Source of the DNA: Olsenella sp. oral taxon 807
GTDB taxonomy: Bacteria > Actinomycetota > Coriobacteriia > Coriobacteriales > Atopobiaceae
Direction of reading: 5' to 3'
Assembly (NCBI RefSeq): GCF_001189515.2
Contig: NZ_CP012069.2
Location: 620,001 to 684,000, forward strand
DNA: 64,000 nucleotides
Part shown: positions 1 through 64,000 of the stretch, one piece after another
Position numbering within the stretch: position 1 is the stretch's first letter
How the letters are laid out: each line of letters starts with the position of its first letter
Program-made: the position numbers and the translations under genes
The notes under the pieces: generated by a model
Told to the model about the DNA's origin: nothing
The model's input: only the letters and a program-made list of their open reading frames with translations
The model's database searches: none

Positions 1-1141
1 GGAGAGGCTGCGCGCAGTGGTGTCCCGCACGGATGCAGACGTTCGAACCGTCCAAGAGAGACGCGACGTCGTGCGGATGAACACCTCGCACGTTGAAGGC
101 GACGGCACCGACATGGCGGCTGCCGTCCTTAGTTCCGATGATGTCAACGAAGTCGAGGGAGGCGAGGCTCTCGGTAAGGTAGCGGGCAAGTTCGCGCTCG
201 CGGCGCTCGACTGCCTCCATGCCAAGGCCCTCTAGATAGCTGAGGGCTGCATCAAAGGCGTAGATACCCGCCGCATCCTGCGTACCCGCCTCAAACTTCT
301 GTGGGACGGGCGCCCAGACGGCATCGGTCTCCGTCACGGAGTCTATCATCTCTCCACCGGTTAGGAAGGGCGCCATCAGCTCAAGGACATCGGCCGTGCC
401 CCAGAGGACGCCCACGCCCATAGGACCCATCATCTTGTGGGCCGAGAAGGCGTAGAGGTCGCAGCCCATCTCGCGTACGCTGGACCTGACATGAGGCGCG
501 CCTTGGGCACCATCGACCACCAGGTAGGCACCCATCTCGTGGGCGCGCCGCGCGACAGCTGCGATGTCATTTTGCGTGCCGAGGACGTTCGAGACTTGGG
601 TCAGCGAGACGATCTTGGTCCGTGGCCCTACCTTGGCCTCAAGCTCGTCTTGCGAGATGTTGAAGTCATCGTCCAAGCGCAGGTAGACAAGACGAGCGCC
701 TGTGGCTGCACAGACTTGTTGCCAGGGGATGAGGTTTGAGTGATGTTCCATGATCGATATCACGACCTCATCTCCGGGAGAGAGGATCGTGCGGCCGAGT
801 GAGCTTGCCACCAGGTTTAGTGACTCGCTCGTGTTGCGCGTGAAGACGATCTGCTCCTTCTGTGGGTTGCCACCCTCATCCATGGCAGCTATGAAGCGTG
901 CCACATGGGCACGCGTCCTCTCGATGGCGTCGGTCGCGTCGATCGAGAGGCGATAGAGACCGCGTAGGGGATTGGCGTTCATGGTCTCGTAGAAGGCCCT
1001 CTGCGCGTCAAGTACGGATGCAGGTCGCTGTGAGGTGGCGGCGCTGTCAAGAAAGACCATTTCGGGGTGTGCCGCAAGAAGGGGGAAGTCATCCCTACAG
1101 GGATTCTGTTCGATATCGCTCAGCTGGGCTTTGGTAGACAT
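1..1141 (-). CDS. sufS: Cysteine desulfurase SufS (3' end cut by window)
   Basis: PLP-dependent enzyme that takes sulfur from L-cysteine as a persulfide and feeds it to the SUF Fe-S scaffold in the cytoplasm. The reverse strand is open from an ATG at 1141 to the window edge (380 codons). Visible class-II SufS features are an FSAHKMMGPMG segment carrying the PLP lysine and, at the very end, RAGHHCAQPL, whose cysteine (about residue 376) is the persulfide-forming residue. Family members are about 405-420 aa, so only the last 25-40 residues are missing. It starts 7 nt after sufD ends, so it is the fourth gene of a sufC-B-D-S operon. A sufU-type sulfur acceptor would be expected just beyond the edge; this is inference. 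Confidence 0.95.
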   Translation of the reverse strand, partial: MSTKAQLSDIEQNPCRDDFPLLAAHPEMVFLDSAATSQRPASVLDAQRAFYETMNANPLRGLYRLSIDATDAIERTRAHVARFIAAMDEGGNPQKEQIVFTRNTSESLNLVASSLGRTILSPGDEVVISIMEHHSNLIPWQQVCAATGARLVYLRLDDDFNISQDELEAKVGPRTKIVSLTQVSNVLGTQNDIAAVARRAHEMGAYLVVDGAQGAPHVRSSVREMGCDLYAFSAHKMMGPMGVGVLWGTADVLELMAPFLTGGEMIDSVTETDAVWAPVPQKFEAGTQDAAGIYAFDAALSYLEGLGMEAVERRERELARYLTESLASLDFVDIIGTKDGSRHVGAVAFNVRGVHPHDVASLLDGSNVCIRAGHHCAQPL

Positions 1142-1148
1142 CGGATAC

Positions 1149-2252
1149 CTACCCTTTCTCAGTCTCAAGGCCGAGGCCCTCCGTGATGTCGTTGGCGACC
1201 TCGTCTCCCAGCACTTGGGCCGCACGATCGAGCACGGCTGTGCGGGCGGCGGGGGTGACGGCATTGATGGCGGCGTCATCGAAGAGAGCCCGCACAAGCA
1301 GCTCGTCTACCTGTTTTTCGCTCAGGCCGCGCACGGCAAGATAGCTCACCTGGTCTTGGCTGATACCCCCTATGGTGGCGCCATGGTTTCCCTGGACGTC
1401 GTCCTCGTCGCACAGGATGACGGGAAGTGTCCTGTTCACAACGTCAGGCCCAAAACCCATGACGGTCTCGGCCTCGTTGCCCTTCGAGCCACTCGATCCG
1501 TGGATCAAGTCGATGGTCATCCGTAGGGTCTTTCTGGCCTGGTCACCAAGGAAGCCGCTCGTGAGCATCTCCTCGTAGGTGTTGAGGCCGCGCGCGTGGG
1601 CGACTTGGTTGACGTCAAGCTCCTCTTGGCCACAGACGTAGTAGCGACCAGAGAGGTCGATGCGAGAGTTGTCCCCCCTTAGGTCCGTGGCGATGCCCGC
1701 GACGACCTTCTTCCCACCGAGGAAGTACTGCCTCACGCTGGCGTGGGCCCCCTCGTCCAGTTCGATACCGATTCCATCCAGGTGCTGGTGGGAGTCGGTA
1801 GCGGCGACGATCTCTATGAGCTCGAACTCGGCGCCTCTCTTCGCGATGATGCGGGTGAGCGAGGCGGACGTCATCTTAGCAGAGTCGTTCGTCCCGTGTG
1901 AGCAGATCACGACGGTCCCTCTCGATCCCTCTCGAAATATGATGCCCGTGTCGTGGGCCTCGCCCTTGTCGCACGACACGTCGATGACGATGGGTTCGTC
2001 TCGCTCGGTGAGGGCGGGAACTTCGACGTAGCGCGACTCATCTGACGAGTTGCTGGCCCACGTCTCGGCGTCCTTGCCAATGGCGCAGTCGAGGCGATTA
2101 AAGAGCTTGGGGAGCCTGCCCAAGACGGCTCCCGTGCTTTTGGGGACGGGAACGGTGAGGGACGTGTCGTTGGCGTGAAGGTAGTTCCACGTCTGCATCG
2201 GCGGCACGTTGACGTGCTCGAGGGCTATGGTCGGGGCGGTTTCTTCGGCCAT
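1149..2252 (-). CDS. sufD: Fe-S cluster assembly protein SufD
   Basis: SufD pairs with SufB, and together with the SufC ATPase they form the SufBC2D scaffold that builds Fe-S clusters. The 367-residue product has the SufB/SufD core fold signature in its C-terminal third, including an NHGATIGGISQDQ segment. The histidine there matches the conserved SufD histidine implicated in cluster assembly. The N-terminus is less conserved, as is usual for SufD. The ATG overlaps the sufB stop codon by one base (TAATG), which indicates translational coupling. Length and position fit SufD rather than a second SufB. Confidence 0.93.
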   Translation of the reverse strand: MAEETAPTIALEHVNVPPMQTWNYLHANDTSLTVPVPKSTGAVLGRLPKLFNRLDCAIGKDAETWASNSSDESRYVEVPALTERDEPIVIDVSCDKGEAHDTGIIFREGSRGTVVICSHGTNDSAKMTSASLTRIIAKRGAEFELIEIVAATDSHQHLDGIGIELDEGAHASVRQYFLGGKKVVAGIATDLRGDNSRIDLSGRYYVCGQEELDVNQVAHARGLNTYEEMLTSGFLGDQARKTLRMTIDLIHGSSGSKGNEAETVMGFGPDVVNRTLPVILCDEDDVQGNHGATIGGISQDQVSYLAVRGLSEKQVDELLVRALFDDAAINAVTPAARTAVLDRAAQVLGDEVANDITEGLGLETEKG

Positions 2253-3664
2253 TATCCGATCGCTCCTTCCATCTCGAGCTTGATCAAGTTATTCATCTCG
2301 ACGGCATACTCCATCGGGAGCTCCTTTGAGATCGGGTTGGCAAAGCCGTTGACGACGAGGGTCTTCGCCTCGGACTCCGAGCAGCCGCGGCTCATGAGGT
2401 AGAGGATGGTCTCGTCTGATATGCGACCGATGGTGGCCTCGTGGCCTATCTGGGCAGAGCGATTGCGGATGTCCATGAAGGGGATCGTGTCGGAGCGCCC
2501 GAGGTCGTCGAGCATGAGGGAGGTACACGAGACGGTCCCGTGCGCGTTGTCCGCATGCTTGTCGATGATCACCGCCGAGCGAAAGGTGTTGCCGCCGCCG
2601 TCCTTCGAGATGGACTTGGTGTCTACGGCCAAGGAGCAGTCCTTGCCCCTTACCGTCACCTTGCAGCCCGTGTCGAGGTCCTGCGTTGCACCCGAGAACG
2701 TGATCGAGGTGAACTCACACCTACTACGGTCTCCCTTCAGGATCGTGTGGGGATACAGGTAGGATATATGACTTCCGAAGGATCCCGACACCCACTCCAC
2801 GCTGGAGTCGTGTCCCGCGACGGCGACCTTGGTGTTGAGGTTGTACATGTTCTTGGACCAGTTCTCTATGGTGGAGTAGCGGCAGCGTGCGTCATTGCCC
2901 ACAAAGATTTCGACGGCGCCGGCATGGAGGTTCGCCACGTTATACTTAGGCGCCGAGCACCCCTCGATAAAGTGAAGGTCGCCTCCGTCCTCCACGATGA
3001 TGAGCGTGTGCTCGAACTGCCCTGCCCCTGCCGCATTGAGGCGAAAGTAGCTCTGCAGGGGGAAGGGAAGGGTCACGCCCTTGGGGACGTAGACAAAGGA
3101 GCTTCCCGACCATACCGCGTAGTGCAGAGCCATAAACTTGTGGAGCGTGATGGGGATGAGCTTGCTAAAGTGCTCACGTATGACGCCCTCGTACTCGCCT
3201 CGCATCGCGTCCTCAATGGTGGTGTAAACGACACCTTGCTTGGCCACCTCGTCTCGCATGTTGTGGTAGACGATCTCGGAGTCGTATTGGGCCCCCACAC
3301 CTGCCAGGCTCTTGCGCTCCGCCTCCGGGATGCCCAAGCGCTCAAAGGTGTTCTTGATGTCAGCGGGCACATCGTCCCAGCTGTTCGAGACCTTGGTCTT
3401 GGGGGCCACGTAGTTCGAGATGTGGTCCATGTCCAAGCTGGATGTGTCAGGACCCCAGTTGGTGGCCATGCGCATGTCATGGTAGCGCTCGAGCGCCTCG
3501 AGGCGCAAGTCGAGCATCCATGAGGGTTCGTTGTGCTTCGCGGAGATCATCCTCACGAGCTCGGGGGTGAGGCCGTCAGCATAGCGCTCGACGTTGTTCT
3601 CCGGCATCACGAAGTCATACATCGATCGGTCGACGTCTTCGACCTGCGTCCTCTTCCGTGGCAT
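2252..3664 (-). CDS. sufB: Fe-S cluster assembly protein SufB
   Basis: Core scaffold subunit of the SUF system. The 470-residue length is typical. Recognisable SufB landmarks are the N-terminal EPSWMLDLRLEALERY block, the YVAPKTKVSNSWDDVP segment, the internal GCSAPKYNVANLHAGAVEIF segment and the C-terminal HEATIGRISDETILYLMSRG block. It begins 2 nt after the sufC stop and overlaps sufD by 1 nt. In anaerobic Gram-positive bacteria without ISC this operon is normally the sole general Fe-S assembly system, and the many Fe-S and flavin enzymes expected here would depend on it (inference). Confidence 0.96.
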   Translation of the reverse strand: MPRKRTQVEDVDRSMYDFVMPENNVERYADGLTPELVRMISAKHNEPSWMLDLRLEALERYHDMRMATNWGPDTSSLDMDHISNYVAPKTKVSNSWDDVPADIKNTFERLGIPEAERKSLAGVGAQYDSEIVYHNMRDEVAKQGVVYTTIEDAMRGEYEGVIREHFSKLIPITLHKFMALHYAVWSGSSFVYVPKGVTLPFPLQSYFRLNAAGAGQFEHTLIIVEDGGDLHFIEGCSAPKYNVANLHAGAVEIFVGNDARCRYSTIENWSKNMYNLNTKVAVAGHDSSVEWVSGSFGSHISYLYPHTILKGDRSRCEFTSITFSGATQDLDTGCKVTVRGKDCSLAVDTKSISKDGGGNTFRSAVIIDKHADNAHGTVSCTSLMLDDLGRSDTIPFMDIRNRSAQIGHEATIGRISDETILYLMSRGCSESEAKTLVVNGFANPISKELPMEYAVEMNNLIKLEMEGAIG

Positions 3665-3666
3665 CG

Positions 3667-4452
3667 CTACTCGTCACCCCCGGGGAGGGAGTCCTCTTTC
3701 GCTCGAAGGATCGTCTCATAGCGTTCAAAGCCCTCACGGTCTATCTGCTCGATGAGCTGACCGGGTCCCTCGGCAACCATGTAGCCTCGGACTATGACGT
3801 GCGTGTGGTCAACGTCGAGCCTCTCAAGGATGCGGGTGTTATGTGTGATCATGAGGAGAGAGCCGTTGCATGACGTGAGGTAGACGCTGATGCCGCGCGA
3901 TACGATGGCAAGGGCGTCGACATCGAGGCCCGAGTCCGTCTCGTCTAGGATGGCCAGCTTGGGACGGAGCAGCAGGAGCTGCAACATCTCGAGCTTCTTC
4001 TTCTCGCCGCCCGAGAAGCCCACGTTGAGCTCGCGGGTGAGAAAGCTCTCGTCGAGGTCGAGCTGTTCTGCGATCTCGCCGACGCGCTTGCGAAAGGTGC
4101 GGGCGTTCATCTTGAGCTCTGGGCGCATCTGGCAGATGGTTCGAAGAAAACTGTACAGAGGGACTCCCGGAACCTCGACGGGAGCCTGGTAGCTGAGGAA
4201 GATGCCAGCGAGCGAACGCTTGTCGGGACTGAGGTCGGTGATATCTGCCCCCTCGAAGAGGATGGAGCCGGAAGAGACCTCATAGCTTGGATCGCCCATG
4301 ATGACGCGTCCGAGCGTCGACTTACCGGCACCGTTAGGACCCATGAGGACGTGTGTCTCTCCGGCGCCTACCGAAAGGTCGATGTCATGGAGGATAGGCT
4401 TCTCCTCGATGCCTGCGGAGAGACCGGAGATAGTGAGTAGCTTGTCGGGCAT
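3667..4452 (-). CDS. sufC: Fe-S assembly ATPase SufC
   Basis: ABC-type ATPase that powers conformational changes in SufB-SufD; it is soluble, not a transporter. The 261-residue protein has Walker A GPNGAGKST at residues 38-46, the SufC-type signature FSGGEKKKLEMLQ and a Walker B ending in LAILDETDSGLD. The ETDSGLD variant distinguishes SufC from transport ATPases. It is the first gene of the operon. An AGGAAAGG ribosome-binding site precedes the ATG, and a sigma-70-like promoter with an overlapping dyad lies about 70 nt upstream. Confidence 0.96.
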   Translation of the reverse strand: MPDKLLTISGLSAGIEEKPILHDIDLSVGAGETHVLMGPNGAGKSTLGRVIMGDPSYEVSSGSILFEGADITDLSPDKRSLAGIFLSYQAPVEVPGVPLYSFLRTICQMRPELKMNARTFRKRVGEIAEQLDLDESFLTRELNVGFSGGEKKKLEMLQLLLLRPKLAILDETDSGLDVDALAIVSRGISVYLTSCNGSLLMITHNTRILERLDVDHTHVIVRGYMVAEGPGQLIEQIDREGFERYETILRAKEDSLPGGDE

Positions 4453-4502
4453 GGTTTCCTTTCCTGCGCACGACGCGACATGGTCACGCCTGCGAGCGAG
4501 TC

Positions 4503-4553
4503 AAATCCTACTTACGTGGTGGGATTTTACCCCGCTCGTTACCCTTCACTCAA
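4503..4553 (-). promoter_or_regulatory. suf operon promoter with overlapping dyad
   Basis: On the reverse strand TTGAGT (4548-4553) and TAAAAT (4524-4529) are 18 nt apart, upstream of sufC. An inverted repeat AAATCC-N13-GGATTT (4503-4508 and 4522-4527) overlaps the -10 box, where an Fe-S-responsive repressor could act. It does not look like the known actinobacterial SufR site, so the regulator is unknown. Confidence 0.5.
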
Positions 4554-4742
4554 TGTCCATTGCCGCGTTGGTCAACGCTGGGTGGCCACAGAAAGGTAAT
4601 CCTCATTGCCCTGCAGATGAGTGCGTTTGTACCTGAACGATGTGCTAGGCTGACACTGTCCGGCTTTCTCGGCAGCGCTTGCCGCTTTGGGCCGTGGTAG
4701 TCATCAAATACGAACGCGTGTATCGAATACAGAGGTAAACAG

Positions 4743-4832
4743 ATGGGTACGACCTCCTTTCTCGAATTTGCCATCGTGTCGCTGGGGGTTCTTGTCACCA
4801 TCGCGGCTCTTCTCCTGAAAAGCAGGAGATGA
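4743..4832 (+). CDS. 29-residue single-span membrane peptide
   Basis: A short open frame not recognised as any named family. ATG at 4743 is preceded by AGAGGT (4731-4736), about 6 nt away. The product starts MGTTSFLEF, has an uninterrupted hydrophobic stretch of about 18 residues (AIVSLGVLVTIAALLL) and ends in KSRR before TGA. A short outside segment, one hydrophobic span and a basic tail is the layout of a regulatory or accessory membrane microprotein. It is divergent from suf and convergent with the amino-acid importer ATPase. A hairpin follows at 4835-4867. Function unknown; it might modulate a neighbouring membrane complex, but nothing in the sequence proves it. Confidence 0.6.
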   Translation: MGTTSFLEFAIVSLGVLVTIAALLLKSRR

Positions 4833-4834
4833 TG

Positions 4835-4867
4835 CCTCGCGTGCCTTACGACACACGTAGGGCGAGG
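4835..4867. terminator. Hairpin between convergent genes
   Basis: CCTCGC (4835-4840) pairs with GCGAGG (4862-4867), and inside this CCTTACG pairs with CGTAGG around an ACACA loop. It lies between the 29-aa peptide gene and the convergent importer ATPase. There is no U-run, so a terminator role is only suggested by position. Confidence 0.35.
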
Positions 4868-4871
4868 GCCG

Positions 4872-5699
4872 TCAGTCGATGGACTTGGCCAGAAACGCCC
4901 TCGTGCGTTCGTCCTGTGGGCTCTCGATGACCTGCTCGGGCGTGCCCTCCTCGACTATCTGGCCGTCAAGGAGGAGGACCACGCGGTCAGACACCTCGCG
5001 GGCGAAGCCCATCTCGTGGGTGACGATGCCCACGGCCATGCCGTCCTGTGCGAGCTCGCGTATCAGCGTGTGCATATCGGCTGTGAGCTTGGGGTCAAGC
5101 GCGGAGGTCGCCTCGTCGAAGTAGATGATGCGAGGGCGCATGCATAGGGCCCGGGCTATCGCCACCCGCTGCTGCTGTCCGCCAGAGAGCTCGTCGGGCA
5201 CCTTGTCTGCATGCTCTGTGAGGCCGAGGCGCTCGATGAGCTCTGTTGCCTGTTTCTCGACGTCCTCGTGCGGACGTCCCTGCACGGTACACGGTGCGTC
5301 GGTCACGTTGCGCATGACGCTCCAGTGCGGAAAGAGGTTAAAGTTCTGGAAGACGATGCCAAAGCGCATGCGCGCCTGTTGCATCGCGGCCTCGTCGTAG
5401 CTGGCGGTGCCATCCTCGCCCGCCCTTGAGACCGCGATGTTCCCATAGGACAAGGCGCCTTTGTCAAAGCGGTCGAGCAGCGTGAGGCAGCGCAGCAGCG
5501 TTGACTTGCCCGCGCCGGAGGGTCCGATGATAGAGACGACCTCCCCTTTGTTGATGAGGAGGTCCACGTCTTTGAGGACGTCTTTGCCGTCAAATGACTT
5601 ACAGCCTTTTTGCAGATAGACGGCGGGAAGCCCCATGAAGCTGGCAAAGCTCTCGTCGGGGCGGGGGAGGTCAAACTTTGGTTTGGCGTGCCTAATCAT
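4872..5699 (-). CDS. Polar amino-acid ABC transporter ATP-binding protein
   Basis: GlnQ/HisP-type ATPase energising the importer encoded upstream. It has Walker A GPSGAGKST, signature ELSGGQQQRVAIARAL, Walker B IIYFDEATSALDP and the H-loop IVTHEMGFAREV. The ATG at 5699 overlaps the permease stop (8 nt), favouring translational coupling; this gives 275 aa. A later ATG at 5636 (MGLPAVYLQKG) would give 254 aa, closer to the family norm of about 240-250, so the start is uncertain. It is the third gene of a leftward substrate-binding protein, permease, ATPase operon. Substrate within the polar or basic amino acids cannot be told from sequence. Confidence 0.93.
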   Translation of the reverse strand: MIRHAKPKFDLPRPDESFASFMGLPAVYLQKGCKSFDGKDVLKDVDLLINKGEVVSIIGPSGAGKSTLLRCLTLLDRFDKGALSYGNIAVSRAGEDGTASYDEAAMQQARMRFGIVFQNFNLFPHWSVMRNVTDAPCTVQGRPHEDVEKQATELIERLGLTEHADKVPDELSGGQQQRVAIARALCMRPRIIYFDEATSALDPKLTADMHTLIRELAQDGMAVGIVTHEMGFAREVSDRVVLLLDGQIVEEGTPEQVIESPQDERTRAFLAKSID

Positions 5700-6345
5700 G
5701 GTAGTAAGCCATCCTCTTCTCGACAAGCCGCATCAACAGCTCGATGAGCAGGCAGGTAACCCAATAGATGAGCGCCGCTATGGCGAAGGGCAGCATGCTG
5801 CGTTGGGACGTGACGAGGGCCCTGCTCTGCGTGAACATCTCAGTGATGCCGATCGAAAAGGCAAGTGAGGTATCCTTGACGAGCGTCACGACCTCGTTGC
5901 CAATGGCAGGGAGTACGCGCTTTATGACCTGCGGCAGGATGATACGAAAGAAGGCCTGCCTCTTTGAGTAGCCCAGCACCTCCGCCGCCTCGTACTGGCC
6001 GAGCGGCATGCTCTGGATGCCCGAGCGATATATCTCTGCGAAGTAGGCGGAGTAGTTGATCACAAAGGCGATGAGCACGGCCACAAATATGTAGCTCGGG
6101 CCACTCTGAATGCCGAACACGTAGTATGGGACAAAGAAAACGGCAAACATCTGCAGCATGAGTGGGGTGCCGCGCAAGATAGAGATGACAAGCTGGCAGA
6201 GCAGCGAGAGCGGTTTGAACCGCGAGAGCCTGCCAAGTGCCACGATTATGCCCAGAGGCAGCGATCCGACGAGCGTGACCGCAAAGATCTGCAGAGACGT
6301 GACGTAACTCTGCAGAAGTATGCCGAACATGGTGGAAAGATCCAC
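5692..6345 (-). CDS. Amino-acid ABC transporter permease (HisM/GlnP type)
   Basis: Membrane subunit of a polar amino-acid importer. The 217-residue protein has about five hydrophobic segments and the cytoplasmic EAA loop (EAAEVLGYSKRQAFFRIILP) that docks on the ATPase. The start is GTG at 6345 with AGGGG 7 nt upstream. Only one permease gene is present, so the transporter is probably a homodimer. The 173-nt gap to the binding-protein gene upstream shows no convincing promoter, so co-transcription is likely. Confidence 0.92.
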   Translation of the reverse strand: MDLSTMFGILLQSYVTSLQIFAVTLVGSLPLGIIVALGRLSRFKPLSLLCQLVISILRGTPLMLQMFAVFFVPYYVFGIQSGPSYIFVAVLIAFVINYSAYFAEIYRSGIQSMPLGQYEAAEVLGYSKRQAFFRIILPQVIKRVLPAIGNEVVTLVKDTSLAFSIGITEMFTQSRALVTSQRSMLPFAIAALIYWVTCLLIELLMRLVEKRMAYYHD

Positions 6346-6518
6346 TCGTAACCCCTAACGTTGGATGTGGCAGGCCGTACAGACCTGATTGACCTTGTGT
6401 ATGACAAAGATGGTGATCATAGGAGCAGAGGGAGCGAACAGTTTGAGGGACGAGTCGTCACCTGGCCCGTAGCGGCCGAGAGGTGCGGTGCTCGACCCGC
6501 GTCGGTTCGCGAGCGCGC

Positions 6519-7409
6519 CTATGCCTGTGACCTGGGAAGCACCCAGAGATCGTACGAGATCCCCTGGTCCGCGTACTTCTCGCAGAGCTCCTTGACCTTG
6601 CCGTCTGCGTCGAGTGCCTGGAGGTCCTTCTCGACGACGGCGGCGAGCGCCTTACCGGCTTCGGTGTTAGCGAAACCCACGCCGAAGTGCTCAGAGTTGA
6701 GGGACTCGTTCAGAATTGTGAAACTTCCTCCTCTGCCCCTCATGTTGTATGTGGCGACGGGATAGTCCACGGCGATGGCGTCGACAGAGCCGTTCTCGAG
6801 CATCATGAAGGCGGTATTGTACTCACCGATGGTCTGGAGCTGAGCGAAGGAAGCGCCAAGCTTCGCCTGGGCACCGTCGCCGGTCAGCAGGTTGTAGGCG
6901 GCAGAATCGGTCTGGGTGATGACGTTCTTGCCGCCAAGCTGTGAGAGCGCGCTGATGTTGGAGCCTGCGCGAACGACGATGACCTGGCGATTTTCCATGT
7001 AGGGATGAGTGAAGGCATAGCCGCCCTCGCGGCCCTCGATGGTGAAGCCGTTCCAGATGCAGACGATCTGCCCGCTGTTGAGGAGGGCGTCCTTGGCATC
7101 CCACGAGATAGGCTTGGGTGCGTAGGACCAGCCTTCCTTCTCGCATACGGCCTGAGCAAGATCGAGGTCAAAGCCCGTGAGCTGTCCGTTGTCACCGATG
7201 TAGCCGTAAGGGGGGAAGTCTTGGTCAAACCCTACGATAAAGGTGCCGTCGAAGCCGTCTATCGAGCTTGCCGGCGGGTTAGACGAAGTGGTGGTCTGTC
7301 CGCAGGCGGAAAGTCCTGACAGGAGTGGAGCGACACAGGCAAGTGTTGCGACTTTGATGAAGCTGCGGCGGTCCACGCCGCTCGGAAAACGTGCGTCCTG
7401 AGGATTCAT
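6519..7409 (-). CDS. Amino-acid ABC transporter substrate-binding lipoprotein (Tat-type signal)
   Basis: Extracellular solute-binding protein, family 3, that captures an amino acid for the adjacent permease and ATPase. The ATG at 7409 is chosen because AAAGGAG lies 8 nt upstream; the frame is open further 5'. Residues 14-19 are RRSFIK, a twin-arginine motif, followed by a hydrophobic stretch and a lipobox LSAC with cysteine 36, so the protein is predicted to be Tat-exported and lipid-anchored. The mature region begins an SBP-3 fold (GTFIVGFDQDFPPYGYIG) with a DLDLAQAVCEKEG segment. Length 296 aa is slightly above average because of the signal region. Ligand not determinable. Confidence 0.92.
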   Translation of the reverse strand: MNPQDARFPSGVDRRSFIKVATLACVAPLLSGLSACGQTTTSSNPPASSIDGFDGTFIVGFDQDFPPYGYIGDNGQLTGFDLDLAQAVCEKEGWSYAPKPISWDAKDALLNSGQIVCIWNGFTIEGREGGYAFTHPYMENRQVIVVRAGSNISALSQLGGKNVITQTDSAAYNLLTGDGAQAKLGASFAQLQTIGEYNTAFMMLENGSVDAIAVDYPVATYNMRGRGGSFTILNESLNSEHFGVGFANTEAGKALAAVVEKDLQALDADGKVKELCEKYADQGISYDLWVLPRSQA

Positions 7410-7510
7410 GATGCCGGCTCCTTTGCGGTGGCGTGGCATGTCGTGTGACATGCAGGTCTCGATAGTGCTTCTTGTGCGTGTGTGGCGGCAGTCGAATACG
7501 ACCAGAGATC

Positions 7511-7539
7511 AGCATAGACAGTTGGCGTGTGCGCATCAA
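7511..7539 (-). promoter_or_regulatory. Promoter of amino-acid importer operon
   Basis: On the reverse strand TTGATG (7534-7539) and TATGCT (7511-7516) are exactly 17 nt apart, about 100 nt upstream of the binding-protein start. Between here and the tRNA promoter at 7722 I see no gene. Confidence 0.5.
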
Positions 7540-7721
7540 GTGCGAAGACGTTACCGCTTAGTTTCGTCTCGCAACGTACCCATGGAGTTCGAGGGCAGCT
7601 GTCTTTGGCGAAGAGGGTGGTATCTGCCAGTCCGCAAGGGCTTTGGAAACCCACAAAAGTCGAACAGGCAACGTGCCCGCCTTCCCAATGGTGGTCTAAC
7701 GAAGAGTTTTGCAATTGACCC

Positions 7722-7750
7722 TTGCATTGTTGTCCTCGTTTGGGCATGAT
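7722..7750 (+). promoter_or_regulatory. Promoter of tRNA-His/tRNA-Lys
   Basis: TTGCAT (7722-7727) and CATGAT (7745-7750) with a 17-nt spacer sit 29 nt upstream of the tRNA-His gene. The -10 is a weak match; another register using TTGACC at 7715 has poor spacing. Confidence 0.4.
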
Positions 7751-7778
7751 AGTCAAGCGCGTTACGAGGTGGGCACAT

Positions 7779-7855
7779 GGTGGGTGTAGCTCAGTTGGCA
7801 GAGCGACGGACCGTGGCTCCGTAGGTCGAGGGTTCGAGCCCCTCTACCCACCCCA
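7779..7855 (+). tRNA. tRNA-His (GTG)
   Basis: A complete cloverleaf can be folded. The acceptor is GTGGGTG/TACCCAC; the anticodon arm is ACGGA-CCGTGGC-TCCGT, giving anticodon GTG; the T-arm is GAGGG-TTCGAGC-CCCTC. The extra G(-1) at 7779 opposite C73 at 7852 is the histidine-specific identity pair. The 3' CCA is encoded. Confidence 0.97.
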
Positions 7856-7868
7856 TTTGCGTGCAAGG

Positions 7869-7944
7869 GGACCGGTAGCTCAGCTGGTAGAGCAGGGGAC
7901 TCTTAATCCCAAGGTCCAGGGTTCGAACCCCTGCCGGTCCACCA
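7869..7944 (+). tRNA. tRNA-Lys (CTT)
   Basis: The cloverleaf has acceptor GGACCGG/CCGGTCC with discriminator A and encoded CCA. The anticodon loop CTCTTAA gives anticodon CTT, and the T-arm is CAGGG-TTCGAAC-CCCTG. It lies 13 nt after tRNA-His, so the two are co-transcribed. Confidence 0.97.
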
Positions 7945-7955
7945 GAGACGGTCGC

Positions 7956-7988
7956 GGGCCAACGCCATAGTGCGTTGGCCCATTTTTT
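7956..7988 (+). terminator. Rho-independent terminator of the tRNA unit
   Basis: GGGCCAACGC (7956-7965) pairs perfectly with GCGTTGGCCC (7972-7981) around CATAGT and is followed by ATTTTTTG. It ends the tRNA transcript. The composite repeat element begins immediately downstream. Confidence 0.93.
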
Positions 7989-7990
7989 GT

Positions 7991-8453
7991 GTTCTTCAGG
8001 GGTTCGTGTGGGTTGGCGCCTCGGCGAAGATGCCAACCTGGCAGCGGCGCCACTCGCTCAGAGCCTGTCTTCTCGACCACGCGGGAGGGGCCAGAAAGGG
8101 GACGCCGCCGGCACGCCGTGGTGGCCCAGGCGCTCGTGCCACCTGACGCAGCTCGCGTCGCGATTCGTATCGCGACTCGCGTCGCAACAGTGTACACAAA
8201 CGCCCCAATCCGGCGCGGAGAGGCCCGATCCTCCCATTTGTGTACACTATTGCGTCCTCGCGTCTGTCCACAACAGCGCAACAGCCCAACAGTGTACACA
8301 AATGCCCCAAAACGGCACCGAGAGGCCATTTTCGGCGATTTGTGTACACTATCGCGTCCTCGCATCTGTCCACAACAGCGCAACAGTGTACACAAATGCC
8401 CCGAAACGGCACCGAGAGGTCATTCTAGCCAATTTGTGTACACTCTTGCGTTG
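7991..8453. repeat. Composite palindromic repeat element, copy A (three 60-bp units)
   Basis: The first ~195 bp (starting TTCTTCAGGGGTTCGTGTGG) closely match 22078-22268. Three 60-bp units follow at 8189-8248, 8291-8350 and 8385-8444. Each starts AGTGTACACAAA and ends TTTGTGTACACT, so each is an imperfect palindrome over its whole length. Spacers are 42 and 34 bp, themselves conserved (containing CTGTCCACAACAGCGCAAC), giving periods of 102 and 94 bp. Similarity to copy B ends near CTCTTGCGTTG at about 8453. It lies between the tRNA terminator and the flavoprotein gene; any overlapping frames show no protein-like character. Confidence 0.85.
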
Positions 8454-8469
8454 CGCTGTCTCATGCGCG

Positions 8470-8623
8470 TGCCACTCGCTGCCGCCGAGTGGCAGGCAGA
8501 TCGTGCACTCGACGCCACCGTGTGGCACGAAAATCGGTATATGCGCAGTTGTCAGGAAATGTCGTGCCACTCGACGCCATCGAGTGGCACGACCATCGCG
8601 CACTCGGTGACAGCGAGTGGCAC
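8470..8623. repeat. Cluster of GTGGCAC palindromes
   Basis: Four related dyads of the type TGCCACTCG...CGAGTGGCA occur in 154 bp. TGCCACTCG-N7-CGAGTGGCA is at 8470-8494; a degenerate copy follows at about 8505-8530. A 31-bp near-perfect copy with TCGTGCCACTCG and CGAGTGGCACGA arms is at 8562-8592, and another degenerate copy is at about 8598-8623. It abuts copy A of the composite element and is a distinct family. Confidence 0.75.
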
Positions 8624-9006
8624 AACCGAGCTTCGCAAAGCCGGCGTCAACCAGGGTGCCTCGTCGTGGCGCCCTGGCTGACGGGAGGGGGCGTGCGGTC
8701 TGCGGGCGGGTCCGGCGCGTCAGCCTGAGAAGGCGCCACTGGCCTACTCGTGAAAGGTAACGACGCGAAGGGCATCGGCCGACCAGTTGTCGAGGCTCTT
8801 CGCGATTATCCCATTGCCCTGCCACATGGGATAGAATGATCTCAGGGAGACACGGGTCGAATCGGCCGATCAATTGCAGAGTCGGCTCAGGCTGCCCTGG
8901 GGGTTCTTTCATGGTTCTCTAAGCCTGGTTCACCCTGTCTTGTGGGGACATGGGCCTGCGGGGGAGAGACGTGACCGCACGGTCCGCGATCAAAGGAGCG
9001 TCGCAT
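8624..9006. other. Intergenic leader of the flavoprotein gene
   Basis: No gene seen in this 383-bp stretch. TAGAAT at 8832-8837 looks like a -10 box but has no well-spaced -35. The flavoprotein ribosome-binding site AAAGGAG lies just before 9007. Confidence 0.4.
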
Positions 9007-10212
9007 ATGCATAACGTTCGTCAGCTGTGTCAGGACACATGGTGGGTCGGCGCGTCCGATCGCCGCATCGAGCTTTTTGAGAACAGCTATCCTGTGCCCG
9101 AGGGTATGGCCTACAACAACTACGTCATTCTGGATGACAAGACCTGCCTCGTTGACGGTATCGACTCTGCCGTTCGCGACAGGTTCATGGAGAACCTCGA
9201 GCAGGTGCTTGCGGGCAGGGACCTCGACTACATGGTGATCGACCACATGGAGCCTGACCACTGCGCCATCATCCCCGATCTTGTCGAGCGCTTCCCCAAG
9301 CTCAAGCTCGTCGCGAGCGCACAGGGCTTCAAGATCATGGGCCAGTTCTATGGCTTTGACATCGAGCCCCATAAGCTGCAGGTCAAGGAGGGAGACGTGC
9401 TCGAGCTTGGTCAGCACAGCCTGAGCTTCGTGGCCGCCCCGATGGTGCACTGGCCGGAGGTCATCATGACCTTCGACAAGCTGACAGGCACCCTCTTCTC
9501 TGCCGACGCCTTTGGTGCCTTTGGCGCGCTCGGCGGCAATCTCTTTGCGGATGAGGTCGAGTGGCGCTGTGACTATGCCGCTGAGGCGCGTCGCTACTAC
9601 GCGAACATCGTGGGCAAGTACGGTCCGCAGACCCTTGCCGTCCTCAAGAAGATGGGGTCCCTCGACATACAGATGATCTGCCCTTTGCATGGGCACCTCT
9701 GGCGCAAGGACTTCGACGAGATCGTCGATCGCTACCAGAAGTGGGCGAGCTATACGCCAGAGCTTGACTCCGTTTGCGTATACTACGGCTCGGTCTATGG
9801 CAATACCGCCAACGCGGCAGAGATCCTCGCGGCGAAGCTTGCCGAGAGGGGCGTGCGCGACGTACGCGTGTACGACAGCTCCAAGACCGACACGTCCGAG
9901 CTGGTGTCTCGCGCGTTCCAGTACTCGACGCTGGTCTTTGCCGCCTCGACCTATAACTTGGAGGTCTTTGACAGCATGGACTACCTTGTGCAGGAACTGT
10001 CCCGGCACAACCTGCGCAACAGGACGGCCGCCATCATGGAGAACGGTAGCTGGTCCCCGCAGGCGGGCTCCATCCTCCAGAAGCGCCTCGGTCTTATGCC
10101 CAACATGACGATCCTCGAGCCGATGGTCAAGATCCGCTCTGCCGTGCGTGAGGAGAACCTGGGACAGATAGAGGAGCTTGCCGATGCCTTGGCCAAAAAC
10201 CTTGGGAAGTAG
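9007..10212 (+). CDS. fprA: A-type flavoprotein / flavodiiron protein (O2 or NO reductase)
   Basis: Cytoplasmic enzyme that reduces O2 to water (or NO to N2O), protecting anaerobes. The ATG at 9007 is preceded by AAAGGAG, giving 401 aa; an upstream in-frame ATG at 8950 lacks a site. The N-terminal half is a metallo-beta-lactamase fold with all class-A diiron ligands visible: H80, E82, D84, H85 (HMEPDH), H148 (MVHWPE), D167 (SADAFG) and H228 (CPLHGH). The C-terminal half from about residue 255 is a flavodoxin domain with FMN loop YYGSVYGNTANAAE. No rubredoxin domain is fused, so an external electron donor is needed. It stands alone, convergent with the MoxR gene. Confidence 0.95.
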   Translation: MHNVRQLCQDTWWVGASDRRIELFENSYPVPEGMAYNNYVILDDKTCLVDGIDSAVRDRFMENLEQVLAGRDLDYMVIDHMEPDHCAIIPDLVERFPKLKLVASAQGFKIMGQFYGFDIEPHKLQVKEGDVLELGQHSLSFVAAPMVHWPEVIMTFDKLTGTLFSADAFGAFGALGGNLFADEVEWRCDYAAEARRYYANIVGKYGPQTLAVLKKMGSLDIQMICPLHGHLWRKDFDEIVDRYQKWASYTPELDSVCVYYGSVYGNTANAAEILAAKLAERGVRDVRVYDSSKTDTSELVSRAFQYSTLVFAASTYNLEVFDSMDYLVQELSRHNLRNRTAAIMENGSWSPQAGSILQKRLGLMPNMTILEPMVKIRSAVREENLGQIEELADALAKNLGK

Positions 10213-10285
10213 GAGATAGGAGGCCCGCTCAGCTTTTCCCTCCCATCCTCTTAGGGTGAATGTGTGGGGTCCGTGTGGTAGCCAC

Positions 10286-11869
10286 TCATTTTGAGGGAGG
10301 ACGGGAGGGCTCCCTGCGGTTGGCCACGCCTGTGGCTCCCGCGCCCTGCTCGACGAGCCTGTCGGCCGTATCGAGCAGGTCGAGTCCGCGTTCGTGAAGC
10401 ATGAGTGCGCGGCTGTGTCTCGTGAAGGACGCTGCACCATGCATGCTCGCGAGGCGCATGAACGCGGGGTCGACGGCGAGGTGCGTCGTGAAGACGAGCA
10501 TCTCTTGACCGTCGCCAAAGCAGCCATCCAGGAAGTCGAGGACACGCTCGACCTCGCTCGATATCCTGCTTGCGCGAGCAGCGAGGCTAGACTCTTTCGT
10601 GTCGAGGACCTCTGAGCAGACGGCCCGAGCGTCCTTGGAACCCTTTGCACCGAGCTCCGTCGATTGGAGCAGGGTTCGGCGCAAAGCGTCAAGAAGCCTT
10701 GCCTCTCCCACAAGCTCACGCAGCCTCGCTTCGCTAGCTGTTCCCTTGGCGCGTGCCTCTTCGCTGTGCTCGCGCATCTTTTGGGCGCGCTCGTCTAGTC
10801 TGTGTGCCCACTCATGGCTGGCCTGTTCCCTGGCCTGTTCCGCAATGTCGTCTACGGTTTTCCGGGCGCCACGAAGCGCGCGTGTTGCCCCGTCGAGCTC
10901 GTGGACCTCATCGAGAAGGGCGTTCAGGAGGAGGTTCACGAGGGCTATTCGCTCGTCGAAGGACGCCTCCTTTGCGCGTCTGGATATCTCACCCTTCGCT
11001 GTACCCGCAAGGATGTCTTGTATCTTATAGTCGTCCTCATACTTGGAGAAGAGCTCGAGGTAGAGCGAGAAGTCCTCGGCGACCTCCCTGTCTTGGAGGT
11101 ACTGAGAGACCAGGTTTTGGTTGACGGCAATCCCTTCGTGCCGACATGCCCGCATCATGCGTGAGAGGTCCTCCCAGCCGCGGGCTGTGACCATGCGTGC
11201 CCCATGTACGCCGGTCCGCACCTTGTAGAAGTTCTTGGGCTTGTTGGCAAGGTAGCTTGTGATGGCGGGGTGCACCGCCTGGGTCGTGGCGTAACTCATC
11301 CACGCGTCGAGGTTCGGCTCGATGTCTATACGCTTCAGTCGGTCTGTCATGGCAGGGTCAAACTCGCGGGCGGCTCGGTTGTATTCGGGCGGGTTGCCCG
11401 CGCAGACGATGACCCAGCCTGTAGGGAGGCGATGCGGCCCGAAGCTCTTGTACTGAAGAAATTGCAGCATGGACGGCATAAGCGTCTCTGAGGCGCAGTT
11501 GACCTCGTCCAGGAAGAGAATACCCTCGCGAACCTGTGAATCCTCGATGGCATCATGGACGGTGGCGATGATCTCACTCATGGTGTAGCGGCTTACGCGA
11601 TAGGTCTTGCCACCGAAGCTGGCCTCAGCGATAAAGGGAAGGCCAAGTGCGCTCTGGCGGGTATGGTGCGTGATCGAGTACGAGACGAAGTTTATGCCCA
11701 TGCGCTCCGCAATCTGGCCCACGATGGCCGTCTTGCCAATGCCGGGTGGGCCCATCATGAGGATCGGTCTCTGCATCTGGGGAGGGATGAGGTCGAGTCC
11801 GGCCTCGTCTTGCGCCAAGTAGGCCTTGATGGCGCCTTCTATCTGCACCGTCGCCTCAGCTATGTTCAT
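10286..11869 (-). CDS. MoxR-type AAA+ ATPase
   Basis: AAA+ ATPase of the MoxR group, a class that remodels or activates target proteins together with VWA-domain partners. Walker A is GPPGIGKT at residues 40-47; Walker B is GILFLDEVN with D121/E122; a sensor-like CAGNPPEYN follows near 152-160. The AAA core ends at about residue 300. The remaining ~220 residues are charged and alanine-rich, probably helical or coiled coil, making the protein (527 aa) longer than a typical 300-350 aa MoxR. It starts 24 nt after the VWA gene ends, so the two are almost certainly co-transcribed. The substrate is unknown. Confidence 0.9.
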   Translation of the reverse strand: MNIAEATVQIEGAIKAYLAQDEAGLDLIPPQMQRPILMMGPPGIGKTAIVGQIAERMGINFVSYSITHHTRQSALGLPFIAEASFGGKTYRVSRYTMSEIIATVHDAIEDSQVREGILFLDEVNCASETLMPSMLQFLQYKSFGPHRLPTGWVIVCAGNPPEYNRAAREFDPAMTDRLKRIDIEPNLDAWMSYATTQAVHPAITSYLANKPKNFYKVRTGVHGARMVTARGWEDLSRMMRACRHEGIAVNQNLVSQYLQDREVAEDFSLYLELFSKYEDDYKIQDILAGTAKGEISRRAKEASFDERIALVNLLLNALLDEVHELDGATRALRGARKTVDDIAEQAREQASHEWAHRLDERAQKMREHSEEARAKGTASEARLRELVGEARLLDALRRTLLQSTELGAKGSKDARAVCSEVLDTKESSLAARASRISSEVERVLDFLDGCFGDGQEMLVFTTHLAVDPAFMRLASMHGAASFTRHSRALMLHERGLDLLDTADRLVEQGAGATGVANRREPSRPPSK

Positions 11870-11893
11870 GGGGCGTACTCCTTCCAGGTTTCT

Positions 11894-14788
11894 TTAGTAT
11901 ACCGACATGCTCTCGAACTCCCCTGGGTGTAGGGTGATCTGCATAGCCCAGGCGGGGACGAGCTCTGGTCGGTGGTCCTCGTCATAGAAGACGAAGGTGG
12001 TCTTGTAAGGTGGCATGCGCTCGGGGTAGATGCCCCAGCCATCGGTAAAGTAGATGAGTCCCCGCAGGTCATCGAACTCACCGTCTTCCATGAGCTTGCG
12101 TACGTGGCGAAAGGCGGGCCTAAAGTCCGTGCCTCCAAATCCTCGGAGCCTAATGTTGCGCCTCCAGTGGTCCAACTCTGCAAGTGAGCTGATTGTTGTG
12201 TCGCTCTGCACCTGGGCATCGGCCTGGATGATGTGGATATTGGTCCTCTCAAAGAAGCTCGACTCGCTCGTAAGCACGTCAAAGGTCGTGTTCACGAACT
12301 GTTGGACGACCTTGGGCGTGATGGAGCTCGAGGTGTCGATGACGATCGCGAAGTCTCGGATGCGCCTCTCGTCACGATACTCCAGAGGCTCTATGAGCGG
12401 GGTATCCTTGTAGAGCTCAAGACCGTAGGTATAGAAGATGTAGTCGAATTCGCTGTCAGAGAGCCGAAGCTGTTCGCCCGAGACGGCAAATTGCCTGAGA
12501 AACTCTCGGTAGTCGATCTGCTCGTGGGCACTGACGTCGAGCATTTTGACGAAGCTCTGCGCCTTGGTGCCATACCGTCTTGAGAGCGTCTCGAGGTCTG
12601 TGCGCATGGACTTCGCTGCCCTCAGCCAGCGCCTCTTGGAGTCGGATCCCTTCTGGGCAATAACCTCAGGAGGGCTGGGCTGCGCTGGTGATGCGGGGGT
12701 GTCTGCGCCAGCGTCGGTGGCGCCTCCGCTCGCCCTGTCGTTGACGGCCCGATCGTCCTTGGCGGGGGAGCCCTGGTGGTCAGAGGGCCCACTTTCGCAG
12801 GTCTTGGGGCGATCGTCGCCCCATCCGGCATGGCTCTGCGTGCGCGAGGCTTGCGCCGTTGTGCCCGCGTCATCACTCGTACCCTGCTGATCGTGCCCGA
12901 CGTCGCCCGGATGGGCCTCGTCGTCGGAGGGGTACCAGCCAGCGTGGTCATCAGCGCCGAACAGCTCGGCCCACTCATCCCTCATGGGGGCATACGCGCC
13001 TCCAGCGAGGACGCGATAGAGCCGCTCGGCCGTGATCTCGCCGTGCAACTCGCCGCACAGGCGATCGAACACGGCTCGTTGCTGTCTGCCTCGCTCGCCC
13101 TCACGTGGTCCCAAGAGCTCGCACACGACCTTCTCGGCTGCGACGTCTGCAGCGAGGCTCCATGCCTCGCGTCCTACCGTGGTGCCCACGAAGGGGTGGA
13201 GCAAGAGGCAGTGCACGAGCGCGTGTGCCATGTCGTGGGCGGGGGCAGCGCGTCTTGTGACAAAGTCCTGTATGAGCTGGTCGACATTGAAGGAGAGCGT
13301 CTGGCCATCCACCGCCAGAGCGCTTGTGGCGCCACGTGTGGGGGCAAGGGTGAGAAGGGAAAACGGGCCCGCAAGAAAGGGGTTCTGTGAGACGATCTCG
13401 CTGCGCGCGAGCTCAACGATCTGGATCGCGAGCTGAGCTGCGCCGTCTACGCCGCGCTCGACTGCGTCCGCAGGATTGACCCCAGCCCTGTCGAGGGCGA
13501 CGGTCCCCGCAGCCTCGCGACTGCCGTCTGTGGGGACAGCTGAGACTGGCCTGGGGGTGTCTTTGCCCTTTGTCCCCGCAGGGGGTAGAGCCTCTTGTGC
13601 GGTGCCTCCCGTGGCCGGCTTGCCAGGCTGCCTGCGCGTAGGAATGGCGGCCGTGGCATCGCCAAGACGAACCGAGGCTGCGGTGGGTACAGCGCCGTCG
13701 GCTTCTCGCACAGCCTCGAGTCGCGCAAGGAGCCAAGTTGCGACTTCGGCATGCCCTGCCACAGACGCTGCCTCCACGGCTGCGGGCAGGTTCGCGGTCG
13801 TAAACGTGTCGGGCCAGCTTGCGATGGCCTTGAGCTCCCCCATGAGGCCAGAGCGGGCAAGTACCAGCAACAGCGCCGCGTTGTCCTGCTCGGTCGCGGG
13901 CGAAAGAGTGGGCACCATGCGACAGATGAGCTCGGTGTCCTCCTGCAGCCACGAGAGCGCCCGCAACCTGCCCAGAAAGACATCAGGCATCTCGAGGCAG
14001 ACGAAGGCCATGATGTCCGGGTCAGCCTTGGGTACGATGAGGTTGCCCATGATGAGACGGACGTTGCCATCACCAAGATCCCGTTCGCGATGTAGCTTGA
14101 GCAGGTGCTTCGCGAGCGCGAGGCAGGTCTGGGCCGTCTTTGGATCACGATCGCGCGCATGGCGCAGCGCATGCCAGGCCTTGACCACGCAGGCACGAAA
14201 GAGGTCATCGAAGACGACGGCATCAAAGAGGCCCTCGGAGGCAAGCGTGCCCACGAGCTTACAGCTGGCGCGTAGGCTTGTAGGGACTGCGTAGGGTTTG
14301 CCTATAATCTGCTCGGTTCCAGAGAAGTTGTCAAAGACCTCGGTGGAGACCGTGTGGTCCATGTTGTTGAGAAAGAGCGTCGGACTCTCGCGGACAAGAT
14401 CGAAACGGGTGAAGCTGCCTTCGTGAGGAAGGAGCGCCCGGAGTGCCTTGGGTTGGCGCACGGCTCCCAGAAGGTCAACGCCCAAGCCAAGAAGCCAGCG
14501 AGCTACGTCCTCATTGGCACAACGTAGGGCCAGCGCGAGCGCCCAACCCGTGTAGACGAAGTCTCCCTGAAAGTACTCCCATACCGCCTGTGCGCTCGCG
14601 CGAGGACCGTACGTGCAGGCCCGCTCGAGGAGGTCCACGGCCTCAAGAGGCGTGACCTTACTTGTCGACCGCCCGTCGCCTGCCTTCGCGAGAACATCCA
14701 GACCATGCCTCACGAGACTGGGCTCACGCGTTGAGATAGCTTCGCGGAGGGCCGCAAGCGCTCGGTCTTTCTCGTCAGGCTCTCTCAC
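11894..14788 (-). CDS. Giant VWA-domain protein with metallopeptidase-like domain (DUF2201 type), MoxR partner
   Basis: 964-residue protein starting at GTG 14788, with GAGGAG 7 nt upstream. Residues ~1-380 contain helical, ankyrin-like segments (for example NLPAAVEAASVAGHAEVATW). A low-complexity linker and a metallopeptidase-like block around HDMAHALVHCLLLHPF (~residue 545) follow, then a polar linker. The C-terminus from about 808 is a VWA-like domain with MIDAS motif DTSSS (from residue 818) and GFGGTDFRPAF. In the metallopeptidase block the usual HExxH reads HALVH, so the catalytic glutamate is absent. The pairing with the MoxR ATPase argues for a chaperone or metal-insertion role; the target is not evident. 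Assignment to DUF2201 is from motif memory. Confidence 0.8.
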   Translation of the reverse strand: MREPDEKDRALAALREAISTREPSLVRHGLDVLAKAGDGRSTSKVTPLEAVDLLERACTYGPRASAQAVWEYFQGDFVYTGWALALALRCANEDVARWLLGLGVDLLGAVRQPKALRALLPHEGSFTRFDLVRESPTLFLNNMDHTVSTEVFDNFSGTEQIIGKPYAVPTSLRASCKLVGTLASEGLFDAVVFDDLFRACVVKAWHALRHARDRDPKTAQTCLALAKHLLKLHRERDLGDGNVRLIMGNLIVPKADPDIMAFVCLEMPDVFLGRLRALSWLQEDTELICRMVPTLSPATEQDNAALLLVLARSGLMGELKAIASWPDTFTTANLPAAVEAASVAGHAEVATWLLARLEAVREADGAVPTAASVRLGDATAAIPTRRQPGKPATGGTAQEALPPAGTKGKDTPRPVSAVPTDGSREAAGTVALDRAGVNPADAVERGVDGAAQLAIQIVELARSEIVSQNPFLAGPFSLLTLAPTRGATSALAVDGQTLSFNVDQLIQDFVTRRAAPAHDMAHALVHCLLLHPFVGTTVGREAWSLAADVAAEKVVCELLGPREGERGRQQRAVFDRLCGELHGEITAERLYRVLAGGAYAPMRDEWAELFGADDHAGWYPSDDEAHPGDVGHDQQGTSDDAGTTAQASRTQSHAGWGDDRPKTCESGPSDHQGSPAKDDRAVNDRASGGATDAGADTPASPAQPSPPEVIAQKGSDSKRRWLRAAKSMRTDLETLSRRYGTKAQSFVKMLDVSAHEQIDYREFLRQFAVSGEQLRLSDSEFDYIFYTYGLELYKDTPLIEPLEYRDERRIRDFAIVIDTSSSITPKVVQQFVNTTFDVLTSESSFFERTNIHIIQADAQVQSDTTISSLAELDHWRRNIRLRGFGGTDFRPAFRHVRKLMEDGEFDDLRGLIYFTDGWGIYPERMPPYKTTFVFYDEDHRPELVPAWAMQITLHPGEFESMSVY

Positions 14789-14808
14789 ATACAGCTCCTC
14801 ATTCTTAT

Positions 14809-14848
14809 CACGATGGCATGATGCGCCCGGTCACGCCGTGCCATCGTG
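14809..14848 (-). promoter_or_regulatory. 10-bp perfect inverted repeat upstream of the VWA gene
   Basis: CACGATGGCA (14809-14818) and TGCCATCGTG (14839-14848) are perfect inverted copies separated by 20 bp, ending 20 bp before the GTG start of the VWA gene. It could be an operator or a 5'-UTR hairpin controlling the VWA-moxR pair. Confidence 0.5.
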
Positions 14849-14880
14849 AGTCTGTCTTGCTGGGTCCAGTCGGTCCTGCG

Positions 14881-14936
14881 AGTTGGCAAACGCACACCCG
14901 CGCCTGCCAACTGTACACCCACCTGTTCAAGTGTAC
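14881..14936. promoter_or_regulatory. Paired dyads in the VWA / Zn-PLC divergent region
   Basis: AGTTGGCA (14881-14888) pairs with TGCCAACT (14905-14912), and immediately after it GTACAC (14913-14918) pairs with GTGTAC (14931-14936). The second dyad uses the same GTGTAC core as the termini of the 60-bp repeats. The rest of the 353-bp divergent gap (14789-15141) holds no gene; a weak TTGGTC/TATCTG promoter-like pair is at 14958-14987. Confidence 0.4.
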
Positions 14937-15141
14937 CTTTCAGCTCTTGTACATGGGTTGGTCAAGTCGTATGCCAGTCAGTATCTGGCTGTAGGCGCAG
15001 GTTCTTCAAAGGCTTAGATGGATGATGAAAATATCTCTTGCATCGAGCGGCCGAAAACTCGACCATAGGAGTATGCGCGACCAGTAAGGTGCGCGCCCAA
15101 CGAGGGCGTATGAAGTAGATACGCAAGGGAGGACGGTTCGT

Positions 15142-16152
15142 ATGCCGGCGATTCTCACACATGAGTTCTTTGGCAGGGATACCTACGAGGGCGTCGCTGC
15201 CGATCTTGGATTTCTATCCTCGTCCGAGCGCGATGCCTTCTTCTTAGGTAACCAAGGGCCTGATCCATTATTTTACCTTGAGCTTGACCCACGCACCAAG
15301 GAGCAGGACGTTGTGGGACGCCTCATGCACCGTCAGCGCCCGGCTGCGCTCCTGGCGTCTTTACATGACGCGCTGAGTATGCTCCCGCAGGCGGAGAGGC
15401 CTGTTGCCAAGGCGTACGCGGCGGGATTCCTCTGCCACTACCTGCTCGATAGCGCGGTTCACCCGCTCGTCTTCTCTGAGCAGTACGGTATCTGCGACGC
15501 AGGCGTGGAGGGCCTTGACCGCACAGATGGGCGAGCGGTGCATGCGGAGATAGAGCGTGACCTCGACGAGATGGTGCTCTACGTCAAGAGCGGCACAACG
15601 ATCGAGGACTTTCTTCCCTTCAGGGAGGTGCTCATCGCGAGCGACGAGACGCTCAAGGTGATCGATAAGCTCTTCTTCTACATGAACCTCTGGAGCTTTA
15701 GCCGCACCGTGACCCTAGACTGCTACACGCGTGCGGTCAAGTTCTTTCGGCTCGCGCAGCGTGCGCTCTACACGCCAGCTGGCATCAAGGGCAGGGTGAT
15801 CGCGCCCATCGAGAGGTTGGTGGATCACGCTCGCTACTCGCAGTATCGTGCCATGGCGCACAGAGTGCGTCCTGAGGCTCGGTCTGACTTCGAGAACGCG
15901 GAGCACCTGCCATGGGTGAACCCCTTTACTGCCGCCGTGTCGCATGAGAGTTTCTGGGACCTCTATGAGCGTGCCCGTGCGAGCGTACCTACCGCAGTGG
16001 GTAGCTTTTTTGCGGAGGACTTCGACGAAGAGAGCGCACAAAGACTCACAGGAAACCTGAACTTCTCTGGCCAGCCAGTGGATCCCGAGGCGCTCGAGGA
16101 CCCGCCCGTGCCAGCGATCGGCGTGACGCTCGGCGCTGACGCCGACGCATGA
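15142..16152 (+). CDS. Zinc-dependent phospholipase C-like protein
   Basis: 336-residue member of the Zn-dependent phospholipase C-like superfamily that many Firmicutes and Coriobacteria carry as a cytoplasmic hypothetical protein. It starts MPAILTHEFFGRD; the early His, the QGPDPLFY segment and the GFLCHYLLDSAVHPLVF helix carry the histidines and aspartates that would bind zinc. There is no signal peptide, so it is not an obvious secreted toxin. GGGAGGA lies before the ATG. Its stop overlaps the start of vsr (ATGA). The true substrate is unknown. Confidence 0.8.
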   Translation: MPAILTHEFFGRDTYEGVAADLGFLSSSERDAFFLGNQGPDPLFYLELDPRTKEQDVVGRLMHRQRPAALLASLHDALSMLPQAERPVAKAYAAGFLCHYLLDSAVHPLVFSEQYGICDAGVEGLDRTDGRAVHAEIERDLDEMVLYVKSGTTIEDFLPFREVLIASDETLKVIDKLFFYMNLWSFSRTVTLDCYTRAVKFFRLAQRALYTPAGIKGRVIAPIERLVDHARYSQYRAMAHRVRPEARSDFENAEHLPWVNPFTAAVSHESFWDLYERARASVPTAVGSFFAEDFDEESAQRLTGNLNFSGQPVDPEALEDPPVPAIGVTLGADADA

Positions 16153-16760
16153 GCAAAAGGAACGTCGCAGCGCGCGGGGAGTCGCCTGCCGCAGGGGCAA
16201 GGGGAGCCACCGCGCGTGAGGTGAGCTTGGCCACGCACCATGTCATGCAGGCCAACAAGAGCAAGGACACCAGGCCCGAGCTTAAGGTGAGGGCAGCTCT
16301 GTGTGCGGCGGGTCTTCGGGGCTATCGCCTGCACTGGAAGAAGGCTCCGGGAAAGCCCGATATCTGCTACCCGGGACGCCGCACGGCGATCTTTGTGAAT
16401 GGCTGCTTCTGGCATCACTGTCCCTACTGCGACCTCCCTCTTCCACGGTCAAATGCCGCGTTCTGGGAGGCCAAGTTCTCGCGTAACCGGATCCGGGATG
16501 AGCGCAGCTGCGCGCAGCTCCTCGCAAGCGGCTGGACCGTGGCTGTCGTCTGGGAGTGTCGGCTCAAAAAAGATCGCTTCGAGTCCACGATGAGCGAGCT
16601 GGTTGATGTGGTGCAAGGTGCTGGCCGAGACGGTCGTGCCGTAGGAGCTGGCGGTCGTCTCGTCGTGGTGGGGTCAATGGCTCCGTGGAAGCTCCGTGTG
16701 AGTCGCGAGTACCTCTCGGCTACGAGGGCGCGTATCCGCCATCGTTCCTCCATGCAGTGA
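16149..16760 (+). CDS. vsr: Very-short-patch mismatch repair endonuclease
   Basis: Vsr nicks next to T in T:G mismatches that arise by deamination of 5-methylcytosine. The 203-residue protein has the family layout: NKSKDTRPELKVR near the N-terminus, then KPDICYPGRRTAIFVNGCFWHHC with the catalytic Asp and the metal/zinc His-Cys cluster, then WEAKFSRNRIRD and a VVWECRL strand. About 40 C-terminal residues exceed the usual ~150 aa. It overlaps the preceding gene by 4 nt. A cytosine methyltransferase is normally adjacent, and none is in this window. Confidence 0.92.
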   Translation: MSKRNVAARGESPAAGARGATAREVSLATHHVMQANKSKDTRPELKVRAALCAAGLRGYRLHWKKAPGKPDICYPGRRTAIFVNGCFWHHCPYCDLPLPRSNAAFWEAKFSRNRIRDERSCAQLLASGWTVAVVWECRLKKDRFESTMSELVDVVQGAGRDGRAVGAGGRLVVVGSMAPWKLRVSREYLSATRARIRHRSSMQ

Positions 16761-16903
16761 GTCCCTCGTGTTGAGGTTGGCAAGAATGAATGGCGCGCGC
16801 GTGCAGTCGAGTCCAAAGCTTGCTATCCTTACGACATGATGATGGTACGCTAGCAGCTGGGCAGTACGTTCTTGGTTCGTACAGATATGAAGGAGATGCA
16901 ATC

Positions 16904-17704
16904 ATGGCAACATATGCGTTCTCGGACGTGCATGGCCATAGGGTCCCGCTTGAGAGGCTGCTCGAGCGTGTCTCTCCTGCAGACGAGGACACCCTCTTCA
17001 TGCTCGGTGACATGGTGGACAGGGGCCCGGATCCGGTGGGCGTGCTGAGGATCTGCCATGACCTCAAGAATGTCCGTGTCATCATGGGCAACCATGAGGA
17101 CCTTATGGTTGCGTACTTTCAGGCTACAGATGATCCCATGGTGAAGATGAACTGGGAGATCAACGGATCGTACACGACATTGAGCGGCCTTGAGGCCTTG
17201 GATGAGCAGACGAGGATCGAGCTGGTCGATTGGGTCATTAACCTGCCTTTTGGTGCGGTGACCAAGGTGAATGATCGCTTTTATATAATGGTGCATGCGG
17301 GCATTCGCCCCACAGGCTCCCTGCCCCAGGACCAGCTTACGTCCCAAGGCGTCAAGGACCTTCTCCTTAGCCAGGATCCCGAGGACCTGCTCTGGATCAG
17401 GGAGGAGTTCTGGAGCGTGCCGACGGGGCTCATTGACGAGAATGGCGTTGGTCCCATCGTGATCGCTGGGCATACGCCCACAGCCTATCTGGAGGGCATG
17501 GCAAACTACCTCGAGCGCTCGCCGCAGGGTGAGGACGGGCTCTGCCGTCAGGTTAAGGTTGGGGCCTGTGAGGCGACCGGTGGTGTTGCCGATCGCTGGG
17601 ACATTGATTCGGGTGCTGCGGGCGGTGCCGGATTCGGGCAGGTTTCCATGGTGCGGCTCGATGATGGCGAGGAATTCTACGAGCCAATCGCCGAAGGGGA
17701 GTAG
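16904..17704 (+). CDS. Metallophosphoesterase (PPP-like protein phosphatase)
   Basis: Calcineurin-like phosphoesterase of the bacterial serine/threonine phosphatase group (PrpA/ApaH-like). The ATG at 16904 has AAGGAG upstream and yields 266 aa. All dinuclear-metal motifs are seen: DVHGH, GDMVDRGPD, GNHED, plus later VHAG and GHTP histidine motifs. It could remove phosphate from proteins or hydrolyse nucleotides; the sequence does not decide. It is followed without a gap by a DNA glycosylase gene, so the two are probably co-transcribed. Confidence 0.88.
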   Translation: MATYAFSDVHGHRVPLERLLERVSPADEDTLFMLGDMVDRGPDPVGVLRICHDLKNVRVIMGNHEDLMVAYFQATDDPMVKMNWEINGSYTTLSGLEALDEQTRIELVDWVINLPFGAVTKVNDRFYIMVHAGIRPTGSLPQDQLTSQGVKDLLLSQDPEDLLWIREEFWSVPTGLIDENGVGPIVIAGHTPTAYLEGMANYLERSPQGEDGLCRQVKVGACEATGGVADRWDIDSGAAGGAGFGQVSMVRLDDGEEFYEPIAEGE

Positions 17705-17705
17705 T

Positions 17706-18293
17706 GTGTCTGACCGGGCGAGCGCGGCTGTCAGGGTTGGTCAGGCACCGGAACTCGTGACATCGCCTCTGCCGGCCGTCTTTGACGGGCAGAGTCGCGT
17801 GCTCCTGCTCGGTACGCTGCCGAGTCCCGCGTCACGGGCGAGGGGCTTTCACTACGCAAACCCCCAGAATCGCTTCTGGCGGGTCATGGCTGCTCTGTGG
17901 GACGAGCCTGTGCCACAGGATAACGTCGCCCGGCGAAGCCTGCTGCACCGACATCGGCTGGCGCTGCACGACGTGCTGAGAAGCGCCGAGATTTGCGGCG
18001 CTTCGGATGCGTCGATCACACGGCCTGTCGCCAACGATCTCTCGGCCATACTTGAGGCCGCGCCCATCTGTCGTATCTTCTGCACGGGCACTACGGCAGC
18101 GCGTCTCTATCGCAGGCATATAGAGCCAACGCTCGGAATCGGCTGCGTGGTGTTGCCGTCGACGAGTCCCGCCAATGCGCGCTGGTCGCTCGATGACCTC
18201 GTCGAGGCATATGGGGTCGTTCGCGACGCCGTGGAAGTCGCAGTCGACGCAGTCGTACCCACGGAGACCGACGGGGTGGTGACGGCAGGATGA
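17706..18293 (+). CDS. Hypoxanthine/uracil-DNA glycosylase (family 6, HDG type)
   Basis: Base-excision enzyme of the uracil-DNA glycosylase superfamily, expected to remove deoxyinosine. Typical motifs are LLLGTLPSPASRARGFHYANPQNRFW near the N-terminus, the LHDVLRSAEICGASDASI block, CTGTTAARLY, and the C-terminal PSTSPANA loop. The start is set at GTG 17706 because AAGGGGAG of the preceding gene end serves as a ribosome-binding site; the product is 195 aa. It follows the phosphatase stop by 1 nt and overlaps the next gene by 4 nt. With vsr and the dGTPase-like gene it makes this a DNA/nucleotide-sanitation neighbourhood. Confidence 0.85.
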   Translation: MSDRASAAVRVGQAPELVTSPLPAVFDGQSRVLLLGTLPSPASRARGFHYANPQNRFWRVMAALWDEPVPQDNVARRSLLHRHRLALHDVLRSAEICGASDASITRPVANDLSAILEAAPICRIFCTGTTAARLYRRHIEPTLGIGCVVLPSTSPANARWSLDDLVEAYGVVRDAVEVAVDAVVPTETDGVVTAG

Positions 18294-20194
18294 GCGTTGC
18301 CCCGCAACCGGGCGACCTCACGGCATCCGCGACGCTCGTTCGTCGGCCTGCCCAGGAGCTACTCCATGGCTGTGTGGCTATCCAAGAGAGTGGGGGCGGC
18401 TGGGTGAGGCCGCAGCGGTTCTCTGATGTGCAGATCAGGGCCTTGGGAAGCGTCAGTGCCTGGCACCCGGGGCTCTACAGGGCCATGGCCCGCGCGACGG
18501 CAGGCATCTCGCTCGAGCTCGAGACGGATTCCTCTGAACTGGCGCTCGAGCTGCAACTGGATCCGGAGCCTACAGGAACGCGAGCCGTGTTGGATCACGT
18601 GTCCAAACCAGTCACTGTCGGGGTGGGCGGGAAGATGAGCGTGGGCGACACGACGCCCTTGCCTCACGATGGCTTTGGCATTGAGGTTGACGGTCGTCTT
18701 CGGATGCCTGTCATGCCCCAGCTCGGAACGAGGACCCTCAGCCTGTGCGTGGACGACCCCGAGAAATCGCCAGCTGCTGGCGTGACGCAGCTACCAGGCT
18801 TGGGAGCTGCGCACCGCGTGCGTATCTGGCTTCCTTGTCTGCGTGGCTGTGCGCTGCGCTCCGTCGTGGGAAATGGTACGAAGATCGAGGCACTCCCCAT
18901 GCGTCGGCAACTGCTTGTCCTCGGTGACTCCATAGCGCAGGGCTTTGTCTGTGGGGACCCGGGGCAGAGCTGGCCCGCACTCCTTGCACGGGACCTCGAC
19001 CTTGATCTCGTGAACCAGGGGATCGGTGGACAGGTCTTCCAACCGGGGACGCTTGTGGGGTTGAGGCCAGAGGCCGACGTGGCCCTCATCGTGGTGGCCT
19101 TGGGGGCCAACTATCGCTATGAACCCTGTCAAGGACCCCTTATCGCACGTGATATCCGACTGTACCTGGACGAGCTCTCACGGCTGTGGCCCAAGGTCCC
19201 GACCTACGTCGCAGACCCGCTCTGGCACGACGAGGGGGCGTGGCCGTCTCACCCCAAGAGCTGCTGGAAGGGCGTCAAACGGCTCATCTCCCAGGAGGTG
19301 GCGCGCCACAAGCAGATGAGGCTCGTGAAGGGCTCATGGCTGCTCGACCACAAGCGCTCGCTTCTGGCCGACGGCTTCGAGCATCCGAACGCCGAGGGTA
19401 TGCACCAGATTGCCGAGCGTCTCGGCGTGGTCATAGTCTCGTGCGAGACGAGTTCGGCTGAGCTGCGAGCGCGTGGTCTCGCGACGCTGCGCGACGCCCC
19501 CCGGCGTACCTTCCCGCTTACCGAGATGCTGCGGCGAGACATCGGCAAAGTCGAGTTCGCGAGGGAGGGCTGTGTGCTCGTGCGAACGCCTGACGGCATC
19601 CAGACGCTCTGGGCGGGTGACGCCACGCTTGGACGCTCTGTGATCAGGATGCTGGTCCACGCGTCCGTGGTGGTCGTCCTCGAGCCGGCGCTCGTGCGCG
19701 ACGTCAAGCTGTGCTGCGGGCTCATGAGGGTTGATCCCTATCGCCTTGCGATCCTTACGGACAAAAGACTTCCCAAGACGGATGTCAAGCGCGAGGTGAG
19801 ACAGCTTGACGAGAGTTACTTCGATACGATATGGGCATCCTATGGTCCTACAGGCTATGCGAGCGAACGAGAGCTGCACACGCTTCTACAGTCGGGTGGC
19901 ATCCTCGGTGGTTTTAAGGGCGACGAGCTCGTGGGCTTTGTCGGTGAGCACCCCTGTGGTTCGATCGGCATGCTGACGGTGTTTGATGGGCACAGGCGCC
20001 ATGGCTGGGCACAGGCGCTCCTCTTAGCCAAGATACGTGAGCACATGGACAGAGGATGGACACCGTGGGCAGAGGTCTATCCGGACAACAGGGCGTCGGT
20101 GTCGCTCATGCGACGAGTGGGCATGAGCATTACGTCGGCAAACGAGCAGTGCTACCTGAGCGCTGATGACGAGGGTGCCGATATGGATCTCTAG
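18290..20194 (+). CDS. SGNH-hydrolase / GNAT acetyltransferase fusion protein
   Basis: 634-residue two-enzyme fusion. A jelly-roll-like N-terminal module (~40-190) precedes an SGNH/GDSL esterase (~205-385) with all four blocks: GDSIAQG (S214), NQGIGG, LGAN, and D361/H365 in DGFEHPNAEG. A linker region (~390-500) is unlike known domains. The C-terminal ~110 residues are a GNAT fold with the acetyl-CoA loop HRRHGWAQALL and the terminal YPDNRASVSLMRRVGM strand-helix. No signal peptide. ATG overlaps the preceding TGA. An esterase that removes acetyl groups joined to an acetyltransferase suggests reversible acetylation of a small molecule or glycan; this is speculation. Confidence 0.82.
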   Translation: MSVAPQPGDLTASATLVRRPAQELLHGCVAIQESGGGWVRPQRFSDVQIRALGSVSAWHPGLYRAMARATAGISLELETDSSELALELQLDPEPTGTRAVLDHVSKPVTVGVGGKMSVGDTTPLPHDGFGIEVDGRLRMPVMPQLGTRTLSLCVDDPEKSPAAGVTQLPGLGAAHRVRIWLPCLRGCALRSVVGNGTKIEALPMRRQLLVLGDSIAQGFVCGDPGQSWPALLARDLDLDLVNQGIGGQVFQPGTLVGLRPEADVALIVVALGANYRYEPCQGPLIARDIRLYLDELSRLWPKVPTYVADPLWHDEGAWPSHPKSCWKGVKRLISQEVARHKQMRLVKGSWLLDHKRSLLADGFEHPNAEGMHQIAERLGVVIVSCETSSAELRARGLATLRDAPRRTFPLTEMLRRDIGKVEFAREGCVLVRTPDGIQTLWAGDATLGRSVIRMLVHASVVVVLEPALVRDVKLCCGLMRVDPYRLAILTDKRLPKTDVKREVRQLDESYFDTIWASYGPTGYASERELHTLLQSGGILGGFKGDELVGFVGEHPCGSIGMLTVFDGHRRHGWAQALLLAKIREHMDRGWTPWAEVYPDNRASVSLMRRVGMSITSANEQCYLSADDEGADMDL

Positions 20195-20228
20195 CTGTGA
20201 GTTCAGCTGCCTACATGGAGGAAACGCA

Positions 20229-21470
20229 ATGACCACATTGACGAACAGGTTAGCGCCGGGGCTTTCTGGCGAACTCTCGCCCGCTGCGACACAACGCGTC
20301 GCAAAGATCCGCGCGGCGGGTGGCATCTCTCCCTTTGCCACGGCAGACTCGTCGGTCATACGACGAGATACCTCCCATGATCAGGCGTCGCTTCTGCGTC
20401 CTGCCTTTGTCCGCGACAGCGAGAAGGTCATTCATACGCCGGCGTACAATCGCCTGAACGGCAAGACGCAGGTCTTCTCCTTTGCGGCAAACGACGATAT
20501 CACCCGACGCAACCTCCACGAGCAGCTCGTTGGCCGTGTGGCTCGCGATATCGGGCGTGCCCTCGGTCTTAACCTCGACCTCATCGAGGCCATAGCACTT
20601 GGTCACGACATCGGGCACACGCCCTTCGGACACGCGGGAGAGCGCTTTTTGAATGACGCCTATCACCGCCGCACAGGGCGCTGGTTCTTTCACAACGTCC
20701 AGAGCGTGCGTGTGCTGGACGTCCTCTATGGTCGCAACCTCTCCCTCCAGACGCTCGATGGTGTCATCTGCCACAACGGGGAGTTCGAACGGCAGGTCTT
20801 TGAGACGAGCGGCCTTTCGGACTTCGACAGCTTCGATCGCGTGGTCGAGTCTTGCTGGCAGGACGGTGAAAAGACCATCGACAAGCTGCGGCCCATGACG
20901 CTCGAGGGCTGTGTGGTGCGCATCTCTGACATCATTGCCTATGTGGGCAAGGATCGCCAGGATGCGATACGTGCCGGCCTCGTGGGTGAGGACAGCTTCG
21001 ATGATGGGCTCGGCGGGGCCTACAACGCCTGGGCGCTCTTGGCGCTCTGTGCGGACGTGGTCGAGAACAGCGTGGGCAAGGACCGCATCGAGATGAGCGA
21101 GGCGGGTTTTGCAGAGCTCAGACGTGCCAAGCGCGAGAACTACGAGAAGATCTATGGCTCGGCCGAGGTGGATGGGGACCTGCCCCGCGCGGTGGGGGAG
21201 CTCTTCGACAAGCTCTTCGAGCACGAGCTTGAGGCGCTGCACAGAGGCGACGAGCGTGACGCCATCTTTGCCCACCACATCCTTCCGTTGGAGCGCCAGC
21301 TTGGCCACTATGGGAGGAGCTATGACTGGCAGGGTGACGTAGACCAGACTGTGTGCGACTTCATCAGTTCCATGACGGATGACTACTTTGTGGCTATCTG
21401 CGTGTGGCTCTTTGAGGAGGCGCGAGACCTCTTCCCTACGCGAGGCTACTTCGATGGGATGGGATCGTGA
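20229..21470 (+). CDS. dGTP triphosphohydrolase-like HD-domain protein
   Basis: HD-superfamily phosphohydrolase of the deoxyguanosine triphosphate triphosphohydrolase-like group, which splits dNTPs to nucleoside and triphosphate. Residues include HTPAYNRLNGKTQVFSF (first His region), GHDIGHTPFGHAGE (HD motif) and the later CVVRISDIIAYVGKD aspartate. The ATG at 20229 is preceded by GGAGGAAA, giving 413 aa. It is 34 nt downstream of the fusion gene, probably in one operon. Regulation not visible. Confidence 0.9.
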   Translation: MTTLTNRLAPGLSGELSPAATQRVAKIRAAGGISPFATADSSVIRRDTSHDQASLLRPAFVRDSEKVIHTPAYNRLNGKTQVFSFAANDDITRRNLHEQLVGRVARDIGRALGLNLDLIEAIALGHDIGHTPFGHAGERFLNDAYHRRTGRWFFHNVQSVRVLDVLYGRNLSLQTLDGVICHNGEFERQVFETSGLSDFDSFDRVVESCWQDGEKTIDKLRPMTLEGCVVRISDIIAYVGKDRQDAIRAGLVGEDSFDDGLGGAYNAWALLALCADVVENSVGKDRIEMSEAGFAELRRAKRENYEKIYGSAEVDGDLPRAVGELFDKLFEHELEALHRGDERDAIFAHHILPLERQLGHYGRSYDWQGDVDQTVCDFISSMTDDYFVAICVWLFEEARDLFPTRGYFDGMGS

Positions 21471-21510
21471 GCCGCAACGTACGTGCGGGGAGGAAAGGAA
21501 TTGATGCACC

Positions 21511-22032
21511 ATGAATGTGACGGCGTGGCTTTTCGCAGCTGCCCTCGCAGCCCGTTCCATGGATACGAAGACGTTTCTCATCGGGTTGGCCGTTATGAGC
21601 GTACTCATGTATGTGGCATATCGCTGGGACGAGAAACGGAAGAAGAAGCTGATCGGCGAGGGGAAGTTGATCGAGCGCGACAGTGGGTTCGAGGAAAACA
21701 CTGAGGACTTCACCATCGCCTCCCAATGTGACCCCATGGTTGCGCCCGCCGTGCGCTCCATCTCCTTTGACTCATGCCGCGCGAAGCTCGTTGAGGATGA
21801 TGGGGTGACCTTTGTCATCGCGAGGCCCAAGGACTGGAAGGCGGTGCTCACCCGAACCCTGCAAGACCACAGGACCTGTACCTACAACTTCAGGTTCATC
21901 CAATGGGAGGACAATGCGAACAGGCTCCACATGAACATGCTGCTCACGGCGGTTGAGAAGCTGTTCTTGTCACTCGACCCAAACGTCAAGGTGCACGTGC
22001 GTAAGATGAACGTCAAGACGACGTATCGCTGA
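21511..22032 (+). CDS. Unknown membrane-anchored protein
   Basis: 173 residues, not recognised. The N-terminus has a hydrophobic span (about residues 20-40, TFLIGLAVMSVLMYVAY) followed by a strongly basic stretch (EKRKKKL), so it is anchored with the C-terminal ~125 residues in the cytoplasm. The soluble part alternates strands and helices (VTFVIARPKDWKAVL, TYNFRFIQWED) without cysteine or histidine clusters. GGAGGAAAGGA lies upstream. It follows the dGTPase-like gene by 40 nt and is followed by the repeat element. Confidence 0.65.
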   Translation: MNVTAWLFAAALAARSMDTKTFLIGLAVMSVLMYVAYRWDEKRKKKLIGEGKLIERDSGFEENTEDFTIASQCDPMVAPAVRSISFDSCRAKLVEDDGVTFVIARPKDWKAVLTRTLQDHRTCTYNFRFIQWEDNANRLHMNMLLTAVEKLFLSLDPNVKVHVRKMNVKTTYR

Positions 22033-22064
22033 GCCCGCCTTTCGCAAATCCGTGGCGCGTGGTG

Positions 22065-22693
22065 TCATTCATAAGGTTCTTCGGGGGTTCGTGTGGGTTG
22101 ACGTCTTGGCGAAGATGCCAACCTAGCAACGGCGCCACTCGCTCAGAGCCTGGTTTTCCGACCAAGCGAGAGGGACCAGCGAGGAGGCGCCGCCGGCACG
22201 CCATGGTGGCTGGGGCGCTCGTGCCACCTGACGCAGCTCGCGTCGCGATTCGTATCGCGACTCGCGACTCAACAGTGTACACAAATGCCCCAAAACGACG
22301 CGGAGAGGCCATTTTGGCCGATCTGTGTACACTCCTGCGTCCCCACGGTTGTCCACAACAGCGCAACAGTGTACACAAATGCCTCAAAACGGCACTGATA
22401 GGCCATTTTCGGCGATTTGTGTACACTATTGCGTTCTCGCGTCTGTCCGCAACAGCGCAACAGCCCAACAGTGTACACAAACGCCCCAAAACGACGCTGA
22501 GAGGCCATTTTGGCCAATCTGTGTACACTCCTGCGTCCCCACGGTTGTCCGCAACAGCCCAACAGTGTACACAAATGCCCCAAAACGGCACCGAGAGGTC
22601 ATTCTAGCCAATTTGTGTACACTCTTGCGTTGTCGCCCTGGCGGTGACGCAACCACCCACCCACACGAACTCACGAAGCTTCATTCATAAGGT
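22065..22693. repeat. Composite palindromic repeat element, copy B, with flanking 13-bp direct repeat
   Basis: TCATTCATAAGGT occurs at 22065-22077 and again at 22681-22693, bracketing 603 bp. Just inside lie imperfect inverted ends: CTTCGGGGGTTCGTGTGGGT on the left, and the reverse complement of ACCCACACGAACTCACGAAG on the right (at most a few mismatches). Inside are the ~195-bp head shared with copy A and four 60-bp palindromic units at 22274-22333, 22368-22427, 22470-22529 and 22564-22623 (periods 94, 102, 94). This is the layout of a non-autonomous, MITE-like insertion. It lies in the gap between convergent genes. Confidence 0.85.
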
Positions 22694-22753
22694 CCATCGA
22701 CGTTGGATGGCTGCGCGTCTGCCCTTGAGTGTCGGACGCTACGACTGTACCCC

Positions 22754-23455
22754 TCAGCAGCAGTTCCTATAGAAGAACACGGCGATCTGCGTGCGGTTTT
22801 TAAGGCCGAGCTTCGCGAGGATGGATGAGATGTGGTTGCGGACGGTGCCTGCGCTCAGACAGAGGGTGTCTGCGATCTCGCGATTGTCAAGACCATCTGC
22901 CACGGCGCGCACCACCTCCCGCTCGCGCTCTGTGAGGGGTGCGAGGGCGCCCTCGACCGACAGGGTCTCAGGCTGTGGCGCGCCACCATGTTTTGGTGCC
23001 CCAGCGTTATGCCTGGGTGCCTGAGTGTCACCTGTACCCGCTCGCCTCGCACCGAGCGTCGTCGCGCGCTCGAGCACCTCTCCCTCAAGCACGACCTGCC
23101 CCGCCATGACCGATCTGAGCGCGGGCGCTATGGTCGAGATGTCCTGCTTGATGAGGTAGCCACGGGTTCCCAGCCTGAGCGCCCGTACGATGTACTCGTC
23201 GTCCGAGAAGGTCGTGAGGAAGACGATGCGTGCGCCGGGGTGTCTGGACAGGATCTCTTCCGCTGCCGAGAGGCCGTCGCATCCCGGCATCTGGATGTCC
23301 ATGAGCAGAACATCGGGCAGGCACTCCTCAAAGAGCGCGATGGCATCGTCCCCGCGCGTACCTGTGGCAATGGGCTCGATGTCGGCCTCTATCGAGAGTA
23401 TCAGGCTCAGTGACTTTGCGACGATGGGATCGTCGTCCACGATTATGACTCTCAT
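22754..23455 (-). CDS. NarL/LuxR-family response regulator
   Basis: 233-residue DNA-binding response regulator. The receiver domain (1-120) has the acidic pocket D7-D9 and phospho-acceptor D53 (LLMDIQMPG). A linker of about 40 residues rich in Arg, Ala and Gly follows, longer than usual. The C-terminal LuxR-type helix-turn-helix (about 165-230) contains LTEREREVVRAVADGLDNRE and AGTVRNHISSILAKLG. It overlaps the end of the kinase frame by 4 nt at its start. Its likely target is the divergent ABC transporter promoter. Confidence 0.94.
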   Translation of the reverse strand: MRVIIVDDDPIVAKSLSLILSIEADIEPIATGTRGDDAIALFEECLPDVLLMDIQMPGCDGLSAAEEILSRHPGARIVFLTTFSDDEYIVRALRLGTRGYLIKQDISTIAPALRSVMAGQVVLEGEVLERATTLGARRAGTGDTQAPRHNAGAPKHGGAPQPETLSVEGALAPLTEREREVVRAVADGLDNREIADTLCLSAGTVRNHISSILAKLGLKNRTQIAVFFYRNCC

Positions 23456-24555
23456 GCGGCCGACGCTCCTCTTGGAATGGAGGCAAAGATCCTGAACCGT
23501 CCCTTTCCTGAGCTCACACGCAGCGTTCCGTCCAGAGCTTTCACGCGCTCTTCCATCGAGCGAAGGCCCATACCCCTCTCGAAGAGCGCGGGGATGTCCC
23601 CTTGGATGTCTGTAGGAACCCCGTCATTTGTGATGACGAGCTGCCAGAGTGCGGGAAACTCGCTCACGCGCAGCAGTATCCATGTTGCCTGCGCATGGCG
23701 CTCTGCGTTCGTGACGGCCTCGCGCGCAACCGCCACGAGGCAGCGCGTCTCGGTGGGCGTGGGCTCATGGTCCAAGGCGCAGTCGACCTGGGTGTCTCTC
23801 ACCGAGCTCGAGGCAACCAGCCCGTTGAGCTCGCAGGAGAGGTCCATGCCCGCATCCTCCAGGGCATGCACGCTCGCACGCAGGGTGTCGAGGGCGTCGT
23901 CGAGGCCTGCCTGTATCTCGGTGAGTTCCTGCAAGATGGCCTCGTCGTTGCCGTGCACCACCTTGTATGCCGCCACCTGGTAGATGAGGCGCGTGAGCTT
24001 GTGTCCCACACCGTCATGGACCTGGCGGGCCAGGCGGGTACGCTCCGCGAGCGTCGCCGCGTGCGCCTCGGCCTCGCGGGTATCTGCGAGAGCGTGGTTT
24101 CTCGTCTGCAGGTCGATGATCGTGTCGGAAAGCCTGTCCTCGACCTCATGAAGCTGTCCTGTGACGGTGTCCAGGCGTCGCTGCCTCTCTGCAAGCAGGA
24201 AGGCGAAAGACGCCGTCGCAAGCACGGCTGCCACGAGCGTCGGCGTGCCCGCTCGCCCCATGAGTGCCGCCGCGATAAGGGTGAGGGCCCACGGCAGCCG
24301 CATCGCACGACTACCGATGCGCGCGAGCTCGAAGACAAGCAGAGGCAGGCAGTACATCCCTCCCGGGACGAGGGCAAGTGTCACGCCAAGGACCACCAGC
24401 GCACGCTCCGTCGCGAGCCTGAGTCGCCGTTGCGTAAGATCGCAGGCAAAGGTCACCCCGACGCTCACGACGAGGCAGGCGACCGGTACCGTGCCTGTCG
24501 CCTTTCCCAGCATGCTCAGGCAGACGCACAGCGTGAGGATGCAGCTTCTGTCCAT
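23452..24555 (-). CDS. Sensor histidine kinase (DesK/NarX-like, HisKA_3)
   Basis: Membrane sensor kinase partnered with the downstream regulator. The N-terminal ~130 residues hold about five hydrophobic segments without a large extracytoplasmic domain, the intramembrane-sensing layout typical of kinases beside ABC exporters. A coiled segment leads to the H-box LARQVHDGVGHKLTRLIYQV and then an HATPase domain with VAREAVTNAERHAQA (N-box) and ERGMGLRSMEERV (G-box). The ATG at 24555 (GGAG 6 nt upstream) gives 367 aa; earlier in-frame ATGs at 24567 and 24576 are possible. Confidence 0.9.
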   Translation of the reverse strand: MDRSCILTLCVCLSMLGKATGTVPVACLVVSVGVTFACDLTQRRLRLATERALVVLGVTLALVPGGMYCLPLLVFELARIGSRAMRLPWALTLIAAALMGRAGTPTLVAAVLATASFAFLLAERQRRLDTVTGQLHEVEDRLSDTIIDLQTRNHALADTREAEAHAATLAERTRLARQVHDGVGHKLTRLIYQVAAYKVVHGNDEAILQELTEIQAGLDDALDTLRASVHALEDAGMDLSCELNGLVASSSVRDTQVDCALDHEPTPTETRCLVAVAREAVTNAERHAQATWILLRVSEFPALWQLVITNDGVPTDIQGDIPALFERGMGLRSMEERVKALDGTLRVSSGKGRFRIFASIPRGASAA

Positions 24556-24615
24556 GGTCTTCTCCATGTCTACCATTGTAGGGGCAGTCCAGGGCTCGTG
24601 TCTCGGCAAGACGGG

Positions 24616-24627
24616 TGACATTTGTCA
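24616..24627. promoter_or_regulatory. Candidate operator TGACA-TT-TGTCA
   Basis: TGACATTTGTCA is a dyad of five paired bases on each side of two central bases. It lies in the divergent region between the kinase and the ABC ATPase genes, a natural site for the NarL-type regulator. Confidence 0.5.
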
Positions 24628-24722
24628 TGGCTGTCGCCGGGCTGGTCGTGACGGTGCTCACTTCCTCATTCGTCGACCCTTTGCGAGAATGGACGCATAA
24701 GAACGAGACGAGGGGGATCTGT

Positions 24723-25673
24723 ATGGCAGCCGAAGAGGTCGTGCGTGTCGACAAGCTCGTGAAGCGCTATGGGGAGCTGTGCGCCGTAGACCATCTGGAT
24801 ATGAGCGTCAGGCAAGGTGAGATCTTTGGCCTCCTTGGTCCCAATGGATCAGGCAAGACCACTGCCATCAACTGCATCCTACAGCTGCTTCGCTATGACC
24901 ACGGCAGCATCTCCGTCTTCGGCCAGAGCATGACGCCGACGTCCTATGGGCTCAAGCGTCGCATCGGCGTGGTGCCTCAGGAGGTGGCCGTGTACAAGGA
25001 GCTCACGGTGCGTGAGAACATCGACAGCTTCTGTGCCCTGTACGTGCGCGATCGCGCTCGTCGTCGAACCTTGGTCGACGAGGCGATCGCGTTTGTCGGA
25101 CTCGAGAGGTTCGAGAGGTTCAGGCCCAAGAAGCTTTCGGGAGGCCTCCTCCGCCGTCTGAACATCGCCTGCGGCATCGCTCATAGGCCCGAGCTCATCA
25201 TCTTGGACGAGCCCACGGTCGCGGTGGACCCCCAGAGCAGGAATGCCATCTTGGAAGGCATCCGCAGGCTTAACGAGGCGGGCTCGACGGTCATCTACAC
25301 CTCCCACTACATGGAGGAGATCGAGGAACTCTGCAGTCTCATCATGATCATGGACCACGGACGCAAGATCGCCTCTGGCACGGTTGAGGAGCTCAAGGCC
25401 TTGATAGGCACTGGTGAGAAGGTCGTGGTGGAGCTGGACGGGGCGCCGGGTGAGCTCGTGGAGCGCGTGCGCCGGCTCGATCACGTGCGTGCGGCTACCC
25501 TGGAGGACGGCGTGCTCCATGTGGAGTGCCTCGCCGGAAGGCACAACCTCGCGGACGTCCTTGCGACCATCACCGCAGCTGGAGCCTCCTATGGACGCGT
25601 GCTCTCTGAACCGCCGACGCTCAACGAGGTCTTCCTCGAGATCACCGGGCGCGAGCTTCGCGACGAGGCGTGA
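24723..25673 (+). CDS. ABC-2 type transporter ATP-binding protein
   Basis: ATPase of a drug, lantibiotic or lipid exporter. The ATG at 24723 follows GAGGGGG and gives 316 aa. Walker A is GPNGSGKTT, the signature LSGGLLRRLNIACG is a slight LSGGQ variant, Walker B is LIILDEPTVAVDP, and the H-loop lies in YTSHYMEE. A C-terminal ~80-residue extension (GEKVVVELDGAPGEL onward) resembles the DUF4162-like tail of many exporters. It is divergent from the two-component genes and followed by two permeases. Confidence 0.94.
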   Translation: MAAEEVVRVDKLVKRYGELCAVDHLDMSVRQGEIFGLLGPNGSGKTTAINCILQLLRYDHGSISVFGQSMTPTSYGLKRRIGVVPQEVAVYKELTVRENIDSFCALYVRDRARRRTLVDEAIAFVGLERFERFRPKKLSGGLLRRLNIACGIAHRPELIILDEPTVAVDPQSRNAILEGIRRLNEAGSTVIYTSHYMEEIEELCSLIMIMDHGRKIASGTVEELKALIGTGEKVVVELDGAPGELVERVRRLDHVRAATLEDGVLHVECLAGRHNLADVLATITAAGASYGRVLSEPPTLNEVFLEITGRELRDEA

Positions 25674-25682
25674 GGAGAGGCC

Positions 25683-26846
25683 ATGCTGTCCAGTTGCAAG
25701 ACCTGCATCATCTCGCTTGTGCGAGAGAGGGCGCTCCTGTGGGGGACCCTCCTGTTTCCGCTGGTGCTCTGCCTTCTCTTCATAGCGGTATTCTCGGGCC
25801 TGAACGGGGCCTATGCCGACGTCACCACACGCCTTGGCATCGTCGAGGATGACCACTACGCGGCTGCCCCCGGTCTTTCCAAGACCATGGACGCCATAAG
25901 CGAGGAGAACGCGGATCCCCGCATTGCCACGATCACGAGCTTTGAGGACGAGGACGCGGCAATCGAGGCGGCGAACTCGAATGCCATTGACGCCTACCTG
26001 CGTGTGGATGCAGACGGCACACCCGAGCTTTACGTGGCCTCCCGCATGAACGGTGAGCTGCAGCCGGCGGTGCTCGAGGCGGTGCTTGACAGCTACCTTC
26101 ACGCGCGGGGTGTGCAGGCGCGCCTCGCCGCCAGAGAGTCTGAGGCGGCTGCGGAGGGGGGCGCTCGCGTTACCCTTCGCGCCGATGCCGTGAAAACGAG
26201 ACAGCTCAAGGTGACGGAGAGCTCACCCGACCCGTCCGTGCGCTACTACTTTGCCCTTTTGGGTATGGCCGCAGGTATGGGCATGGTGTTTGCCTGCCAT
26301 GCCGTCAAGAGCACGCAGGCGGGCTCGACGCCGGTGGGTGGGCGCGTCTCGCTTGCCGGCATCGCACGGTGGAAGGTCCTTTTGGGCGTGCTCGTGGGCG
26401 CGTGGGTCTGTGAGCTTGTGTCACTGCTTCTCTTGGCGGCATTTATGCGCTGGGTCTGTGGTGTGGACTTTGGTCCTCGCGGGCCCCTTGTCGTGGCTGC
26501 ACTCGCTGTCTGTGCGCTTGCCGCCTGCGCCACAGGCTCGCTCTTCGGGACGCTCGGCCGCCTGGGCAGAGGTTCCCTCCTTTCGGCACTCGTGGCCCTG
26601 CTCTCGCTCTTCACGGGCCTGTACGGCACGGCAAGCCAGCGCCTTGCCGATACGATCGAGGCAAGACTTCCGCTCGCCTGCCACGTAAACCCCCTGTGGC
26701 AGATGACCCACGCCTTCTTCTCGCTTCTGTACTACGACGCGCTCGAGCCCTTTGCCATGAGCTGCCTTGCACTTCTGGGGACGTCCGTGGCCTTCTTTGT
26801 CCTTGCGCTGCTGCGAATGAGGAGGATTGCCCGTGTCAAGCTTTAA
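25683..26846 (+). CDS. ABC-2 transporter permease (first)
   Basis: 387-residue membrane protein of the ABC-2 (YhgE/Pip or CcmB-like) fold. There is one transmembrane segment at residues ~17-40, a ~150-residue extracytoplasmic domain, and then about five to six spans from residue ~185. The layout matches exporter permeases of antimicrobial-peptide resistance systems. It lies 9 nt after the ATPase gene and overlaps the next permease, so all three are one operon. Confidence 0.9.
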   Translation: MLSSCKTCIISLVRERALLWGTLLFPLVLCLLFIAVFSGLNGAYADVTTRLGIVEDDHYAAAPGLSKTMDAISEENADPRIATITSFEDEDAAIEAANSNAIDAYLRVDADGTPELYVASRMNGELQPAVLEAVLDSYLHARGVQARLAARESEAAAEGGARVTLRADAVKTRQLKVTESSPDPSVRYYFALLGMAAGMGMVFACHAVKSTQAGSTPVGGRVSLAGIARWKVLLGVLVGAWVCELVSLLLLAAFMRWVCGVDFGPRGPLVVAALAVCALAACATGSLFGTLGRLGRGSLLSALVALLSLFTGLYGTASQRLADTIEARLPLACHVNPLWQMTHAFFSLLYYDALEPFAMSCLALLGTSVAFFVLALLRMRRIARVKL

Positions 26847-28017
26847 GACCTGCCTTATGATCGCGTGGAGGCACAGGGCAATGCTCTTCGCGTACGTAGT
26901 CATCTTTTCGGTGACGGGAGTCCTCATCGGCTTCGGGTCAGCTGAGAGCACTGTGGGTAGCTGGCATCACGAGAGGGCGCGCGTCGCAGTCATCGACCGT
27001 GACGCCTCACCCCTCTCGTCTGCCCTCAAGGAGCAGGTGCTCTCAGACAATGATGCGCAGGAGCTTGCGGATGACAGACGCGCGATTCAGGACGCAGTCG
27101 CAAAGGACAGCTGCTCGTACGTCCTCGTGATCCCCCAGGGGTGGGGAGGGGGCCTGATGTCTGCTGCCGCTCGTGGCGCAGATGCACCTGACCTCGAGAC
27201 CTACGTCTCGTATCGCTCCGGTACGGGGTCGCTCGTCGACATCTCTGCGAAAGGCTACGCAAACGACCTCTATGGGCTGGCGGCCACGCTGGGCGAAAGC
27301 CAGGAGGATATCGTTGCCATGGCGCGGGAGGCGGCAAAGGACAACGTGCGCATGAGCATCGTGCGGCAGCAGGCGACGCCCCTGCCAGAGTCACTCTCCC
27401 TGTCCTGTGCCTTTGCGACCTATCCCATCTTCGAGGGTCCCGTCGCCTGCATCGCCATGCTCATGGCGAGCCTTAACGAGGATGGTGTCCGCGCGAGGCG
27501 GCTCGTCTCTGCCTTGAGCCCCCGGCGCATGAGCGTCGCCCTCCTCGCGCTGTGCCTGCTCGTCGGCCTTATCGCGTGGGCCTGGGTCTTCGGCCTCAAC
27601 GTGCTGGCGTTTGCGAGCGGCGCGCTCGTGACGTCATCCGTCCAGCTCTCTATAGTCGCTGCGGCGCTCGGTGCCTATACCCTCTTCGCAGTGGCCGTCG
27701 GCTTTCTCTTGGGACAGCTGGAAATTCCCAAAAACGCCATCAATGGCCTGACGAACCTGCTAGGCATGACGCTGTCCTTCTTGGGTGGCGCGTGGGTTTC
27801 GATGAGCTACCTGCCTGACGAGCTTGTGGCCGTCGCGCACTTCACGCCGGCGTTCTGGGCAACCGAGGCCATCAGGGGCGCTGCCAGCATGGTGGACGTG
27901 ACGCCTGAGCGCGTGCTGCCCCTCCTTGCCAATGTGGGCGTCGTGCTCCTGTTCGCGGCTGCCCTCCTTGTCGTGGCCCTTGCGGTGGGAAAGGACAGGG
28001 CCCGCACAAAGCTGTGA
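26833..28017 (+). CDS. ABC-2 transporter permease (second)
   Basis: 394-residue paralogue of the preceding permease with the same layout: an N-terminal span (AMLFAYVVIFSVTGVLIGFG), a large outside domain, and about five C-terminal spans. The start is placed at GTG 26833, with GGAGG 7 nt upstream inside the end of the preceding gene; a TTG at 26827 is another option. The two permeases probably form a heterodimer with the ATPase dimer. The substrate is unknown; control by the divergent two-component system is likely. Confidence 0.9.
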   Translation: MSSFKTCLMIAWRHRAMLFAYVVIFSVTGVLIGFGSAESTVGSWHHERARVAVIDRDASPLSSALKEQVLSDNDAQELADDRRAIQDAVAKDSCSYVLVIPQGWGGGLMSAAARGADAPDLETYVSYRSGTGSLVDISAKGYANDLYGLAATLGESQEDIVAMAREAAKDNVRMSIVRQQATPLPESLSLSCAFATYPIFEGPVACIAMLMASLNEDGVRARRLVSALSPRRMSVALLALCLLVGLIAWAWVFGLNVLAFASGALVTSSVQLSIVAAALGAYTLFAVAVGFLLGQLEIPKNAINGLTNLLGMTLSFLGGAWVSMSYLPDELVAVAHFTPAFWATEAIRGAASMVDVTPERVLPLLANVGVVLLFAAALLVVALAVGKDRARTKL

Positions 28018-28073
28018 GGGCACGTGCCACGAGGCTGGCATGTCAGCGGCACGCCATGGACCATGAGCCCCCC

Positions 28074-28505
28074 TCATTTCCGTTGGGGCCTGGCATGTAC
28101 AATGAAGAGGAGGCCACGCACGATAAAGAAGGAGCAAATGATCATGAAGAGGGCGAAGAGGAAGGGCATGCCCCAGGTCGTGTCGACCCTTCGTGGGTTA
28201 GCGGGATTTATCAGTAGCTCAATGGAATCTCCCTCCCGCATGGACGCGGAGTAGCTGTACAGGGGTATGTGGTCGTACGTCACGCCCTCGTAGGTGTAGC
28301 GCACGTAGACCACATGATGATCCTCGCCGTCGCCGGTCGTCTCTCTCCGTATCTGCTCAATCTCGGCTGTCACCGTGGCGCCTGAAGAGAATTCCACTGA
28401 ACTCTGGATACATGCAAAAAGTGCGGCTATAAGAAGGATGGTCCCCGTGATGAGGAAGATGAGTCCCTCCTGAAGCGGGGTGAGTTGGATGGCTTCGACT
28501 CTCAT
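28074..28505 (-). CDS. Small membrane protein, DUF3592-like (copy 1)
   Basis: 143 residues with transmembrane segments near both ends (LIFLITGTILLIAALFACI and FLFALFMIICSFFIVRGLLF) and a ~70-residue beta-rich extracytoplasmic part containing VYVRYTYEGVTYDHIPLY and ELLINPANPRRVDTTW. This pattern, a short domain ending in NP-x-NP-like text between two spans, fits the DUF3592 family. GGAGG lies 6 nt before the ATG at 28505. Function unknown. It is the product of a tandem duplication with the next gene. Confidence 0.75.
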   Translation of the reverse strand: MRVEAIQLTPLQEGLIFLITGTILLIAALFACIQSSVEFSSGATVTAEIEQIRRETTGDGEDHHVVYVRYTYEGVTYDHIPLYSYSASMREGDSIELLINPANPRRVDTTWGMPFLFALFMIICSFFIVRGLLFIVHARPQRK

Positions 28506-28633
28506 GGGATACCTCCGTCGCATCTGATCGAATGGGTCACGTAGGCTGGTCGCGCCCGACGCTAACCAGCCTGCCCGCCGCGTTTCATGCACGCAATGGT
28601 ACACCAGGACGTCCTGTGGCCATGTGAGCCCCC

Positions 28634-29077
28634 TCATTTCCGTTGGGGCCTGGCATGTACAATGAAGAGGAGGCCACGCACGATGGAGAAGGAGCACATG
28701 ATTATGGCGAGGGCGAAGATGAAGGGCATGCCCCACCAGCTCGTGTCGACCCTTCGTGGGTTAGCGGGATTTATCAGCAGCTCGACGGAATCTCCCTCCC
28801 GCATGGACGAGGAGAAGTTGTACAGGGGTATGTGGTCGTACGTCACGCCCTCGTAGGTGTAGCGCACGTAGGCCACATAATGATACTCGTCGTCGATGGT
28901 CGCACTCCTCTCTCTCCGTATCTGCTCGATCTCGGCTGTCACCGTGGCGCCTGAAGAGAAGTTAGCTGACCACTGGACACATGCAAAAAGTGCGACTATA
29001 AGAAGGATGGTCCCCGTGATGAGGAAGATGAGCCCTCCCTCCTGAAGCGGGGTGAGTTGGATGGCTTTGATTCTCAT
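28634..29077 (-). CDS. Small membrane protein, DUF3592-like (copy 2)
   Basis: 147-residue paralogue of the neighbouring gene. Both spans and the YVRYTYEGVTYDHIPLY and ELLINPANPRRVDTSW segments are the same. The differences lie in the middle loop (RERSATIDDEYHYV against RETTGDGEDHHVV) and in a few added residues (EGG, WWG). ATG at 29077. Both copies keep an open frame, so both are probably still expressed. Their promoter would lie in the rarA divergent region. Confidence 0.75.
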   Translation of the reverse strand: MRIKAIQLTPLQEGGLIFLITGTILLIVALFACVQWSANFSSGATVTAEIEQIRRERSATIDDEYHYVAYVRYTYEGVTYDHIPLYNFSSSMREGDSVELLINPANPRRVDTSWWGMPFIFALAIIMCSFSIVRGLLFIVHARPQRK

Positions 29078-29241
29078 GGGATACCCCCGTCGCATCTGAT
29101 CGAATGGGTCACGTAGGCTGGTCGCGCCCGACGCTAACCAGCCTGCCCGCCGCGTTTCATGCACGCAATGGTACACCAGGACGTCCTGTGGCCATGCTGT
29201 CGCCGCAGCCGCAGCCGCAGCGCCCAAGGGGGCTCTCCCTG

Positions 29242-29273
29242 CTGACTCGCTCTGACTGCCCATGCTATAGAAT
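29242..29273 (+). promoter_or_regulatory. rarA promoter giving a near-leaderless transcript
   Basis: CTGACT (29242-29247) and TATAGA (29266-29271; the overlapping TAGAAT is 29268-29273) are 18 nt apart. Transcription would start within a few bases of the ATG at 29281, and no Shine-Dalgarno sequence precedes the start codon. Confidence 0.5.
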
Positions 29274-29280
29274 GGCTGCC

Positions 29281-30663
29281 ATGGACACGTTATTCTTGGA
29301 CATCGAGCGAAGCAGACGCAAGGCGAACGCGCCTCTGGCCGCTCGCGTGAGGCCGCATACCCTGGATGGCTACGTGGGCCAGGCGCAGGCCGTGGGAGAG
29401 GGCTCGTGGCTGCGTCGCGCAATCGAGCACGATACGCTCTTTTCGCTGATCCTGTACGGTCCTGCCGGTACGGGCAAGACGACGCTTGCCCACATCATCG
29501 CCAACACGACCCACGCAACGTTCGTGGAGGTGTCAGCCATCACGGGTACGGTCAAGGACCTCCGCCGCGAGGTGGATGCGGCGAAGAGCCGTCTGCTCAT
29601 GCAGGGTCGGCGTACCATCCTCTTCGTGGACGAGATCCATCGCTTCAACCGCTCCCAACAGGACGCGCTTCTGCATGCCGTCGAGGACCGCACCGTTATC
29701 CTTATCGGCGCCACGACCGAGAACCCCTATTTTGAGGTTAACTCCGCCCTCATCAGCCGCTCGCGCATCATCGAGCTTACGCCTCTGGACGACGTCTCCC
29801 TGCGTGAGCTCCTGTATCGTGCGCTCGCAGATGAGGATGGCCTGAAGGGTGCTTTCACGATCAAAGACGAGGCCTTGGACGAAATCATCACGCTCGCGGG
29901 CGGCGACGCCCGCGCTGCCCTCACCTCGCTCGAGCTGGCGAGCCAGATGGCTGCCCCAGAGGGTGACATGGACCTCGCCTCACCAGAGCATCCCGTCTCG
30001 ATCGAACTCGATCATGTGCGCGAGGCAAACCCACGCCGCGGCCTTGCCTATGACAAGGCCGCAGACATGCACTACGATATCATCTCGGCGTTCATCAAGT
30101 CCATGCGGGGCAGCGATCCCGACGCGGCGCTCTACTGGCTCGCCCGCATGATCGATGCGGGTGAGGACCCCAAGTTCATCGCTAGGCGCATCCTCATCCT
30201 CGCCTCGGAGGACATCGGCAACGCCGACCCCCAGGCCCTGCTCATCGCGTCGGCAGCCTTTAGGGCGGCGGAGGTCATAGGTTACCCGGAGTGCCGCATC
30301 AACCTGGCGCAGGCCGCGATCTACATGGCGCTTGCGCCTAAGTCGAATGCCGCCGAGGCGGGCATCGATGCGGCCCTTTTGGAGGTGCGAGAGGGTCCTC
30401 GTCGGGAGGTGCCCAGCCACCTGCGCGATCGGCATCGCCCTGGCTCAGAGGCCTATGGCAGCTACCTCTATCCCCACGACTACCCTGCCGGATGGGTGGA
30501 GCAGCGCTATCTGCCCGAGGGGCTTGAGCGCGGCTCGCTCTATCATCCGGGTCCGCGTGGTTGGGAGGCATGGCGCATCGATGCGAGTGCTCGCGACCGT
30601 TCGGAGTCGCCCTCAGGTGAGCTCTCTGCCTCGCAGGATGACGATGGCATGCACAAGAGGTGA
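29281..30663 (+). CDS. rarA: Replication-associated recombination protein A (AAA+ ATPase)
   Basis: RarA/MgsA acts at stalled replication forks. From ATG 29281 (MDTLFLDIER) the protein is 460 aa, the normal size. Walker A is GPAGTGKTT at 60-68, Walker B is LFVDEIHRF, and sensor 1 is IGATTENPYFEVNSALISRS. The C-terminal tetramerisation part contains the characteristic DMHYDIISAFIKSMRGSDPDAALYWLARM sequence (split here only by reading). ATG at 29272 (MAAMDTL) is an alternative start. No ribosome-binding site is visible; see the promoter entry. Confidence 0.95.
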   Translation: MDTLFLDIERSRRKANAPLAARVRPHTLDGYVGQAQAVGEGSWLRRAIEHDTLFSLILYGPAGTGKTTLAHIIANTTHATFVEVSAITGTVKDLRREVDAAKSRLLMQGRRTILFVDEIHRFNRSQQDALLHAVEDRTVILIGATTENPYFEVNSALISRSRIIELTPLDDVSLRELLYRALADEDGLKGAFTIKDEALDEIITLAGGDARAALTSLELASQMAAPEGDMDLASPEHPVSIELDHVREANPRRGLAYDKAADMHYDIISAFIKSMRGSDPDAALYWLARMIDAGEDPKFIARRILILASEDIGNADPQALLIASAAFRAAEVIGYPECRINLAQAAIYMALAPKSNAAEAGIDAALLEVREGPRREVPSHLRDRHRPGSEAYGSYLYPHDYPAGWVEQRYLPEGLERGSLYHPGPRGWEAWRIDASARDRSESPSGELSASQDDDGMHKR

Positions 30664-30790
30664 AGCAAAGATACTGGTGGCGCGGCTATGATGCGCCAAC
30701 GGTCGGGGGACTCTGCTTCTGCTAAAATGAGTCGCAGCTGTGCCAAGGATTGCCCCGCGCAGACAGAGACGAGAAGAGAAAGGCGTGGCC

Positions 30791-31381
30791 ATGCAAGTCG
30801 ATCCTATGAGCATCCTGTTACTCGTTCTGATCGCTGCGGGAATCTGGGTGCTCGTTGAGCTCGCCCTCACTGCCCGCAGGACTCGCAGCTCTGTAATCCA
30901 ACTTACGCGCTCTGCGAACGAGACGTTCGAGCAGACGCAACCCGTTATCTCTAAGCTTGACGGGGTGCTGGATGATCTGCAGCCCTCTGCCAAGCGTGTG
31001 GATCCCCTTCTCACGCGCGCCAATGTCCTGATGGATGAGGTGACGATTGGCCTCGACAAGGTAAATGACATACTGGGAGACGTCTCTGAGGTGTCGGGTA
31101 CCGCCGCAGGCGTCAGTCTTGCCGTGGGGCACGTTGCCAACAACGCGGCCTCAAGCGTGAACGGGGTCATCGATCGCATTAAGAGCAAGGCTGCCCCCGA
31201 GGCGTCTCGCATAAGAGGGACAGCCGAGGGGGTTCCTGCGCTGGGCGAGGCGTCTGGTCAGGCAAAGTCGCAGGCGTCCAAGACAGCCAAGGACTCGGGC
31301 TACATCACCTATGGTGAGACTTCCGCAGGCGAAGGCACAGCTACCGCAAACCATGCTAGCGGCGAGGACACAGCAGAGTAA
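30791..31381 (+). CDS. DUF948-type membrane-anchored protein
   Basis: 196 residues from ATG 30791 (AAAGG 7 nt upstream). An N-terminal membrane span (ILLLVLIAAGIWVLVELAL) is followed by a long amphipathic helical region (ELALTARRTRSS to VNGVIDRIK), as in DUF948 proteins, which resemble methyl-accepting-protein rods and are linked to stress sigma operons in Firmicutes. The C-terminal ~60 residues are Ala/Ser/Thr/Glu-rich and disordered. It lies 11 nt upstream of the RsbW-like gene, so it probably belongs to the sigma-factor operon. Confidence 0.75.
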   Translation: MQVDPMSILLLVLIAAGIWVLVELALTARRTRSSVIQLTRSANETFEQTQPVISKLDGVLDDLQPSAKRVDPLLTRANVLMDEVTIGLDKVNDILGDVSEVSGTAAGVSLAVGHVANNAASSVNGVIDRIKSKAAPEASRIRGTAEGVPALGEASGQAKSQASKTAKDSGYITYGETSAGEGTATANHASGEDTAE

Positions 31382-31392
31382 GGAGTACGTTC

Positions 31393-31779
31393 ATGCAAGA
31401 TTCGGTCGTTCGCCTCTGCGTCCCCGCTGAGGCACGCTACGCTAGGTCCGTCCGCATGATGGCCTCGAGCTTGGCCGTCGTCAGCGGCATGGGCATCGAT
31501 GACGTCGAGGACGTACGCATGGTTGCCGAGGAGGGATTCGTCTACAGCTGTGCTACTAAGCCTGCTGCCTGTGACATGACATTCGCACTTGGTGACGGAT
31601 CGGTATCCATAGACTTCTCGCTCGGTGATGTCCATGACGAGCAGATAGAGGCCGCAGGTGTTGACCTCAGTCTCGTCGAGCTGCTGCTCTCCGCCATCTG
31701 CGACGACTTTACCGTGACGGATGACAATACGCTTCATGTGGTCAAGCGAATGATGGAATCGGACGGTGTCAATGCCTAG
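31393..31779 (+). CDS. RsbW-like anti-sigma regulatory factor (degenerate ATP site)
   Basis: 128-residue GHKL-fold protein of the anti-sigma kinase family, immediately upstream of and overlapping a SigB/F-type sigma gene. The N-terminal strand and helix (VRLCVPAEARYARSVRMMASSLAVVSGM) fit RsbW. Where RsbW carries its N-box (SEACxNAV) this protein reads AEEGFVYSCA, so the asparagine that holds Mg-ATP is missing. It may bind the sigma factor without kinase activity. AAGGAG precedes the ATG. No RsbV-like antagonist is visible. Confidence 0.7.
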   Translation: MQDSVVRLCVPAEARYARSVRMMASSLAVVSGMGIDDVEDVRMVAEEGFVYSCATKPAACDMTFALGDGSVSIDFSLGDVHDEQIEAAGVDLSLVELLLSAICDDFTVTDDNTLHVVKRMMESDGVNA

Positions 31780-32605
31780 GGTAGACGAGAGGACAGAGCC
31801 GATCCCGGCGTCGCGGCGTCGGCTCTCGCGACGGGTCCCCAAAGGCAAGCTCGCGTGGGATAAGGACAGGACCCGCGAACTCTTCCGTCGCTATAAGGAG
31901 GAGGGTGATGATGACGCGCGCGAGCAGCTCGTGATGAGCCACCTCAACCTCGTGCGCTTTCTCGCCTCCAAGTTCAAGAGCAGGGGAGAGCCCCTCGATG
32001 ACCTCATCCAGGTGGGTACCATTGGGCTCATCAAGGCGGTGGATCGCTTCGACCCGACGCGTGGGCTTGAGTTTACGACCTTCGCGACGCCCACCATCCT
32101 CGGCGAGATACGTCGCCACTTTCGCGACAAGGGCTGGTCGGTTCGCGTCCCACGGCGCTTGCAGGAGCTTTCGAGTAAGGTTAACCAGACCAAGGAGGAA
32201 CTCACAAAAGGGCTGCAGCGGGAACCCTCTGTCGAGGAGGTGGCGACTGCGCTCAACACCACGGTAGACGAGGTGCTCGAGGCCATGGAGTCGTCGAGTG
32301 CCTATAGCTCGGTGCCGCTTGAAGGCGGTCCGTCCGGTGAGGACGATGCGCCGTCGGTTATCGATCGCTACGTCTCGGAGGACGAAGAGCTGGCTCTGTC
32401 GGATGACCGCTTGGCTATAGAGGAGGCCATTCGCGACTTCTCCCCCCGCGAGCAGGAGATCATCTGCATGCGTTTTATCGAGGGGCTCACGCAGGTCGAG
32501 ATCGCAAAGAAGCTTGGTATCTCGCAGGTGCAGGTTTCGCGGCTGCTGCGGAGGACCTTGAGGAAGCTCCAGGAGAAGATAGACCCGGAGGGAAGGGGCA
32601 TGTAG
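31772..32605 (+). CDS. SigB/SigF-type alternative RNA polymerase sigma factor
   Basis: Sigma-70 family factor of the general-stress/sporulation group. From ATG 31772 it is 277 aa; an in-frame GTG at 31766 adds two residues. Region 2 contains NLVRFLASKF, DDLIQVGTIGLIKAVDRFDP and EFTTFATPTILGEIRRHFRD. Region 3 includes VRVPRRLQEL and EPSVEEVATAL. Region 4 ends REQEIICMRFIEGLTQVEIA and ISQVQVSRLLRRTL, the helix-turn-helix. It overlaps the anti-sigma gene by 8 nt, so synthesis of the pair is coupled. Target promoters cannot be inferred here. Confidence 0.93.
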   Translation: MPRVDERTEPIPASRRRLSRRVPKGKLAWDKDRTRELFRRYKEEGDDDAREQLVMSHLNLVRFLASKFKSRGEPLDDLIQVGTIGLIKAVDRFDPTRGLEFTTFATPTILGEIRRHFRDKGWSVRVPRRLQELSSKVNQTKEELTKGLQREPSVEEVATALNTTVDEVLEAMESSSAYSSVPLEGGPSGEDDAPSVIDRYVSEDEELALSDDRLAIEEAIRDFSPREQEIICMRFIEGLTQVEIAKKLGISQVQVSRLLRRTLRKLQEKIDPEGRGM

Positions 32606-32805
32606 CTCCGCGTGGGGCGGGTGCTCAGGGCCGTCTGCCAAGACGAACATTTCACGTTATACACATGCGGCTTCACGAAGCTAACGCATTGACAGGTCGT
32701 CTTGAGAAGAGGGGCACGTTTGCGCGTATCATTGTCGGCTGGACCTGAGCGCTTGGGCGGTGACTGTCATGTGACGGTCCTGCTGGGTATGACATGAGGA
32801 GCGAT

Positions 32806-35460
32806 ATGAGCGGTGACGACTACAAGACAATGACGACTGCGGATATCCGTGATGACTTCCTGAGATTCTTTGCGAACAAGGGTTGCGCGCTCTATCCTTC
32901 GTCTCCGTTGATCCCCGAGGATCCCTCACTGCTCTTGACGAATGCCGGAATGAACCAGTTCAAGGAGTACTACCAGGGTCTTAAGACCATGAGGGAGATC
33001 GGTGCCTGCTCCTGTCAGAAGTGCCTGCGTACCAACGACATCGAGAACATCGGTGACTCCAGTCACCTCTCCTTCTTTGAGATGCTCGGCAACTTCTCCT
33101 TCGGCGGCTACACCAAGGCCGATGCCATCGCTTGGGCCTTCGAGTTCATCACGGACGCCAGGCATCTGGGGCTTCCAAAGGATCGCCTCTACATGACGGT
33201 CTTCGAGGATGATGACGAGGCAGCCGAGCTCTGGGAGGCTCAGGGCGTGAGTCCCGATCATATCTCTCGCCTGGGCGTCGAGGACAACTTCTGGGCAGCG
33301 GGCCCCACGGGCCCCTGTGGCCCTTGCTCCGAGATTTACTTTGATCAGGGACCTGAGTTTGCGGGTGTGAAGCCGGGCGATGACGGCGATCGATACCTTG
33401 AGTTCTGGAACCTCGTTTTCACGCAGTATGACCGCCAGGAGGACGGTTCGATGCCGGAGCTGCCGCATCGCAACATCGACACGGGCATGGGCCTCGAGCG
33501 CATTGCCGCGATCATGCAGCACAAGGGATCGAACTACGATGGTGATGTGTTGCGGGACCTGATCGGCGTGGGGGAGGCCCTCGCCAAGCTGCGCTACCAC
33601 CAGAACGTGGCCACCGATAGGAGCCTGCGCATCCTAGCTGATCACTCCCGTGCCGTGACCTTCATGATCGCTGACGGCATCCTACCCTCCAATGAGGGTC
33701 GTGGCTACGTCCTGCGCCGTCTGCTGCGTCGTGCGGTCTATCACGGCAGGCTCATGGGCATTCGAGGTAGCTTCCTTGCCCGCTACAGTCATGAGGTCAT
33801 ACGCCTCATGGCCGACGTCTATCCCGAGCTGACGGATAACCAACCCCTGATAGACGGCATCATCTTGGCCGAGGAGGAGCGCTTTGGCGCGACGCTCGAC
33901 GCGGGCGAGGCAAGCCTGGGGTCTGAGCTCACGAGACTTGCTGCGGGTGCTGATCTGCCTGGCGAGCTTGCCTTCAAGCTACATGATACCTATGGCTTTC
34001 CGATCGACCTCACGCGCGAGATCTGCGAGGGCGCAGGACACGGTGTCGACATGGAGACCTTTGACCGCGAGATGGCGGCGCAGCGAGAGCGTGCTCGGGC
34101 GAGCGCGAACAGGGACGCGTGGGGTAAGGCTGCGAGCGTCTGGGTGGGCCTTTCGGACAAGCTTCCCGAGACGCTCTTCGAGGGCTACGACTCGGATATC
34201 TGCCGCAGCGCCAAGGTGCTCGCCATGGTGGATACGGACGGCAGAGAGATCACTCATGTGGCGGCGGGTGAGAGGGTTGAGGTCATCCTCGATAGGACGA
34301 GCTTCTATGGCGAGATGGGCGGTCAGGTAGGCGATACCGGCAAGCTCGTCGGCGAGGCTACGGAGCTTGTTGTGACCGATACGAAGCATCATGAGGGTGG
34401 GCTTGTGTCACACATAGCCAATGTGGTGTCAGGTGAGCTGGAAGCAGGCGATACGGTCGATACGGTCGTGGACCACGATCGGCGCGAGCTCATACGCAGG
34501 AACCATACGGCCACACACCTTTTGGACGCGGCGCTCAAGGAGGTTCTCGGCGATCATGTGAGCCAAGCTGGCTCGCTCGTGGCGCCAGATCGCCTGCGCT
34601 TCGACTTCACGCACTTCGAGGCCATGACCCCCGACGAGCTTGGACGTGTCGAGGATATGGTCAACGCAGAGATCTTTGCTGCCGAGCCCATGGTGACGCG
34701 GGTGATGGGCATAGAGGAGGCCAAGGCCTCTGGCGCGGTAGCGCTCTTTGGCGAAAAGTACGGAGATGTCGTGCGTGTCGTCTCTACCGGCAAGGGCGAG
34801 AAGCCCTTCTCCCGCGAGCTTTGCGGAGGCACGCACGCGAGAAACACCGCTGAGCTTGGTCTCTTCAAGATCGTCTCGGAAGGATCGGTCGGCTCGAACG
34901 CTCGTCGCCTTGAGGCTGTGACCTCCGTCGGCGCGATTGAGTACGTGGATGAGCGCTTGCAGCAGCTCGATCGGGTGGCAGCCGTGCTCAAGAGCCGTCC
35001 CATCGACGTCCTCGCGCGTGTCGAGTCCCTGGAGCGGGAGCTTCGCGACGCAAAGAGGCAGCTCTCTGAGGCCACTCTCGGTGCGTCGGCGGGCCAGCTC
35101 TCCTCGCTGGCAGAAGCTGCGGTCCAGCTTGAGGGCTACCGCTGTGTCTTTTTGAGGCTCGAGGGTCCCACGGGCAAGGAGCTCAGAGGCGTCTGGGACA
35201 GTATCCGCGACTCCATGGGAGGAGGTGCCGTCGCCTGCGTCGTGGCCTCGACGACACCCGATGGACGGGTTGCCCTTCTCGCTGCTGGAACCGCCGCAGC
35301 CGTCGATGCGGGCTTCCATGCCGGCAACATCATCAAAAAGCTGGCAGGTACGGTTGGGGGAAGAGGTGGCGGCAAGGCTGGGATGGCCCAGGCGGGCGGG
35401 TCTGATCCCACGGGCATAGACAGGGCACTTGCGCAGGCCAAGTCCCTGCTTGCCGCCTAA
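32806..35460 (+). CDS. alaS: Alanine-tRNA ligase
   Basis: Class II synthetase charging tRNA-Ala. The ATG at 32806 follows AGGAG, giving 884 aa, the normal length; an ATG at 32794 is in frame but overlaps that site. Landmarks are RDDFLRFFANKGC, NAGMNQFKEYYQG, CQKCLRTNDIENIG and FFEMLGNFSFGGYTK in the catalytic core, NIDTGMGLERIAAIMQ, the editing-domain HTATHLLDAALKEVLG and CGGTHARNTAELG zinc ligands, and a C-terminal C-Ala domain ending GGRGGGKAGMAQAGG. I found no T-box (no TGGNACCGCG-like element) in the 200-bp leader. Confidence 0.97.
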   Translation: MSGDDYKTMTTADIRDDFLRFFANKGCALYPSSPLIPEDPSLLLTNAGMNQFKEYYQGLKTMREIGACSCQKCLRTNDIENIGDSSHLSFFEMLGNFSFGGYTKADAIAWAFEFITDARHLGLPKDRLYMTVFEDDDEAAELWEAQGVSPDHISRLGVEDNFWAAGPTGPCGPCSEIYFDQGPEFAGVKPGDDGDRYLEFWNLVFTQYDRQEDGSMPELPHRNIDTGMGLERIAAIMQHKGSNYDGDVLRDLIGVGEALAKLRYHQNVATDRSLRILADHSRAVTFMIADGILPSNEGRGYVLRRLLRRAVYHGRLMGIRGSFLARYSHEVIRLMADVYPELTDNQPLIDGIILAEEERFGATLDAGEASLGSELTRLAAGADLPGELAFKLHDTYGFPIDLTREICEGAGHGVDMETFDREMAAQRERARASANRDAWGKAASVWVGLSDKLPETLFEGYDSDICRSAKVLAMVDTDGREITHVAAGERVEVILDRTSFYGEMGGQVGDTGKLVGEATELVVTDTKHHEGGLVSHIANVVSGELEAGDTVDTVVDHDRRELIRRNHTATHLLDAALKEVLGDHVSQAGSLVAPDRLRFDFTHFEAMTPDELGRVEDMVNAEIFAAEPMVTRVMGIEEAKASGAVALFGEKYGDVVRVVSTGKGEKPFSRELCGGTHARNTAELGLFKIVSEGSVGSNARRLEAVTSVGAIEYVDERLQQLDRVAAVLKSRPIDVLARVESLERELRDAKRQLSEATLGASAGQLSSLAEAAVQLEGYRCVFLRLEGPTGKELRGVWDSIRDSMGGGAVACVVASTTPDGRVALLAAGTAAAVDAGFHAGNIIKKLAGTVGGRGGGKAGMAQAGGSDPTGIDRALAQAKSLLAA

Positions 35461-35483
35461 GCTGGCGTGCGCGTGCCCAGCGC

Positions 35484-35915
35484 ATGAGGGTGCTTGCCCT
35501 AGACATCGGGGAGGTGCGTATCGGCATCGCCGCGACCGACGCGTCGGGTACCATCGCGTGCCCTGTGAGGGTCCTATCCGCGTCCGAGGTGCTCGGCCAG
35601 GCCAAAAGCTTCAGGCGCATTCTTGAGGACTACGAACCCGAGTTGCTCGTATGCGGCTGTCCTAAGACGCTCTCTGGGACGGACGGTCCCCAGTCAAGGA
35701 GAGTCATGGGGCAAGCTCGCACGATCGCTCAAGCTTGCGGCCTTCCTCTGGAATTTGTCGATGAGCGCCTGAGCTCTGCGGAGGCCAAGCGTATCCTAAG
35801 ACAAGAAGGTTACAGCGAGAAGAGCATGCGTGGCAGGGTGGATATGGTTGCTGCCTCCCTGTTCTTGCAGACATGGCTTGATATGCATGATGGTAAAGGT
35901 GGCTCTGATGGCTGA
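35484..35915 (+). CDS. ruvX: Putative Holliday junction resolvase RuvX/YqgF
   Basis: 143-residue RNase H-fold protein, essential in many bacteria, linked to Holliday-junction resolution or pre-16S rRNA 5'-end maturation. The family motifs are ALDIGEVRIG (first catalytic Asp), CGCPKTLSGTDGPQS, VDERLSSAEAKRIL (Glu) and VDMVAASLFLQTWLD (last Asp). The gene lies 23 nt after alaS and overlaps mltG by 8 nt; the alaS-ruvX-mltG order is a common Gram-positive arrangement. Confidence 0.93.
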   Translation: MRVLALDIGEVRIGIAATDASGTIACPVRVLSASEVLGQAKSFRRILEDYEPELLVCGCPKTLSGTDGPQSRRVMGQARTIAQACGLPLEFVDERLSSAEAKRILRQEGYSEKSMRGRVDMVAASLFLQTWLDMHDGKGGSDG

Positions 35916-37296
35916 AAAAAAGCGGCAGAAAAGTTCTGTTTCGTCACGATCCAACACAGGTGGTGTCTTGACCCAAGGCGGTACGAGCCGGGCTGTGCGG
36001 CCATCGAATCAAGGCGACTCACTGTGGGCGGTACGGCCCCGTCCGAGGGGAGGGAGCGGGCAGCCCTCGACAAGCGCCCGTGAGCCAAACAAGCCGAGGA
36101 TTGCCGGGCTTACGCGAAGGATCGTGCACAGGGGTGAGGGCGGCTTTTGGGGTCCTCGAAGAAACGTGGACAGGCGCATCATTCTCATCGTCGCGGTTGT
36201 GGCCGTGGTGGTCATCGCCGGTGCCATCGCAGGTGTCTCTCGGCTGTTTGCGCATATGGATAGACCAACGACCGTCGCCAACCCCGGTGAGGTCGTTACG
36301 GTCACCATCCCCTCGGGTGCAGGCACCGCAGACATCGCCCAGATCCTCGTGGACGGTGGTGTCATCACCAGCACCGCTGACTTCAAGAAGGCGGTCAAGG
36401 ACCAGAACGCGAGCACGAGCATGAAGAGTGGAAATTACGACTTCATTGCCGGCTCTGACATCAATGATATCGTGAGGCAGCTCGTAGCAGGTCCCAACTC
36501 CTCGTCCGAGAGGCTCACGATCGCCGAGGGGCTCACTGTCACGAGGGTGGCTGCTACCGCCCAAGACGCTCTGGGTATACCGAAGGATGACTTCCTTGCA
36601 CAGGCAAAGGCGTCGAACTATGCGGGTGACTATCCGTTTCTCGCCGACGTCGCAGACGACTCGCTTGAGGGCTTCCTCTTTCCCAAGACCTATGACTTTG
36701 GGGGCAAGGAGGTCTCTGCGGATGGCGTGATCCGTGCGATGCTTGATCAGCATCAAGTCGAATTCAGGAAATTGGACATGGGATCAGCGGAGGCTTTCAT
36801 ACAGCAAAAATATAACGTCACGATGAGTGATTACGACATCCTCAAACTTGCCTCTATCATAGAGAAGGAGGCCTTAGACGACGATGATCGCTACAAGATC
36901 TCGTCGGTCATGTACAACCGTCTGAAGACGGGGATGGCATTGCAGAGCGACGCAACGATGGGTTACGTGACAGGCGGAGAGGTCACCGCTGCCGACCTCA
37001 AGGTGGACAGTCCCTACAACACCTATCTCCACATGGGGCTTCCGCCGACTCCCATCTGCACCCCCAGTATGGAGTCCATCAGGGCGGCCATGGACCCTGC
37101 GGACACGAACTACTACTTCTTCTGGATCACCGAGGACGAGCACGTGTTCTCCGAAACCTATGAGCAGCATGAGCAGGCCATCCAGAGCGCCCAAGGTAAG
37201 CACCAAAACGCGCAGGATCAAATCGGCCAAGACAAGGATGCGTCATCAGGTCCAGGTGACGCCCAGGGGGGCTCTGAGCGGTCTCAGGACGACTAG
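35908..37296 (+). CDS. mltG: Endolytic murein transglycosylase MltG
   Basis: Membrane-anchored lytic transglycosylase that cuts nascent glycan strands. The start is placed at ATG 35908 (AAAGGTGG upstream, overlapping the ruvX stop), giving 462 aa. The first ~90 residues are basic and Ser/Gly/Arg-rich and cytoplasmic; a single span is IILIVAVVAVVVIAGAIAGV. The YceG domain follows with LASIIEKEALDDDDRYKISS (the catalytic glutamate is in EKEA), YNRLKTGMALQSDATMGY and SPYNTYLHMGLPPTPIC. The C-terminal ~50 residues are polar (Gln/Asp/Ser-rich) and probably disordered. Confidence 0.93.
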   Translation: MAEKKRQKSSVSSRSNTGGVLTQGGTSRAVRPSNQGDSLWAVRPRPRGGSGQPSTSAREPNKPRIAGLTRRIVHRGEGGFWGPRRNVDRRIILIVAVVAVVVIAGAIAGVSRLFAHMDRPTTVANPGEVVTVTIPSGAGTADIAQILVDGGVITSTADFKKAVKDQNASTSMKSGNYDFIAGSDINDIVRQLVAGPNSSSERLTIAEGLTVTRVAATAQDALGIPKDDFLAQAKASNYAGDYPFLADVADDSLEGFLFPKTYDFGGKEVSADGVIRAMLDQHQVEFRKLDMGSAEAFIQQKYNVTMSDYDILKLASIIEKEALDDDDRYKISSVMYNRLKTGMALQSDATMGYVTGGEVTAADLKVDSPYNTYLHMGLPPTPICTPSMESIRAAMDPADTNYYFFWITEDEHVFSETYEQHEQAIQSAQGKHQNAQDQIGQDKDASSGPGDAQGGSERSQDD

Positions 37297-37307
37297 GACG
37301 CGATAAG

Positions 37308-37808
37308 ATGGGCATCTTTACCGCTGGGCGCTACATTGCCTCCATCGATCTCGTGGATGTGGATGAGCTCAAGAGGGTGGGCATCCGTTGCGTTCTTTTT
37401 GACAGGGACAACACCTGCGTGCCGAGGAGCACAAAGCAGGCGCCGGGAGCGGTCCTCGAATGGTTCGATCGTGCCCATGCCGCAGGGCTCAGGACCTGTA
37501 TGGTTTCGAACAACTTTCATTCAAGTGAGGTCATCAGGTCGGCTCGTGAGCTTAAGAGCGAGGTCATCCACCATGCGATGAAGCCCTTCCCATTTGCAGT
37601 GCGCTGCGCCTTGGACAAGATGGGCGTGGGACCAGAGGAAGCCGTCCTCATCGGTGACCAGCTCTACACCGACATCGCTGCCGGCAATCTTGCTGGCGTT
37701 CGCACCATCCTCGTGAGGCCGCAGTCGACGAGCGATCTGTGGTATACGCACATCCTGCGCATCTTCGAGTCGATGCTTCTGAGCGGCAAGATCTTTGAGG
37801 GCGAGTGA
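37308..37808 (+). CDS. YqeG-family HAD-IIIA phosphatase
   Basis: 166-residue HAD hydrolase of the YqeG family, a probable small-molecule or phosphatidylglycerophosphate-type phosphatase in Gram-positives. The nucleophile motif is LFDRDNTCVP with D32 and D34, followed by MVSNNF (motif II), MKPFPFA (motif III lysine) and IGDQLYTDIAAGNLAG (motif IV). It starts 11 nt after mltG. The shikimate genes follow after a promoter. Confidence 0.88.
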   Translation: MGIFTAGRYIASIDLVDVDELKRVGIRCVLFDRDNTCVPRSTKQAPGAVLEWFDRAHAAGLRTCMVSNNFHSSEVIRSARELKSEVIHHAMKPFPFAVRCALDKMGVGPEEAVLIGDQLYTDIAAGNLAGVRTILVRPQSTSDLWYTHILRIFESMLLSGKIFEGE

Positions 37809-37827
37809 CGAAGGCGAGATACTTCCC

Positions 37828-37855
37828 TTGCGCAGAAGCCCTGCGATGCTAGAAT
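37828..37855 (+). promoter_or_regulatory. aroK promoter
   Basis: TTGCGC (37828-37833), a 16-nt spacer and TAGAAT (37850-37855) preceded by TGC (extended -10 character) lie about 36 nt upstream of the aroK ATG. A short hairpin-like GAGCG...GTAATGAGAGCG stretch follows. Confidence 0.5.
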
Positions 37856-37890
37856 CGCTCTCGGGTAATGAGAGCGTTGGAGCATGATAT

Positions 37891-38439
37891 ATGAATGGGC
37901 AGGGACAAGGGTATGTGGTCCACGAGGGTTGCGACCACATCTTCTTTATCGGGTTTCTCGGAGCGGGCAAGTCTACCTTGGCCCGTAACCTCGGCGCGCT
38001 CTTCAGGCGCAGCTTCGTTGATACCGACCGTCTCGTGGAGAGGGCGCGTGGCAAGAGCGTCTGTGACATCTTCGCCGAGGATGGGCAGGACTGCTTTCGC
38101 AGGGACGAGGCGGCGGTGTTGCGGGGTCTTGCCGAGCGCAAGTCACTTCTGGTGAGCTGCGGAGGTGGTATCGTCGAGGGCAGGGAGTCCTGCAGGCTCA
38201 TGCATCAGATGGGTACGATCGTTTTTCTCGACGGCGACCTCGAGGACTCGCTGAGGCAGATTCGCCATCCAGAGCTGCGACCCGACTTTCGCTGTGCGAA
38301 GGATGCGGGTGAGCTCTATCGATACCGCTACCCGCTCTATCAACGTGAGGCTGACCTCACCCTTGACATTAGGAACAAGACGTTCGACCAGGTCTGCTCG
38401 ATGGCGGGTGCGCTCTTGTGGGAGGAGGGGCTGCTGTGA
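37891..38439 (+). CDS. aroK: Shikimate kinase
   Basis: Phosphorylates shikimate at the 3-hydroxyl, step five of the chorismate pathway. 182 residues with every expected element: Walker A GFLGAGKST, the substrate-binding Asp in VDTDRLVE, the FRRDEAAVLRGL arginine, CGGGIV, the lid DLEDSLRQIRHPELRPDF and the terminal YRYPLYQREADLTLD. The protein looks functional. It overlaps the following aroB-like gene by 4 nt (GTGA). The usual aroC and aroE partners are not in the window. Confidence 0.92.
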   Translation: MNGQGQGYVVHEGCDHIFFIGFLGAGKSTLARNLGALFRRSFVDTDRLVERARGKSVCDIFAEDGQDCFRRDEAAVLRGLAERKSLLVSCGGGIVEGRESCRLMHQMGTIVFLDGDLEDSLRQIRHPELRPDFRCAKDAGELYRYRYPLYQREADLTLDIRNKTFDQVCSMAGALLWEEGLL

Positions 38440-39539
38440 GCGAGGGACTCAAGGCAGTGAGGCAGTGGGTTTCGGCCTCGGGGGGAGCCTGCGATGCCCG
38501 CCTCGGCCATGGGGTCATCCTCGGTGAGGCGGGCTCCCTCTTCAGGGCCGCAGTCGGGAGACCCCGTCGTGCCGCCCTCGTGACAGCCACCACAGATGAG
38601 GAACTCGTCGAGCTGACGCGCAGGGAGCTCAGCTCGGAGGGCTTTGAGGTGGCCGGTATCACGCTGAGCGAAACGGGAGAGATGCGCTGCCTCAGTGAGG
38701 CCACGCAGCTTGTTGACTCCCTCGCTCAGGCGGGCATTACGGCCGATGATCTCGTGGTCGCGGTGGGCGATTGCGATTTGCTCTCGCTTCTGTCCGCTGT
38801 GTGTGGAAGCTGGTGCGCGGGCACACCGCTTGCGGGTGTGGCAACAGACCTTGTTTGCGCCATTGAGGCTGTGCCGACACCGAGGGGTCTTGATGCGGCC
38901 GGTCACGCACAGATGCTCGAGGTGAGGCCATGGTGTCACTACCTTTTGGTCGATTTTGATCACATAGAGCTTGCCCTTAGGGACGAGCGGGTAAGGGAGG
39001 CTCTCGCCCTCATGGTCGTAACCGCTATGGCGGACTCCGAGCAGAGCTTCTCGCGTCTTTGGGATCGGAGTCTCGACATTGTCGAAGGCGACGTCTTGGC
39101 GCTCGAGGAGCAGGTCGTCGATACGCTCAAGACGAGGGGACGCCTCGTCTCGTCTACCGCGCTTGCCGTGCGGCAGTCTCTGCACTATGCCAGCGAGCTG
39201 CCGCGCGCCATCTCGCAGCTCTTTGATGCTGCAGGCTCGACGCTGCTTGCTGAGGGTATGCGCTTCTCCGCGCGCATTGCGGCGGGAGAGGGAACGCTCC
39301 CCGTCGATGACGTCTTTACCCAAGACGAGTTGCTCGATCGCCTTGGCCTTGCTCAAGTGGAAGCTGACCTTGATGCGGACAGGCTACTCGCGGTCTTCAA
39401 GGAGGAGTGTTTCGTGCGCTCGAGGCGCCTACAGATGGCACTGCCACAGCGCTTGGGTTGCGTGCGCCTCTCCAACGTGACGGATACGCTGCTCGGCGAG
39501 CACCTCAAGGCGTTCTGCACGTCGAGGGCGATCGGCTAA
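38436..39539 (+). CDS. 3-Dehydroquinate-synthase-like protein lacking catalytic residues
   Basis: 367 residues from GTG 38436, directly downstream of aroK, where aroB sits in many actinobacteria. Its order of elements follows dehydroquinate synthase: RAALVTATTDEELVEL, VVAVGDCDLLSLLSAVCG, GTPLAGVATDLVCAIEAV, then a helical domain. Active-site text is replaced. The NAD-binding GGGVVGDL becomes VGDCDLLSLL, SSVGGKTGVN becomes AVPTPRGLDAAG, the AEVIKYG glutamate region reads ALMVVTAM, and the metal-binding HTFGHAIE and HGEAVA become LHYASELP and LLAEGM. It is therefore probably not a working synthase. The frame is intact, arguing for a retained non-enzymatic or altered role. Confidence 0.7.
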   Translation: MSEGLKAVRQWVSASGGACDARLGHGVILGEAGSLFRAAVGRPRRAALVTATTDEELVELTRRELSSEGFEVAGITLSETGEMRCLSEATQLVDSLAQAGITADDLVVAVGDCDLLSLLSAVCGSWCAGTPLAGVATDLVCAIEAVPTPRGLDAAGHAQMLEVRPWCHYLLVDFDHIELALRDERVREALALMVVTAMADSEQSFSRLWDRSLDIVEGDVLALEEQVVDTLKTRGRLVSSTALAVRQSLHYASELPRAISQLFDAAGSTLLAEGMRFSARIAAGEGTLPVDDVFTQDELLDRLGLAQVEADLDADRLLAVFKEECFVRSRRLQMALPQRLGCVRLSNVTDTLLGEHLKAFCTSRAIG

Positions 39540-39632
39540 GCCTCGCTGTGGATGAGCTGCGCTGGCGCAGGATTGTATTCTCAGTTCGTACGCATATACT
39601 TGGACATAGACATATGGCGAGAGGGGACGCTC

Positions 39633-40754
39633 ATGAACGATCAGCAGGAACTTGCCAGGCGCGTGCAGCGCGTTCGCGACCTCATGACCGAGCGCGGCTA
39701 TGACGCTATCATCCTGCGCAATAACCCTGACCTGCGTTGGCTGACCGGTGCTGTGCGCTGCTTTGACGACGAGCCGGCTCATGTTGCCTTCGTCACGCAG
39801 GACAGTCTTAGGCTGCATACGGATTCGCGCTATTACAACAGCTTCCTGGAGCGAATGGGAGAGGATTCTTCGTGGCTGATTGACATGCAGACCATAGCTG
39901 CCCCCGAGTGGGCAGCCGCCCGCATCGAGTCCGACCGTGCCCGCGTCGTCGCCATCGAGGACACGGCGAGCGTGTCTTTCCTCGACGACCTCAAGGTCGC
40001 CTGCTCGGCTCGCGGCATAGCCTGCCTCTTGCCGCGTCTGCACTCGGACATCGTGAGGCTGCGCATCGTCAAGAGCGAGAGCGAGATCGGGCTCATGAGG
40101 AGGGCACAGGCCATTACCGACCTCGCCTTCGAGCACATCTGTGGATTCATACGGGCGGGTCTCTCCGAGCAGCAGCTGAGGGCTGAGCTCGAGAGCTTCA
40201 TGCTTGCAAACGGGGCTGACGCCCTCTCGTTCGAGACCATCGTCGCAGCGGGTCCTAACGGCGCCAACCCCCATGCCCGTCCCAGCGGCTACATCATCCA
40301 AGAGGGCGACATGGTCGTCATGGACTACGGGGCGGGTTACCTGGACTACCACTCCGATATGACGCGTACGGTCTGTGTGGGGGAGCCGGGCGAGGAACAG
40401 AGGCGGGTGTACGATGTCGTCCGGTTCGCGCACGAGACCTGTGCCGCCGCCTTGAAGCCCGACTGCAAGGGGAGAGATATCCATGAGCTTGCCGTCAAGG
40501 TCATCACGGACGCGGGCTATGGGGAGTACTTCAATCATGGCCTGGGTCATGGCGTGGGCCTCGAGATTCATGAGCAGCCAAGTCTTGGGCGTCTCTACGA
40601 CAAGCCGGTACCGAAAGGTTCGGTCGTCACGATAGAGCCTGGCATCTACCTCCCGGGCAGGTTCGGCGTTCGCCTGGAGGACTTTGGCGTTGTCGGCGAG
40701 GATGGCTTCAAGCCCCTCACCCGCTCCTCCCATGAGCTGAGAATTGTGGGCTAG
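39633..40754 (+). CDS. M24 family metallopeptidase (Xaa-Pro dipeptidase/aminopeptidase)
   Basis: Cleaves Xaa-Pro peptides. From ATG 39633 the protein is 373 aa, with a creatinase-like N-domain (MTERGYDAIILRNNPDLRWL) and a pita-bread catalytic domain. The metal ligands are visible in MDYGAGYLDYHSDMTRT (two Asp), GHGVGLEIHEQP (His) and TIEPGIYLPGRFGVRLEDFG (two Glu). The ribosome-binding site is weak (GAGAGGGG). In relatives, elongation factor P often follows aroB and this peptidase; here the PTS operon follows instead. Confidence 0.92.
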   Translation: MNDQQELARRVQRVRDLMTERGYDAIILRNNPDLRWLTGAVRCFDDEPAHVAFVTQDSLRLHTDSRYYNSFLERMGEDSSWLIDMQTIAAPEWAAARIESDRARVVAIEDTASVSFLDDLKVACSARGIACLLPRLHSDIVRLRIVKSESEIGLMRRAQAITDLAFEHICGFIRAGLSEQQLRAELESFMLANGADALSFETIVAAGPNGANPHARPSGYIIQEGDMVVMDYGAGYLDYHSDMTRTVCVGEPGEEQRRVYDVVRFAHETCAAALKPDCKGRDIHELAVKVITDAGYGEYFNHGLGHGVGLEIHEQPSLGRLYDKPVPKGSVVTIEPGIYLPGRFGVRLEDFGVVGEDGFKPLTRSSHELRIVG

Positions 40755-40832
40755 CATACTTGGGAGACCAATTTCTTTGTAACGTTTGAGCGGCATTGAA
40801 CTCTCGGTGGATAGCACAACGGGGAAACGTCC

Positions 40833-40861
40833 TTCGAAAGTCTCCTTTATTGTCGTATACT
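40833..40861 (+). promoter_or_regulatory. Mannose PTS operon promoter
   Basis: TTCGAA (40833-40838) and TATACT (40856-40861) with a 17-nt spacer lie in an AT-richer stretch about 100 nt before the EIIAB start. No clear cre or sigma-54 box is visible. Confidence 0.45.
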
Positions 40862-40964
40862 TTTAGCCGTATGGTGTAACCGTGAAGATGCAGTGCGGGG
40901 ACAGTGCGTCAAGACGGTCAATTGGTTCTGTCGGCAAGAGTTACACACGTTAGGAGGAGATTGG

Positions 40965-41966
40965 ATGGTCGGAATTATCTTGGCAAGCCACGGTGCGTTC
41001 GCCGAAGGCATCAAAGAGTCTGGACAGATGATCTTTGGTGCGCAGGAAGACGTTGCCGCCGTCGTTCTGACGCCCGATATGGGCCCGGATGACATGCACA
41101 AGAAGCTGCTTGACGCCATCGGCTCGTTTGGTGACCAAGAGCATGTGCTCTTTTTGGTTGACCTTTGGGGAGGCACCCCATTCAACCAGGTCTCGCGCAT
41201 CATCGATGAGGAGGGGCATGATGACTGGGTCGCCATCATGGGACTCAACCTGCCCATGCTCATTGCCGCCTACGGTGCCCGCATGGGCGCCGAGACGGCC
41301 GTCGATGTCGTCAATGAGGTCTACCCCGAGGCGCAGGGAGGCGTCAAGGTTAAACCCGAGAGCCTGCAACCTGCAGCTCCCGCAGCCGCCACAGCGGCGG
41401 CACCTGCTGCCGTCCCCACGGGCTCCATACCTGAGGGCACGGTCCTTGGGGACGGACACATCAAAGTCGTGCTCGCCCGCGTCGACACACGCCTGTTGCA
41501 TGGTCAGGTGGCGACCACCTGGACCAAGATGACGGGACCCGATCGCATCATCGTATGCTCTGACGCCGTCTCCAAGGATGAGCTTCGTAAGTCGATGATC
41601 ATCCAAGCGGCGCCTCCGGGAGTCAAGGTTCACGTCGTTCCCGTATCGAAGATCATAGAGGTCGCCCACGATCCCCGCTTTGGTGCGACGAAGGCGTTAC
41701 TGCTCTTCGAGACCCCCCAGGACGCGCTTCGTGCGATCGAGGGTGGCGTGCCCATCAAGGAGCTCAACCTCGGATCCATGGCGCACTCCGTGGGTAAGGT
41801 CGTCGTTACCCAGGCCCTTGCCATGGACCAAAACGATCTCGATACGCTCGAGAAGATCAAGGACGCCAACGTCTCGTTTGACGTGCGCAAGGTTCCAGCT
41901 GATAAGGCCGAGAACTTCGATGCCCTGATCAAGAAGGCCAAGGAAGAACTGGCAGCTCAAAAGTAG
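40965..41966 (+). CDS. manX: PTS mannose-family EIIAB component
   Basis: Phosphoryl-transfer subunit of a mannose-class sugar PTS. TAGGAGGAG lies 7 nt before the ATG, a near-perfect site. EIIA (residues 1-125) has its phospho-histidine at H9 (LASHGAFAEG). A Pro/Ala linker (135-155) joins EIIB, whose phospho-histidine is H179 in RVDTRLLHGQVATTW. Length 333 aa is typical for fused ManX. Together with IIC and IID it would take up mannose, glucose or glucosamine; the specific sugar is not readable. First gene of an operon. Confidence 0.95.
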   Translation: MVGIILASHGAFAEGIKESGQMIFGAQEDVAAVVLTPDMGPDDMHKKLLDAIGSFGDQEHVLFLVDLWGGTPFNQVSRIIDEEGHDDWVAIMGLNLPMLIAAYGARMGAETAVDVVNEVYPEAQGGVKVKPESLQPAAPAAATAAAPAAVPTGSIPEGTVLGDGHIKVVLARVDTRLLHGQVATTWTKMTGPDRIIVCSDAVSKDELRKSMIIQAAPPGVKVHVVPVSKIIEVAHDPRFGATKALLLFETPQDALRAIEGGVPIKELNLGSMAHSVGKVVVTQALAMDQNDLDTLEKIKDANVSFDVRKVPADKAENFDALIKKAKEELAAQK

Positions 41967-41981
41967 AAGAAGGAGGGAACA

Positions 41982-42806
41982 ATGTCGCCAGTCTCGATAG
42001 TACTTATCGTCATCGTCGCGTTTCTCGCAGGCATGGAAGGCATACTCGACGAATGGCAGTTTCACCAACCCCTGGTAGCGTGCACCCTTATCGGCATCGT
42101 CACAGGGCATCCCGTGGAGGGCATCACCCTCGGCGGCTCCCTGCAGATGATAGCCCTCGGCTGGGCAAACGTCGGCGCCGCCGTTGCCCCTGACGCTGCC
42201 CTCGCGTCGATAGCGTCCTCCATCCTGATGGTCCTCGCGCTCGGGAATGGTGGGGCGTCGTCCGAGGCCACCAAGAACGCCATCACCACTTCCATCGCCC
42301 TTGCCGTTCCACTGTCCGTTGCGGGTCTGTTCCTCACGATGATCTGCCGCACCATCGCCACGGGCATCGCCCATGCCATGGACGGTTGTGCAGAGCGAAA
42401 CGACATGGGCGGCATCGAGCGTTGGCAGATCGCCGCGATCGGCTTGCAGGGTCTGCGCATCGCTATACCAGCTGCCGCTCTCTGCGTCATCCCGTCCGAT
42501 GTCGTCAGCAGCACGCTCAGTAAGATGCCCGAGTGGCTCTCGGGCGGCATGGCGGTCGGCGGTGGCATGGTTGCCGCCGTAGGCTATGCCATGGTCATCA
42601 ACATGATGGCGACAAAGGAAACCTGGCCGTTCTTTGCGCTCGGCTTCGTCTTCGCTGCCCTCAAGGAGCTCACGCTCATCGCCCTCGGCGTCATCGGCGT
42701 TTGCCTCGCCCTCATCTATCTTGGCCTCAAGGGGCTCGCTGCGAGTGGCAGTGGCTCCGGTGGTGGCTCTGGGGATCCGCTGGGCGACGTTTTGGACAGC
42801 TACTAG
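41982..42806 (+). CDS. manY: PTS mannose-family EIIC component
   Basis: Membrane channel subunit. 274 residues, strongly hydrophobic, with the family opening FLAGMEGILDEWQFHQPLVACTL (read in parts) and the GGSLQMIALGWANVGAAVAPDAA block. It starts 15 nt after the EIIAB gene with AAGGAGG upstream. The C-terminus is Gly/Ser-rich. Confidence 0.95.
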   Translation: MSPVSIVLIVIVAFLAGMEGILDEWQFHQPLVACTLIGIVTGHPVEGITLGGSLQMIALGWANVGAAVAPDAALASIASSILMVLALGNGGASSEATKNAITTSIALAVPLSVAGLFLTMICRTIATGIAHAMDGCAERNDMGGIERWQIAAIGLQGLRIAIPAAALCVIPSDVVSSTLSKMPEWLSGGMAVGGGMVAAVGYAMVINMMATKETWPFFALGFVFAALKELTLIALGVIGVCLALIYLGLKGLAASGSGSGGGSGDPLGDVLDSY

Positions 42807-42828
42807 GCCGTAAGGGAGTGTGAATACC

Positions 42829-43746
42829 ATGGCAGACAAGATCAAACTATCCAAGAAAGTTCGTAGGGCCGTTTGCAATCGCCACCAGTATCTGCAGGGC
42901 TCCTGGAACTACGAGCGCATGCAGAACGGTGGCTGGTGCTACTCGATGATTCCGGCCATCAAGGCGCTCTATAAGGATCCCGAGGACCAGAAGGCAGCCC
43001 TTAATCGTCACCTCGAGTTCTACAATACGCACCCCTACGTCTCTGCCCCCGTCATCGGCGTCACGCTGGCGATGGAGGAGGAGCGCGCGAACGGGGCATC
43101 GATCGACGATGTGGCCATCCAGGGCGTCAAGGTGGGCATGATGGGTCCTCTTGCCGGTGTCGGCGACCCCGTCTTCTGGTTCACCGTCCGCCCGATCCTC
43201 GGCGCACTTGGCGCGTCCCTCGCGCTTGGCGGCTCCATCATCGGCCCCATCCTGTTTTTCGTGCTCTGGAACATCATCCGCATTGCTTTCCTCTGGTATA
43301 CACAGGAGTTTGGCTACAATGTCGGCACCTCGATCACCAAAGACCTCTCGGGTGGCCTGCTCGGCAAGATCACCGAGGGTGCCTCGATCTTGGGTATGTT
43401 CATCATTGGCGCCCTCGTTGAGCGCTGGGTCTCTATCTCCTTCACGCCTGTTGTCGCGCGGATCCCGCAGCAGGAAGGTGCCTATATCGACTGGGATAAG
43501 CTTCCCTCAGGCGCCGAGGGCATCAAGGAGGCCCTGACCCAATACTCGTCCCTTGGCGCCAACGGCTTGGGTGCCGAGAAGGTCACCACGCTCCAGCAGA
43601 ACCTTGACCAGCTGATCCCCGGCATTGCCGCCGTAGGGCTGACACTGCTCTGCTGCTGGCTGCTCAAGAAGAAGGTCTCCCCGATAGCCATCATCCTCGC
43701 GCTCTTCGCGGTTGGTATCATCGGTCGCGTCCTGCAGTTCATGTAG
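42829..43746 (+). CDS. manZ: PTS mannose-family EIID component
   Basis: Second membrane subunit of the sugar channel. The 305-residue protein contains LQGSWNYERMQNGGW, the central MMGPLAGVGDPVFWFTVRPI signature of EIID and hydrophobic C-terminal spans. ATG 42829 is used here; an in-frame GTG at 42820, close behind AAGGGAG, would add three residues. Last gene of the PTS operon; a convergent hairpin follows. Confidence 0.94.
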   Translation: MADKIKLSKKVRRAVCNRHQYLQGSWNYERMQNGGWCYSMIPAIKALYKDPEDQKAALNRHLEFYNTHPYVSAPVIGVTLAMEEERANGASIDDVAIQGVKVGMMGPLAGVGDPVFWFTVRPILGALGASLALGGSIIGPILFFVLWNIIRIAFLWYTQEFGYNVGTSITKDLSGGLLGKITEGASILGMFIIGALVERWVSISFTPVVARIPQQEGAYIDWDKLPSGAEGIKEALTQYSSLGANGLGAEKVTTLQQNLDQLIPGIAAVGLTLLCCWLLKKKVSPIAIILALFAVGIIGRVLQFM

Positions 43747-43823
43747 GTGTAGGCAACTATCAGTGGGTGTCCGGCAGCTGCGGGTACCCACGTGAGGGTT
43801 GGTCCACAGCGTACGAAGAAGGC

Positions 43824-43850
43824 GGGCGCCTCGCAGTCGGCGAGGCACCC
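43824..43850. terminator. Hairpin between convergent manZ and manA
   Basis: GGGCGCCTCG (43824-43833) and CGAGGCACCC (43841-43850) form a 10-bp stem (one wobble on the reverse strand) in the convergent gap. No U-run on either side, so terminator function is only positional. Confidence 0.35.
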
Positions 43851-43907
43851 ACCTGTGTCTTTCTCTGGGCGTTGTTAAACGCGCGCTTGTCGCCTGCGGC
43901 CGAGTCG

Positions 43908-44903
43908 CTATGCGGCTTGTTCGTTTGCAGGTACGGTCGAGACGATAAGCTGCATGTCGCCCTCCAAGCGAAGCGTCCCGTATCCTGCGGGCACGATGAA
44001 GTGGTCACCCTTCCTCAGCTCGTGATCAGATGCCCTGCCCGTACCCTCGATCACGCTTGCGCAGTAGAAGGTCTTGGGTGAGGAAAGCGTCGCTGTCCCG
44101 GTGGCGCGCACGTGCCATACCGTGTAGCGCGGGCAGCATACGAGCTGCGTGATACCGTTTGTGGTGGGGGCGCTGACCCTGCCGGACGTTATTGGCTTGG
44201 CCCCGAAGTCGATGACATCGAGGCTCTTCTGCAGGTGCAGCTCACGCTTGGTGCCGTCTGCCTGCACGCGGTCGTAGTCGTAGACGCGATAGGTGATATC
44301 AGAGGACTGTTGCGTCTCGAGGACCATCGTGCCGCCCTTGATGGCATGGACGGTGCCGGGAGCTATCTGAAAGAAGTCTCCCGCATGGACGGGAACCTCG
44401 TTCAAAAGCTCGCTCCACCTGCCTTCCTCCACGAGGCGGCCAAACTCCTCGGGTGACTTCGCACGCTGCCCGACCACAATCGTCGCGTTGGGATCCGCGT
44501 GCAGTACGTACCAGCACTCGCACTTGCCGAGGGAGCCCCCCTCATGCTCGGCGGCGTAGGCATCGTCTGGATGCACCTGGATGGAAAGGTCCTTTGCAGC
44601 GTCAAGGAACTTGATGAGCAGCGGGAATCGGTCTCCCTCCGCTGCGCCAAAGAGCTCGTGGTGCTCCGTCCACAGGCTAGAGAGAAGCATCCCCGCGTAC
44701 GCGCCGTCCCTCACGTGGCAGTCTCCGGCAGGATGTGCAGATATGGCCCAGCACTCTCCGATGGGCCCGTCGGGTATGGTGTAGCCAAATTCCGTCTCGA
44801 GCTTGCGCCCTCCCCAGATCTTCTCGTGGAAGACGGGCTCGATACGTATGAGGTCCATTTCGGGACTCAGCGCGCCAGTTCTGCCAAGTGGATTGTCACC
44901 CAT
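43908..44903 (-). CDS. manA: Mannose-6-phosphate isomerase, class I
   Basis: Zn-dependent cupin enzyme converting mannose-6-phosphate, the product of the PTS, into fructose-6-phosphate. Motifs: FHEKIWGGRKLETEFGY, GECWAISAHPAGDC, FPLLIKFLDAAKDLSIQVHPDD (zinc His and Gln), GKCECWYVL and PGTVHAIKGGTMVLETQQSSDITYR. Length 331 aa. ATG 44903 is chosen because AAGGA lies 7 nt upstream. A weak promoter (TTCTCA/TAGGAT, 17 nt apart) is seen at 44954-44982 on the reverse strand. Its position facing the PTS operon fits a shared mannose pathway. Confidence 0.94.
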   Translation of the reverse strand: MGDNPLGRTGALSPEMDLIRIEPVFHEKIWGGRKLETEFGYTIPDGPIGECWAISAHPAGDCHVRDGAYAGMLLSSLWTEHHELFGAAEGDRFPLLIKFLDAAKDLSIQVHPDDAYAAEHEGGSLGKCECWYVLHADPNATIVVGQRAKSPEEFGRLVEEGRWSELLNEVPVHAGDFFQIAPGTVHAIKGGTMVLETQQSSDITYRVYDYDRVQADGTKRELHLQKSLDVIDFGAKPITSGRVSAPTTNGITQLVCCPRYTVWHVRATGTATLSSPKTFYCASVIEGTGRASDHELRKGDHFIVPAGYGTLRLEGDMQLIVSTVPANEQAA

Positions 44904-45073
44904 ATCCAGTCCTTTCTTGTAGCCGTCGCATGTGTAGGGTGTTGCTACTCACTATCCTAGTTACAGGCCATCCGGATGAGAAGCACATCTAGCCAGGAGG
45001 TCCCTTTTCCCGGTCCGAGGTGTCCTGCTCTCACAAGGACTGATGCGCTAGAGACGCCTTGCGGTGCGCCTCA

Positions 45074-45225
45074 CACTGCCACTTGGCAGTGAACGTGCAG
45101 AACGGGAACGTTCAGGGCCGAGTGGCAGTGCGACAGGAACGCTCGAGGTCGAGTGGCAGTGCAGCTTACACTGCCACTCGGTGGTGAACGTGCAGGACGG
45201 GAACGTTCAGGATCAAGTGGCAGTG
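45074..45225. repeat. Two 57-bp palindromic units (CACTGCC family)
   Basis: 45074-45130 and 45169-45225 are 57-bp copies starting CACTGCCACT and ending AGTGGCAGTG, with a shared interior (GAACGTGCAG-GACGGGAACGTTCAGG-like). The start-to-start distance is 95 bp and the 38-bp spacer carries another AGTGGCAGTG end. The geometry (about 60-bp units, about 95-bp period) repeats that of the unrelated AGTGTACAC units elsewhere in the window. Confidence 0.75.
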
Positions 45226-45299
45226 TGGGCTGGGATGACCTGCTTTGTGCGTTTGAGAAGTCAACAGGCGCTGAGTGTGCCTCGGGTGGGTGTCTCCAT

Positions 45300-46075
45300 T
45301 CCTCACGAAAAGGCGCACCCCATGTGATCGCACCTCGAGAGGGGTGTCGCAAAGTGCGCTTTTTGGTAACACCACGGTTGCAGAATGCGGTTTTCCGTGA
45401 GACGCAGGTTGCAGAATGCGCTTTTCCGTGAGGAGACGCCGCGTTTGCCCAGGTGAGGAAAAGCGCATTTTACGGAAAAGCGCATTCTGTGCATGGACCC
45501 TCACGGAAAAGCGCATTCTGCGGTCGCGTCGTGACGGAAAAGCGCATTCTGGAGCCCACCGGTTGGGCAGAGTGCGCCTTTCCGTGAGGCCAGACTCCGA
45601 ACCGAGATCTGCGGGCCCCCGCGCAACCCGCCCCGCAGGCTGGCGGGGGGTTGCTCGAGCGCATCTGCCCAGTTGAGCCATTCTCCATAGTGCCCCGCAG
45701 CCTGGCGGGGGGTTGCCCCACACCTCCCGGGCACCGCGACGTCACGGAAAGGCGCAGTCTGCGCGATCTGGGGATCACAGAGTGCACTTTTCCGTGAGAC
45801 GATCAGACCAGAGTGCGCCTTTTGGTGAGAAGCTTGGGCAGAATGCGCTTTTCCGTGAGGACGACACCCCCGGAATGCGCTTTTCCGTGAGGGTGACACT
45901 CCCAGACTGCGGTTTTCCGTGAGCTATCGGCCCAGAGTGCGCTTTTCCGTGAGGTGGAGGTAACAGAGTGCGCTTTTCCGTGAGGGGACGCCACGTTTGC
46001 GCAGGTGAGGAAAAGCGCACTCTACGGAAAGACGCATTCTGCGTACGGACCCTCACGGAAAACCGCATTCTGTGC
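45300..46075. repeat. Array of ~20 copies of a 20-bp repeat (AGAATGCGCTTTTCCGTGAG)
   Basis: About 20 copies, including variants, occur in both orientations. Between 45840 and 45985 five direct copies start at 45840, 45872, 45904, 45934 and 45965, a period of 30-32 bp. A 99-bp block holding three copies is itself duplicated (45421-45519 and 45973-46071). A GC-rich element CCCCGCAG-CTGGCGGGGGGTTGC appears twice at 45631-45654 and 45693-45716. No protein-like frame. It lies between the divergent manA and DUF956 genes. Confidence 0.85.
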
Positions 46076-46525
46076 CGGCGAATGCTCTCTCCGCCGGCCG
46101 AGCCATGTGGCCGCTCGCGAGACGCTCGCAGCTTGGCATCCATCTCTGTGGGACGATGGAAATATCGGGAGGGTAGCTGTGAAAGGGATCCCCATGGCAG
46201 CGGGCAGGTAGGGTAGTTCCTGGGGATGTTGTCTAGCGGGACGGGTGGTCTTGGGGGGCCAGAGCATAGCCAAGGTCTCCCAAACGGTCAAGACGGGAGT
46301 TTTCAGTCGAGTTTTCAGTTCTCCCGCAACGATCGACAAGAGGAGTCCGGACAGGCTGTTGGCCTGTGTCTTTGTTTTGCGTGTTCCTAAGCTAGCCTGG
46401 GTGCTGTCCTCTTCCCATAGCGCGACTCCCGTGGTTTTGGCGGTAGCCGCGCACGCGTGGACTGGTGGCTTATGTTGTGCTGAGGGTTACATGCTTGTGT
46501 CCATCTGAGGAGGAGTGCTAAGGCT
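46076..46525. other. Leader of the DUF956 gene
   Basis: 450 bp without a credible gene. GAGTTTTCAGT occurs twice in tandem near 46297-46320, inside a GGGAG...CTCCC dyad. No confident promoter seen. Confidence 0.35.
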
Positions 46526-46981
46526 ATGGCCCTGTTTCACATCGGGTCCGACAAGCGTCAGGGCATGCACAGCAGGCGCAAGGATGTGCAACCTCTCAAC
46601 GCATCTGTCGACCTCCAGATTAAATCGACCTCGTTTCTTGGGATTGCCTCATACGGCGTCCTTACGATCGGAAATGCAGGTATTGAGTATCGAAATGATA
46701 CCAACAAGAGTGATTTTATACAGATTCCCTGGGGTGAGGTGGATCACGTCTCTGCGCCCGTTATGTTTGGGGGACGCTATCTGCCGCGCTTCACGGTCAC
46801 GACGAGGCACGATGGTGAATTCTCCTTCTCGACGCGCGATAACAAGAGGACACTGAGGGCGATGAGGCCCTACGTTGGAGAGGACTCCCTCGTACGGGCT
46901 CACAGCCTGACTGCATCCATAGCAAAATACCTAAAAGGACTGCTGGGCAATCGGTTTGGGTCCTCAAGTCGTGGATCGTGA
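46526..46981 (+). CDS. DUF956 family protein (mannose-PTS accessory, ManO-like)
   Basis: 151-residue cytoplasmic protein of the DUF956 family, which is almost always found in mannose-type PTS operons of Gram-positives and is thought to modulate them. Typical text: SVDLQIKSTSFLGIASYGVLTIGNAGIEYRN, IPWGEVDHVSAPVMFGGRYLPRFTV and EFSFSTRDNKRTLRAMRPY (each read in parts). GAGGAGGAG precedes the ATG. Here it sits 2.8 kb from the PTS genes, separated by manA and the repeat array, so it has its own transcription unit. Confidence 0.88.
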   Translation: MALFHIGSDKRQGMHSRRKDVQPLNASVDLQIKSTSFLGIASYGVLTIGNAGIEYRNDTNKSDFIQIPWGEVDHVSAPVMFGGRYLPRFTVTTRHDGEFSFSTRDNKRTLRAMRPYVGEDSLVRAHSLTASIAKYLKGLLGNRFGSSSRGS

Positions 46982-47208
46982 GGCGGTTGGGCGATAGCTG
47001 TGGCATAGGCTTGGGAGATGGGGAGAGGCGCAAAGCTTCCTTACGAACGTGGCCGTCCATCCACCCTTCAAGGGACTGGCCAAGGGGAGGTGCCCACGCG
47101 CCTCTCGGCATTGGTCCACCCACTCTTTAGGGGGCTGGCGCTACCGTTCGAATTCAACAAATACACAGGTAAAGATGCAATTTATAGAAATGCTTCTCTC
47201 GCGACAAA

Positions 47209-47240
47209 TTGCCATGACCCATGGCATCTTTTGATATACT
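47209..47240 (+). promoter_or_regulatory. CoA-transferase promoter with 7-3-7 palindromic operator
   Basis: TTGCCA (47209-47214) serves as -35 and GATATA/TATACT (47233-47240) as -10, 18-20 nt apart. TGCCATG-ACC-CATGGCA (47210-47226), a perfect palindrome, overlaps the -35 and fills the spacer, so a bound protein would block polymerase. The rest of the gap 46982-47208 holds no gene. Confidence 0.6.
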
Positions 47241-47274
47241 TTTATTACAATACGAGAGGGGAGCGTGGTTTCAG

Positions 47275-48621
47275 GTGGACTTTAGCGAGATCTATCAATC
47301 TAAACTCACTACAGCTGAAAAGGCTGCCGAGGTCGTGAAGAGTGGCGATTGGGTTGACTGTGGTTGGAGTCCGCTCACGCCCGTGGAGTTTGACGCGGCC
47401 CTTGCGAAGCGTCTTGTGGACCTGCATGACGTCAACTTTAGGGGTGGCATACTCCTTCGTGAGCCCGAGCTGTTCAAGATCGAGCATCCCGAGGAGCACA
47501 TGAGCTGGAACAGCTGGCACATGGGCGGCATCGAGCGGCGAGCCTGTCAGCAGGGGTTTGGTTTCTATTCTCCCATCCGTTACTCGGAACTCCCGCGCTA
47601 TTACCGCGACGGCACGGCGAAGGTCAATGTGGCGTGTATGCAGGTGTCCCCGATGGACGAGGCAGGCAATTTTGGCTTTGGCCTGTGCTCGAGCCACCTC
47701 ATGGCCGCGTGTGACGTGGCGGATGTCATCATCGTTGAGGTCAACGAGCGCGTTCCCCGCTGCTTTGGGGGTCCTGAGTCACACATCAGCGTTACCCGTG
47801 TAGACATGATCATCGAGGGCAAGAACCCACCGATGAGCACCCTTGGTAGCGGGGGTGCGCCCACCGAGGTCGACGAGGCTGTCACCAAGCTTGTCGTTCC
47901 GATGATCCCGGATGGCGCGTGCCTGCAGCTTGGTATTGGCTCCATGCCCACCACCATCGGTACGGGCATCGCCCAGAGCGATCTCACCAACCTTGGCGTG
48001 CATACCGAGATGTACGTCGACTCCTTTGTTGACCTCGCCATGGCGGGCAAGATCACGGGGAACCGCAAGGCCATTGACCGTGGCAAGCAGGTCTACTCCT
48101 TTGCCGTGGGCAGCAAAAAGCTCTATGACTACTTGGACAATAACCCCGAGTGTGTGTCGGCTCCGGTCAATTACGTCAACGACGCACACACGATCTCGCA
48201 GCTGGACAACTTCATCTCCATCAACAACGCGGTCGACATCGATCTCTTTGGCCAGGTAAACGCCGAGAGTGCGGGGACGAAGGCAATCAGCGGTGCTGGT
48301 GGCCAGCTCGACTTCGTCCTTGGGGCCTACCTCTCCCATGGAGGGAAGAGCTTCATCTGCATGAGTTCTACCTTCACGAATCGTAAGACCGGCGAGGTGT
48401 TAAGCCGCATCCGCCCAACGCTCGCAAACGGCTCTATCGTTACCGACACGCGTTCCAATACGATGTACGTGGTCACGGAGTATGGCGTGATCAACCTCAA
48501 GGGCCTCGCCGCGTGGCAGCGCGCGGAGGCGCTTATTGGCATCGCACACCCTGACTTCAGGGATGACCTCATCAAGGAGGCCCAAAAGATGCACATCTGG
48601 CGCAGGTCAAACAGGATCTGA
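47275..48621 (+). CDS. Butyryl-CoA:acetate CoA-transferase (But/Cat family)
   Basis: Transfers CoA from butyryl-CoA to acetate, releasing butyrate. Class I CoA-transferase of 448 aa. The start is placed at GTG 47275 (VDFSEIYQ aligns with the family's MDFREIY-type N-terminus); the earlier ATG at 47221 lies within the operator. The text is very close to known But proteins: [50 protein letters not shown] with the likely catalytic E245, and [29 protein letters not shown] lies 11 nt upstream. First gene of the butyrate run. A 4-hydroxybutyrate or propionate CoA-transferase is the alternative. Confidence 0.88.
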
Positions 48622-48692
48622 GCTGATGGTTAGGCAAGGCAGCACGTTAGGTACAGGCAAGGTAGTGGATGACTATCAAGGAGGTTGGCTAC

Positions 48693-49883
48693 ATGAGTGA
48701 GAGAGTCGTTATCGCAAGCGCATGTCGTACCGCCATCGGAAAGTTTGGCGGTTCTCTGTCCACAGTCTCTGCGCGTACGCTCGGCGCGACGGTCATCAAG
48801 GAGGCCTTGAACCGTGCGAAGGTCAAGCCCGAGGACGTCGATCACGTCTACCTGGGCTGTGTCCTTCAGGCGGGGCAGGGCCAGAACGTCGCCCGCCAGG
48901 CATCGCTCGACGCGGGCCTTCCAATCGAGTGCCCTGCCGTCACGATCAACGTCGTCTGCGGCTCCGGTCTCTATTCGGTTAACGCCGCCGCACAGATGAT
49001 CAAGGCCGGCGATGCCGACATCGTCGTTGCAGGCGGTACCGAGAACATGGACATGGCGCCCTTTGCCCTGCAGAAGGGTCGCTACGGCTATCGCATGGGT
49101 TACCCAATGGGCAAGTCCGAGCTCGTAGACACCATGGTGAACGATGGCCTTTGGGACGCCTTCAACAACTACCACATGGGCATTACGGCAGAGAACGTCG
49201 CCGCGCAGTGGGGTCTTAGCCGCGAGCAGCTCGACGAGTTTGCCGCCACATCTCAGAACCGCGCCTGCAAGGCCATAGCCGACGGTGCCTTCAAGGACGA
49301 GATCGTTCCTGTCACCGTCAAGCAGCGCAAGAAGGAGATCGTCTTTGACACGGATGAGGGTCCGCGTGAGGGATCGACGGTTGAGACGCTCGCGAAGCTT
49401 CGTCCCGCCTTCAAGCCCGACGGCATCGTGACCGCCGGTAACTCCTCCGCCATCAACGACGGAGCTGCCGCCCTCGTCGTCATGAGCGAGAAGAAGGCCC
49501 AGGAGCTTGGCATCACGCCGTTGGCGACCATCGTCTCCGGTGAGCTCGCGGGCGTTGACCCCTCGATCATGGGCACCGGTCCTGTCCCCTCGAGCAAGAA
49601 GGCACTTGCCAAGGCAGGCCTCTCCATCAATGACATCGATCTTGTCGAGGCCAACGAGGCCTTTGCTGCCCAGTCGCTCGCCGTTGTCCGTGACCTTGGT
49701 CTCGATCTTGCAAAGACCAATGTCAACGGTGGCGCGATCGCGCTCGGGCATCCCGTGGGTGCCTCGGGTGCCCGCATCCTCACGACCCTGCTCTATGCGA
49801 TGAAGCATCGTGGCGCCCACAAGGGCCTCGCCACGCTCTGCATCGGTGGCGGCATGGGTTGTGCCACCGTCGTCGAGATGTAG
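48693..49883 (+). CDS. thl: Acetyl-CoA acetyltransferase (thiolase)
   Basis: Condenses two acetyl-CoA to acetoacetyl-CoA, the first step to butyryl-CoA. AAGGAGG precedes the ATG at 48693; 396 aa is standard. Catalytic residues: C89 in [12 protein letters not shown], the His in [17 protein letters not shown] and C383 in CIGGGMGCA. It lies 71 nt downstream of the CoA-transferase and 9 nt upstream of the crotonase gene, in the order of the pathway. Confidence 0.95.
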
Positions 49884-49892
49884 GGAGGGACC

Positions 49893-50678
49893 GTGAGCTT
49901 CGTTAGCTGTGAGGTACAAGACAGGGTGGCGGTTCTGACCATAGACCGTCCCAAGGCCCTGAACGCCCTCAACCCCGAGGTCCTCAACGATCTGAGGCTT
50001 GCCTTCGAGGGTATCGACCAAGACGTCGTGCGTTGTGTCATCCTGACGGGGGCCGGTGACAAGAGCTTCGTGGCTGGCGCCGACATCGCCTCGATGTCCA
50101 CGATGACCAAGGCGGAGGGCGAGGCCTTCGGGAGGCTGGGCAATGACGTCTTTTTGATGGTCGAGAACTTTCCGCTGCCGGTGATAGCCGCTGTGAACGG
50201 ATTTGCGCTCGGTGGCGGCAACGAGTTGGCCATGAGCTGCGATATACGCCTTGCCTCCGAGAACGCTCTCTTCGGCCAGCCTGAGGTTGGTCTTGGCATT
50301 ACTCCGGGCTTCGGCGGTACGCAGCGGCTCGCCCGTGTGGTGGGCGTCGGGATGGCCAAGCAGCTCGTCTACTCCGCCACGAACATCAAGGCAAGCGAGG
50401 CGCTGCGCATTGGCCTCGTGAATGCCGTCTATGCCCCTGACCAGCTCATGGATGCGGCACGCAAGCTCGCAGGCAAGATAGCCTCGAATGCGCCCATTGC
50501 TGTTCGCAACTGCAAGCGGGCCATCAACGAGGGCATAGAGCTTCCCATCGCGGAGGCGGTCCAGGTGGAGGAGAGGCTCTTTGGCGCCTGCTTCGAGACC
50601 CACGATCAGGTGGAGGGGATGTCCTGCTTCCTGAGTCGTGAGAAACCAAAGCCCAAGGCGGTGTTTACGAACAACTAG
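49893..50678 (+). CDS. crt: 3-Hydroxybutyryl-CoA dehydratase (crotonase)
   Basis: Dehydrates 3-hydroxybutyryl-CoA to crotonyl-CoA. The 261-residue crotonase-fold protein starts at GTG 49893 after GGGAGGG. It has the oxyanion-hole loops SFVAGADIASM and NGFALGGGNELAMSCD and the two acid/base glutamates (GGGNE and GQPEVGLGITPGFGG). A hairpin lies between it and hbd. Position in the butyrate run makes short-chain specificity likely. Confidence 0.93.
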   Translation: MSFVSCEVQDRVAVLTIDRPKALNALNPEVLNDLRLAFEGIDQDVVRCVILTGAGDKSFVAGADIASMSTMTKAEGEAFGRLGNDVFLMVENFPLPVIAAVNGFALGGGNELAMSCDIRLASENALFGQPEVGLGITPGFGGTQRLARVVGVGMAKQLVYSATNIKASEALRIGLVNAVYAPDQLMDAARKLAGKIASNAPIAVRNCKRAINEGIELPIAEAVQVEERLFGACFETHDQVEGMSCFLSREKPKPKAVFTNN

Positions 50679-50701
50679 CTACTCTACGCCAAGAGACATG
50701 A

Positions 50702-50728
50702 CCCGACCGACAGGTGTTGTCGGCCGGG
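50702..50728 (+). other. Intercistronic hairpin crt-hbd
   Basis: CCCG-A-CCGACA pairs with TGTCGG-C-CGGG around GGTGT; there is no U-run. It may act as an RNA processing or stability element between crt and hbd. Confidence 0.45.
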
Positions 50729-50753
50729 CCATATGAAAAGAAGGAGGTTTGAC

Positions 50754-51623
50754 ATGAAGGTGGGAGTCATTGGCGCGGGCACGATGGGTCAAGGCATCGC
50801 CAAGGCATTCGCTCAGTCAGGCTGGGAGGTCGCGCTCTGCGACATCAAGCAGGAGTGGGCCGATGGTGGCAAGGCAAAGATTGCAAAGGGCTATGAGCGC
50901 CTCGTGAGCAAGGGCAAGCTCGATCAAGCTGAGGTCGACAAGCGCTTGGCCGCCATCACCACAGGCTTGAAGGAGGCACTCGCCTCAAGTTGTGACCTCA
51001 TTGTCGAGGCAGCCTTCGAGGACATGAAGGTCAAGAAGGAGACCTTTGCGGAGCTCGATAAGATCTGCAAGGAGAGTTGCATCTTTGCGTCCAATACCTC
51101 GAGCCTCTCTATCACAGAGATCGGAGCAGGCCTCTCTCGTCCGCTCGTGGGTATGCACTTTTTCAATCCGGCAGATCGCATGAAGCTCATCGAGGTTATC
51201 GCTGGTGTCAATACGCCTGTCGAGACCACCGAGAAGATCGTCTCCATCGCCAAGGAGATCGGCAAGACGCCGGTGCAGGTCAACGAGGCTGCGGGCTTTG
51301 TCGTGAACCGCATTCTCATCCCCATGATCAACGAGGCCGCCTTCATTAAGATGGAGGGCGTCTCAGACATCGCAGGCATTGACACCGCCATGAAGCTCGG
51401 TGCCAATCATCCTATGGGTCCGCTCGAGCTCGGCGATTTCATCGGGTTGGACATCTGCCTTGCCATCATGGACGTTCTCTACACGGAGACCTGCGACTCT
51501 AAGTATCGTGCCTGCCCGCTCATCCGTAAGATGGTTCGCGGCGGCAACCTTGGCGCCAAGAGCGGTCGTGGCTTCTACGTCTACAACACCGATCGCACGA
51601 AGACTCCGGTCGACCAGCTCTAG
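50754..51623 (+). CDS. hbd: 3-Hydroxybutyryl-CoA dehydrogenase
   Basis: NAD(P)-dependent reduction of acetoacetyl-CoA to (S)-3-hydroxybutyryl-CoA. ATG 50754 has AAGGAGG upstream and yields 289 aa, the usual length. The Rossmann loop is GVIGAGTMGQGIA; the active-site text is LVGMHFFNPADRMKLIEVI with the catalytic His and the following Glu; the C-terminal dimerisation domain has GANHPMGPLELGDFIGLD. Last gene of the first block; a hairpin follows at 51708. Confidence 0.95.
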   Translation: MKVGVIGAGTMGQGIAKAFAQSGWEVALCDIKQEWADGGKAKIAKGYERLVSKGKLDQAEVDKRLAAITTGLKEALASSCDLIVEAAFEDMKVKKETFAELDKICKESCIFASNTSSLSITEIGAGLSRPLVGMHFFNPADRMKLIEVIAGVNTPVETTEKIVSIAKEIGKTPVQVNEAAGFVVNRILIPMINEAAFIKMEGVSDIAGIDTAMKLGANHPMGPLELGDFIGLDICLAIMDVLYTETCDSKYRACPLIRKMVRGGNLGAKSGRGFYVYNTDRTKTPVDQL

Positions 51624-51707
51624 CATGAGGGGTAACCCCACAGGGTATGCATGCAGTGCCTCGAGATGCTTCACGTAGCTCAAACCATAGACATTCGTAG
51701 CTCATTA

Positions 51708-51740
51708 TGCGGGAGTCGTGTTTGCCATGCGGCTCCCGCA
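51708..51740 (+). terminator. Hairpin after hbd
   Basis: TGCGGGAGTCG (51708-51718) pairs with CGGCTCCCGCA (51730-51740), an 11-bp stem with one wobble, in the 245-nt gap between hbd and etfB-1. No U-run, so termination may be partial. Promoter for etfB-1 not identified. Confidence 0.45.
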
Positions 51741-51868
51741 TGCTCTTCCGAATAGGAGGCCACCGATGTGCTTAGATCGCGCGGTTGTCTGGGCGACGAG
51801 CGGGGTGGGTCTGTGGCGTGGAGCGTCTCCTAACTACTCAACTCAAACTTAGGAGTCTGTGAATTATT

Positions 51869-52669
51869 ATGAAGCTACTTGTCTGTGTGAAACAGGTTCC
51901 AGACACGACAGAGATTCGAATTGACCCAGAGACGAATCGACTGATTCGCGATGGTGTCCCCAGCATCGTTAACCCCTTTGACGGGTACGCGCTGGAGATG
52001 GCCGCCCGCATCAAGGACCAGAGGGATGACGTTCAGATTATCGTCATGTCCATGGGACCGATGCAGGCCAAGGAGGCTCTCAAGAGCTGCCTGGCCGTTG
52101 GCGGTGACAAGGCCTATTTGATCTCGGGACGCAGGTTTGGAGGGTCGGATACGCTGGCGACCAGCTATATCCTCTTCTGTGCGATCAAGAAGCTCGAGGA
52201 GATCGAAGGCAAGTTTGACGTGATCTTCTGTGGTAAGCAGGCCATCGACGGCGATACCGCCCAGGTCGGACCGGAGCTTGCGGAATACCTGGGGGTGCCG
52301 CAGGTCACCTATGGCCTGACCGCCGAGATTGTCGACAACGAGATTCAGGTGACGCGTGAGACCGAGGATGGTCAGGAGATCCTTGGTGTATCGTTCCCCT
52401 GCCTCGTCACCGCTACCAAGCCCAGCTTCGATCCCCGCCTTCCGACGATCAAGCAAAAGCTCGCTGCCAGGAAGAAGGAGATTACCGTTTTCTCAGAGAA
52501 CGACTTTGATGTCGATCTCTCGCGCTGCGGCCTTAACGGCTCGCCGACCAAGGTCAAGAAGACCTTTGTTCCCCCCGTTAAGCAAGGTGGCATACGGATT
52601 CAGGCTGAGACTGCTGGCGAGGCGGCCCAGAAGCTCGCTGAGCATCTTGACGCGGATAACGTTCTCTAG
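51869..52669 (+). CDS. etfB: Electron transfer flavoprotein beta subunit (first pair)
   Basis: Beta subunit of an ETF heterodimer, 266 aa. It starts KLLVCVKQVPDTTEIRIDPE and contains the EtfB core (NPFDGYALEMAARIKDQ, SMGPMQAKEALKSCLAVGGD, FCGKQAIDGDTAQVGPELAEYLG, LPTIKQKLAARKK). Proximity to the FAD lactate dehydrogenase gene suggests this pair serves lactate oxidation, possibly as a flavin-based confurcating complex like LctBCD of Acetobacterium; this is inference. GTGAATTATT precedes the ATG and no strong SD is visible. Confidence 0.92.
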   Translation: MKLLVCVKQVPDTTEIRIDPETNRLIRDGVPSIVNPFDGYALEMAARIKDQRDDVQIIVMSMGPMQAKEALKSCLAVGGDKAYLISGRRFGGSDTLATSYILFCAIKKLEEIEGKFDVIFCGKQAIDGDTAQVGPELAEYLGVPQVTYGLTAEIVDNEIQVTRETEDGQEILGVSFPCLVTATKPSFDPRLPTIKQKLAARKKEITVFSENDFDVDLSRCGLNGSPTKVKKTFVPPVKQGGIRIQAETAGEAAQKLAEHLDADNVL

Positions 52670-52750
52670 GAGCTGAGGCGCGCACAGCGTGTCCTCGCAC
52701 TCTCGTTGTCATAGGCAAGTGGCTGCTTATATACATGAGGAGAATATAAC

Positions 52751-53758
52751 ATGGAACCTAAGTCAAAAGATCTATGGGTGTTCATCGAGACCTTCGCCGA
52801 TGGCTCTGCCCAGAACGTGGGCCTTGAGCTGCTGAATCCCGGCCGCGACCTTGTCAACAAGCAGGGTGGCAAGCTTGTGGCGCTGGTCATCGGACACAAT
52901 ACCGACGCAGCGGTCGTCTCTGCCCAGGAGCATGGTGCCGACCAGGTCATCGTTGTTGACGGCCCGGAATACGAGCACTACACCACCGATGCGTACGTCA
53001 ACGCGCTTGCGGCCATGCTTACCAAGTATGCGCCGACCACGATGCTCATCGGTGCCACCAACAATGGTCGCGATGTCGGGCCACGTCTGTCCTCTCGCCT
53101 GCAGACGGGTCTGACCGCCGACTGCACGCAGCTCGCGATCGACGAGGAATCCGGCAACGTGGCATGGACGCGTCCGGCCTTTGGCGGCAACCTTATGGCG
53201 AGGATCCTCTGCCCGAACCATCGTCCCCAGCTCGGTACCGTGCGTCCCGGCGTTTTCAAGGCACTGCCGCCGGAGGCGGGGCGTAGCTGCGAGGTCGTCC
53301 GTGAGGACTTTCACGTTGCCCCAGAGGACATTCACGTCCGGCTCATCAAGGAGATCCAGGAGGGCGCCTCGGAGCTCGTTGACCTCATCGGTGCCGAAAT
53401 CATCGTCTCAGGTGGTCGTGGCGTTGGCGGGGCAGAAGGCTTCGAGCCGCTGAAGGGACTGGCGGACGCATTGGGTGCGACGGTGGGTTGCTCGCGAGCC
53501 GCCGTCGATGCGGGGTGGATCTCGCATTCCCACCAGGTTGGCCAGACCGGCAAGACTGTCGGTCCAAAGCTCTACATTGCTTGCGGCATCTCTGGTGCCA
53601 TCCAGCATGTGGCTGGCATGAGCAGCTCTGATGTTATTGTTGCCATCAATAAGGATCCCGAGGCACCGATCTTTGACATTGCAGACTATGGCATAGTCGG
53701 TGACCTCTTTGAGGTGGTGCCCGCCCTGACGGAGGCAATCAAGAAGGTCAAGGGCTAA
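52751..53758 (+). CDS. etfA: Electron transfer flavoprotein alpha subunit (first pair)
   Basis: 335 aa. The C-terminal FAD domain is clear: [59 protein letters not shown] and [23 protein letters not shown]. It starts directly with the EtfA fold and has no N-terminal ferredoxin-like domain, unlike Acetobacterium LctC. GAGGAGA precedes the ATG. The 81-nt gap from etfB-1 is longer than usual. Confidence 0.93.
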
Positions 53759-54066
53759 ATCCTGTGTACCAAAGGGTCGTTGGGCCTTGTGTCCAGCGGC
53801 CCCGTACGCGAGGGTCGGAACCTTGCTAGAGTACGTCGGAGCGCGGGGTCTAGCCTAAAGTAGCGGGATTTCGTCAGGGCGTGGAATGGCGTGGCGCTTA
53901 GGCGGATGTGGCTCCATCGCCATTTAGCTGCCCATAGATACCGTCTGTGGAGTCGAACGCCGCCTAAGGTAGCCATCTGGTAAACTTTATGTGGAAATGT
54001 CGAGACGGTAGAGCAGCTGTCGTGACGTGTCTTGGTATTGCTTGCATCGAATCGAAGGGAGTTGGA
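53759..54066. other. Gap between etfA-1 and lactate dehydrogenase
   Basis: 308 bp without a credible gene. CTTAGGCGG (53897-53905) and CCGCCTAAG (53960-53968) form a 9-bp perfect inverted repeat. An AT-rich GGTAAACTTTATG stretch near 53978-53990 might hold a -10 box. The next gene's site AAGGGAG is at about 54056. Confidence 0.4.
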
Positions 54067-55512
54067 ATGGCTACGTACACGTATAACAAGGTAACACCGG
54101 AGGTCCTTGAGCAAATCAAGGCAGCCGCCAACGGGCATGTGCTCGTCGGCGACCAGATCAACGAGGACTTTAGTCATGATGAGATGCGCATCTACGGCGA
54201 GGCTATGCCGGAGGTGCTCGTCGAGCCCACGACGACCGAGGAGGTCGCCGCGGTTATGAAGGTCTGCAACGAAAACAAGATAGCGGTGACGCCGTCCGGC
54301 GCTCGCACCGCACTGACGGGCGGTCCCGTGGCCCAGTACGGTGGAGTCATGATCTCCACCACAAAGATGAACAAGATCCTCGGTTATGACGAGGAGAACC
54401 TGGTCGTCACGATCCAGCCGGGCGTCCTCCTTAAGGACTTGGCCGATGACGCCCTTAAGCGTGGACTCATGTATCCGCCCGATCCAGGTGAGAAGCTCGC
54501 GACCGTGGGTGGCAACGTCTCCACCAACGCGGGTGGCATGCGCGCCGTCAAGTATGGTACGACGAGGGACTACGTGAAGGAGATAACGGTCGTCCTTCCG
54601 ACCGGAGAGGTCGTGAAGGAGGGTGCGACGGTCTCGAAGACGAGCTCGGGGTACAGCCTTTTGCACCTGCTCATAGGGTCGGAGGGTACGCTGGGCATCA
54701 TCACGGAGATGACCCTGAAGATCATCGTCGCGCCCAAGATGACGATGTCCATCATCGTCCCGTACGAGACGCTCGAAGGCGCCATCGCCACGGTTCCCAA
54801 GCTGTTTGCGGCTAACCTCGACCCACAGGCGCTCGAGTTCATGGAGAAGGACGTCGTTATCGACACGGAGCAGCTGCTCTCCAAGGAGGTGTACCCCAAG
54901 CAGCTCAATGGCGTCGACATCAACGCATACGTCCTGGCCACCTTCGACGGCAGTGACGAGGACCAGCTGATGAACACCATCGAGGAGGCGTCCAACATAG
55001 CCCTGGAGGCAGGCGCGGTTGACGTGCTGGTTGCCGATACGCCGCAGCAGCTCAGGGACGCGTGGGCCATCAGGAGCTCCCTCTTGGAGTCCATCGAGGG
55101 GAATACCAAGCTCTTGGACGAGTGCGACGTCGTTGTTCCCGTGACGAAGATCCCCGAGTTCCTCACCTACGCTAAGTCGCTGGGAGAGGGTCACTCCTAC
55201 ACGGTCAAGGACTTTGGCCATGCTGGTGACGGCAACCTGCACATCTACCTGTGCAGCAACGACGATGATGCCGAGGCCTTCATGAAGGAGTCCGACGAGT
55301 TCATGAAGAAGGCCTACGCGAAGGCGGTCGAGCTCGGTGGCCTCATCTCGGGCGAGCACGGCATCGGATCCGGCAAGATATCCTATCTGAAGGACTTCGT
55401 CGGTCCGGTCAACATGAGGCTGATGCGTGGTATCAAGAAGGTCTTTGACCCCAACATGATCCTGAATCCTGGTAAGGTCTGCTTCATCCCCGAGGAGGAC
55501 GAGGACGAGTAA
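54067..55512 (+). CDS. FAD-linked lactate dehydrogenase (GlcD/LctD-like)
   Basis: Oxidises lactate (or glycolate) to pyruvate with FAD. From ATG 54067 it is 481 aa. The N-terminal FAD_binding_4 domain has TPSGARTALTGGPVAQYGG, VTIQPGVLLKDLADDAL, NVSTNAGGMRAVKYGTTRDY and SSGYSLLHLLIGSEGTLGII (in parts). The C-terminal domain has KDFGHAGDGNLHIYLCSND and SGEHGIGSGKISYLKDF, the metal and substrate histidines. No membrane segment or Fe-S domain, so ETF-1 is the expected electron acceptor. With the permease at 58.9 kb it defines a lactate-use pathway. D-lactate is the likelier isomer for this family. Confidence 0.9.
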   Translation: MATYTYNKVTPEVLEQIKAAANGHVLVGDQINEDFSHDEMRIYGEAMPEVLVEPTTTEEVAAVMKVCNENKIAVTPSGARTALTGGPVAQYGGVMISTTKMNKILGYDEENLVVTIQPGVLLKDLADDALKRGLMYPPDPGEKLATVGGNVSTNAGGMRAVKYGTTRDYVKEITVVLPTGEVVKEGATVSKTSSGYSLLHLLIGSEGTLGIITEMTLKIIVAPKMTMSIIVPYETLEGAIATVPKLFAANLDPQALEFMEKDVVIDTEQLLSKEVYPKQLNGVDINAYVLATFDGSDEDQLMNTIEEASNIALEAGAVDVLVADTPQQLRDAWAIRSSLLESIEGNTKLLDECDVVVPVTKIPEFLTYAKSLGEGHSYTVKDFGHAGDGNLHIYLCSNDDDAEAFMKESDEFMKKAYAKAVELGGLISGEHGIGSGKISYLKDFVGPVNMRLMRGIKKVFDPNMILNPGKVCFIPEEDEDE

Positions 55513-55593
55513 GGCAGCCCCCGAAGACAGAGAGCGGTCCAGTTGCACGGCACAGGAGTCGTGTGAAGACCGTACGACAAGCAAGGAGAGAGC

Positions 55594-56733
55594 ATGGCAT
55601 ATTTCATTTCTGACGAGGCAAAGGACCTGTTGGGCGACCTCAAGAAGTTCTGTGATGCCGAGGTCGTGGAGCAGGCTAAGGAATACGACAAGTCGGGCGA
55701 GTGGCCAAAGGACATTTACGACAAGGCTATTGAGCAGGGCTACACTACGCTTGAGGTTCCCGAGGAGTTTGGTGGCCCCGGCCTGAGTCGTGTTGACGTG
55801 GCTGCGCTGATCGAGCAGATGGCATGGGCAGACTCTGGCTTTGCCACGACCATATCTGCCAGCGGGCTTGGTACCAAGCCTGTCTTGATCGCGGGCAACG
55901 AGGCGCAGAAGAAGCACGTCTGTGACCTCCTGCTCGAGGGCGGCTTTGGTGCGTTCTGCCTGACCGAGCCGGGCGCGGGGTCTGACCCTGGTGCCGGCAC
56001 GACCACGGCCGTCAAGGATGGGGATGGCTATGTCTTGAACGGCAGGAAGTGCTTCATCACCAACGGCGCCGTCGCCAGCTTCTACTGTGTCACCGCCCTC
56101 ACTGACAAGGAAAAGGGTGCCAAGGGAATGTCCATCTTCTTGGTTGACAGGGACACCCCCGGTCTCTCTGTCGGTCATGAGGAGGACAAGATGGGCATTC
56201 GCCTGTCCAACACGACTGACGTCGTTCTTGAGGACGTCCATGTGCCGGCCGAGAACCTCCTTGGTGGCGAGGGACAGGGCTTCAAGATCTCGATGCAGAC
56301 GCTCGATCAGGCGCGTGCATGGATGGGCGTCGTCTCGACGGGCCTTGCGCAGCGCGCCATGGACGAGGCCATCGCCTACACCAAGGAGCGCAAGCAGTTC
56401 GGTCGTCCCGTCCTGAAGTTCCAGGCCATGCAGTTCAAGATTGCCGACATGGCCATGAAGATCGAGGCTGGCCGTCAGCTCTGCGCCTATGCGCTGAACC
56501 TCATGGACCAGGGCAAGGCTCACAGTCGTGAGGCCGCTATGGCGAAGTGCTTCGCATCCGACGCGGCCATGTGGTGCACGACCGAGGCCGTCCAGATGCT
56601 CGGTGGCTATGGCTACAGCCGCGAGTATCCGGTCGAGAAGCTGATGCGTGACGCAAAGATCTTCCAGATTTTCGAGGGTACCAACGAGGTACAGAGGATT
56701 GTAACTGCCAACAACACCATCGGCAGGTTCTAA
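55594..56733 (+). CDS. bcd: Butyryl-CoA dehydrogenase (acyl-CoA dehydrogenase)
   Basis: Reduces crotonyl-CoA to butyryl-CoA, in clostridia coupled through ETF to ferredoxin reduction. 379 aa, standard for the family; AAGGAGAG precedes the ATG. Landmarks: AFCLTEPGAGSDPGAGTTTA, FITNGAVASFYCVTAL, KMGIRLSNTTDVVLEDVHVPAENLL (in parts), AYTKERKQFGRPVLKFQAMQ, and the C-terminal FEGTNEVQRIVTANN with the catalytic glutamate. It is separated from the following etf pair by an intrinsic terminator. Confidence 0.94.
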   Translation: MAYFISDEAKDLLGDLKKFCDAEVVEQAKEYDKSGEWPKDIYDKAIEQGYTTLEVPEEFGGPGLSRVDVAALIEQMAWADSGFATTISASGLGTKPVLIAGNEAQKKHVCDLLLEGGFGAFCLTEPGAGSDPGAGTTTAVKDGDGYVLNGRKCFITNGAVASFYCVTALTDKEKGAKGMSIFLVDRDTPGLSVGHEEDKMGIRLSNTTDVVLEDVHVPAENLLGGEGQGFKISMQTLDQARAWMGVVSTGLAQRAMDEAIAYTKERKQFGRPVLKFQAMQFKIADMAMKIEAGRQLCAYALNLMDQGKAHSREAAMAKCFASDAAMWCTTEAVQMLGGYGYSREYPVEKLMRDAKIFQIFEGTNEVQRIVTANNTIGRF

Positions 56734-56755
56734 TTCAAACCGCAGGGCGTAGCCG

Positions 56756-56793
56756 CCGGCAGCCAGAAGAAGGGTTCTGGCTGCCGGTTTTCT
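56756..56793 (+). terminator. Intrinsic terminator/attenuator between bcd and etfB-2
   Basis: CCGGCAGCCAGAA (56756-56768) pairs perfectly over 13 bp with TTCTGGCTGCCGG (56775-56787), loop GAAGGG, followed by TTTTCT. The U-run ends 3 nt before the GGGAGG site of etfB-2, leaving no room for a separate promoter, so the ETF pair must be read by read-through. Confidence 0.9.
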
Positions 56794-56808
56794 AACGGGA
56801 GGTTGAGT

Positions 56809-57600
56809 TTGAACATTTTAGTATGCATCAAGCAGGTTCCAGATGATTCCGTTGAGGTGGGCTTTGGGAAGGATGGCAAGCCTGCGATCGAGGGAATCAC
56901 ACCGGTCGTCAACGCCTTCGACACCTATGCATTGGAGATGGCCACCCGTCTCAAAGAGTCTCTGGGTGACGGATCGGAGATCACTGTCCTTTGCGTTGGA
57001 CCTGACTCGGCAAAGAACTCTCTGAAGAACTGCCTGGCTGTTGGTGGAGACTATGCCTATCTCGTGAGCGAGGAGGGCGTGAGCGACACCGACAACCTTG
57101 GCATTGCGGAACTGATTCGGGGTGCCATCGAGAAGCTGCGCGGCGAGAGGGGCGACTTCGACCTCGTGTTTGCGGGTAAGGAGGCGACCGATGTCGCCCA
57201 GGGTCAGACGGGGATATACCTAGCGGCGAAGCTGAACGTGGCCGTGGCGACGGACGCCATCGACATCACGCGGGAGGGTGACACCGTCCAGGTGAAGCAT
57301 GAGACCGACGAGGGCTACCGTCTTGTGGAGCTACCTCTCCCAGCGCTCGTCACAGTGAGCAAACCGAGCTATGACCCTCGCTATCCGACGATCCGCAACA
57401 AGATGGCCGCCCGCAAGAAGCCCATCGGCGAGCTGAGCGGTGCGGAACTCGCACAGGGAGCCGACATCGCGGCGCGACTCTCGACTGTGAGGGAGTATGA
57501 GCCGCCAAAGCGTGCCGCTGGCGTGAAGATCCAAGAAGAGACCGTCGAGGAATCCACGGCGAAGGCCATTCAGATGATGGTCGACGCTCGGGTGCTGTAG
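56809..57600 (+). CDS. etfB: Electron transfer flavoprotein beta subunit (second pair)
   Basis: 263-aa EtfB, expected partner of Bcd. The start is placed at TTG 56809, 6 nt after GGGAGG (56797-56802); TTG 56803 touches the site. Text: NILVCIKQVPDDSVEVGF, VNAFDTYALEMATRLKES, CVGPDSAKNSLKNCLAVGGD, FAGKEATDVAQGQTGIYLAAKL and YPTIRNKMAARKKPI. It is clearly diverged from the first EtfB, so the two pairs are not a recent duplication. The rare start codon and the upstream terminator suggest deliberately reduced expression relative to bcd. Confidence 0.92.
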   Translation: MNILVCIKQVPDDSVEVGFGKDGKPAIEGITPVVNAFDTYALEMATRLKESLGDGSEITVLCVGPDSAKNSLKNCLAVGGDYAYLVSEEGVSDTDNLGIAELIRGAIEKLRGERGDFDLVFAGKEATDVAQGQTGIYLAAKLNVAVATDAIDITREGDTVQVKHETDEGYRLVELPLPALVTVSKPSYDPRYPTIRNKMAARKKPIGELSGAELAQGADIAARLSTVREYEPPKRAAGVKIQEETVEESTAKAIQMMVDARVL

Positions 57601-57610
57601 GGGGTATGCC

Positions 57611-58603
57611 ATGAAGAGGGAAGACACGAAAGACGTGCTTGTGTACATCGAGGTTGCAGACGGCAGCCCCGTGAAGGCGAGCCTCGAGTCTCTGACGCCG
57701 GCCCGCAGCATCGCAGACGCGAGGGGCGAGGGCGTCGTCGCCGTCGTCTTGGGAAGTGGCAGGGAGGCTGCGGCCAATGAGGTCGCCATGGCTGGTGCCG
57801 ATAGGGTCATCTATGTTGACTCGAGCGAGCTGCAGGACTTTAACTTGGATGCCTATGCTGATGTACTCGGGCAGATAGTGGAGGCAGAGAGGCCCGCCGT
57901 CGTCTTGATCGGTGGGACGACCGACGGCAAGGACCTGGCCCCCATGCTTGCCGCTAGGTTCCAGTCAGCCTCCGCATCTGACGTGATCGCTGTCGCGGCA
58001 GAGGGCAAGGATGTTACTTACACCATGACCGAGTACAGCGGTACGGTCTTGAGTGACGTGAAGATAGACGCTGCTCCCGAGATAGCGACGATTCGCTCTG
58101 GTGCCTTTAAGAAACTGGATGAGCCTGCGCAGGGCAAGGTCGTGAGCGGTAGCTACGCCGTCTCGGATGGCGCCGTGCGCGCGAAGGTCATCGACACGGT
58201 ACAGGAGATCACCGAATCCGTGAACCTCGAGGACGCCGAGGTCATCGTCTCGGGTGGCCGCGGGCTGGGGAGCAAGGAGGGCTTTGCCCTGGTCGAGGAA
58301 CTCGCAGGGGTGCTTGGTGGCGAGGTGGGTGCCACCAGGCCCGCCATCGAGGATGGTTGGATCGCAAAGAACCATCAGGTCGGGCAGTCTGGGAAGTGCG
58401 TCGCGCCCAAGCTGTACATCGCAGCAGGTGTCTCCGGTGCCACCCAGCACCTCTCTGGCATTACGGGAGCAGACTACATCGTCGCGATCAACAGGGACGA
58501 GGACGCGCCCATCTTTTCCGTCGCCAATGTCGGCATCATCGGGGATGCTCTGAAGGTGCTCCCACTTATGATCGAGGAAGTAAAGAAAATCAAGGAAAGC
58601 TAG
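57611..58603 (+). CDS. etfA: Electron transfer flavoprotein alpha subunit (second pair)
   Basis: 330 aa; its C-terminal FAD-binding part reads [59 protein letters not shown] and [22 protein letters not shown]. No ferredoxin extension. It follows etfB-2 by 10 nt (GGGGG before the ATG). The context (bcd upstream) suggests Bcd-Etf electron bifurcation from NADH to crotonyl-CoA and ferredoxin; this is inference. Confidence 0.92.
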
Positions 58604-58642
58604 TCACCGGACGTATGGGAGTCTGACGACTACGGGGTGATC

Positions 58643-58680
58643 GGCTATGGCTTCTCGGAAACTTGCGGGAAGCCATAGCC
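58643..58680 (+). other. 12-bp perfect hairpin after etfA-2
   Basis: GGCTATGGCTTC (58643-58654) and GAAGCCATAGCC (58669-58680) form a perfect 12-bp stem with a 14-nt loop; no U-run follows. It lies 40 nt after etfA-2 and 212 nt before the permease gene, possibly a terminator or RNA-stability element. The rest of the gap to 58891 shows no gene. Confidence 0.5.
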
Positions 58681-58891
58681 TCAGGATGGGCCGCGAGAGG
58701 ATGCTGTGCCCTCATGGGATCTATGTTTATGGGTATGGGCGTATGGGGATCGCCTGTGCCTTTCCATTATCTTGCGGGTCAGAAAAACTATGGGAGCATG
58801 GCGATGACGGGGAGGGCATGGACGTCTCGTTGGCCTGTGTACCTGACGTAGTCTCAGTCCAATACATGACCAAGACTAAGGAGGGATACAC

Positions 58892-60463
58892 GTGGATACA
58901 ACTATGTTAGTTAATCTCTTGCTCGGCCTGGTCCCGATCATCTGGTTGGTGATTGCGCTCACAGGTCTGAAGATGCCGGGATATAAGGCGTGCGGCATTG
59001 CAATAGCCTTTGCCGCCGTCGTTGCAATTCCCTACAAGGGTATGGCTCCCTTCAACTGTGGCACGGCGATACTCGAGGGGGTGCTGAGCGCACTGTGGCC
59101 CATCATCCTCGTTATCATTGCTGCACTCTTTACCTACAACCTGGTTCTCGAGACAGGTGCAATGGACCGGATCAAGGCGATGTTGTCCAGCATCTCCAGT
59201 GACAAGCGCATCCTGGCTATCATCATCGGGTGGAGCTTTGGGTGCTTCATGGAGGGCATGGCCGGTTTCGGTACAGCAGTGGCCATTCCCGCGAGCATTC
59301 TCATCGCTCTTGGCTTCGAGCCACTCCCGACCCTCGTGGGACTGCTGATCGTGAACTCGACGCCGACAGCCTTCGGTTCTGTCGGCGTGCCGACCACGAC
59401 ATTGGCTCCATTAATAGGCGTGGATTCAGTACTGCTCTCGGCCAATACGGCGTTGATTGAGGCCCTGCTCATGTTTCTCTCGCCCTTCTTCATGGTCTTC
59501 GTGATAGGCAAGGGCTTCAAGGCCTTCAAGGGCGTCCTTCCCATCGCGCTCGTCTCGTCTTTGGCCTTCACGGTACCGAACTTTCTGGTCGCGACCTTTA
59601 TCGGTCCGGAGCTTCCAGACATCATCGGCTCGGGCTGCTCTATGGCCATAACCATCCCCCTTGCCATCGCGATGAGGAACAAGCCAGTGCCAGATGAGTA
59701 CCGCATCGCAGCGGATAAGCAGCAAAAGCTCAGCATCAGCGTTGCCGAGGGCGTCAAGGCCTGGAGTCCCTTCATTTTGATCTTCATCCTGCTGCTTGGC
59801 ACCTCCAAGCTGGTCCCGCCCGTTAACGCGCCACTTTCTGCCATCAAGTCCTCGGTTCTCATCTATACAGGGCCAACGGGAAAGCCGACTAACTTCTCTT
59901 GGATAAACACCCCAGGCGTGTGGATCATCATCGCGGCTATCATCGGCGGACTTATCCAGGGGGCAAGGCCCCAGAAGATCGCGTCGGTGTTTGGGCATAC
60001 GGTGGCCTCGAACGTCAAGACGATCGTCACCATCTGCTCCGTGCTGGCAACGGCAAAGATCATGGTGCACAGCGGTATGACAAAAGATGTTGCTGAAGCG
60101 TTGGTTGCTATCACGGGAGGGATTTTCCCCCTGTTCTCGCCGCTCGTTGGTGTCCTTGGTGCCTTCGTTACGGGGTCCGGAACGAACACGGGTGTTCTGT
60201 TTGGTCCGTTGCAGCAGGAGACGGCGAGTCGAATCGGAGTTGTCCCGCAATGGTTGTGCGCCGCTAACGCGATGGGTGCTGGCATCGGCAAGATGGTTGC
60301 TCCCTCCAATGTCGCGCTTGCCTGTGCGGCTGCGGGGATAGCGGGTCAGGAGAGCAAGGTCATTCGCGCTGTCTTCAAGTACACCTTGATCTACACGGTC
60401 ATCGGAGGCATCATCTGCTTTGCCTTGGCGCATGCAGTGACGTTGGCGTCTGTCGTGCCGTAA
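58892..60463 (+). CDS. lctP: L-lactate permease (LctP/LldP family)
   Basis: Membrane importer of lactate (or glycolate) with protons. 523 residues, very hydrophobic, 12 or more predicted spans. Family text: FGCFMEGMAGFGTAVAIPASILIALGF, VNSTPTAFGSVGVPTTTLAPLIGV (in parts) and the C-terminal VTGSGTNTGVLFGPLQ and MGAGIGKMVAPSNVALACAAAGI. GTG 58892 follows AAGGAGGG. Last gene of the lactate/butyrate region, followed by a terminator-like hairpin. Confidence 0.94.
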   Translation: MDTTMLVNLLLGLVPIIWLVIALTGLKMPGYKACGIAIAFAAVVAIPYKGMAPFNCGTAILEGVLSALWPIILVIIAALFTYNLVLETGAMDRIKAMLSSISSDKRILAIIIGWSFGCFMEGMAGFGTAVAIPASILIALGFEPLPTLVGLLIVNSTPTAFGSVGVPTTTLAPLIGVDSVLLSANTALIEALLMFLSPFFMVFVIGKGFKAFKGVLPIALVSSLAFTVPNFLVATFIGPELPDIIGSGCSMAITIPLAIAMRNKPVPDEYRIAADKQQKLSISVAEGVKAWSPFILIFILLLGTSKLVPPVNAPLSAIKSSVLIYTGPTGKPTNFSWINTPGVWIIIAAIIGGLIQGARPQKIASVFGHTVASNVKTIVTICSVLATAKIMVHSGMTKDVAEALVAITGGIFPLFSPLVGVLGAFVTGSGTNTGVLFGPLQQETASRIGVVPQWLCAANAMGAGIGKMVAPSNVALACAAAGIAGQESKVIRAVFKYTLIYTVIGGIICFALAHAVTLASVVP

Positions 60464-60472
60464 GGAACACGG

Positions 60473-60507
60473 GTCCATCAGGCCTTTGCGTCTGACGGAC
60501 GTTCTTT
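60473..60507 (+). terminator. Terminator after lctP
   Basis: GTCCATCAG (60473-60481) pairs with CTGACGGAC (60492-60500) with one A-C mismatch, followed by GTTCTTT. Moderate strength. Confidence 0.45.
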
Positions 60508-60570
60508 GAGCGGATCGTAGGTGATAGCCGCGCTGCTGCGGAAGCAGCAGGTAGCTAGTATATAGATACC

Positions 60571-60598
60571 TTGCCAATCATTGTACGTATGCTATCAT
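60571..60598 (+). promoter_or_regulatory. Promoter of the NlpC/P60 surface protein gene
   Basis: TTGCCA (60571-60576), 16-nt spacer, TATCAT (60593-60598), about 70 nt before the ATG. A CTGCTGC-GGAA-GCAGCAG hairpin precedes it. Confidence 0.6.
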
Positions 60599-60611
60599 CT
60601 TTCTTCGTTGA

Positions 60612-60642
60612 GTCCTGTTGCATCTAAGACATGCGGCAGGAC
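60612..60642 (+). promoter_or_regulatory. 5'-UTR hairpin of the surface protein gene
   Basis: GTCCTG-TT-GCAT pairs with ATGC-GG-CAGGAC around a CTAAGAC loop, just downstream of the promoter and 25 nt before the start codon. It could stabilise the mRNA or control access to the ribosome-binding site. Confidence 0.5.
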
Positions 60643-60667
60643 CTCGTTTCGTTGAAGGGATGACGCT

Positions 60668-62851
60668 ATGTCGCGACAAGCGCAGGTATCGAGGATGTTG
60701 CAGGAGGCGGTGGGGAAGAGGCTCGCTTCTGCCCCAGGTGAGGGGGTCTGGCGTACATCGTGTTGGGTGATTCCCAAACTGTCCGTTGGGCTGGTATCCG
60801 CGGCACTCGGGTTCACGCTCGTGTTTGGTGGTGCTGGCGCTCGGTCCGCACTCGCACAGGAGGCAACGCCAGGGTCCGGCGCGACGGCGGAGGCTGTGGC
60901 GAGCGGACCCGAAGAGTCGTCGAGCATTGAAGATACAGGTGTTCCCACAGCACCGAGCAACAAGACCGAAAAGACTGAGAAGTCTGAGTTTGGCTCACCC
61001 CGTGCGAAAGGGCAGCAGGCGTCCGCCAAGCCGGTCTCTGAGGCGACGAATTCCTCGAAAGGTTCCGACGTCGAGTCTATAGGCAGCACGACAGCTGTCC
61101 AAGATACTACCTCATCCGATCAGTCTGGCCCCGCGCCGTCAACGTCTGATATTCCCGTCAGCTCGAGCTCAGCGGCTGCTGGATCGTCGCATGTCGCAGC
61201 CGCGCCTGCGGCAGATACGTTGTCAGCCGATGTGTCGACAACCAATGTGCCTGCGACAGATACCCCGACCGTAGATAACACCAGCGTTGCGGATGTGTCG
61301 TCAAAGAAGGATGTCACGTCAGTTGCAAGAGACTCTGGGTCTACCACGCAGGCATCCCATTCCAATGTATACCGTATGTACAACGCCTGGACTGGAGAGC
61401 ACCTCTACACGGGAAGCCTGAGTGAGGCAAAATCCGCGCTCTCTGAGGGGTGGCGTTGGGAGGGTGTCGCTTGGGTCGCCCCCTCTGCGGGCGTTCCGGT
61501 CTATAGACTCTATAACGCTTGGTCAGGCGATCATCTCTATACCACCAGCAAGGCCGAATACAGCAGGCTGGCGAGGGTCGGCTGGAAGGGCGAGGGCGTG
61601 CAGCTCTACGGTGCGCCCGCTGGCTCCGGCGCCGCCATATCACGTCTCTACAACCGATACGTCCAGACGGGTTCTCACCTGCTCACGGCCGATGCGAACG
61701 AGAAGCGCTCGTGCATCCGCGCTGGTTGGTCTGACGACGGTAACTCTTGGTACGCCTCAAAGCTCTCCAAGCTTCCCATCGCGGGCTTTTGGACCGTGAC
61801 GCAGGCGTGGACGCCCGGGCAGCTTCAGCGCTATTGGATAGGCTCGGATGCTGTCGTGGCGGCCTCGCGTCTCATAGACCCCAGCTCTTCCCCTGTTGAC
61901 CGAGGTGCGGGCTATCGTGCGTGGGCCACTGCCTCAGGCGCGGTGATTCGGGGTGCCCGTGAGCAGGGTGGTGTCATCTACCTCGCCGACAACGACGGAA
62001 GGCTCGCCACCGGCTCTGGCTGGCTGATCACGGACCGCTTTGGCCAGGGGATGCAGCGCTACTACCTCTACTCGAGAGGTGCCTACTCGGTCGCAAAGCC
62101 AGGCGTCTCTCGCGACGGCGCAACTGGCCGGGGCGGCATTGGTGCGTACCACTTCACAACCGGCGCGGGGCATGTTCTGCGTGGGTCATTGAGAAGTGGC
62201 TCTATTATCTACCTCGCCGACAACGATGGGAGGCTCGCCACCGGCTCTGGCTGGCTGGTCACGGACCGCTTTTGCCAGGGGCTGCAGCGCTACTACCTCT
62301 ACTCGAGGGGTGCCTACTCGGTCGCGCAGCTCGGACGTTCGTCCGATGGCGAATCGGATATCGGTGGCGCCCATTACACGACGACGGCGGGCTATGTCCT
62401 AAGAAACATGGACTTTGATGATGGCATGAGCTGGTTCTGGGCCAATAATGACGGGAGGATGTCTGACGTTACCGACGCACAGCGAGATCTCGTGAGCGTG
62501 GCGTACTCCACCCCATCACCTGGTGCCGGGCTCTGTGCCATGTGGGTAAGCCAGGTCTTCTCCCGTGCGGGCTATCGTTATGCCGGGGGCAATGCCGATG
62601 ACATGTACTGGCGCTGGTGTCACAGTTCAGATAGGGCGCAGCTCAGGGTTGGTATGGTCATTGCCGTTCCGTCACACTCGCACTCGCGCATGGGCAGTAT
62701 CTACGGACACATTGGCATCTATGTAGGTCGCGGACAGGTCAGGGATAACGTTGGTGCCGTTCGAGACTCTCCCCTCGACGAGTGGATTCGCTACTACAGT
62801 ACGACGGAGGTGGTTCGCTGGGGCTACCTCTTGGGTATCGCGCTTGCCTGA
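60668..62851 (+). CDS. Secreted cell-wall hydrolase: DUF5648-like repeats plus NlpC/P60-like domain
   Basis: 727 residues. A long signal sequence has its hydrophobic core at ~38-56 and cleavage near ALAQ (~64). A Ser/Thr/Ala/Asp-rich disordered stretch (65-235) is followed by three DUF5648-like modules (YRMYNAWTGEHLYTGS, YRLYNAWSGDHLYTTS, SRLYNRYVQTGSHLLTA). Two nearly identical 77-residue modules come next (IIYLADNDGRLATGSGWL). The C-terminal ~110-residue catalytic domain has GLCAMWVSQVFSRAGY (Cys) and YGHIGIYVGRG (His), as in NlpC/P60 peptidases. It probably binds and trims peptidoglycan at the surface. No LPXTG motif or transmembrane anchor is visible. Confidence 0.88.
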   Translation: MSRQAQVSRMLQEAVGKRLASAPGEGVWRTSCWVIPKLSVGLVSAALGFTLVFGGAGARSALAQEATPGSGATAEAVASGPEESSSIEDTGVPTAPSNKTEKTEKSEFGSPRAKGQQASAKPVSEATNSSKGSDVESIGSTTAVQDTTSSDQSGPAPSTSDIPVSSSSAAAGSSHVAAAPAADTLSADVSTTNVPATDTPTVDNTSVADVSSKKDVTSVARDSGSTTQASHSNVYRMYNAWTGEHLYTGSLSEAKSALSEGWRWEGVAWVAPSAGVPVYRLYNAWSGDHLYTTSKAEYSRLARVGWKGEGVQLYGAPAGSGAAISRLYNRYVQTGSHLLTADANEKRSCIRAGWSDDGNSWYASKLSKLPIAGFWTVTQAWTPGQLQRYWIGSDAVVAASRLIDPSSSPVDRGAGYRAWATASGAVIRGAREQGGVIYLADNDGRLATGSGWLITDRFGQGMQRYYLYSRGAYSVAKPGVSRDGATGRGGIGAYHFTTGAGHVLRGSLRSGSIIYLADNDGRLATGSGWLVTDRFCQGLQRYYLYSRGAYSVAQLGRSSDGESDIGGAHYTTTAGYVLRNMDFDDGMSWFWANNDGRMSDVTDAQRDLVSVAYSTPSPGAGLCAMWVSQVFSRAGYRYAGGNADDMYWRWCHSSDRAQLRVGMVIAVPSHSHSRMGSIYGHIGIYVGRGQVRDNVGAVRDSPLDEWIRYYSTTEVVRWGYLLGIALA

Positions 62852-62871
62852 GGCTCGCATGATATGTTCAT

Positions 62872-62914
62872 GGCGGCGTCCAGCATCTGTGTGCTGGGCG
62901 TCGCCGTTCTTTCT
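62872..62914 (+). terminator. Terminator of the surface protein gene
   Basis: A 14-bp stem (GGCGGCGTCCAGCA with TGCTGGGCGTCGCC, two wobble pairs) around TCTGTG, followed by GTTCTTTCT, begins 21 nt after the stop codon. Confidence 0.85.
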
Positions 62915-62925
62915 CGGAGGGATTT

Positions 62926-63666
62926 CTACGGCCAGATGGCTGGCAGCAGGTAGGGGCAAGCGAGGCCACAGAGGAGGCCAAGGAACAGAAAGGGAGACAG
63001 GGGAAACTCTGTGAGGAACGAGTATGAGCCGGTGAGCAGCTTGAAGAGGAAGTAGACAGCTACAGTGGCAAAAAGCCCTAGGTAGAAGAACACGACTCCG
63101 GGAAAGCCAACCGCCACCGAAAGCGCAAGGGCCATCTTGAAAGCACCAGCTCCTACCCCGTGAGAGATTCCGTTGGACGCCTTTAGTGCGGAAGCTATGC
63201 TGCATACGAAGAGGACAAGGGTGATCATGAATGCGCCGAGAGATCCGAGCAGGGAGGAGAGGACGTCTCCTCTTAGCCAGCCGCTCAGCACCCGATACGC
63301 GAGGCCGAGCAGGAGGGTCAGTATGACAAGCTCGTTGGGTATGATGTTTATAGTCAACTCTATCCACACGGCAACGATCACTGTGGTGAGGAGCATACAG
63401 CCGATCAAAGACTGTGCCATGGGCATGGACGCCAAGGGCGTGGAGGCGGGTAGCGAGCGGCTCGCGAGAAGCCCCATGGCGGCGCAGGCTGCGATGTGAG
63501 TGAGCGGGAGCGCGAGACGGAGGGCGTCCCTTCGGGACGGGTCGATGTCAGGTCCAGCGAGTCCCTTCCTGTGACAAACGTGCTCGGTGGCGCGCTGTGA
63601 AATTCCCTCTGCGCACAGTCCGATAACGATCCCATAAAGGGCTGTGGTGATTAGTATGGCCGTCAT
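62926..63666 (-). CDS. Type IV prepilin-peptidase-like membrane protein without catalytic aspartates
   Basis: 246 residues, about seven transmembrane spans, of the A24 prepilin peptidase fold. ATG 63666 has GGAG 8 nt upstream. The two aspartate motifs of the family are recognisable but altered: the D-x6-P motif reads ELTINIIPNEL (Glu in place of Asp), and GAGDVK reads GAGAFKMALAL (Ala in place of Asp). The N-terminal ~75 residues form an extra span and a basic loop. It may be inactive or have another function. No pilin or secretion genes are in the window. Confidence 0.75.
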   Translation of the reverse strand: MTAILITTALYGIVIGLCAEGISQRATEHVCHRKGLAGPDIDPSRRDALRLALPLTHIAACAAMGLLASRSLPASTPLASMPMAQSLIGCMLLTTVIVAVWIELTINIIPNELVILTLLLGLAYRVLSGWLRGDVLSSLLGSLGAFMITLVLFVCSIASALKASNGISHGVGAGAFKMALALSVAVGFPGVVFFYLGLFATVAVYFLFKLLTGSYSFLTEFPLSPFLFLGLLCGLACPYLLPAIWP

Positions 63667-63866
63667 GTTCAATTCTCCAATCATAGCCGCTGGGACAGGC
63701 AGTCTGAATTTCTCGCTGACTGACCGTAGGTCCCTGCCGTCGGGCAGCAGATACCGGATACGGTCGCGCTCGCATGTACCTCTCCCTCACCTTTGTCGTT
63801 TTTGGGCCGTGAGAGCGTCGCACAGGACAGCGGCACTTGGTCCATTCTTATCATAGGGGTCCGTGG

Positions 63867-64000
63867 GTGCAGACGACGTTTATGCGAACGGGGGAGAGTG
63901 CATCGACGGACGGCTCGCAAGGCTCAGTTACAGCTGCGGTGTGGCTTCTGAAAAACAAGGAGTCGCTGGTCTCCTCTCGTTCCTTCGCAGCCTGCGCCAA
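63867..64000 (+). CDS. Start of an unidentified gene (3' end outside window)
   Basis: The frame is open from GTG 63867 (or ATG 63882) to the window end, 44 codons. It reads MQTTFMRTGESASTDG and later TAAVWLLKNKESLVSSRSF. A TATCAT box at 63849-63854 would place transcription start close to the GTG, and no clear ribosome-binding site is present. No family recognised. It is divergent from the prepilin-peptidase-like gene across a 200-bp gap. Confidence 0.4.
   Translation, partial: MQTTFMRTGESASTDGSQGSVTAAVWLLKNKESLVSSRSFAACA

Follow-up and report, generated by a model that had tools for sequence, protein, structure and literature searches.

A probable ISL3-derived MITE family with modular palindromic cargo in the chromosome of Olsenella sp. 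oral taxon 807

The window analysed here is a stretch of 64,000 nucleotides (positions 620001–684000) of a 3,213,585-bp single-contig genome assigned to the Coriobacteriales, Atopobiaceae. Judged from its sequence, the element at window positions 22075–22682 derives from an insertion sequence (IS) of the ISL3 family, has asymmetric terminal repeats and encodes no transposase, and we put the probability that the family to which it belongs is an ISL3-derived MITE family at about 0.93, a figure that leaves the role of the palindromic units in its interior aside. The features of a MITE were found together: terminal inverted repeats, a target-site duplication (TSD), a short and multicopy body lacking a transposase gene, and an identifiable autonomous IS, represented by elements in relatives (L152, L155, L156 and L203) and by a relic in the own genome. 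The 8-bp length of the target duplication and the ends held in common with elements encoding an ISL3 transposase indicate the IS family.

The original prediction had proposed a non-autonomous mobile element whose transposase is elsewhere, or else a new repeat class. The first proposal is borne out by the 8-bp duplications that most complete copies possess as their own, by ends matching those of ISL3-family elements and by the decayed cognate in the same chromosome. The second holds for the palindromic cargo only and not for the element as a whole, which we read as an ISL3-derived MITE.

The window element and its copies

The complete MITE is 608 bp long (22075–22682, plus strand) and begins with GG and ends with TC, boundaries that are common to most of the 52 two-ended elements collected from the chromosome. 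It is flanked by the duplication ATTCATAA, the two copies of which (22067–22074 and 22683–22690, plus strand) agree at 8/8 bases. The left terminal inverted repeat GGTTCTTCGGGGGTTCGTGTGGGTTG (22075–22100, plus strand; consensus left end GGCTCTTCGGGGGTTCGTGTGGGTTG) is followed by a head (22101–22267, plus strand), a distant relative of the 5′ end of an ISL3-type element (72% between IS positions 1–163 and the MITE copy M2513447). Then come four T units, 60-bp inverted repeats with GTGTACAC arms and no assigned strand, at 22274–22333, 22368–22427, 22470–22529 and 22564–22623. The tail with the right terminal inverted repeat occupies 22624–22682, reads GAAGCTTCGTGAGTTCGTGTGGGTGGG on the minus strand and matches the 3′ end of an ISL3-type IS. 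The four palindromes were thus where they had been predicted, and the predicted imperfect inverted ends were located as GGTTCGTGTGGGT at 22086–22098 and AGTTCGTGTGGGT at 22659–22671 on the minus strand. Arms of the AGTGTACACA type gave 14 matches in the window against 1.7 expected.

A 13-bp direct repeat had been proposed to bracket the element. The 13-mer TCATTCATAAGGT does occur at exactly two window sites, 22065–22077 and 22681–22693 (three sites at up to two mismatches, with 0.44 expected), but the true duplication is the 8-bp ATTCATAA, the single best register of a sliding flank comparison, and the length of 13 bp was dropped. The repeat appears longer because the host TC and GGT coincidentally equal the terminal bases of the element. 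Since target duplications vary by site, the 13-mer is absent beside other copies, and its absence there does not refute mobility.

The full element is intergenic and lies between two convergent genes. The related copy noticed earlier is a truncated sibling at 7990–8452 (plus strand), which retains the left end, the head and three T units (8189–8248, 8291–8350 and 8385–8444) and is missing the right end; it is also intergenic, immediately downstream of tRNA-Lys.

When the full element was used as a DNA query, 81 matching pieces were found in the own genome, and the head alone gave at least 40 matches (the best 40 of 109 candidates scored). The end motif GTTCGTGTGGGTNG has 118 genome sites (62 + 56), versus 8 (4 + 4) for the reversed control. 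The 76 stretches around matches were examined together with the window, 422 kb altogether, so that all copy numbers are lower bounds. These stretches hold 64 left-type and 65 right-type ends forming 52 pairs, and the genome search for further copies thereby places at least 50 elements in the chromosome. The consensus ends, 5′-GGCTCTTCGGGGGTTCGTGTGGGTTG on the left and 5′-GAGGCTTCGTGAGTTCGTGTGGGT on the right (minus strand), are conserved but asymmetric. Complete MITEs are multicopy and measure 193–1050 bp; none overlaps a PF01610 match, and one copy retains a 3′ transposase remnant.

The flanks of the 52 two-ended elements were compared, and 32 of them carry a target-site duplication, 21 at 8/8 and 11 at 7/8 bases; among shuffled flank pairings, 0.26% reach 7/8 and none 8/8. 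The best register is unique: an 8-bp repeat directly outside GG... and ...TC, with a mean of 5.96 of the 8 bases matching. Per-position agreement is 0.67–0.85 within these 8 bp and 0.15–0.46 outside them, and the duplications are 70% AT. A convincing duplication is missing in 20/52 complete copies, which implies that many copies are old or rearranged.

By crude gene calling, 29 MITEs lie between tandem, 9 between convergent and 9 between divergent genes; these counts are near the local baseline and show no insertion bias to convergent genes. With one genome per species, no empty site or strain polymorphism was seen. At the window locus no exact empty site could be traced, as synteny is broken in congeners, where the two flanking genes stand far from each other. 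DNA similarity searches of congeners gave no copy of the element, so carriage at the same site throughout the relatives did not emerge. As the palindrome is likewise absent from the rest of the family, the element is not a fixed ancestral feature. Phage and plasmid records gave no matches by DNA similarity, and no match was found in viral contigs.

ISL3 elements in relatives and a relic in the own genome

The 8-bp duplication together with ends beginning GGCTCTTC was a lead that, from general knowledge, we presumed to indicate the ISL3 family, and it was subsequently tested. The MITE left end was searched across the order and matched in five other genomes. In G199, both MITE ends surround 732 bp containing an internally deleted ISL3 transposase (locus L152; PF01610 match, E 6e-16), with the asymmetric right end identical at 24/24 bases. 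In G108 and G199, ISL3 transposase genes (PF01610) are immediately followed by the right end (24/24), as are such genes at L155 and L156. Extended to 25 bases, the right end directly follows ISL3 transposase genes in Collinsella ihumii and in Atopobiaceae/Olsenella contigs. The exact 25-base sequence was present in eight stretches of GTDB contigs, five of them with transposase similarity and all from Coriobacteriales (Collinsella, Enorma, Olsenella and uncultured Atopobiaceae). On one of these, a contig of an Atopobiaceae MAG (L203), the two ends lie 1,439 bp apart and enclose a transposase that is apparently frameshifted. More intact related ISL3 elements in the order have 8-bp duplications, judged by eye.

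All 52 MITEs matched the L152 element in BLASTN, and the reversed control matched none. The copy M2513447 aligns with it as IS positions 1–163 (72%) joined to positions 549–732 (77%), the latter including the 3′ end of the transposase gene.

Some neighbouring observations concern these loci. L152 and L207 (Collinsella ihumii) represent an internally deleted 732-bp cognate IS that kept both ends, a nascent MITE in another genus. At L149 and L150, from two species of the same family (G097 and G108), a MITE-type left end (24/24) precedes the remnant of a transposase N-terminus, with a methyltransferase-like gene farther along.

The transposase with matching ends that was to be looked for was found both in these relatives and, in decayed form, in the own genome. 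For the latter, L152 and L155 transposase pieces were joined and run against the own genome. Transposase fragments with 43% and 59% amino acid identity and one stop inside were found at 2,542,722–2,543,216, within a decayed 653-bp relic (2,542,611–2,543,263) whose left end is worn and whose right end is intact. The relic and INTERMEDIATE are in the same genome. M2513447, a MITE of 325 bp, is the relic with its middle deleted: the final 176 bp of this MITE are 95% identical to the relic, and the opening 155 bp 88%. Searches with PF01610 and with the joined transposase revealed no intact cognate transposase in the own genome, and the cognate transposase now appears dead here.

The ISL3-type ends, the decayed relic and the deletion derivative lead us to a descent from IS to relic, and by internal deletion to MITE. 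The parent's ISL3 transposase, while active, would have moved copies in trans, a mobilisation that we infer as probable, and the insertion of the window element between its convergent neighbours would have duplicated the 8-bp target ATTCATAA. The MITE lineage would further have acquired the 60-bp palindromic T units, now 0–4 per copy, some of which would later have been split by a second array with a 31-bp period.

Palindromic T units and the second array

The interior of the two-ended elements is modular, consisting of a head, 0–4 T units and a tail. Each T unit is composed of AGTGTACACAAAT, 34 variable bases and ATYTGTGTACACT. Although spacings of 40–90 bp were allowed, 138 of the 139 units are exactly 60 bp long and one is 61 bp; it should be noted that the search demanded intact GTGTACAC arms, so that the conservation of the arms is partly by construction, and that of the spacing is not. 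Successive units are about 94 or 102–104 bp apart. At least 83 of the 139 lie in complete MITEs, and the other 56 in partial copies or stand-alone arrays (for example, at 736.4, 1908.6, 2124.7, 2286.7, 2666.1, 2728.0, 2802.3 and 2806.4 kb). Arms and length are kept even in seven stand-alone units that depart from the MITE consensus at 19–26 of 60 positions. None of 139 other genomes of the family contains the exact pattern, and neither do GTDB genome contigs, a set that may omit the own genome. One T arm matched the start of the L152 transposase gene at 13/14 bases; this was attributed to chance, as 15 other ISL3 loci lacked the match.

The constant length of the units, kept while their interior diverges, favours two protein sites at a fixed spacing. 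We therefore consider it most likely, at about even odds against the hairpin/RNA and mobile-repeat readings, that each T unit consists of two palindromic GTGTACAC sites at a fixed distance of 50 bp, recognised by a DNA-binding protein of the host, and that the MITE spread the units as passengers; this putative role is read from their geometry. Covariation across the dyad is weak except for a few central pairs, mainly 21/40 and 22/39. Meanwhile, the whole 72 nt of some T units fold as a strong hairpin, and this would also suit a function as RNA or as a cruciform.

REP/BIME and Neisserial NIME/dRS3 are short inverted repeats that cluster as arrays in intergenic DNA, and the stand-alone T arrays resemble them, but the T units differ in their invariant 60-bp length and GTGTACAC core. 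The units could themselves be tiny mobile or recombination sites of this kind, for which the MITE is merely one landing place. The T arrays located outside MITEs, which keep the same 13-bp arms around divergent interiors, would agree with such a role, as would the lack of T units in both M2513447 and the relic. However, no duplication was seen by eye around stand-alone units and the majority of the units counted above sit within complete MITEs, and we regard independently mobile units as doubtful. Passengers carried by the MITE remain our preferred reading.

About ten MITEs contain a T unit interrupted by the second array, in which the 20-bp motif TCACGGAAAAGCGCATTCTG recurs every 31 bp in both orientations. 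This motif has approximately 516 genome sites (up to two mismatches, both strands) and none in the 139 other genomes of the family. In the window, a TCACGGAAAAGCGCATTCTG array with the same period and both orientations is found outside any MITE at 45381–46072. A third short inverted-repeat family, of the GTGCCACTCG / CGAGTGGCAC type, was noticed at 45061–45227, near this 31-bp array, and at 8473–8640, where it adjoins the truncated MITE ending at 8452. The linkers between T units (e.g., 22345–22359) contain GTTGTCCACAAC, which resembles the high-GC DnaA box TTGTCCACA, possibly by chance.

Present mobility, known systems and meaning

Four PF01610 matches are present in the own genome. One belongs to an element at ~530.3–531.7 kb (L139) with an 8-bp duplication TATTTTTT, which encodes an intact transposase of 425 aa between perfect inverted ends GGCTCTTCGGGGTTTTTGGTGGGT; in two others the ends read GGCCCCTC(A/G)CGG..., and the fourth shows a single visible end, GGCTCCTCGCGG.... 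With its parent eroded, the MITE family is probably dormant, unless the 530-kb element with similar ends acts on it. This element has 20/24 end bases in common with the MITE left end, and could be moving the MITEs now, so that they would not be orphaned. Yet most of the shared bases fall within the outer 12 bp, the right end of the MITE departs from that element at 9/24 bases, and the MITE tail and the relic belong to a different subgroup, all of which makes present mobilisation from this locus improbable.

A structured RNA or BOX-like regulatory module kept for its transcript, with the inverted ends as the closing stem of a large RNA, is far less probable still and largely refuted as the origin: the 608 nt do fold far better than shuffles (z −7.7, ends mutually paired) and the head–(unit)n–tail layout is that of pneumococcal BOX (PMC3049150), but site-specific 8-bp duplications at the ends require DNA insertion, the tail is a remnant of a transposase gene and an IS end, the Rfam search gave two tRNAs only and no family for the element, and terminal inverted repeats and palindromes fold anyway. 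The folding of the whole element makes RNA or cruciform roles of the cargo possible.

The ISL3-derived MITE shares with ISL3-family elements (Zn_ribbon_ISL3/HTH_Tnp_ISL3/DDE_Tnp_ISL3; PF14690, PF13542, PF01610) the terminal GGCTCTTC... and the 8-bp duplication; its tail is the end of a transposase gene, and its parent relic is in the same genome. Unlike them, it has no transposase, its interior is replaced by repeat arrays, and its ends (GGCTCTTCGGGGG / GAGGCTTCGTGAG) are asymmetric, as in the cognate ISL3 subgroup. BOX of Streptococcus pneumoniae is built as boxA–(boxB)n–boxC (PMC3049150), and the two agree in having a fixed head and tail around a variable number of tandem units (0–4 per complete element here), many intergenic copies, IS-resembling ends and strong folding. 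They differ in that the MITE has clear 8-bp duplications and a traceable parent IS, and in that its units, inverted repeats of 60 bp, occur outside the element as well and in some cases have a second array nested in them. The likeness to BOX is an architectural analogy and not membership, as the comparison was one of architecture and not of sequence. RUP, Nezha, Correia and other bacterial MITEs (PMC10969869) are likewise short, transposase-less, with inverted ends and a TSD, and are paired with an IS in the same host or in relatives; the present family differs from these in its IS family and its modular palindromic cargo. A 2024 review on MITEs of prokaryotes (PMC10969869) uses neither 'ISL3' nor 'cargo' in its main text, although this does not prove that the family is novel.

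The element itself is of a familiar kind; it is the palindromes with their fixed geometry that still call for explanation. Two features are unusual: the full series within a single chromosome and the acquisition of two repeat systems of fixed geometry. One genome holds a rare complete series, from the relic of an ISL3-type IS through an internal-deletion derivative to MITEs with tandem palindromes, and a BOX-like modular repeat can thus arise from the end pair of a transposon and independently existing repeat units. The invariant 60-bp spacing of the T units, in spite of their diverging interiors, is a concrete handle for finding a binder. A bolder and rather unlikely possibility is that the T units are operator pairs of an undescribed host DNA-binding system for chromosome organisation or regulation, spread and amplified by the ISL3 MITE alongside the 31-bp-period array system; if true, a transposon would have rewired protein-binding places across the genome of one species.

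What the first reader, a model, noticed from the sequence alone, without database searches (positions are those of the whole stretch)
47275..60463. Contiguous lactate-to-butyrate gene set in a Coriobacteriia-like genome
CoA-transferase, thiolase, crotonase, 3-hydroxybutyryl-CoA dehydrogenase, ETF, FAD lactate dehydrogenase, butyryl-CoA dehydrogenase, a second ETF and lactate permease lie in one direction over 13 kb. Seen directly: gene order and motifs. Known: these families form the clostridial butyrate route and the LctBCD/LctP lactate route. Inference: the organism converts lactate to butyrate. This is better known from Firmicutes, so the locus may have been transferred or be an under-recognised trait of Atopobiaceae.
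Basis: partly seen in the sequence, partly recalled or inferred. Interest (0 to 1): 0.75.

Follow-up and report, generated by a model that had tools for sequence, protein, structure and literature searches.

The report
Butyrate operon rewired to lactate
A bacterium appears to have swapped the last reducing step of its butyrate-making operon for a block of genes related to those of distant bacteria, which would let lactate drive butyrate formation directly.

Summary
The 11-gene set is real. But (47275-48621) passes the butyryl-CoA:acetate CoA-transferase equivalog cut-off. The locus has two histories that meet right after hbd (about 51.6 kb).

But-thl-crt-hbd is shared with family relatives (but over cut-off in 7 of 140 genomes). 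In the three other genomes readable past hbd it continues into an ordinary bcd-etfB-etfA.

In the window that tail is replaced by a bifurcating-type ETF (ETF1; EtfA 83-85% to Pseudoramibacter-type genomes), then lctD-bcd-etfB-etfA-lctP of a Bacillota "lct" kind (Bcd 90-92%, LctD 78-83% to the [Clostridium] aminophilum group).

ETF2 lacks all four bifurcation signatures that ETF1 keeps. Bcd has Phe and an aliphatic residue where Fusobacterium nucleatum's lactate-coupled Bcd does, and is the only acyl-CoA dehydrogenase found. No RnfC passed its cut-off.

Best reading: LctD passes lactate electrons through ETF2 to Bcd directly, and through ETF1 plus ferredoxin to NADH for Hbd. Predicted: 3 lactate + 1 acetate -> 2 butyrate + 3 CO2 + 2 H2.

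New variant of a known kind; nothing was assayed.

The parts
47275..48621 (+). but: butyryl-CoA:acetate CoA-transferase (GTG start; the ORF opens at 47221)
   Evidence: TIGR03948 776.6 bits, cut-off 674.8; groups with same-genus genomes G203 and G291
48669..49883 (+). thl: acetyl-CoA acetyltransferase
   Evidence: TIGR01930 499 bits over cut-off; 84% to G203 and G291
49893..50678 (+). crt: short-chain enoyl-CoA hydratase (crotonase)
   Evidence: NF004475 355.5 bits, below its cut-off of 394; 82-84% to G291, G203 and G399
50733..51623 (+). hbd: 3-hydroxybutyryl-CoA dehydrogenase; last gene shared with family relatives
   Evidence: NF004474 380.8 bits, below its cut-off of 408; long DNA match to relatives ends at 51622-51634
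51624..51868 (.). junction: relatives continue here with bcd-etfB-etfA; the window continues with Bacillota-like genes
   Evidence: long blastn matches to G203, G291 and G399 end here; synteny
51869..52669 (+). etfB1: bifurcating-type ETF beta subunit
   Evidence: keeps Gly128 (aligned with Gly123 of Acidaminococcus fermentans), RDGV, GLNGSPTKV; 80-85% to Pseudoramibacter-type genomes
52751..53758 (+). etfA1: bifurcating-type ETF alpha subunit, without the N-terminal extension seen in LctC
   Evidence: keeps RPAFGG; 83-85% to Pseudoramibacter-type genomes; tree 100/100
54067..55512 (+). lctD: FAD-dependent D-lactate dehydrogenase (481 aa; the ORF opens at 53989)
   Evidence: best PDB match A. 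woodii LctD 440 bits; 78-83% to the C. aminophilum group (tree)
55594..56733 (+). bcd: lactate-module (LctG-type) butyryl-CoA dehydrogenase; the only acyl-CoA dehydrogenase found in the genome
   Evidence: 90-92% to the C. aminophilum group; Phe360 and Val247; one PF00441 match genome-wide
56803..57600 (+). etfB2: canonical-type ETF beta subunit
   Evidence: Val in place of the bifurcation Gly; RXGV Arg and SPT motif lost; 68-71% to the C. aminophilum group
57611..58603 (+). etfA2: canonical-type ETF alpha subunit
   Evidence: MTEYSG in place of RPXFGG; tree 99/97 with the C. aminophilum group
58892..60463 (+). lctP: lactate permease
   Evidence: TIGR00795 410.6 bits, cut-off 341; 71-72% to two Lachnospiraceae loci with the same gene order

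Best explanation
This is a butyrate operon rewired to lactate. A family-type but-thl-crt-hbd core lost its NADH-driven, electron-bifurcating Bcd-EtfAB (inferred from relatives) and gained a Bacillota-like block. LctP imports lactate and LctD oxidises D-lactate. A lactate racemase gene elsewhere in the genome would let L-lactate enter. LctD's electrons have two exits. (a) Through the canonical-type ETF2 straight to Bcd, reducing crotonyl-CoA without NADH or ferredoxin, as shown by others for Fusobacterium nucleatum. (b) Through the bifurcating-type ETF1, which with reduced ferredoxin from pyruvate:ferredoxin oxidoreductase makes the NADH that Hbd needs. But then exchanges butyryl-CoA with acetate. 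Excess ferredoxin leaves as hydrogen through a monomeric [FeFe] hydrogenase. Shown here: gene identities, order, signature residues, tree placement, genome-wide counts. Inferred: which ETF serves which enzyme, the direction of flow, the direction of transfer, and that the organism makes butyrate.
For: Family matches. Break after hbd and a different tail in three relatives. Bcd, LctD and both EtfA nested in Bacillota, thl in the family clade. Signature residues: ETF2 lacks, ETF1 keeps, all four bifurcation signatures; Bcd has Phe and an aliphatic residue as in 33 of 33 lct-locus rows read, against Tyr and Gln in 9 rows of butyrate-operon type. One acyl-CoA dehydrogenase, four ETF proteins, one PFOR, LarA over its equivalog cut-off, monomeric [FeFe] hydrogenase, no RnfC over cut-off (the same query passed it in 4 of 14 control genomes). 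Bookkeeping closes with both ETFs and fails without ETF1 confurcation. Biochemistry of the F. nucleatum Ldh-ETF-Bcd set: PMC12630350 (outline, sections 2 and 14, passages).
Against: No activity or product was measured. ETF1 could serve both LctD and Bcd alone, as proposed for 'Ca. Pseudoramibacter fermentans' (PMC6974650), which makes ETF2 stoichiometrically dispensable ('no ETF2' case). Four lct ETF2 relatives (L117, L124, L126, L142) have Ala at the Gly position, so the steric argument alone is weak; the lost Arg is the stronger sign. The Phe/aliphatic pair of Bcd is not confined to lct loci: two further acyl-CoA dehydrogenases of Eubacterium barkeri (L228 at 7949 and 6290) have Phe with Ile or Leu. 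ETF1's closest relatives stand apart from lctD, so its partners are inferred. Other NADH:ferredoxin enzymes (Nfn and the like) and the Pta-Ack pair were not searched, so the balance rests on an incomplete inventory. The block's base composition matches the host, so the transfer is old or came through a high-GC carrier.
Confidence: 0.62

Rival explanations
1. ETF1 alone does the work, confurcating with LctD and bifurcating with Bcd as proposed for Pseudoramibacter; ETF2 is a minor or redundant passenger of the block.
For: EtfA1 is 83-85% identical to the stand-alone ETF of two Pseudoramibacter genomes and a related Eubacteriaceae bin, whose lactate loci show lctD-bcd with no ETF2; the authors of PMC6974650 propose both roles for that ETF in 'Ca. 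P. fermentans' (passages and section 12). Bookkeeping closes without ETF2.
Against: ETF2 is intact here and follows bcd in 29 of the 34 Bacillota loci listed (absent in L118, L120, L145 and L191; L130 ends at bcd). By identity Bcd and LctD are closest to the ETF2-bearing C. aminophilum group rather than to Pseudoramibacter (in the LctD tree the fork joining the three is open).
Confidence: 0.25
2. One reading: an A. woodii-type LctBCD confurcating complex plus a clostridial bifurcating Bcd-EtfAB.
For: Gene order EtfB-EtfA-LctD, then Bcd-EtfB-EtfA; LctD's best solved relative is A. woodii LctD; EtfB1 scores higher with LctB (210.8 bits) than with C. difficile Bcd-type EtfB (201.5).
Against: EtfB1 and EtfA1 score higher with CarDE, Thermotoga and A. 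fermentans ETFs than with LctBC, and EtfA1 lacks the LctC extension; LctD and EtfA1 do not group with the LctBCD-like sets in L100 and L136; ETF2 has lost the bifurcation residues.
Confidence: 0.08
3. The junction is an assembly or contamination artefact that joins two organisms' DNA.
For: The two sides have different closest relatives.
Against: Single 3.21 Mb contig, 99.43% complete, 0.96% contamination. GC3 of the block (0.71-0.81) matches the core (0.74-0.78), while eight Bacillota loci measured are 0.385-0.523 GC overall; DNA identity to the C. aminophilum group is about 66-75%.
Confidence: 0.03
4. The enzymes act mainly on another acid: But on propionate or 4-hydroxybutyrate, or the acyl-CoA dehydrogenase on acrylyl-CoA.
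For: But's best solved relatives are labelled 4-hydroxybutyrate CoA-transferases; acryloyl-CoA reductase is the best NCBIfam match of Bcd, below its cut-off.
Against: The butyrate equivalog cut-off is passed by 100 bits; thl-crt-hbd lie beside but; none of the proteins between 47275 and 60463 matched a lactoyl-CoA dehydratase family.
Confidence: 0.06

Closest known systems
lct cluster of Fusobacterium nucleatum (FN1531-1536; PMC12630350)
   Same: D-lactate dehydrogenase, Bcd and canonical ETF encoded together; Bcd with Phe and an aliphatic residue at the Tyr361/Gln248 positions; Bcd precedes EtfBA, as that paper states for canonical clusters
   Different: F. nucleatum has LrgAB instead of LctP and keeps a separate bifurcating-type Bcd-ETF; here a bifurcating-type ETF sits in the cluster and no second Bcd was found
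lct clusters of Anaerobutyricum, Anaerostipes and Coprococcus catus (PMC8914356, PMC12630350; passages)
   Same: lactate dehydrogenase, ETF and an alternative Bcd (LctG) in one cluster, with lactate permease
   Different: the one listed gene by gene (A. soehngenii) has one ETF pair and its genome also keeps a central Bcd; here two pairs of opposite type flank lctD-bcd and are joined to but-thl-crt-hbd
lctD-bcd-etfBA(-lctP) of the [Clostridium] aminophilum group (L114-L116, L142, L143)
   Same: closest relatives: Bcd 90-92%, LctD 78-83%, EtfB2 68-71%, EtfA2 62-68%
   Different: no ETF1 beside it; in the three of these genomes looked at, a bcd-etfBA set beside thl and hbd lies elsewhere (L229-L231)
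Pseudoramibacter etfBA and lctD-ACD loci (PMC6974650; L118, L145, L191, L222-L224)
   Same: EtfA1 83-85%; LctD 73-79% and Bcd 76-81%
   Different: ETF stands apart from lctD and no ETF2 follows bcd; the paper reports Rnf for 'Ca. P. fermentans'

Membership tests
butyryl-CoA:acetate CoA-transferase (But, TIGR03948) | score above the curated equivalog cut-off | tested here: met
   776.6 against 674.8 bits
butyryl-CoA:acetate CoA-transferase (But, TIGR03948) | activity with butyryl-CoA and acetate | not testable with these tools
   needs enzyme assay
lct lactate-butyrate module with canonical ETF | lctD, bcd, etfB and etfA contiguous with bcd before etfBA | tested here: met
   same order in 27 of 34 Bacillota loci
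lct lactate-butyrate module with canonical ETF | EtfB without the Gly of bifurcating ETFs | tested here: met
   Val in ETF2; none of 29 lct-locus EtfB2 rows has Gly
lct lactate-butyrate module with canonical ETF | Bcd with Phe and an aliphatic residue in place of Tyr and Gln (seen in F. nucleatum) | tested here: met
   Phe360, Val247; not exclusive, two Eubacterium barkeri rows outside lct loci share it
lct lactate-butyrate module with canonical ETF | lactate-driven crotonyl-CoA reduction | not testable with these tools
   needs purified proteins
group 2 (bifurcating) ETF, for ETF1 | Gly, RXGV, GXXSPTXV in the small subunit and RPXFGG in the large one | tested here: met
   motifs from PMC10734219 and PMC12630350 (passages)
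group 2 (bifurcating) ETF, for ETF2 | same four signatures | tested here: not met
   all four lost
A. woodii LctBCD | LctC-type EtfA with N-terminal extension | tested here: not met
   EtfA1 335 aa against LctC 418 aa, aligned from residue 76
A. woodii LctBCD | LctD and ETF grouping with LctBCD | tested here: inconclusive
   L100 and L136 second sets, LctBCD-like by gene order and similarity, branch apart from the window's LctD and EtfA1; A. woodii itself was not in the trees
clostridial butyrate operon (thl-crt-hbd-bcd-etfBA) | bifurcating-type Bcd-EtfBA after hbd | tested here: not met
   three relatives have it (Tyr/Gln Bcd, bifurcating-type ETF); the window has the lct type

The most novel reading that the evidence does not exclude
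One lactate dehydrogenase and one butyryl-CoA dehydrogenase are served by two ETFs of opposite chemistry in a single operon, a redox switch between direct transfer and confurcation. The paper listings show no report of such a locus.
Probability: 0.35. Interest if true: 0.75.

Novelty: new variant of a known kind. Interest (0 to 1): 0.58.

Why it matters
The lactate-to-butyrate clusters in the papers seen belong to Bacillota and Fusobacterium. Here a relative seems to have become a lactate consumer by swapping one electron-transfer step. It offers a natural test of how canonical and bifurcating ETFs share a lactate dehydrogenase and a Bcd, a question that PMC8914356 and PMC12630350 raise for the Lachnospiraceae clusters.

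Tried and rejected
LctBCD reading of ETF1+LctD: set aside on tree placement and the missing LctC extension. Source of LctD inside the class: rejected; the class's good matches are 46-55% identical and lie in other families, and of the 18 such loci examined only one (L100) has an ETF beside LctD. Recent transfer judged by base composition: not visible, GC3 is host-like. Remnants of the native bcd-etfBA: blastn against three relatives showed only short pieces (up to 527 nt) inside the replacing genes and none in the gaps. Promoter and terminator scan: counts within about one standard deviation of shuffles, uninformative. Rfam: two tRNAs only, far away. Mobile-element genes: none among the 46 window proteins listed (two of them, But-region and manA-type, partly repeat earlier scans); only two lie downstream of lctP, and the flanks outside the window were not scanned. 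Literature on butyrate-making Atopobiaceae or Coriobacteriia: the listings of searches showed no paper describing this locus; only open-licence papers are held. Rows dropped before counts: L146 Bcd (split), L140 EtfA (short), others outside the length limits. Rows that do not fit: Bcd of L228 at 7949 (Phe/Ile) and 6290 (Phe/Leu), L227 at 14223 (Gly/Val); L134's extra ETF pair lacks the bifurcation signatures although found with ETF1 as query. Near-identical Flavonifractor-type rows were left out of the trees. The But and Thl trees hold duplicate rows of some genomes, the Hbd tree one duplicate of the window's own gene, and the LctD tree one very long unrelated row (L166); trees are quick ones without bootstrap.


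Full report
WHAT IS THERE. The window is bases 620001-684000 of a single-contig genome of 3,213,585 bases, 99.43% complete. On the + strand from 47275 to 60463 lie but, thl, crt, hbd, etfB, etfA, a GlcD-type FAD dehydrogenase, an acyl-CoA dehydrogenase, a second etfB and etfA, and lctP. But passes the butyryl-CoA:acetate CoA-transferase equivalog cut-off (776.6 against 674.8 bits). Its best solved relatives are labelled 4-hydroxybutyrate CoA-transferases, at about 274 bits. The FAD dehydrogenase matches Acetobacterium woodii LctD best, at 440 bits against 243 for the next. LctP passes TIGR00795.

TWO HISTORIES IN ONE LOCUS. Besides the window's genome, three of the seven could be read through a whole operon: G291 (L028), G203 (L030), G399 (L048). 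All three run but-thl-crt-hbd-bcd-etfB-etfA. The but contigs of the remaining three (L029, L049, L050) end inside the operon. Thl, Crt and Hbd of the three are 81-87% identical to the window's and But 72-76%. The next genes are different: their Bcd is 39-40% identical to the window's and their ETF 43-47% to ETF1. Long DNA matches to these three stop at 51622-51634, right after hbd. The thiolase tree puts the window in one clade with five other family genomes (8 rows, two genomes twice; 100). The But tree puts it with G203 and G291 (100), but it also places one Bacillota But (L230, a [Clostridium] aminophilum genome) among the family rows, so the but gene itself may have crossed phyla at some time. 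Hbd from a Lachnospiraceae bin (L229) is likewise 84% identical and falls among the family rows.

WHERE THE REST COMES FROM. A scan of named genomes with the window's Bcd returned 78 loci; the close ones are all Bacillota: Lachnospiraceae KH1T2 92%, RUG14892 91%, [Clostridium] aminophilum 90%, then Pseudoramibacter, Eubacterium, Pseudoflavonifractor and others (records of the window's own genome or very near ones may be left out). I laid 34 of these loci against the window's proteins. Of the 34, 27 show lctD-bcd-etfB2-etfA2 in this order. Three (L114, L143, L136) have lctP next, as here. L118, L120, L145 and L191 have no ETF2 after bcd, and L130 ends there. With L114 the identities are LctD 82, Bcd 91, EtfB2 71, EtfA2 68, LctP 72%. 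In the Bcd tree the window sits inside Bacillota with the aminophilum group (100/99), as does EtfA2 (99/97). LctD sits in a 9-row set with the aminophilum and Pseudoramibacter groups (100, quick tree). ETF1 has another nearest kin: among 15 of these 34 genomes searched with EtfA1, the best were Pseudoramibacter alactolyticus, P. porci and a related Eubacteriaceae bin at 83-85% (tree 100/100). There etfBA stands apart from lctD, in the first of them near a prephenate dehydrogenase gene, as PMC6974650 reports for 'Ca. P. fermentans' (passages and section 12). None of the 34 loci shows an ETF1-type pair just upstream of lctD, although a few are cut short there; L136 (Clostridium sp. HBUAS56010) has a second etfBA-lctD set downstream of lctP. 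Within the class, LctD's other good matches are 46-55% identical and lie in other families (396-genome sample). EtfA2's best match outside this genome among the 140 family genomes is 191 bits (36% identity) against 678.6, with short pieces up to 45%. GC3 of the block is host-like, so the transfer is not very recent or came by way of a high-GC carrier; direction is inferred from nesting.

SIGNATURE RESIDUES. PMC12630350 (outline, sections 2 and 14, passages) states that bifurcating EtfB have an invariant Gly (Gly123 in A. fermentans) and canonical ones tend to have a bulkier residue, and that F. nucleatum's lactate-coupled Bcd has Phe and Ile where C. difficile Bcd has Tyr361 and Gln248. PMC10734219 (passages) gives RXGV and GXXSPTXV (small subunit) and RPXFGG with the key Arg (large subunit) for group 2. 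In one search ETF1 keeps all of these and ETF2 none (Val for Gly; IEGI; ADIAARLST; MTEYSG). None of 29 lct-locus EtfB2 rows has the Gly (four have Ala), and none of 28 EtfA2 rows has the Arg. All 15 comparison rows of bifurcating-type sets keep Gly, SPT and both Arg; L134's extra pair does not. The window's Bcd has Phe360 and Val247, like 33 of 33 lct-locus rows (Phe with Val or Ile); 9 rows from other Bcd genes, mostly in butyrate operons, have Tyr and Gln. Three rows differ: two acyl-CoA dehydrogenases of Eubacterium barkeri outside lct loci have Phe with Ile or Leu, so the pair is not exclusive, and one has Gly and Val. The placement of the signature columns against A. fermentans can be read directly, and that of Bcd against C. 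difficile.

GENOME-WIDE PARTS LIST. One acyl-CoA dehydrogenase (PF00441), four ETF proteins, all in this cluster, one PFOR, one nickel-dependent lactate racemase over its equivalog cut-off at about 2.51 Mb, one [FeFe] hydrogenase of the monomeric group B type over its cut-off, no RnfC over cut-off (best 20.8 bits against 245.95; the same query passed in 4 of 14 control genomes). Nfn-type enzymes and Pta-Ack were not searched.

HOW IT LIKELY WORKS. Lactate enters by LctP and is oxidised by LctD. In F. nucleatum a canonical ETF carries both electrons from Ldh to Bcd (shown there, PMC12630350). The same set is here as LctD, ETF2 and Bcd. That direct route yields no NADH, yet Hbd needs it. ETF1 with LctD and reduced ferredoxin could supply it by confurcation, the role proposed for the ETF of 'Ca. 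Pseudoramibacter fermentans' (PMC6974650). A small flux calculation gives, for the listed reactions, 3 lactate + 1 acetate -> 2 butyrate + 3 CO2 + 2 H2. It is infeasible without ETF1 or if ETF1 does not confurcate with LctD, and equally good without ETF2. Thus stoichiometry alone does not demand ETF2; its value would be a direct, ferredoxin-free path. [quoted passage not shown]

VERDICT. The new points are that the locus is a composite with a sharp break after hbd, that the native bifurcating-type Bcd-EtfAB has apparently been replaced, and that one LctD and one Bcd stand between two ETFs of opposite type. Everything about electron flow is inference until assayed.

Noticed in passing
window 45383-46070: Array of 14 copies (up to 3 mismatches; mean 0 in 100 shuffles) of GAATGCGCTTTTCCGTGAG in both orientations, often about 31 nt apart, between manA and the DUF956 gene just upstream of but. 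It looks REP-like; no cas search was made.
   Followed up: partly
L030 5935-8223 (-) and 4606-5916 (-): In relative G203 the native bcd-etfBA is followed by a 763-aa fusion of acyl-CoA dehydrogenase, ETF-alpha and rubredoxin, and by an ODP/flavodoxin (flavodiiron-like) protein, which may be a butyryl-CoA:oxygen oxidoreductase pair. The window genome shows no second acyl-CoA dehydrogenase, so it seems to lack the fusion.
   Followed up: partly
L136 4339 to about 17900: Clostridium sp. HBUAS56010 carries thl-crt-hbd, lctD-bcd-etfBA2-lctP and a second etfBA-lctD set in one stretch: both kinds of lactate module together.
   Followed up: partly
G086, G104, G128, G241, G308 (family f1): These family genomes have an ETF-alpha relative (36-39%) within a few kb of a distant LctD-like FAD oxidase match, perhaps another ETF-linked 2-hydroxy acid system.
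   Followed up: no
window 46526-46981: A DUF956 gene lies just upstream of but here and in relative G203 (63% identical); the window has a mannose-type PTS operon at 40893-43746.
   Followed up: no
window 16149-16760: Vsr mismatch endonuclease gene (78.9 bits).
   Followed up: no
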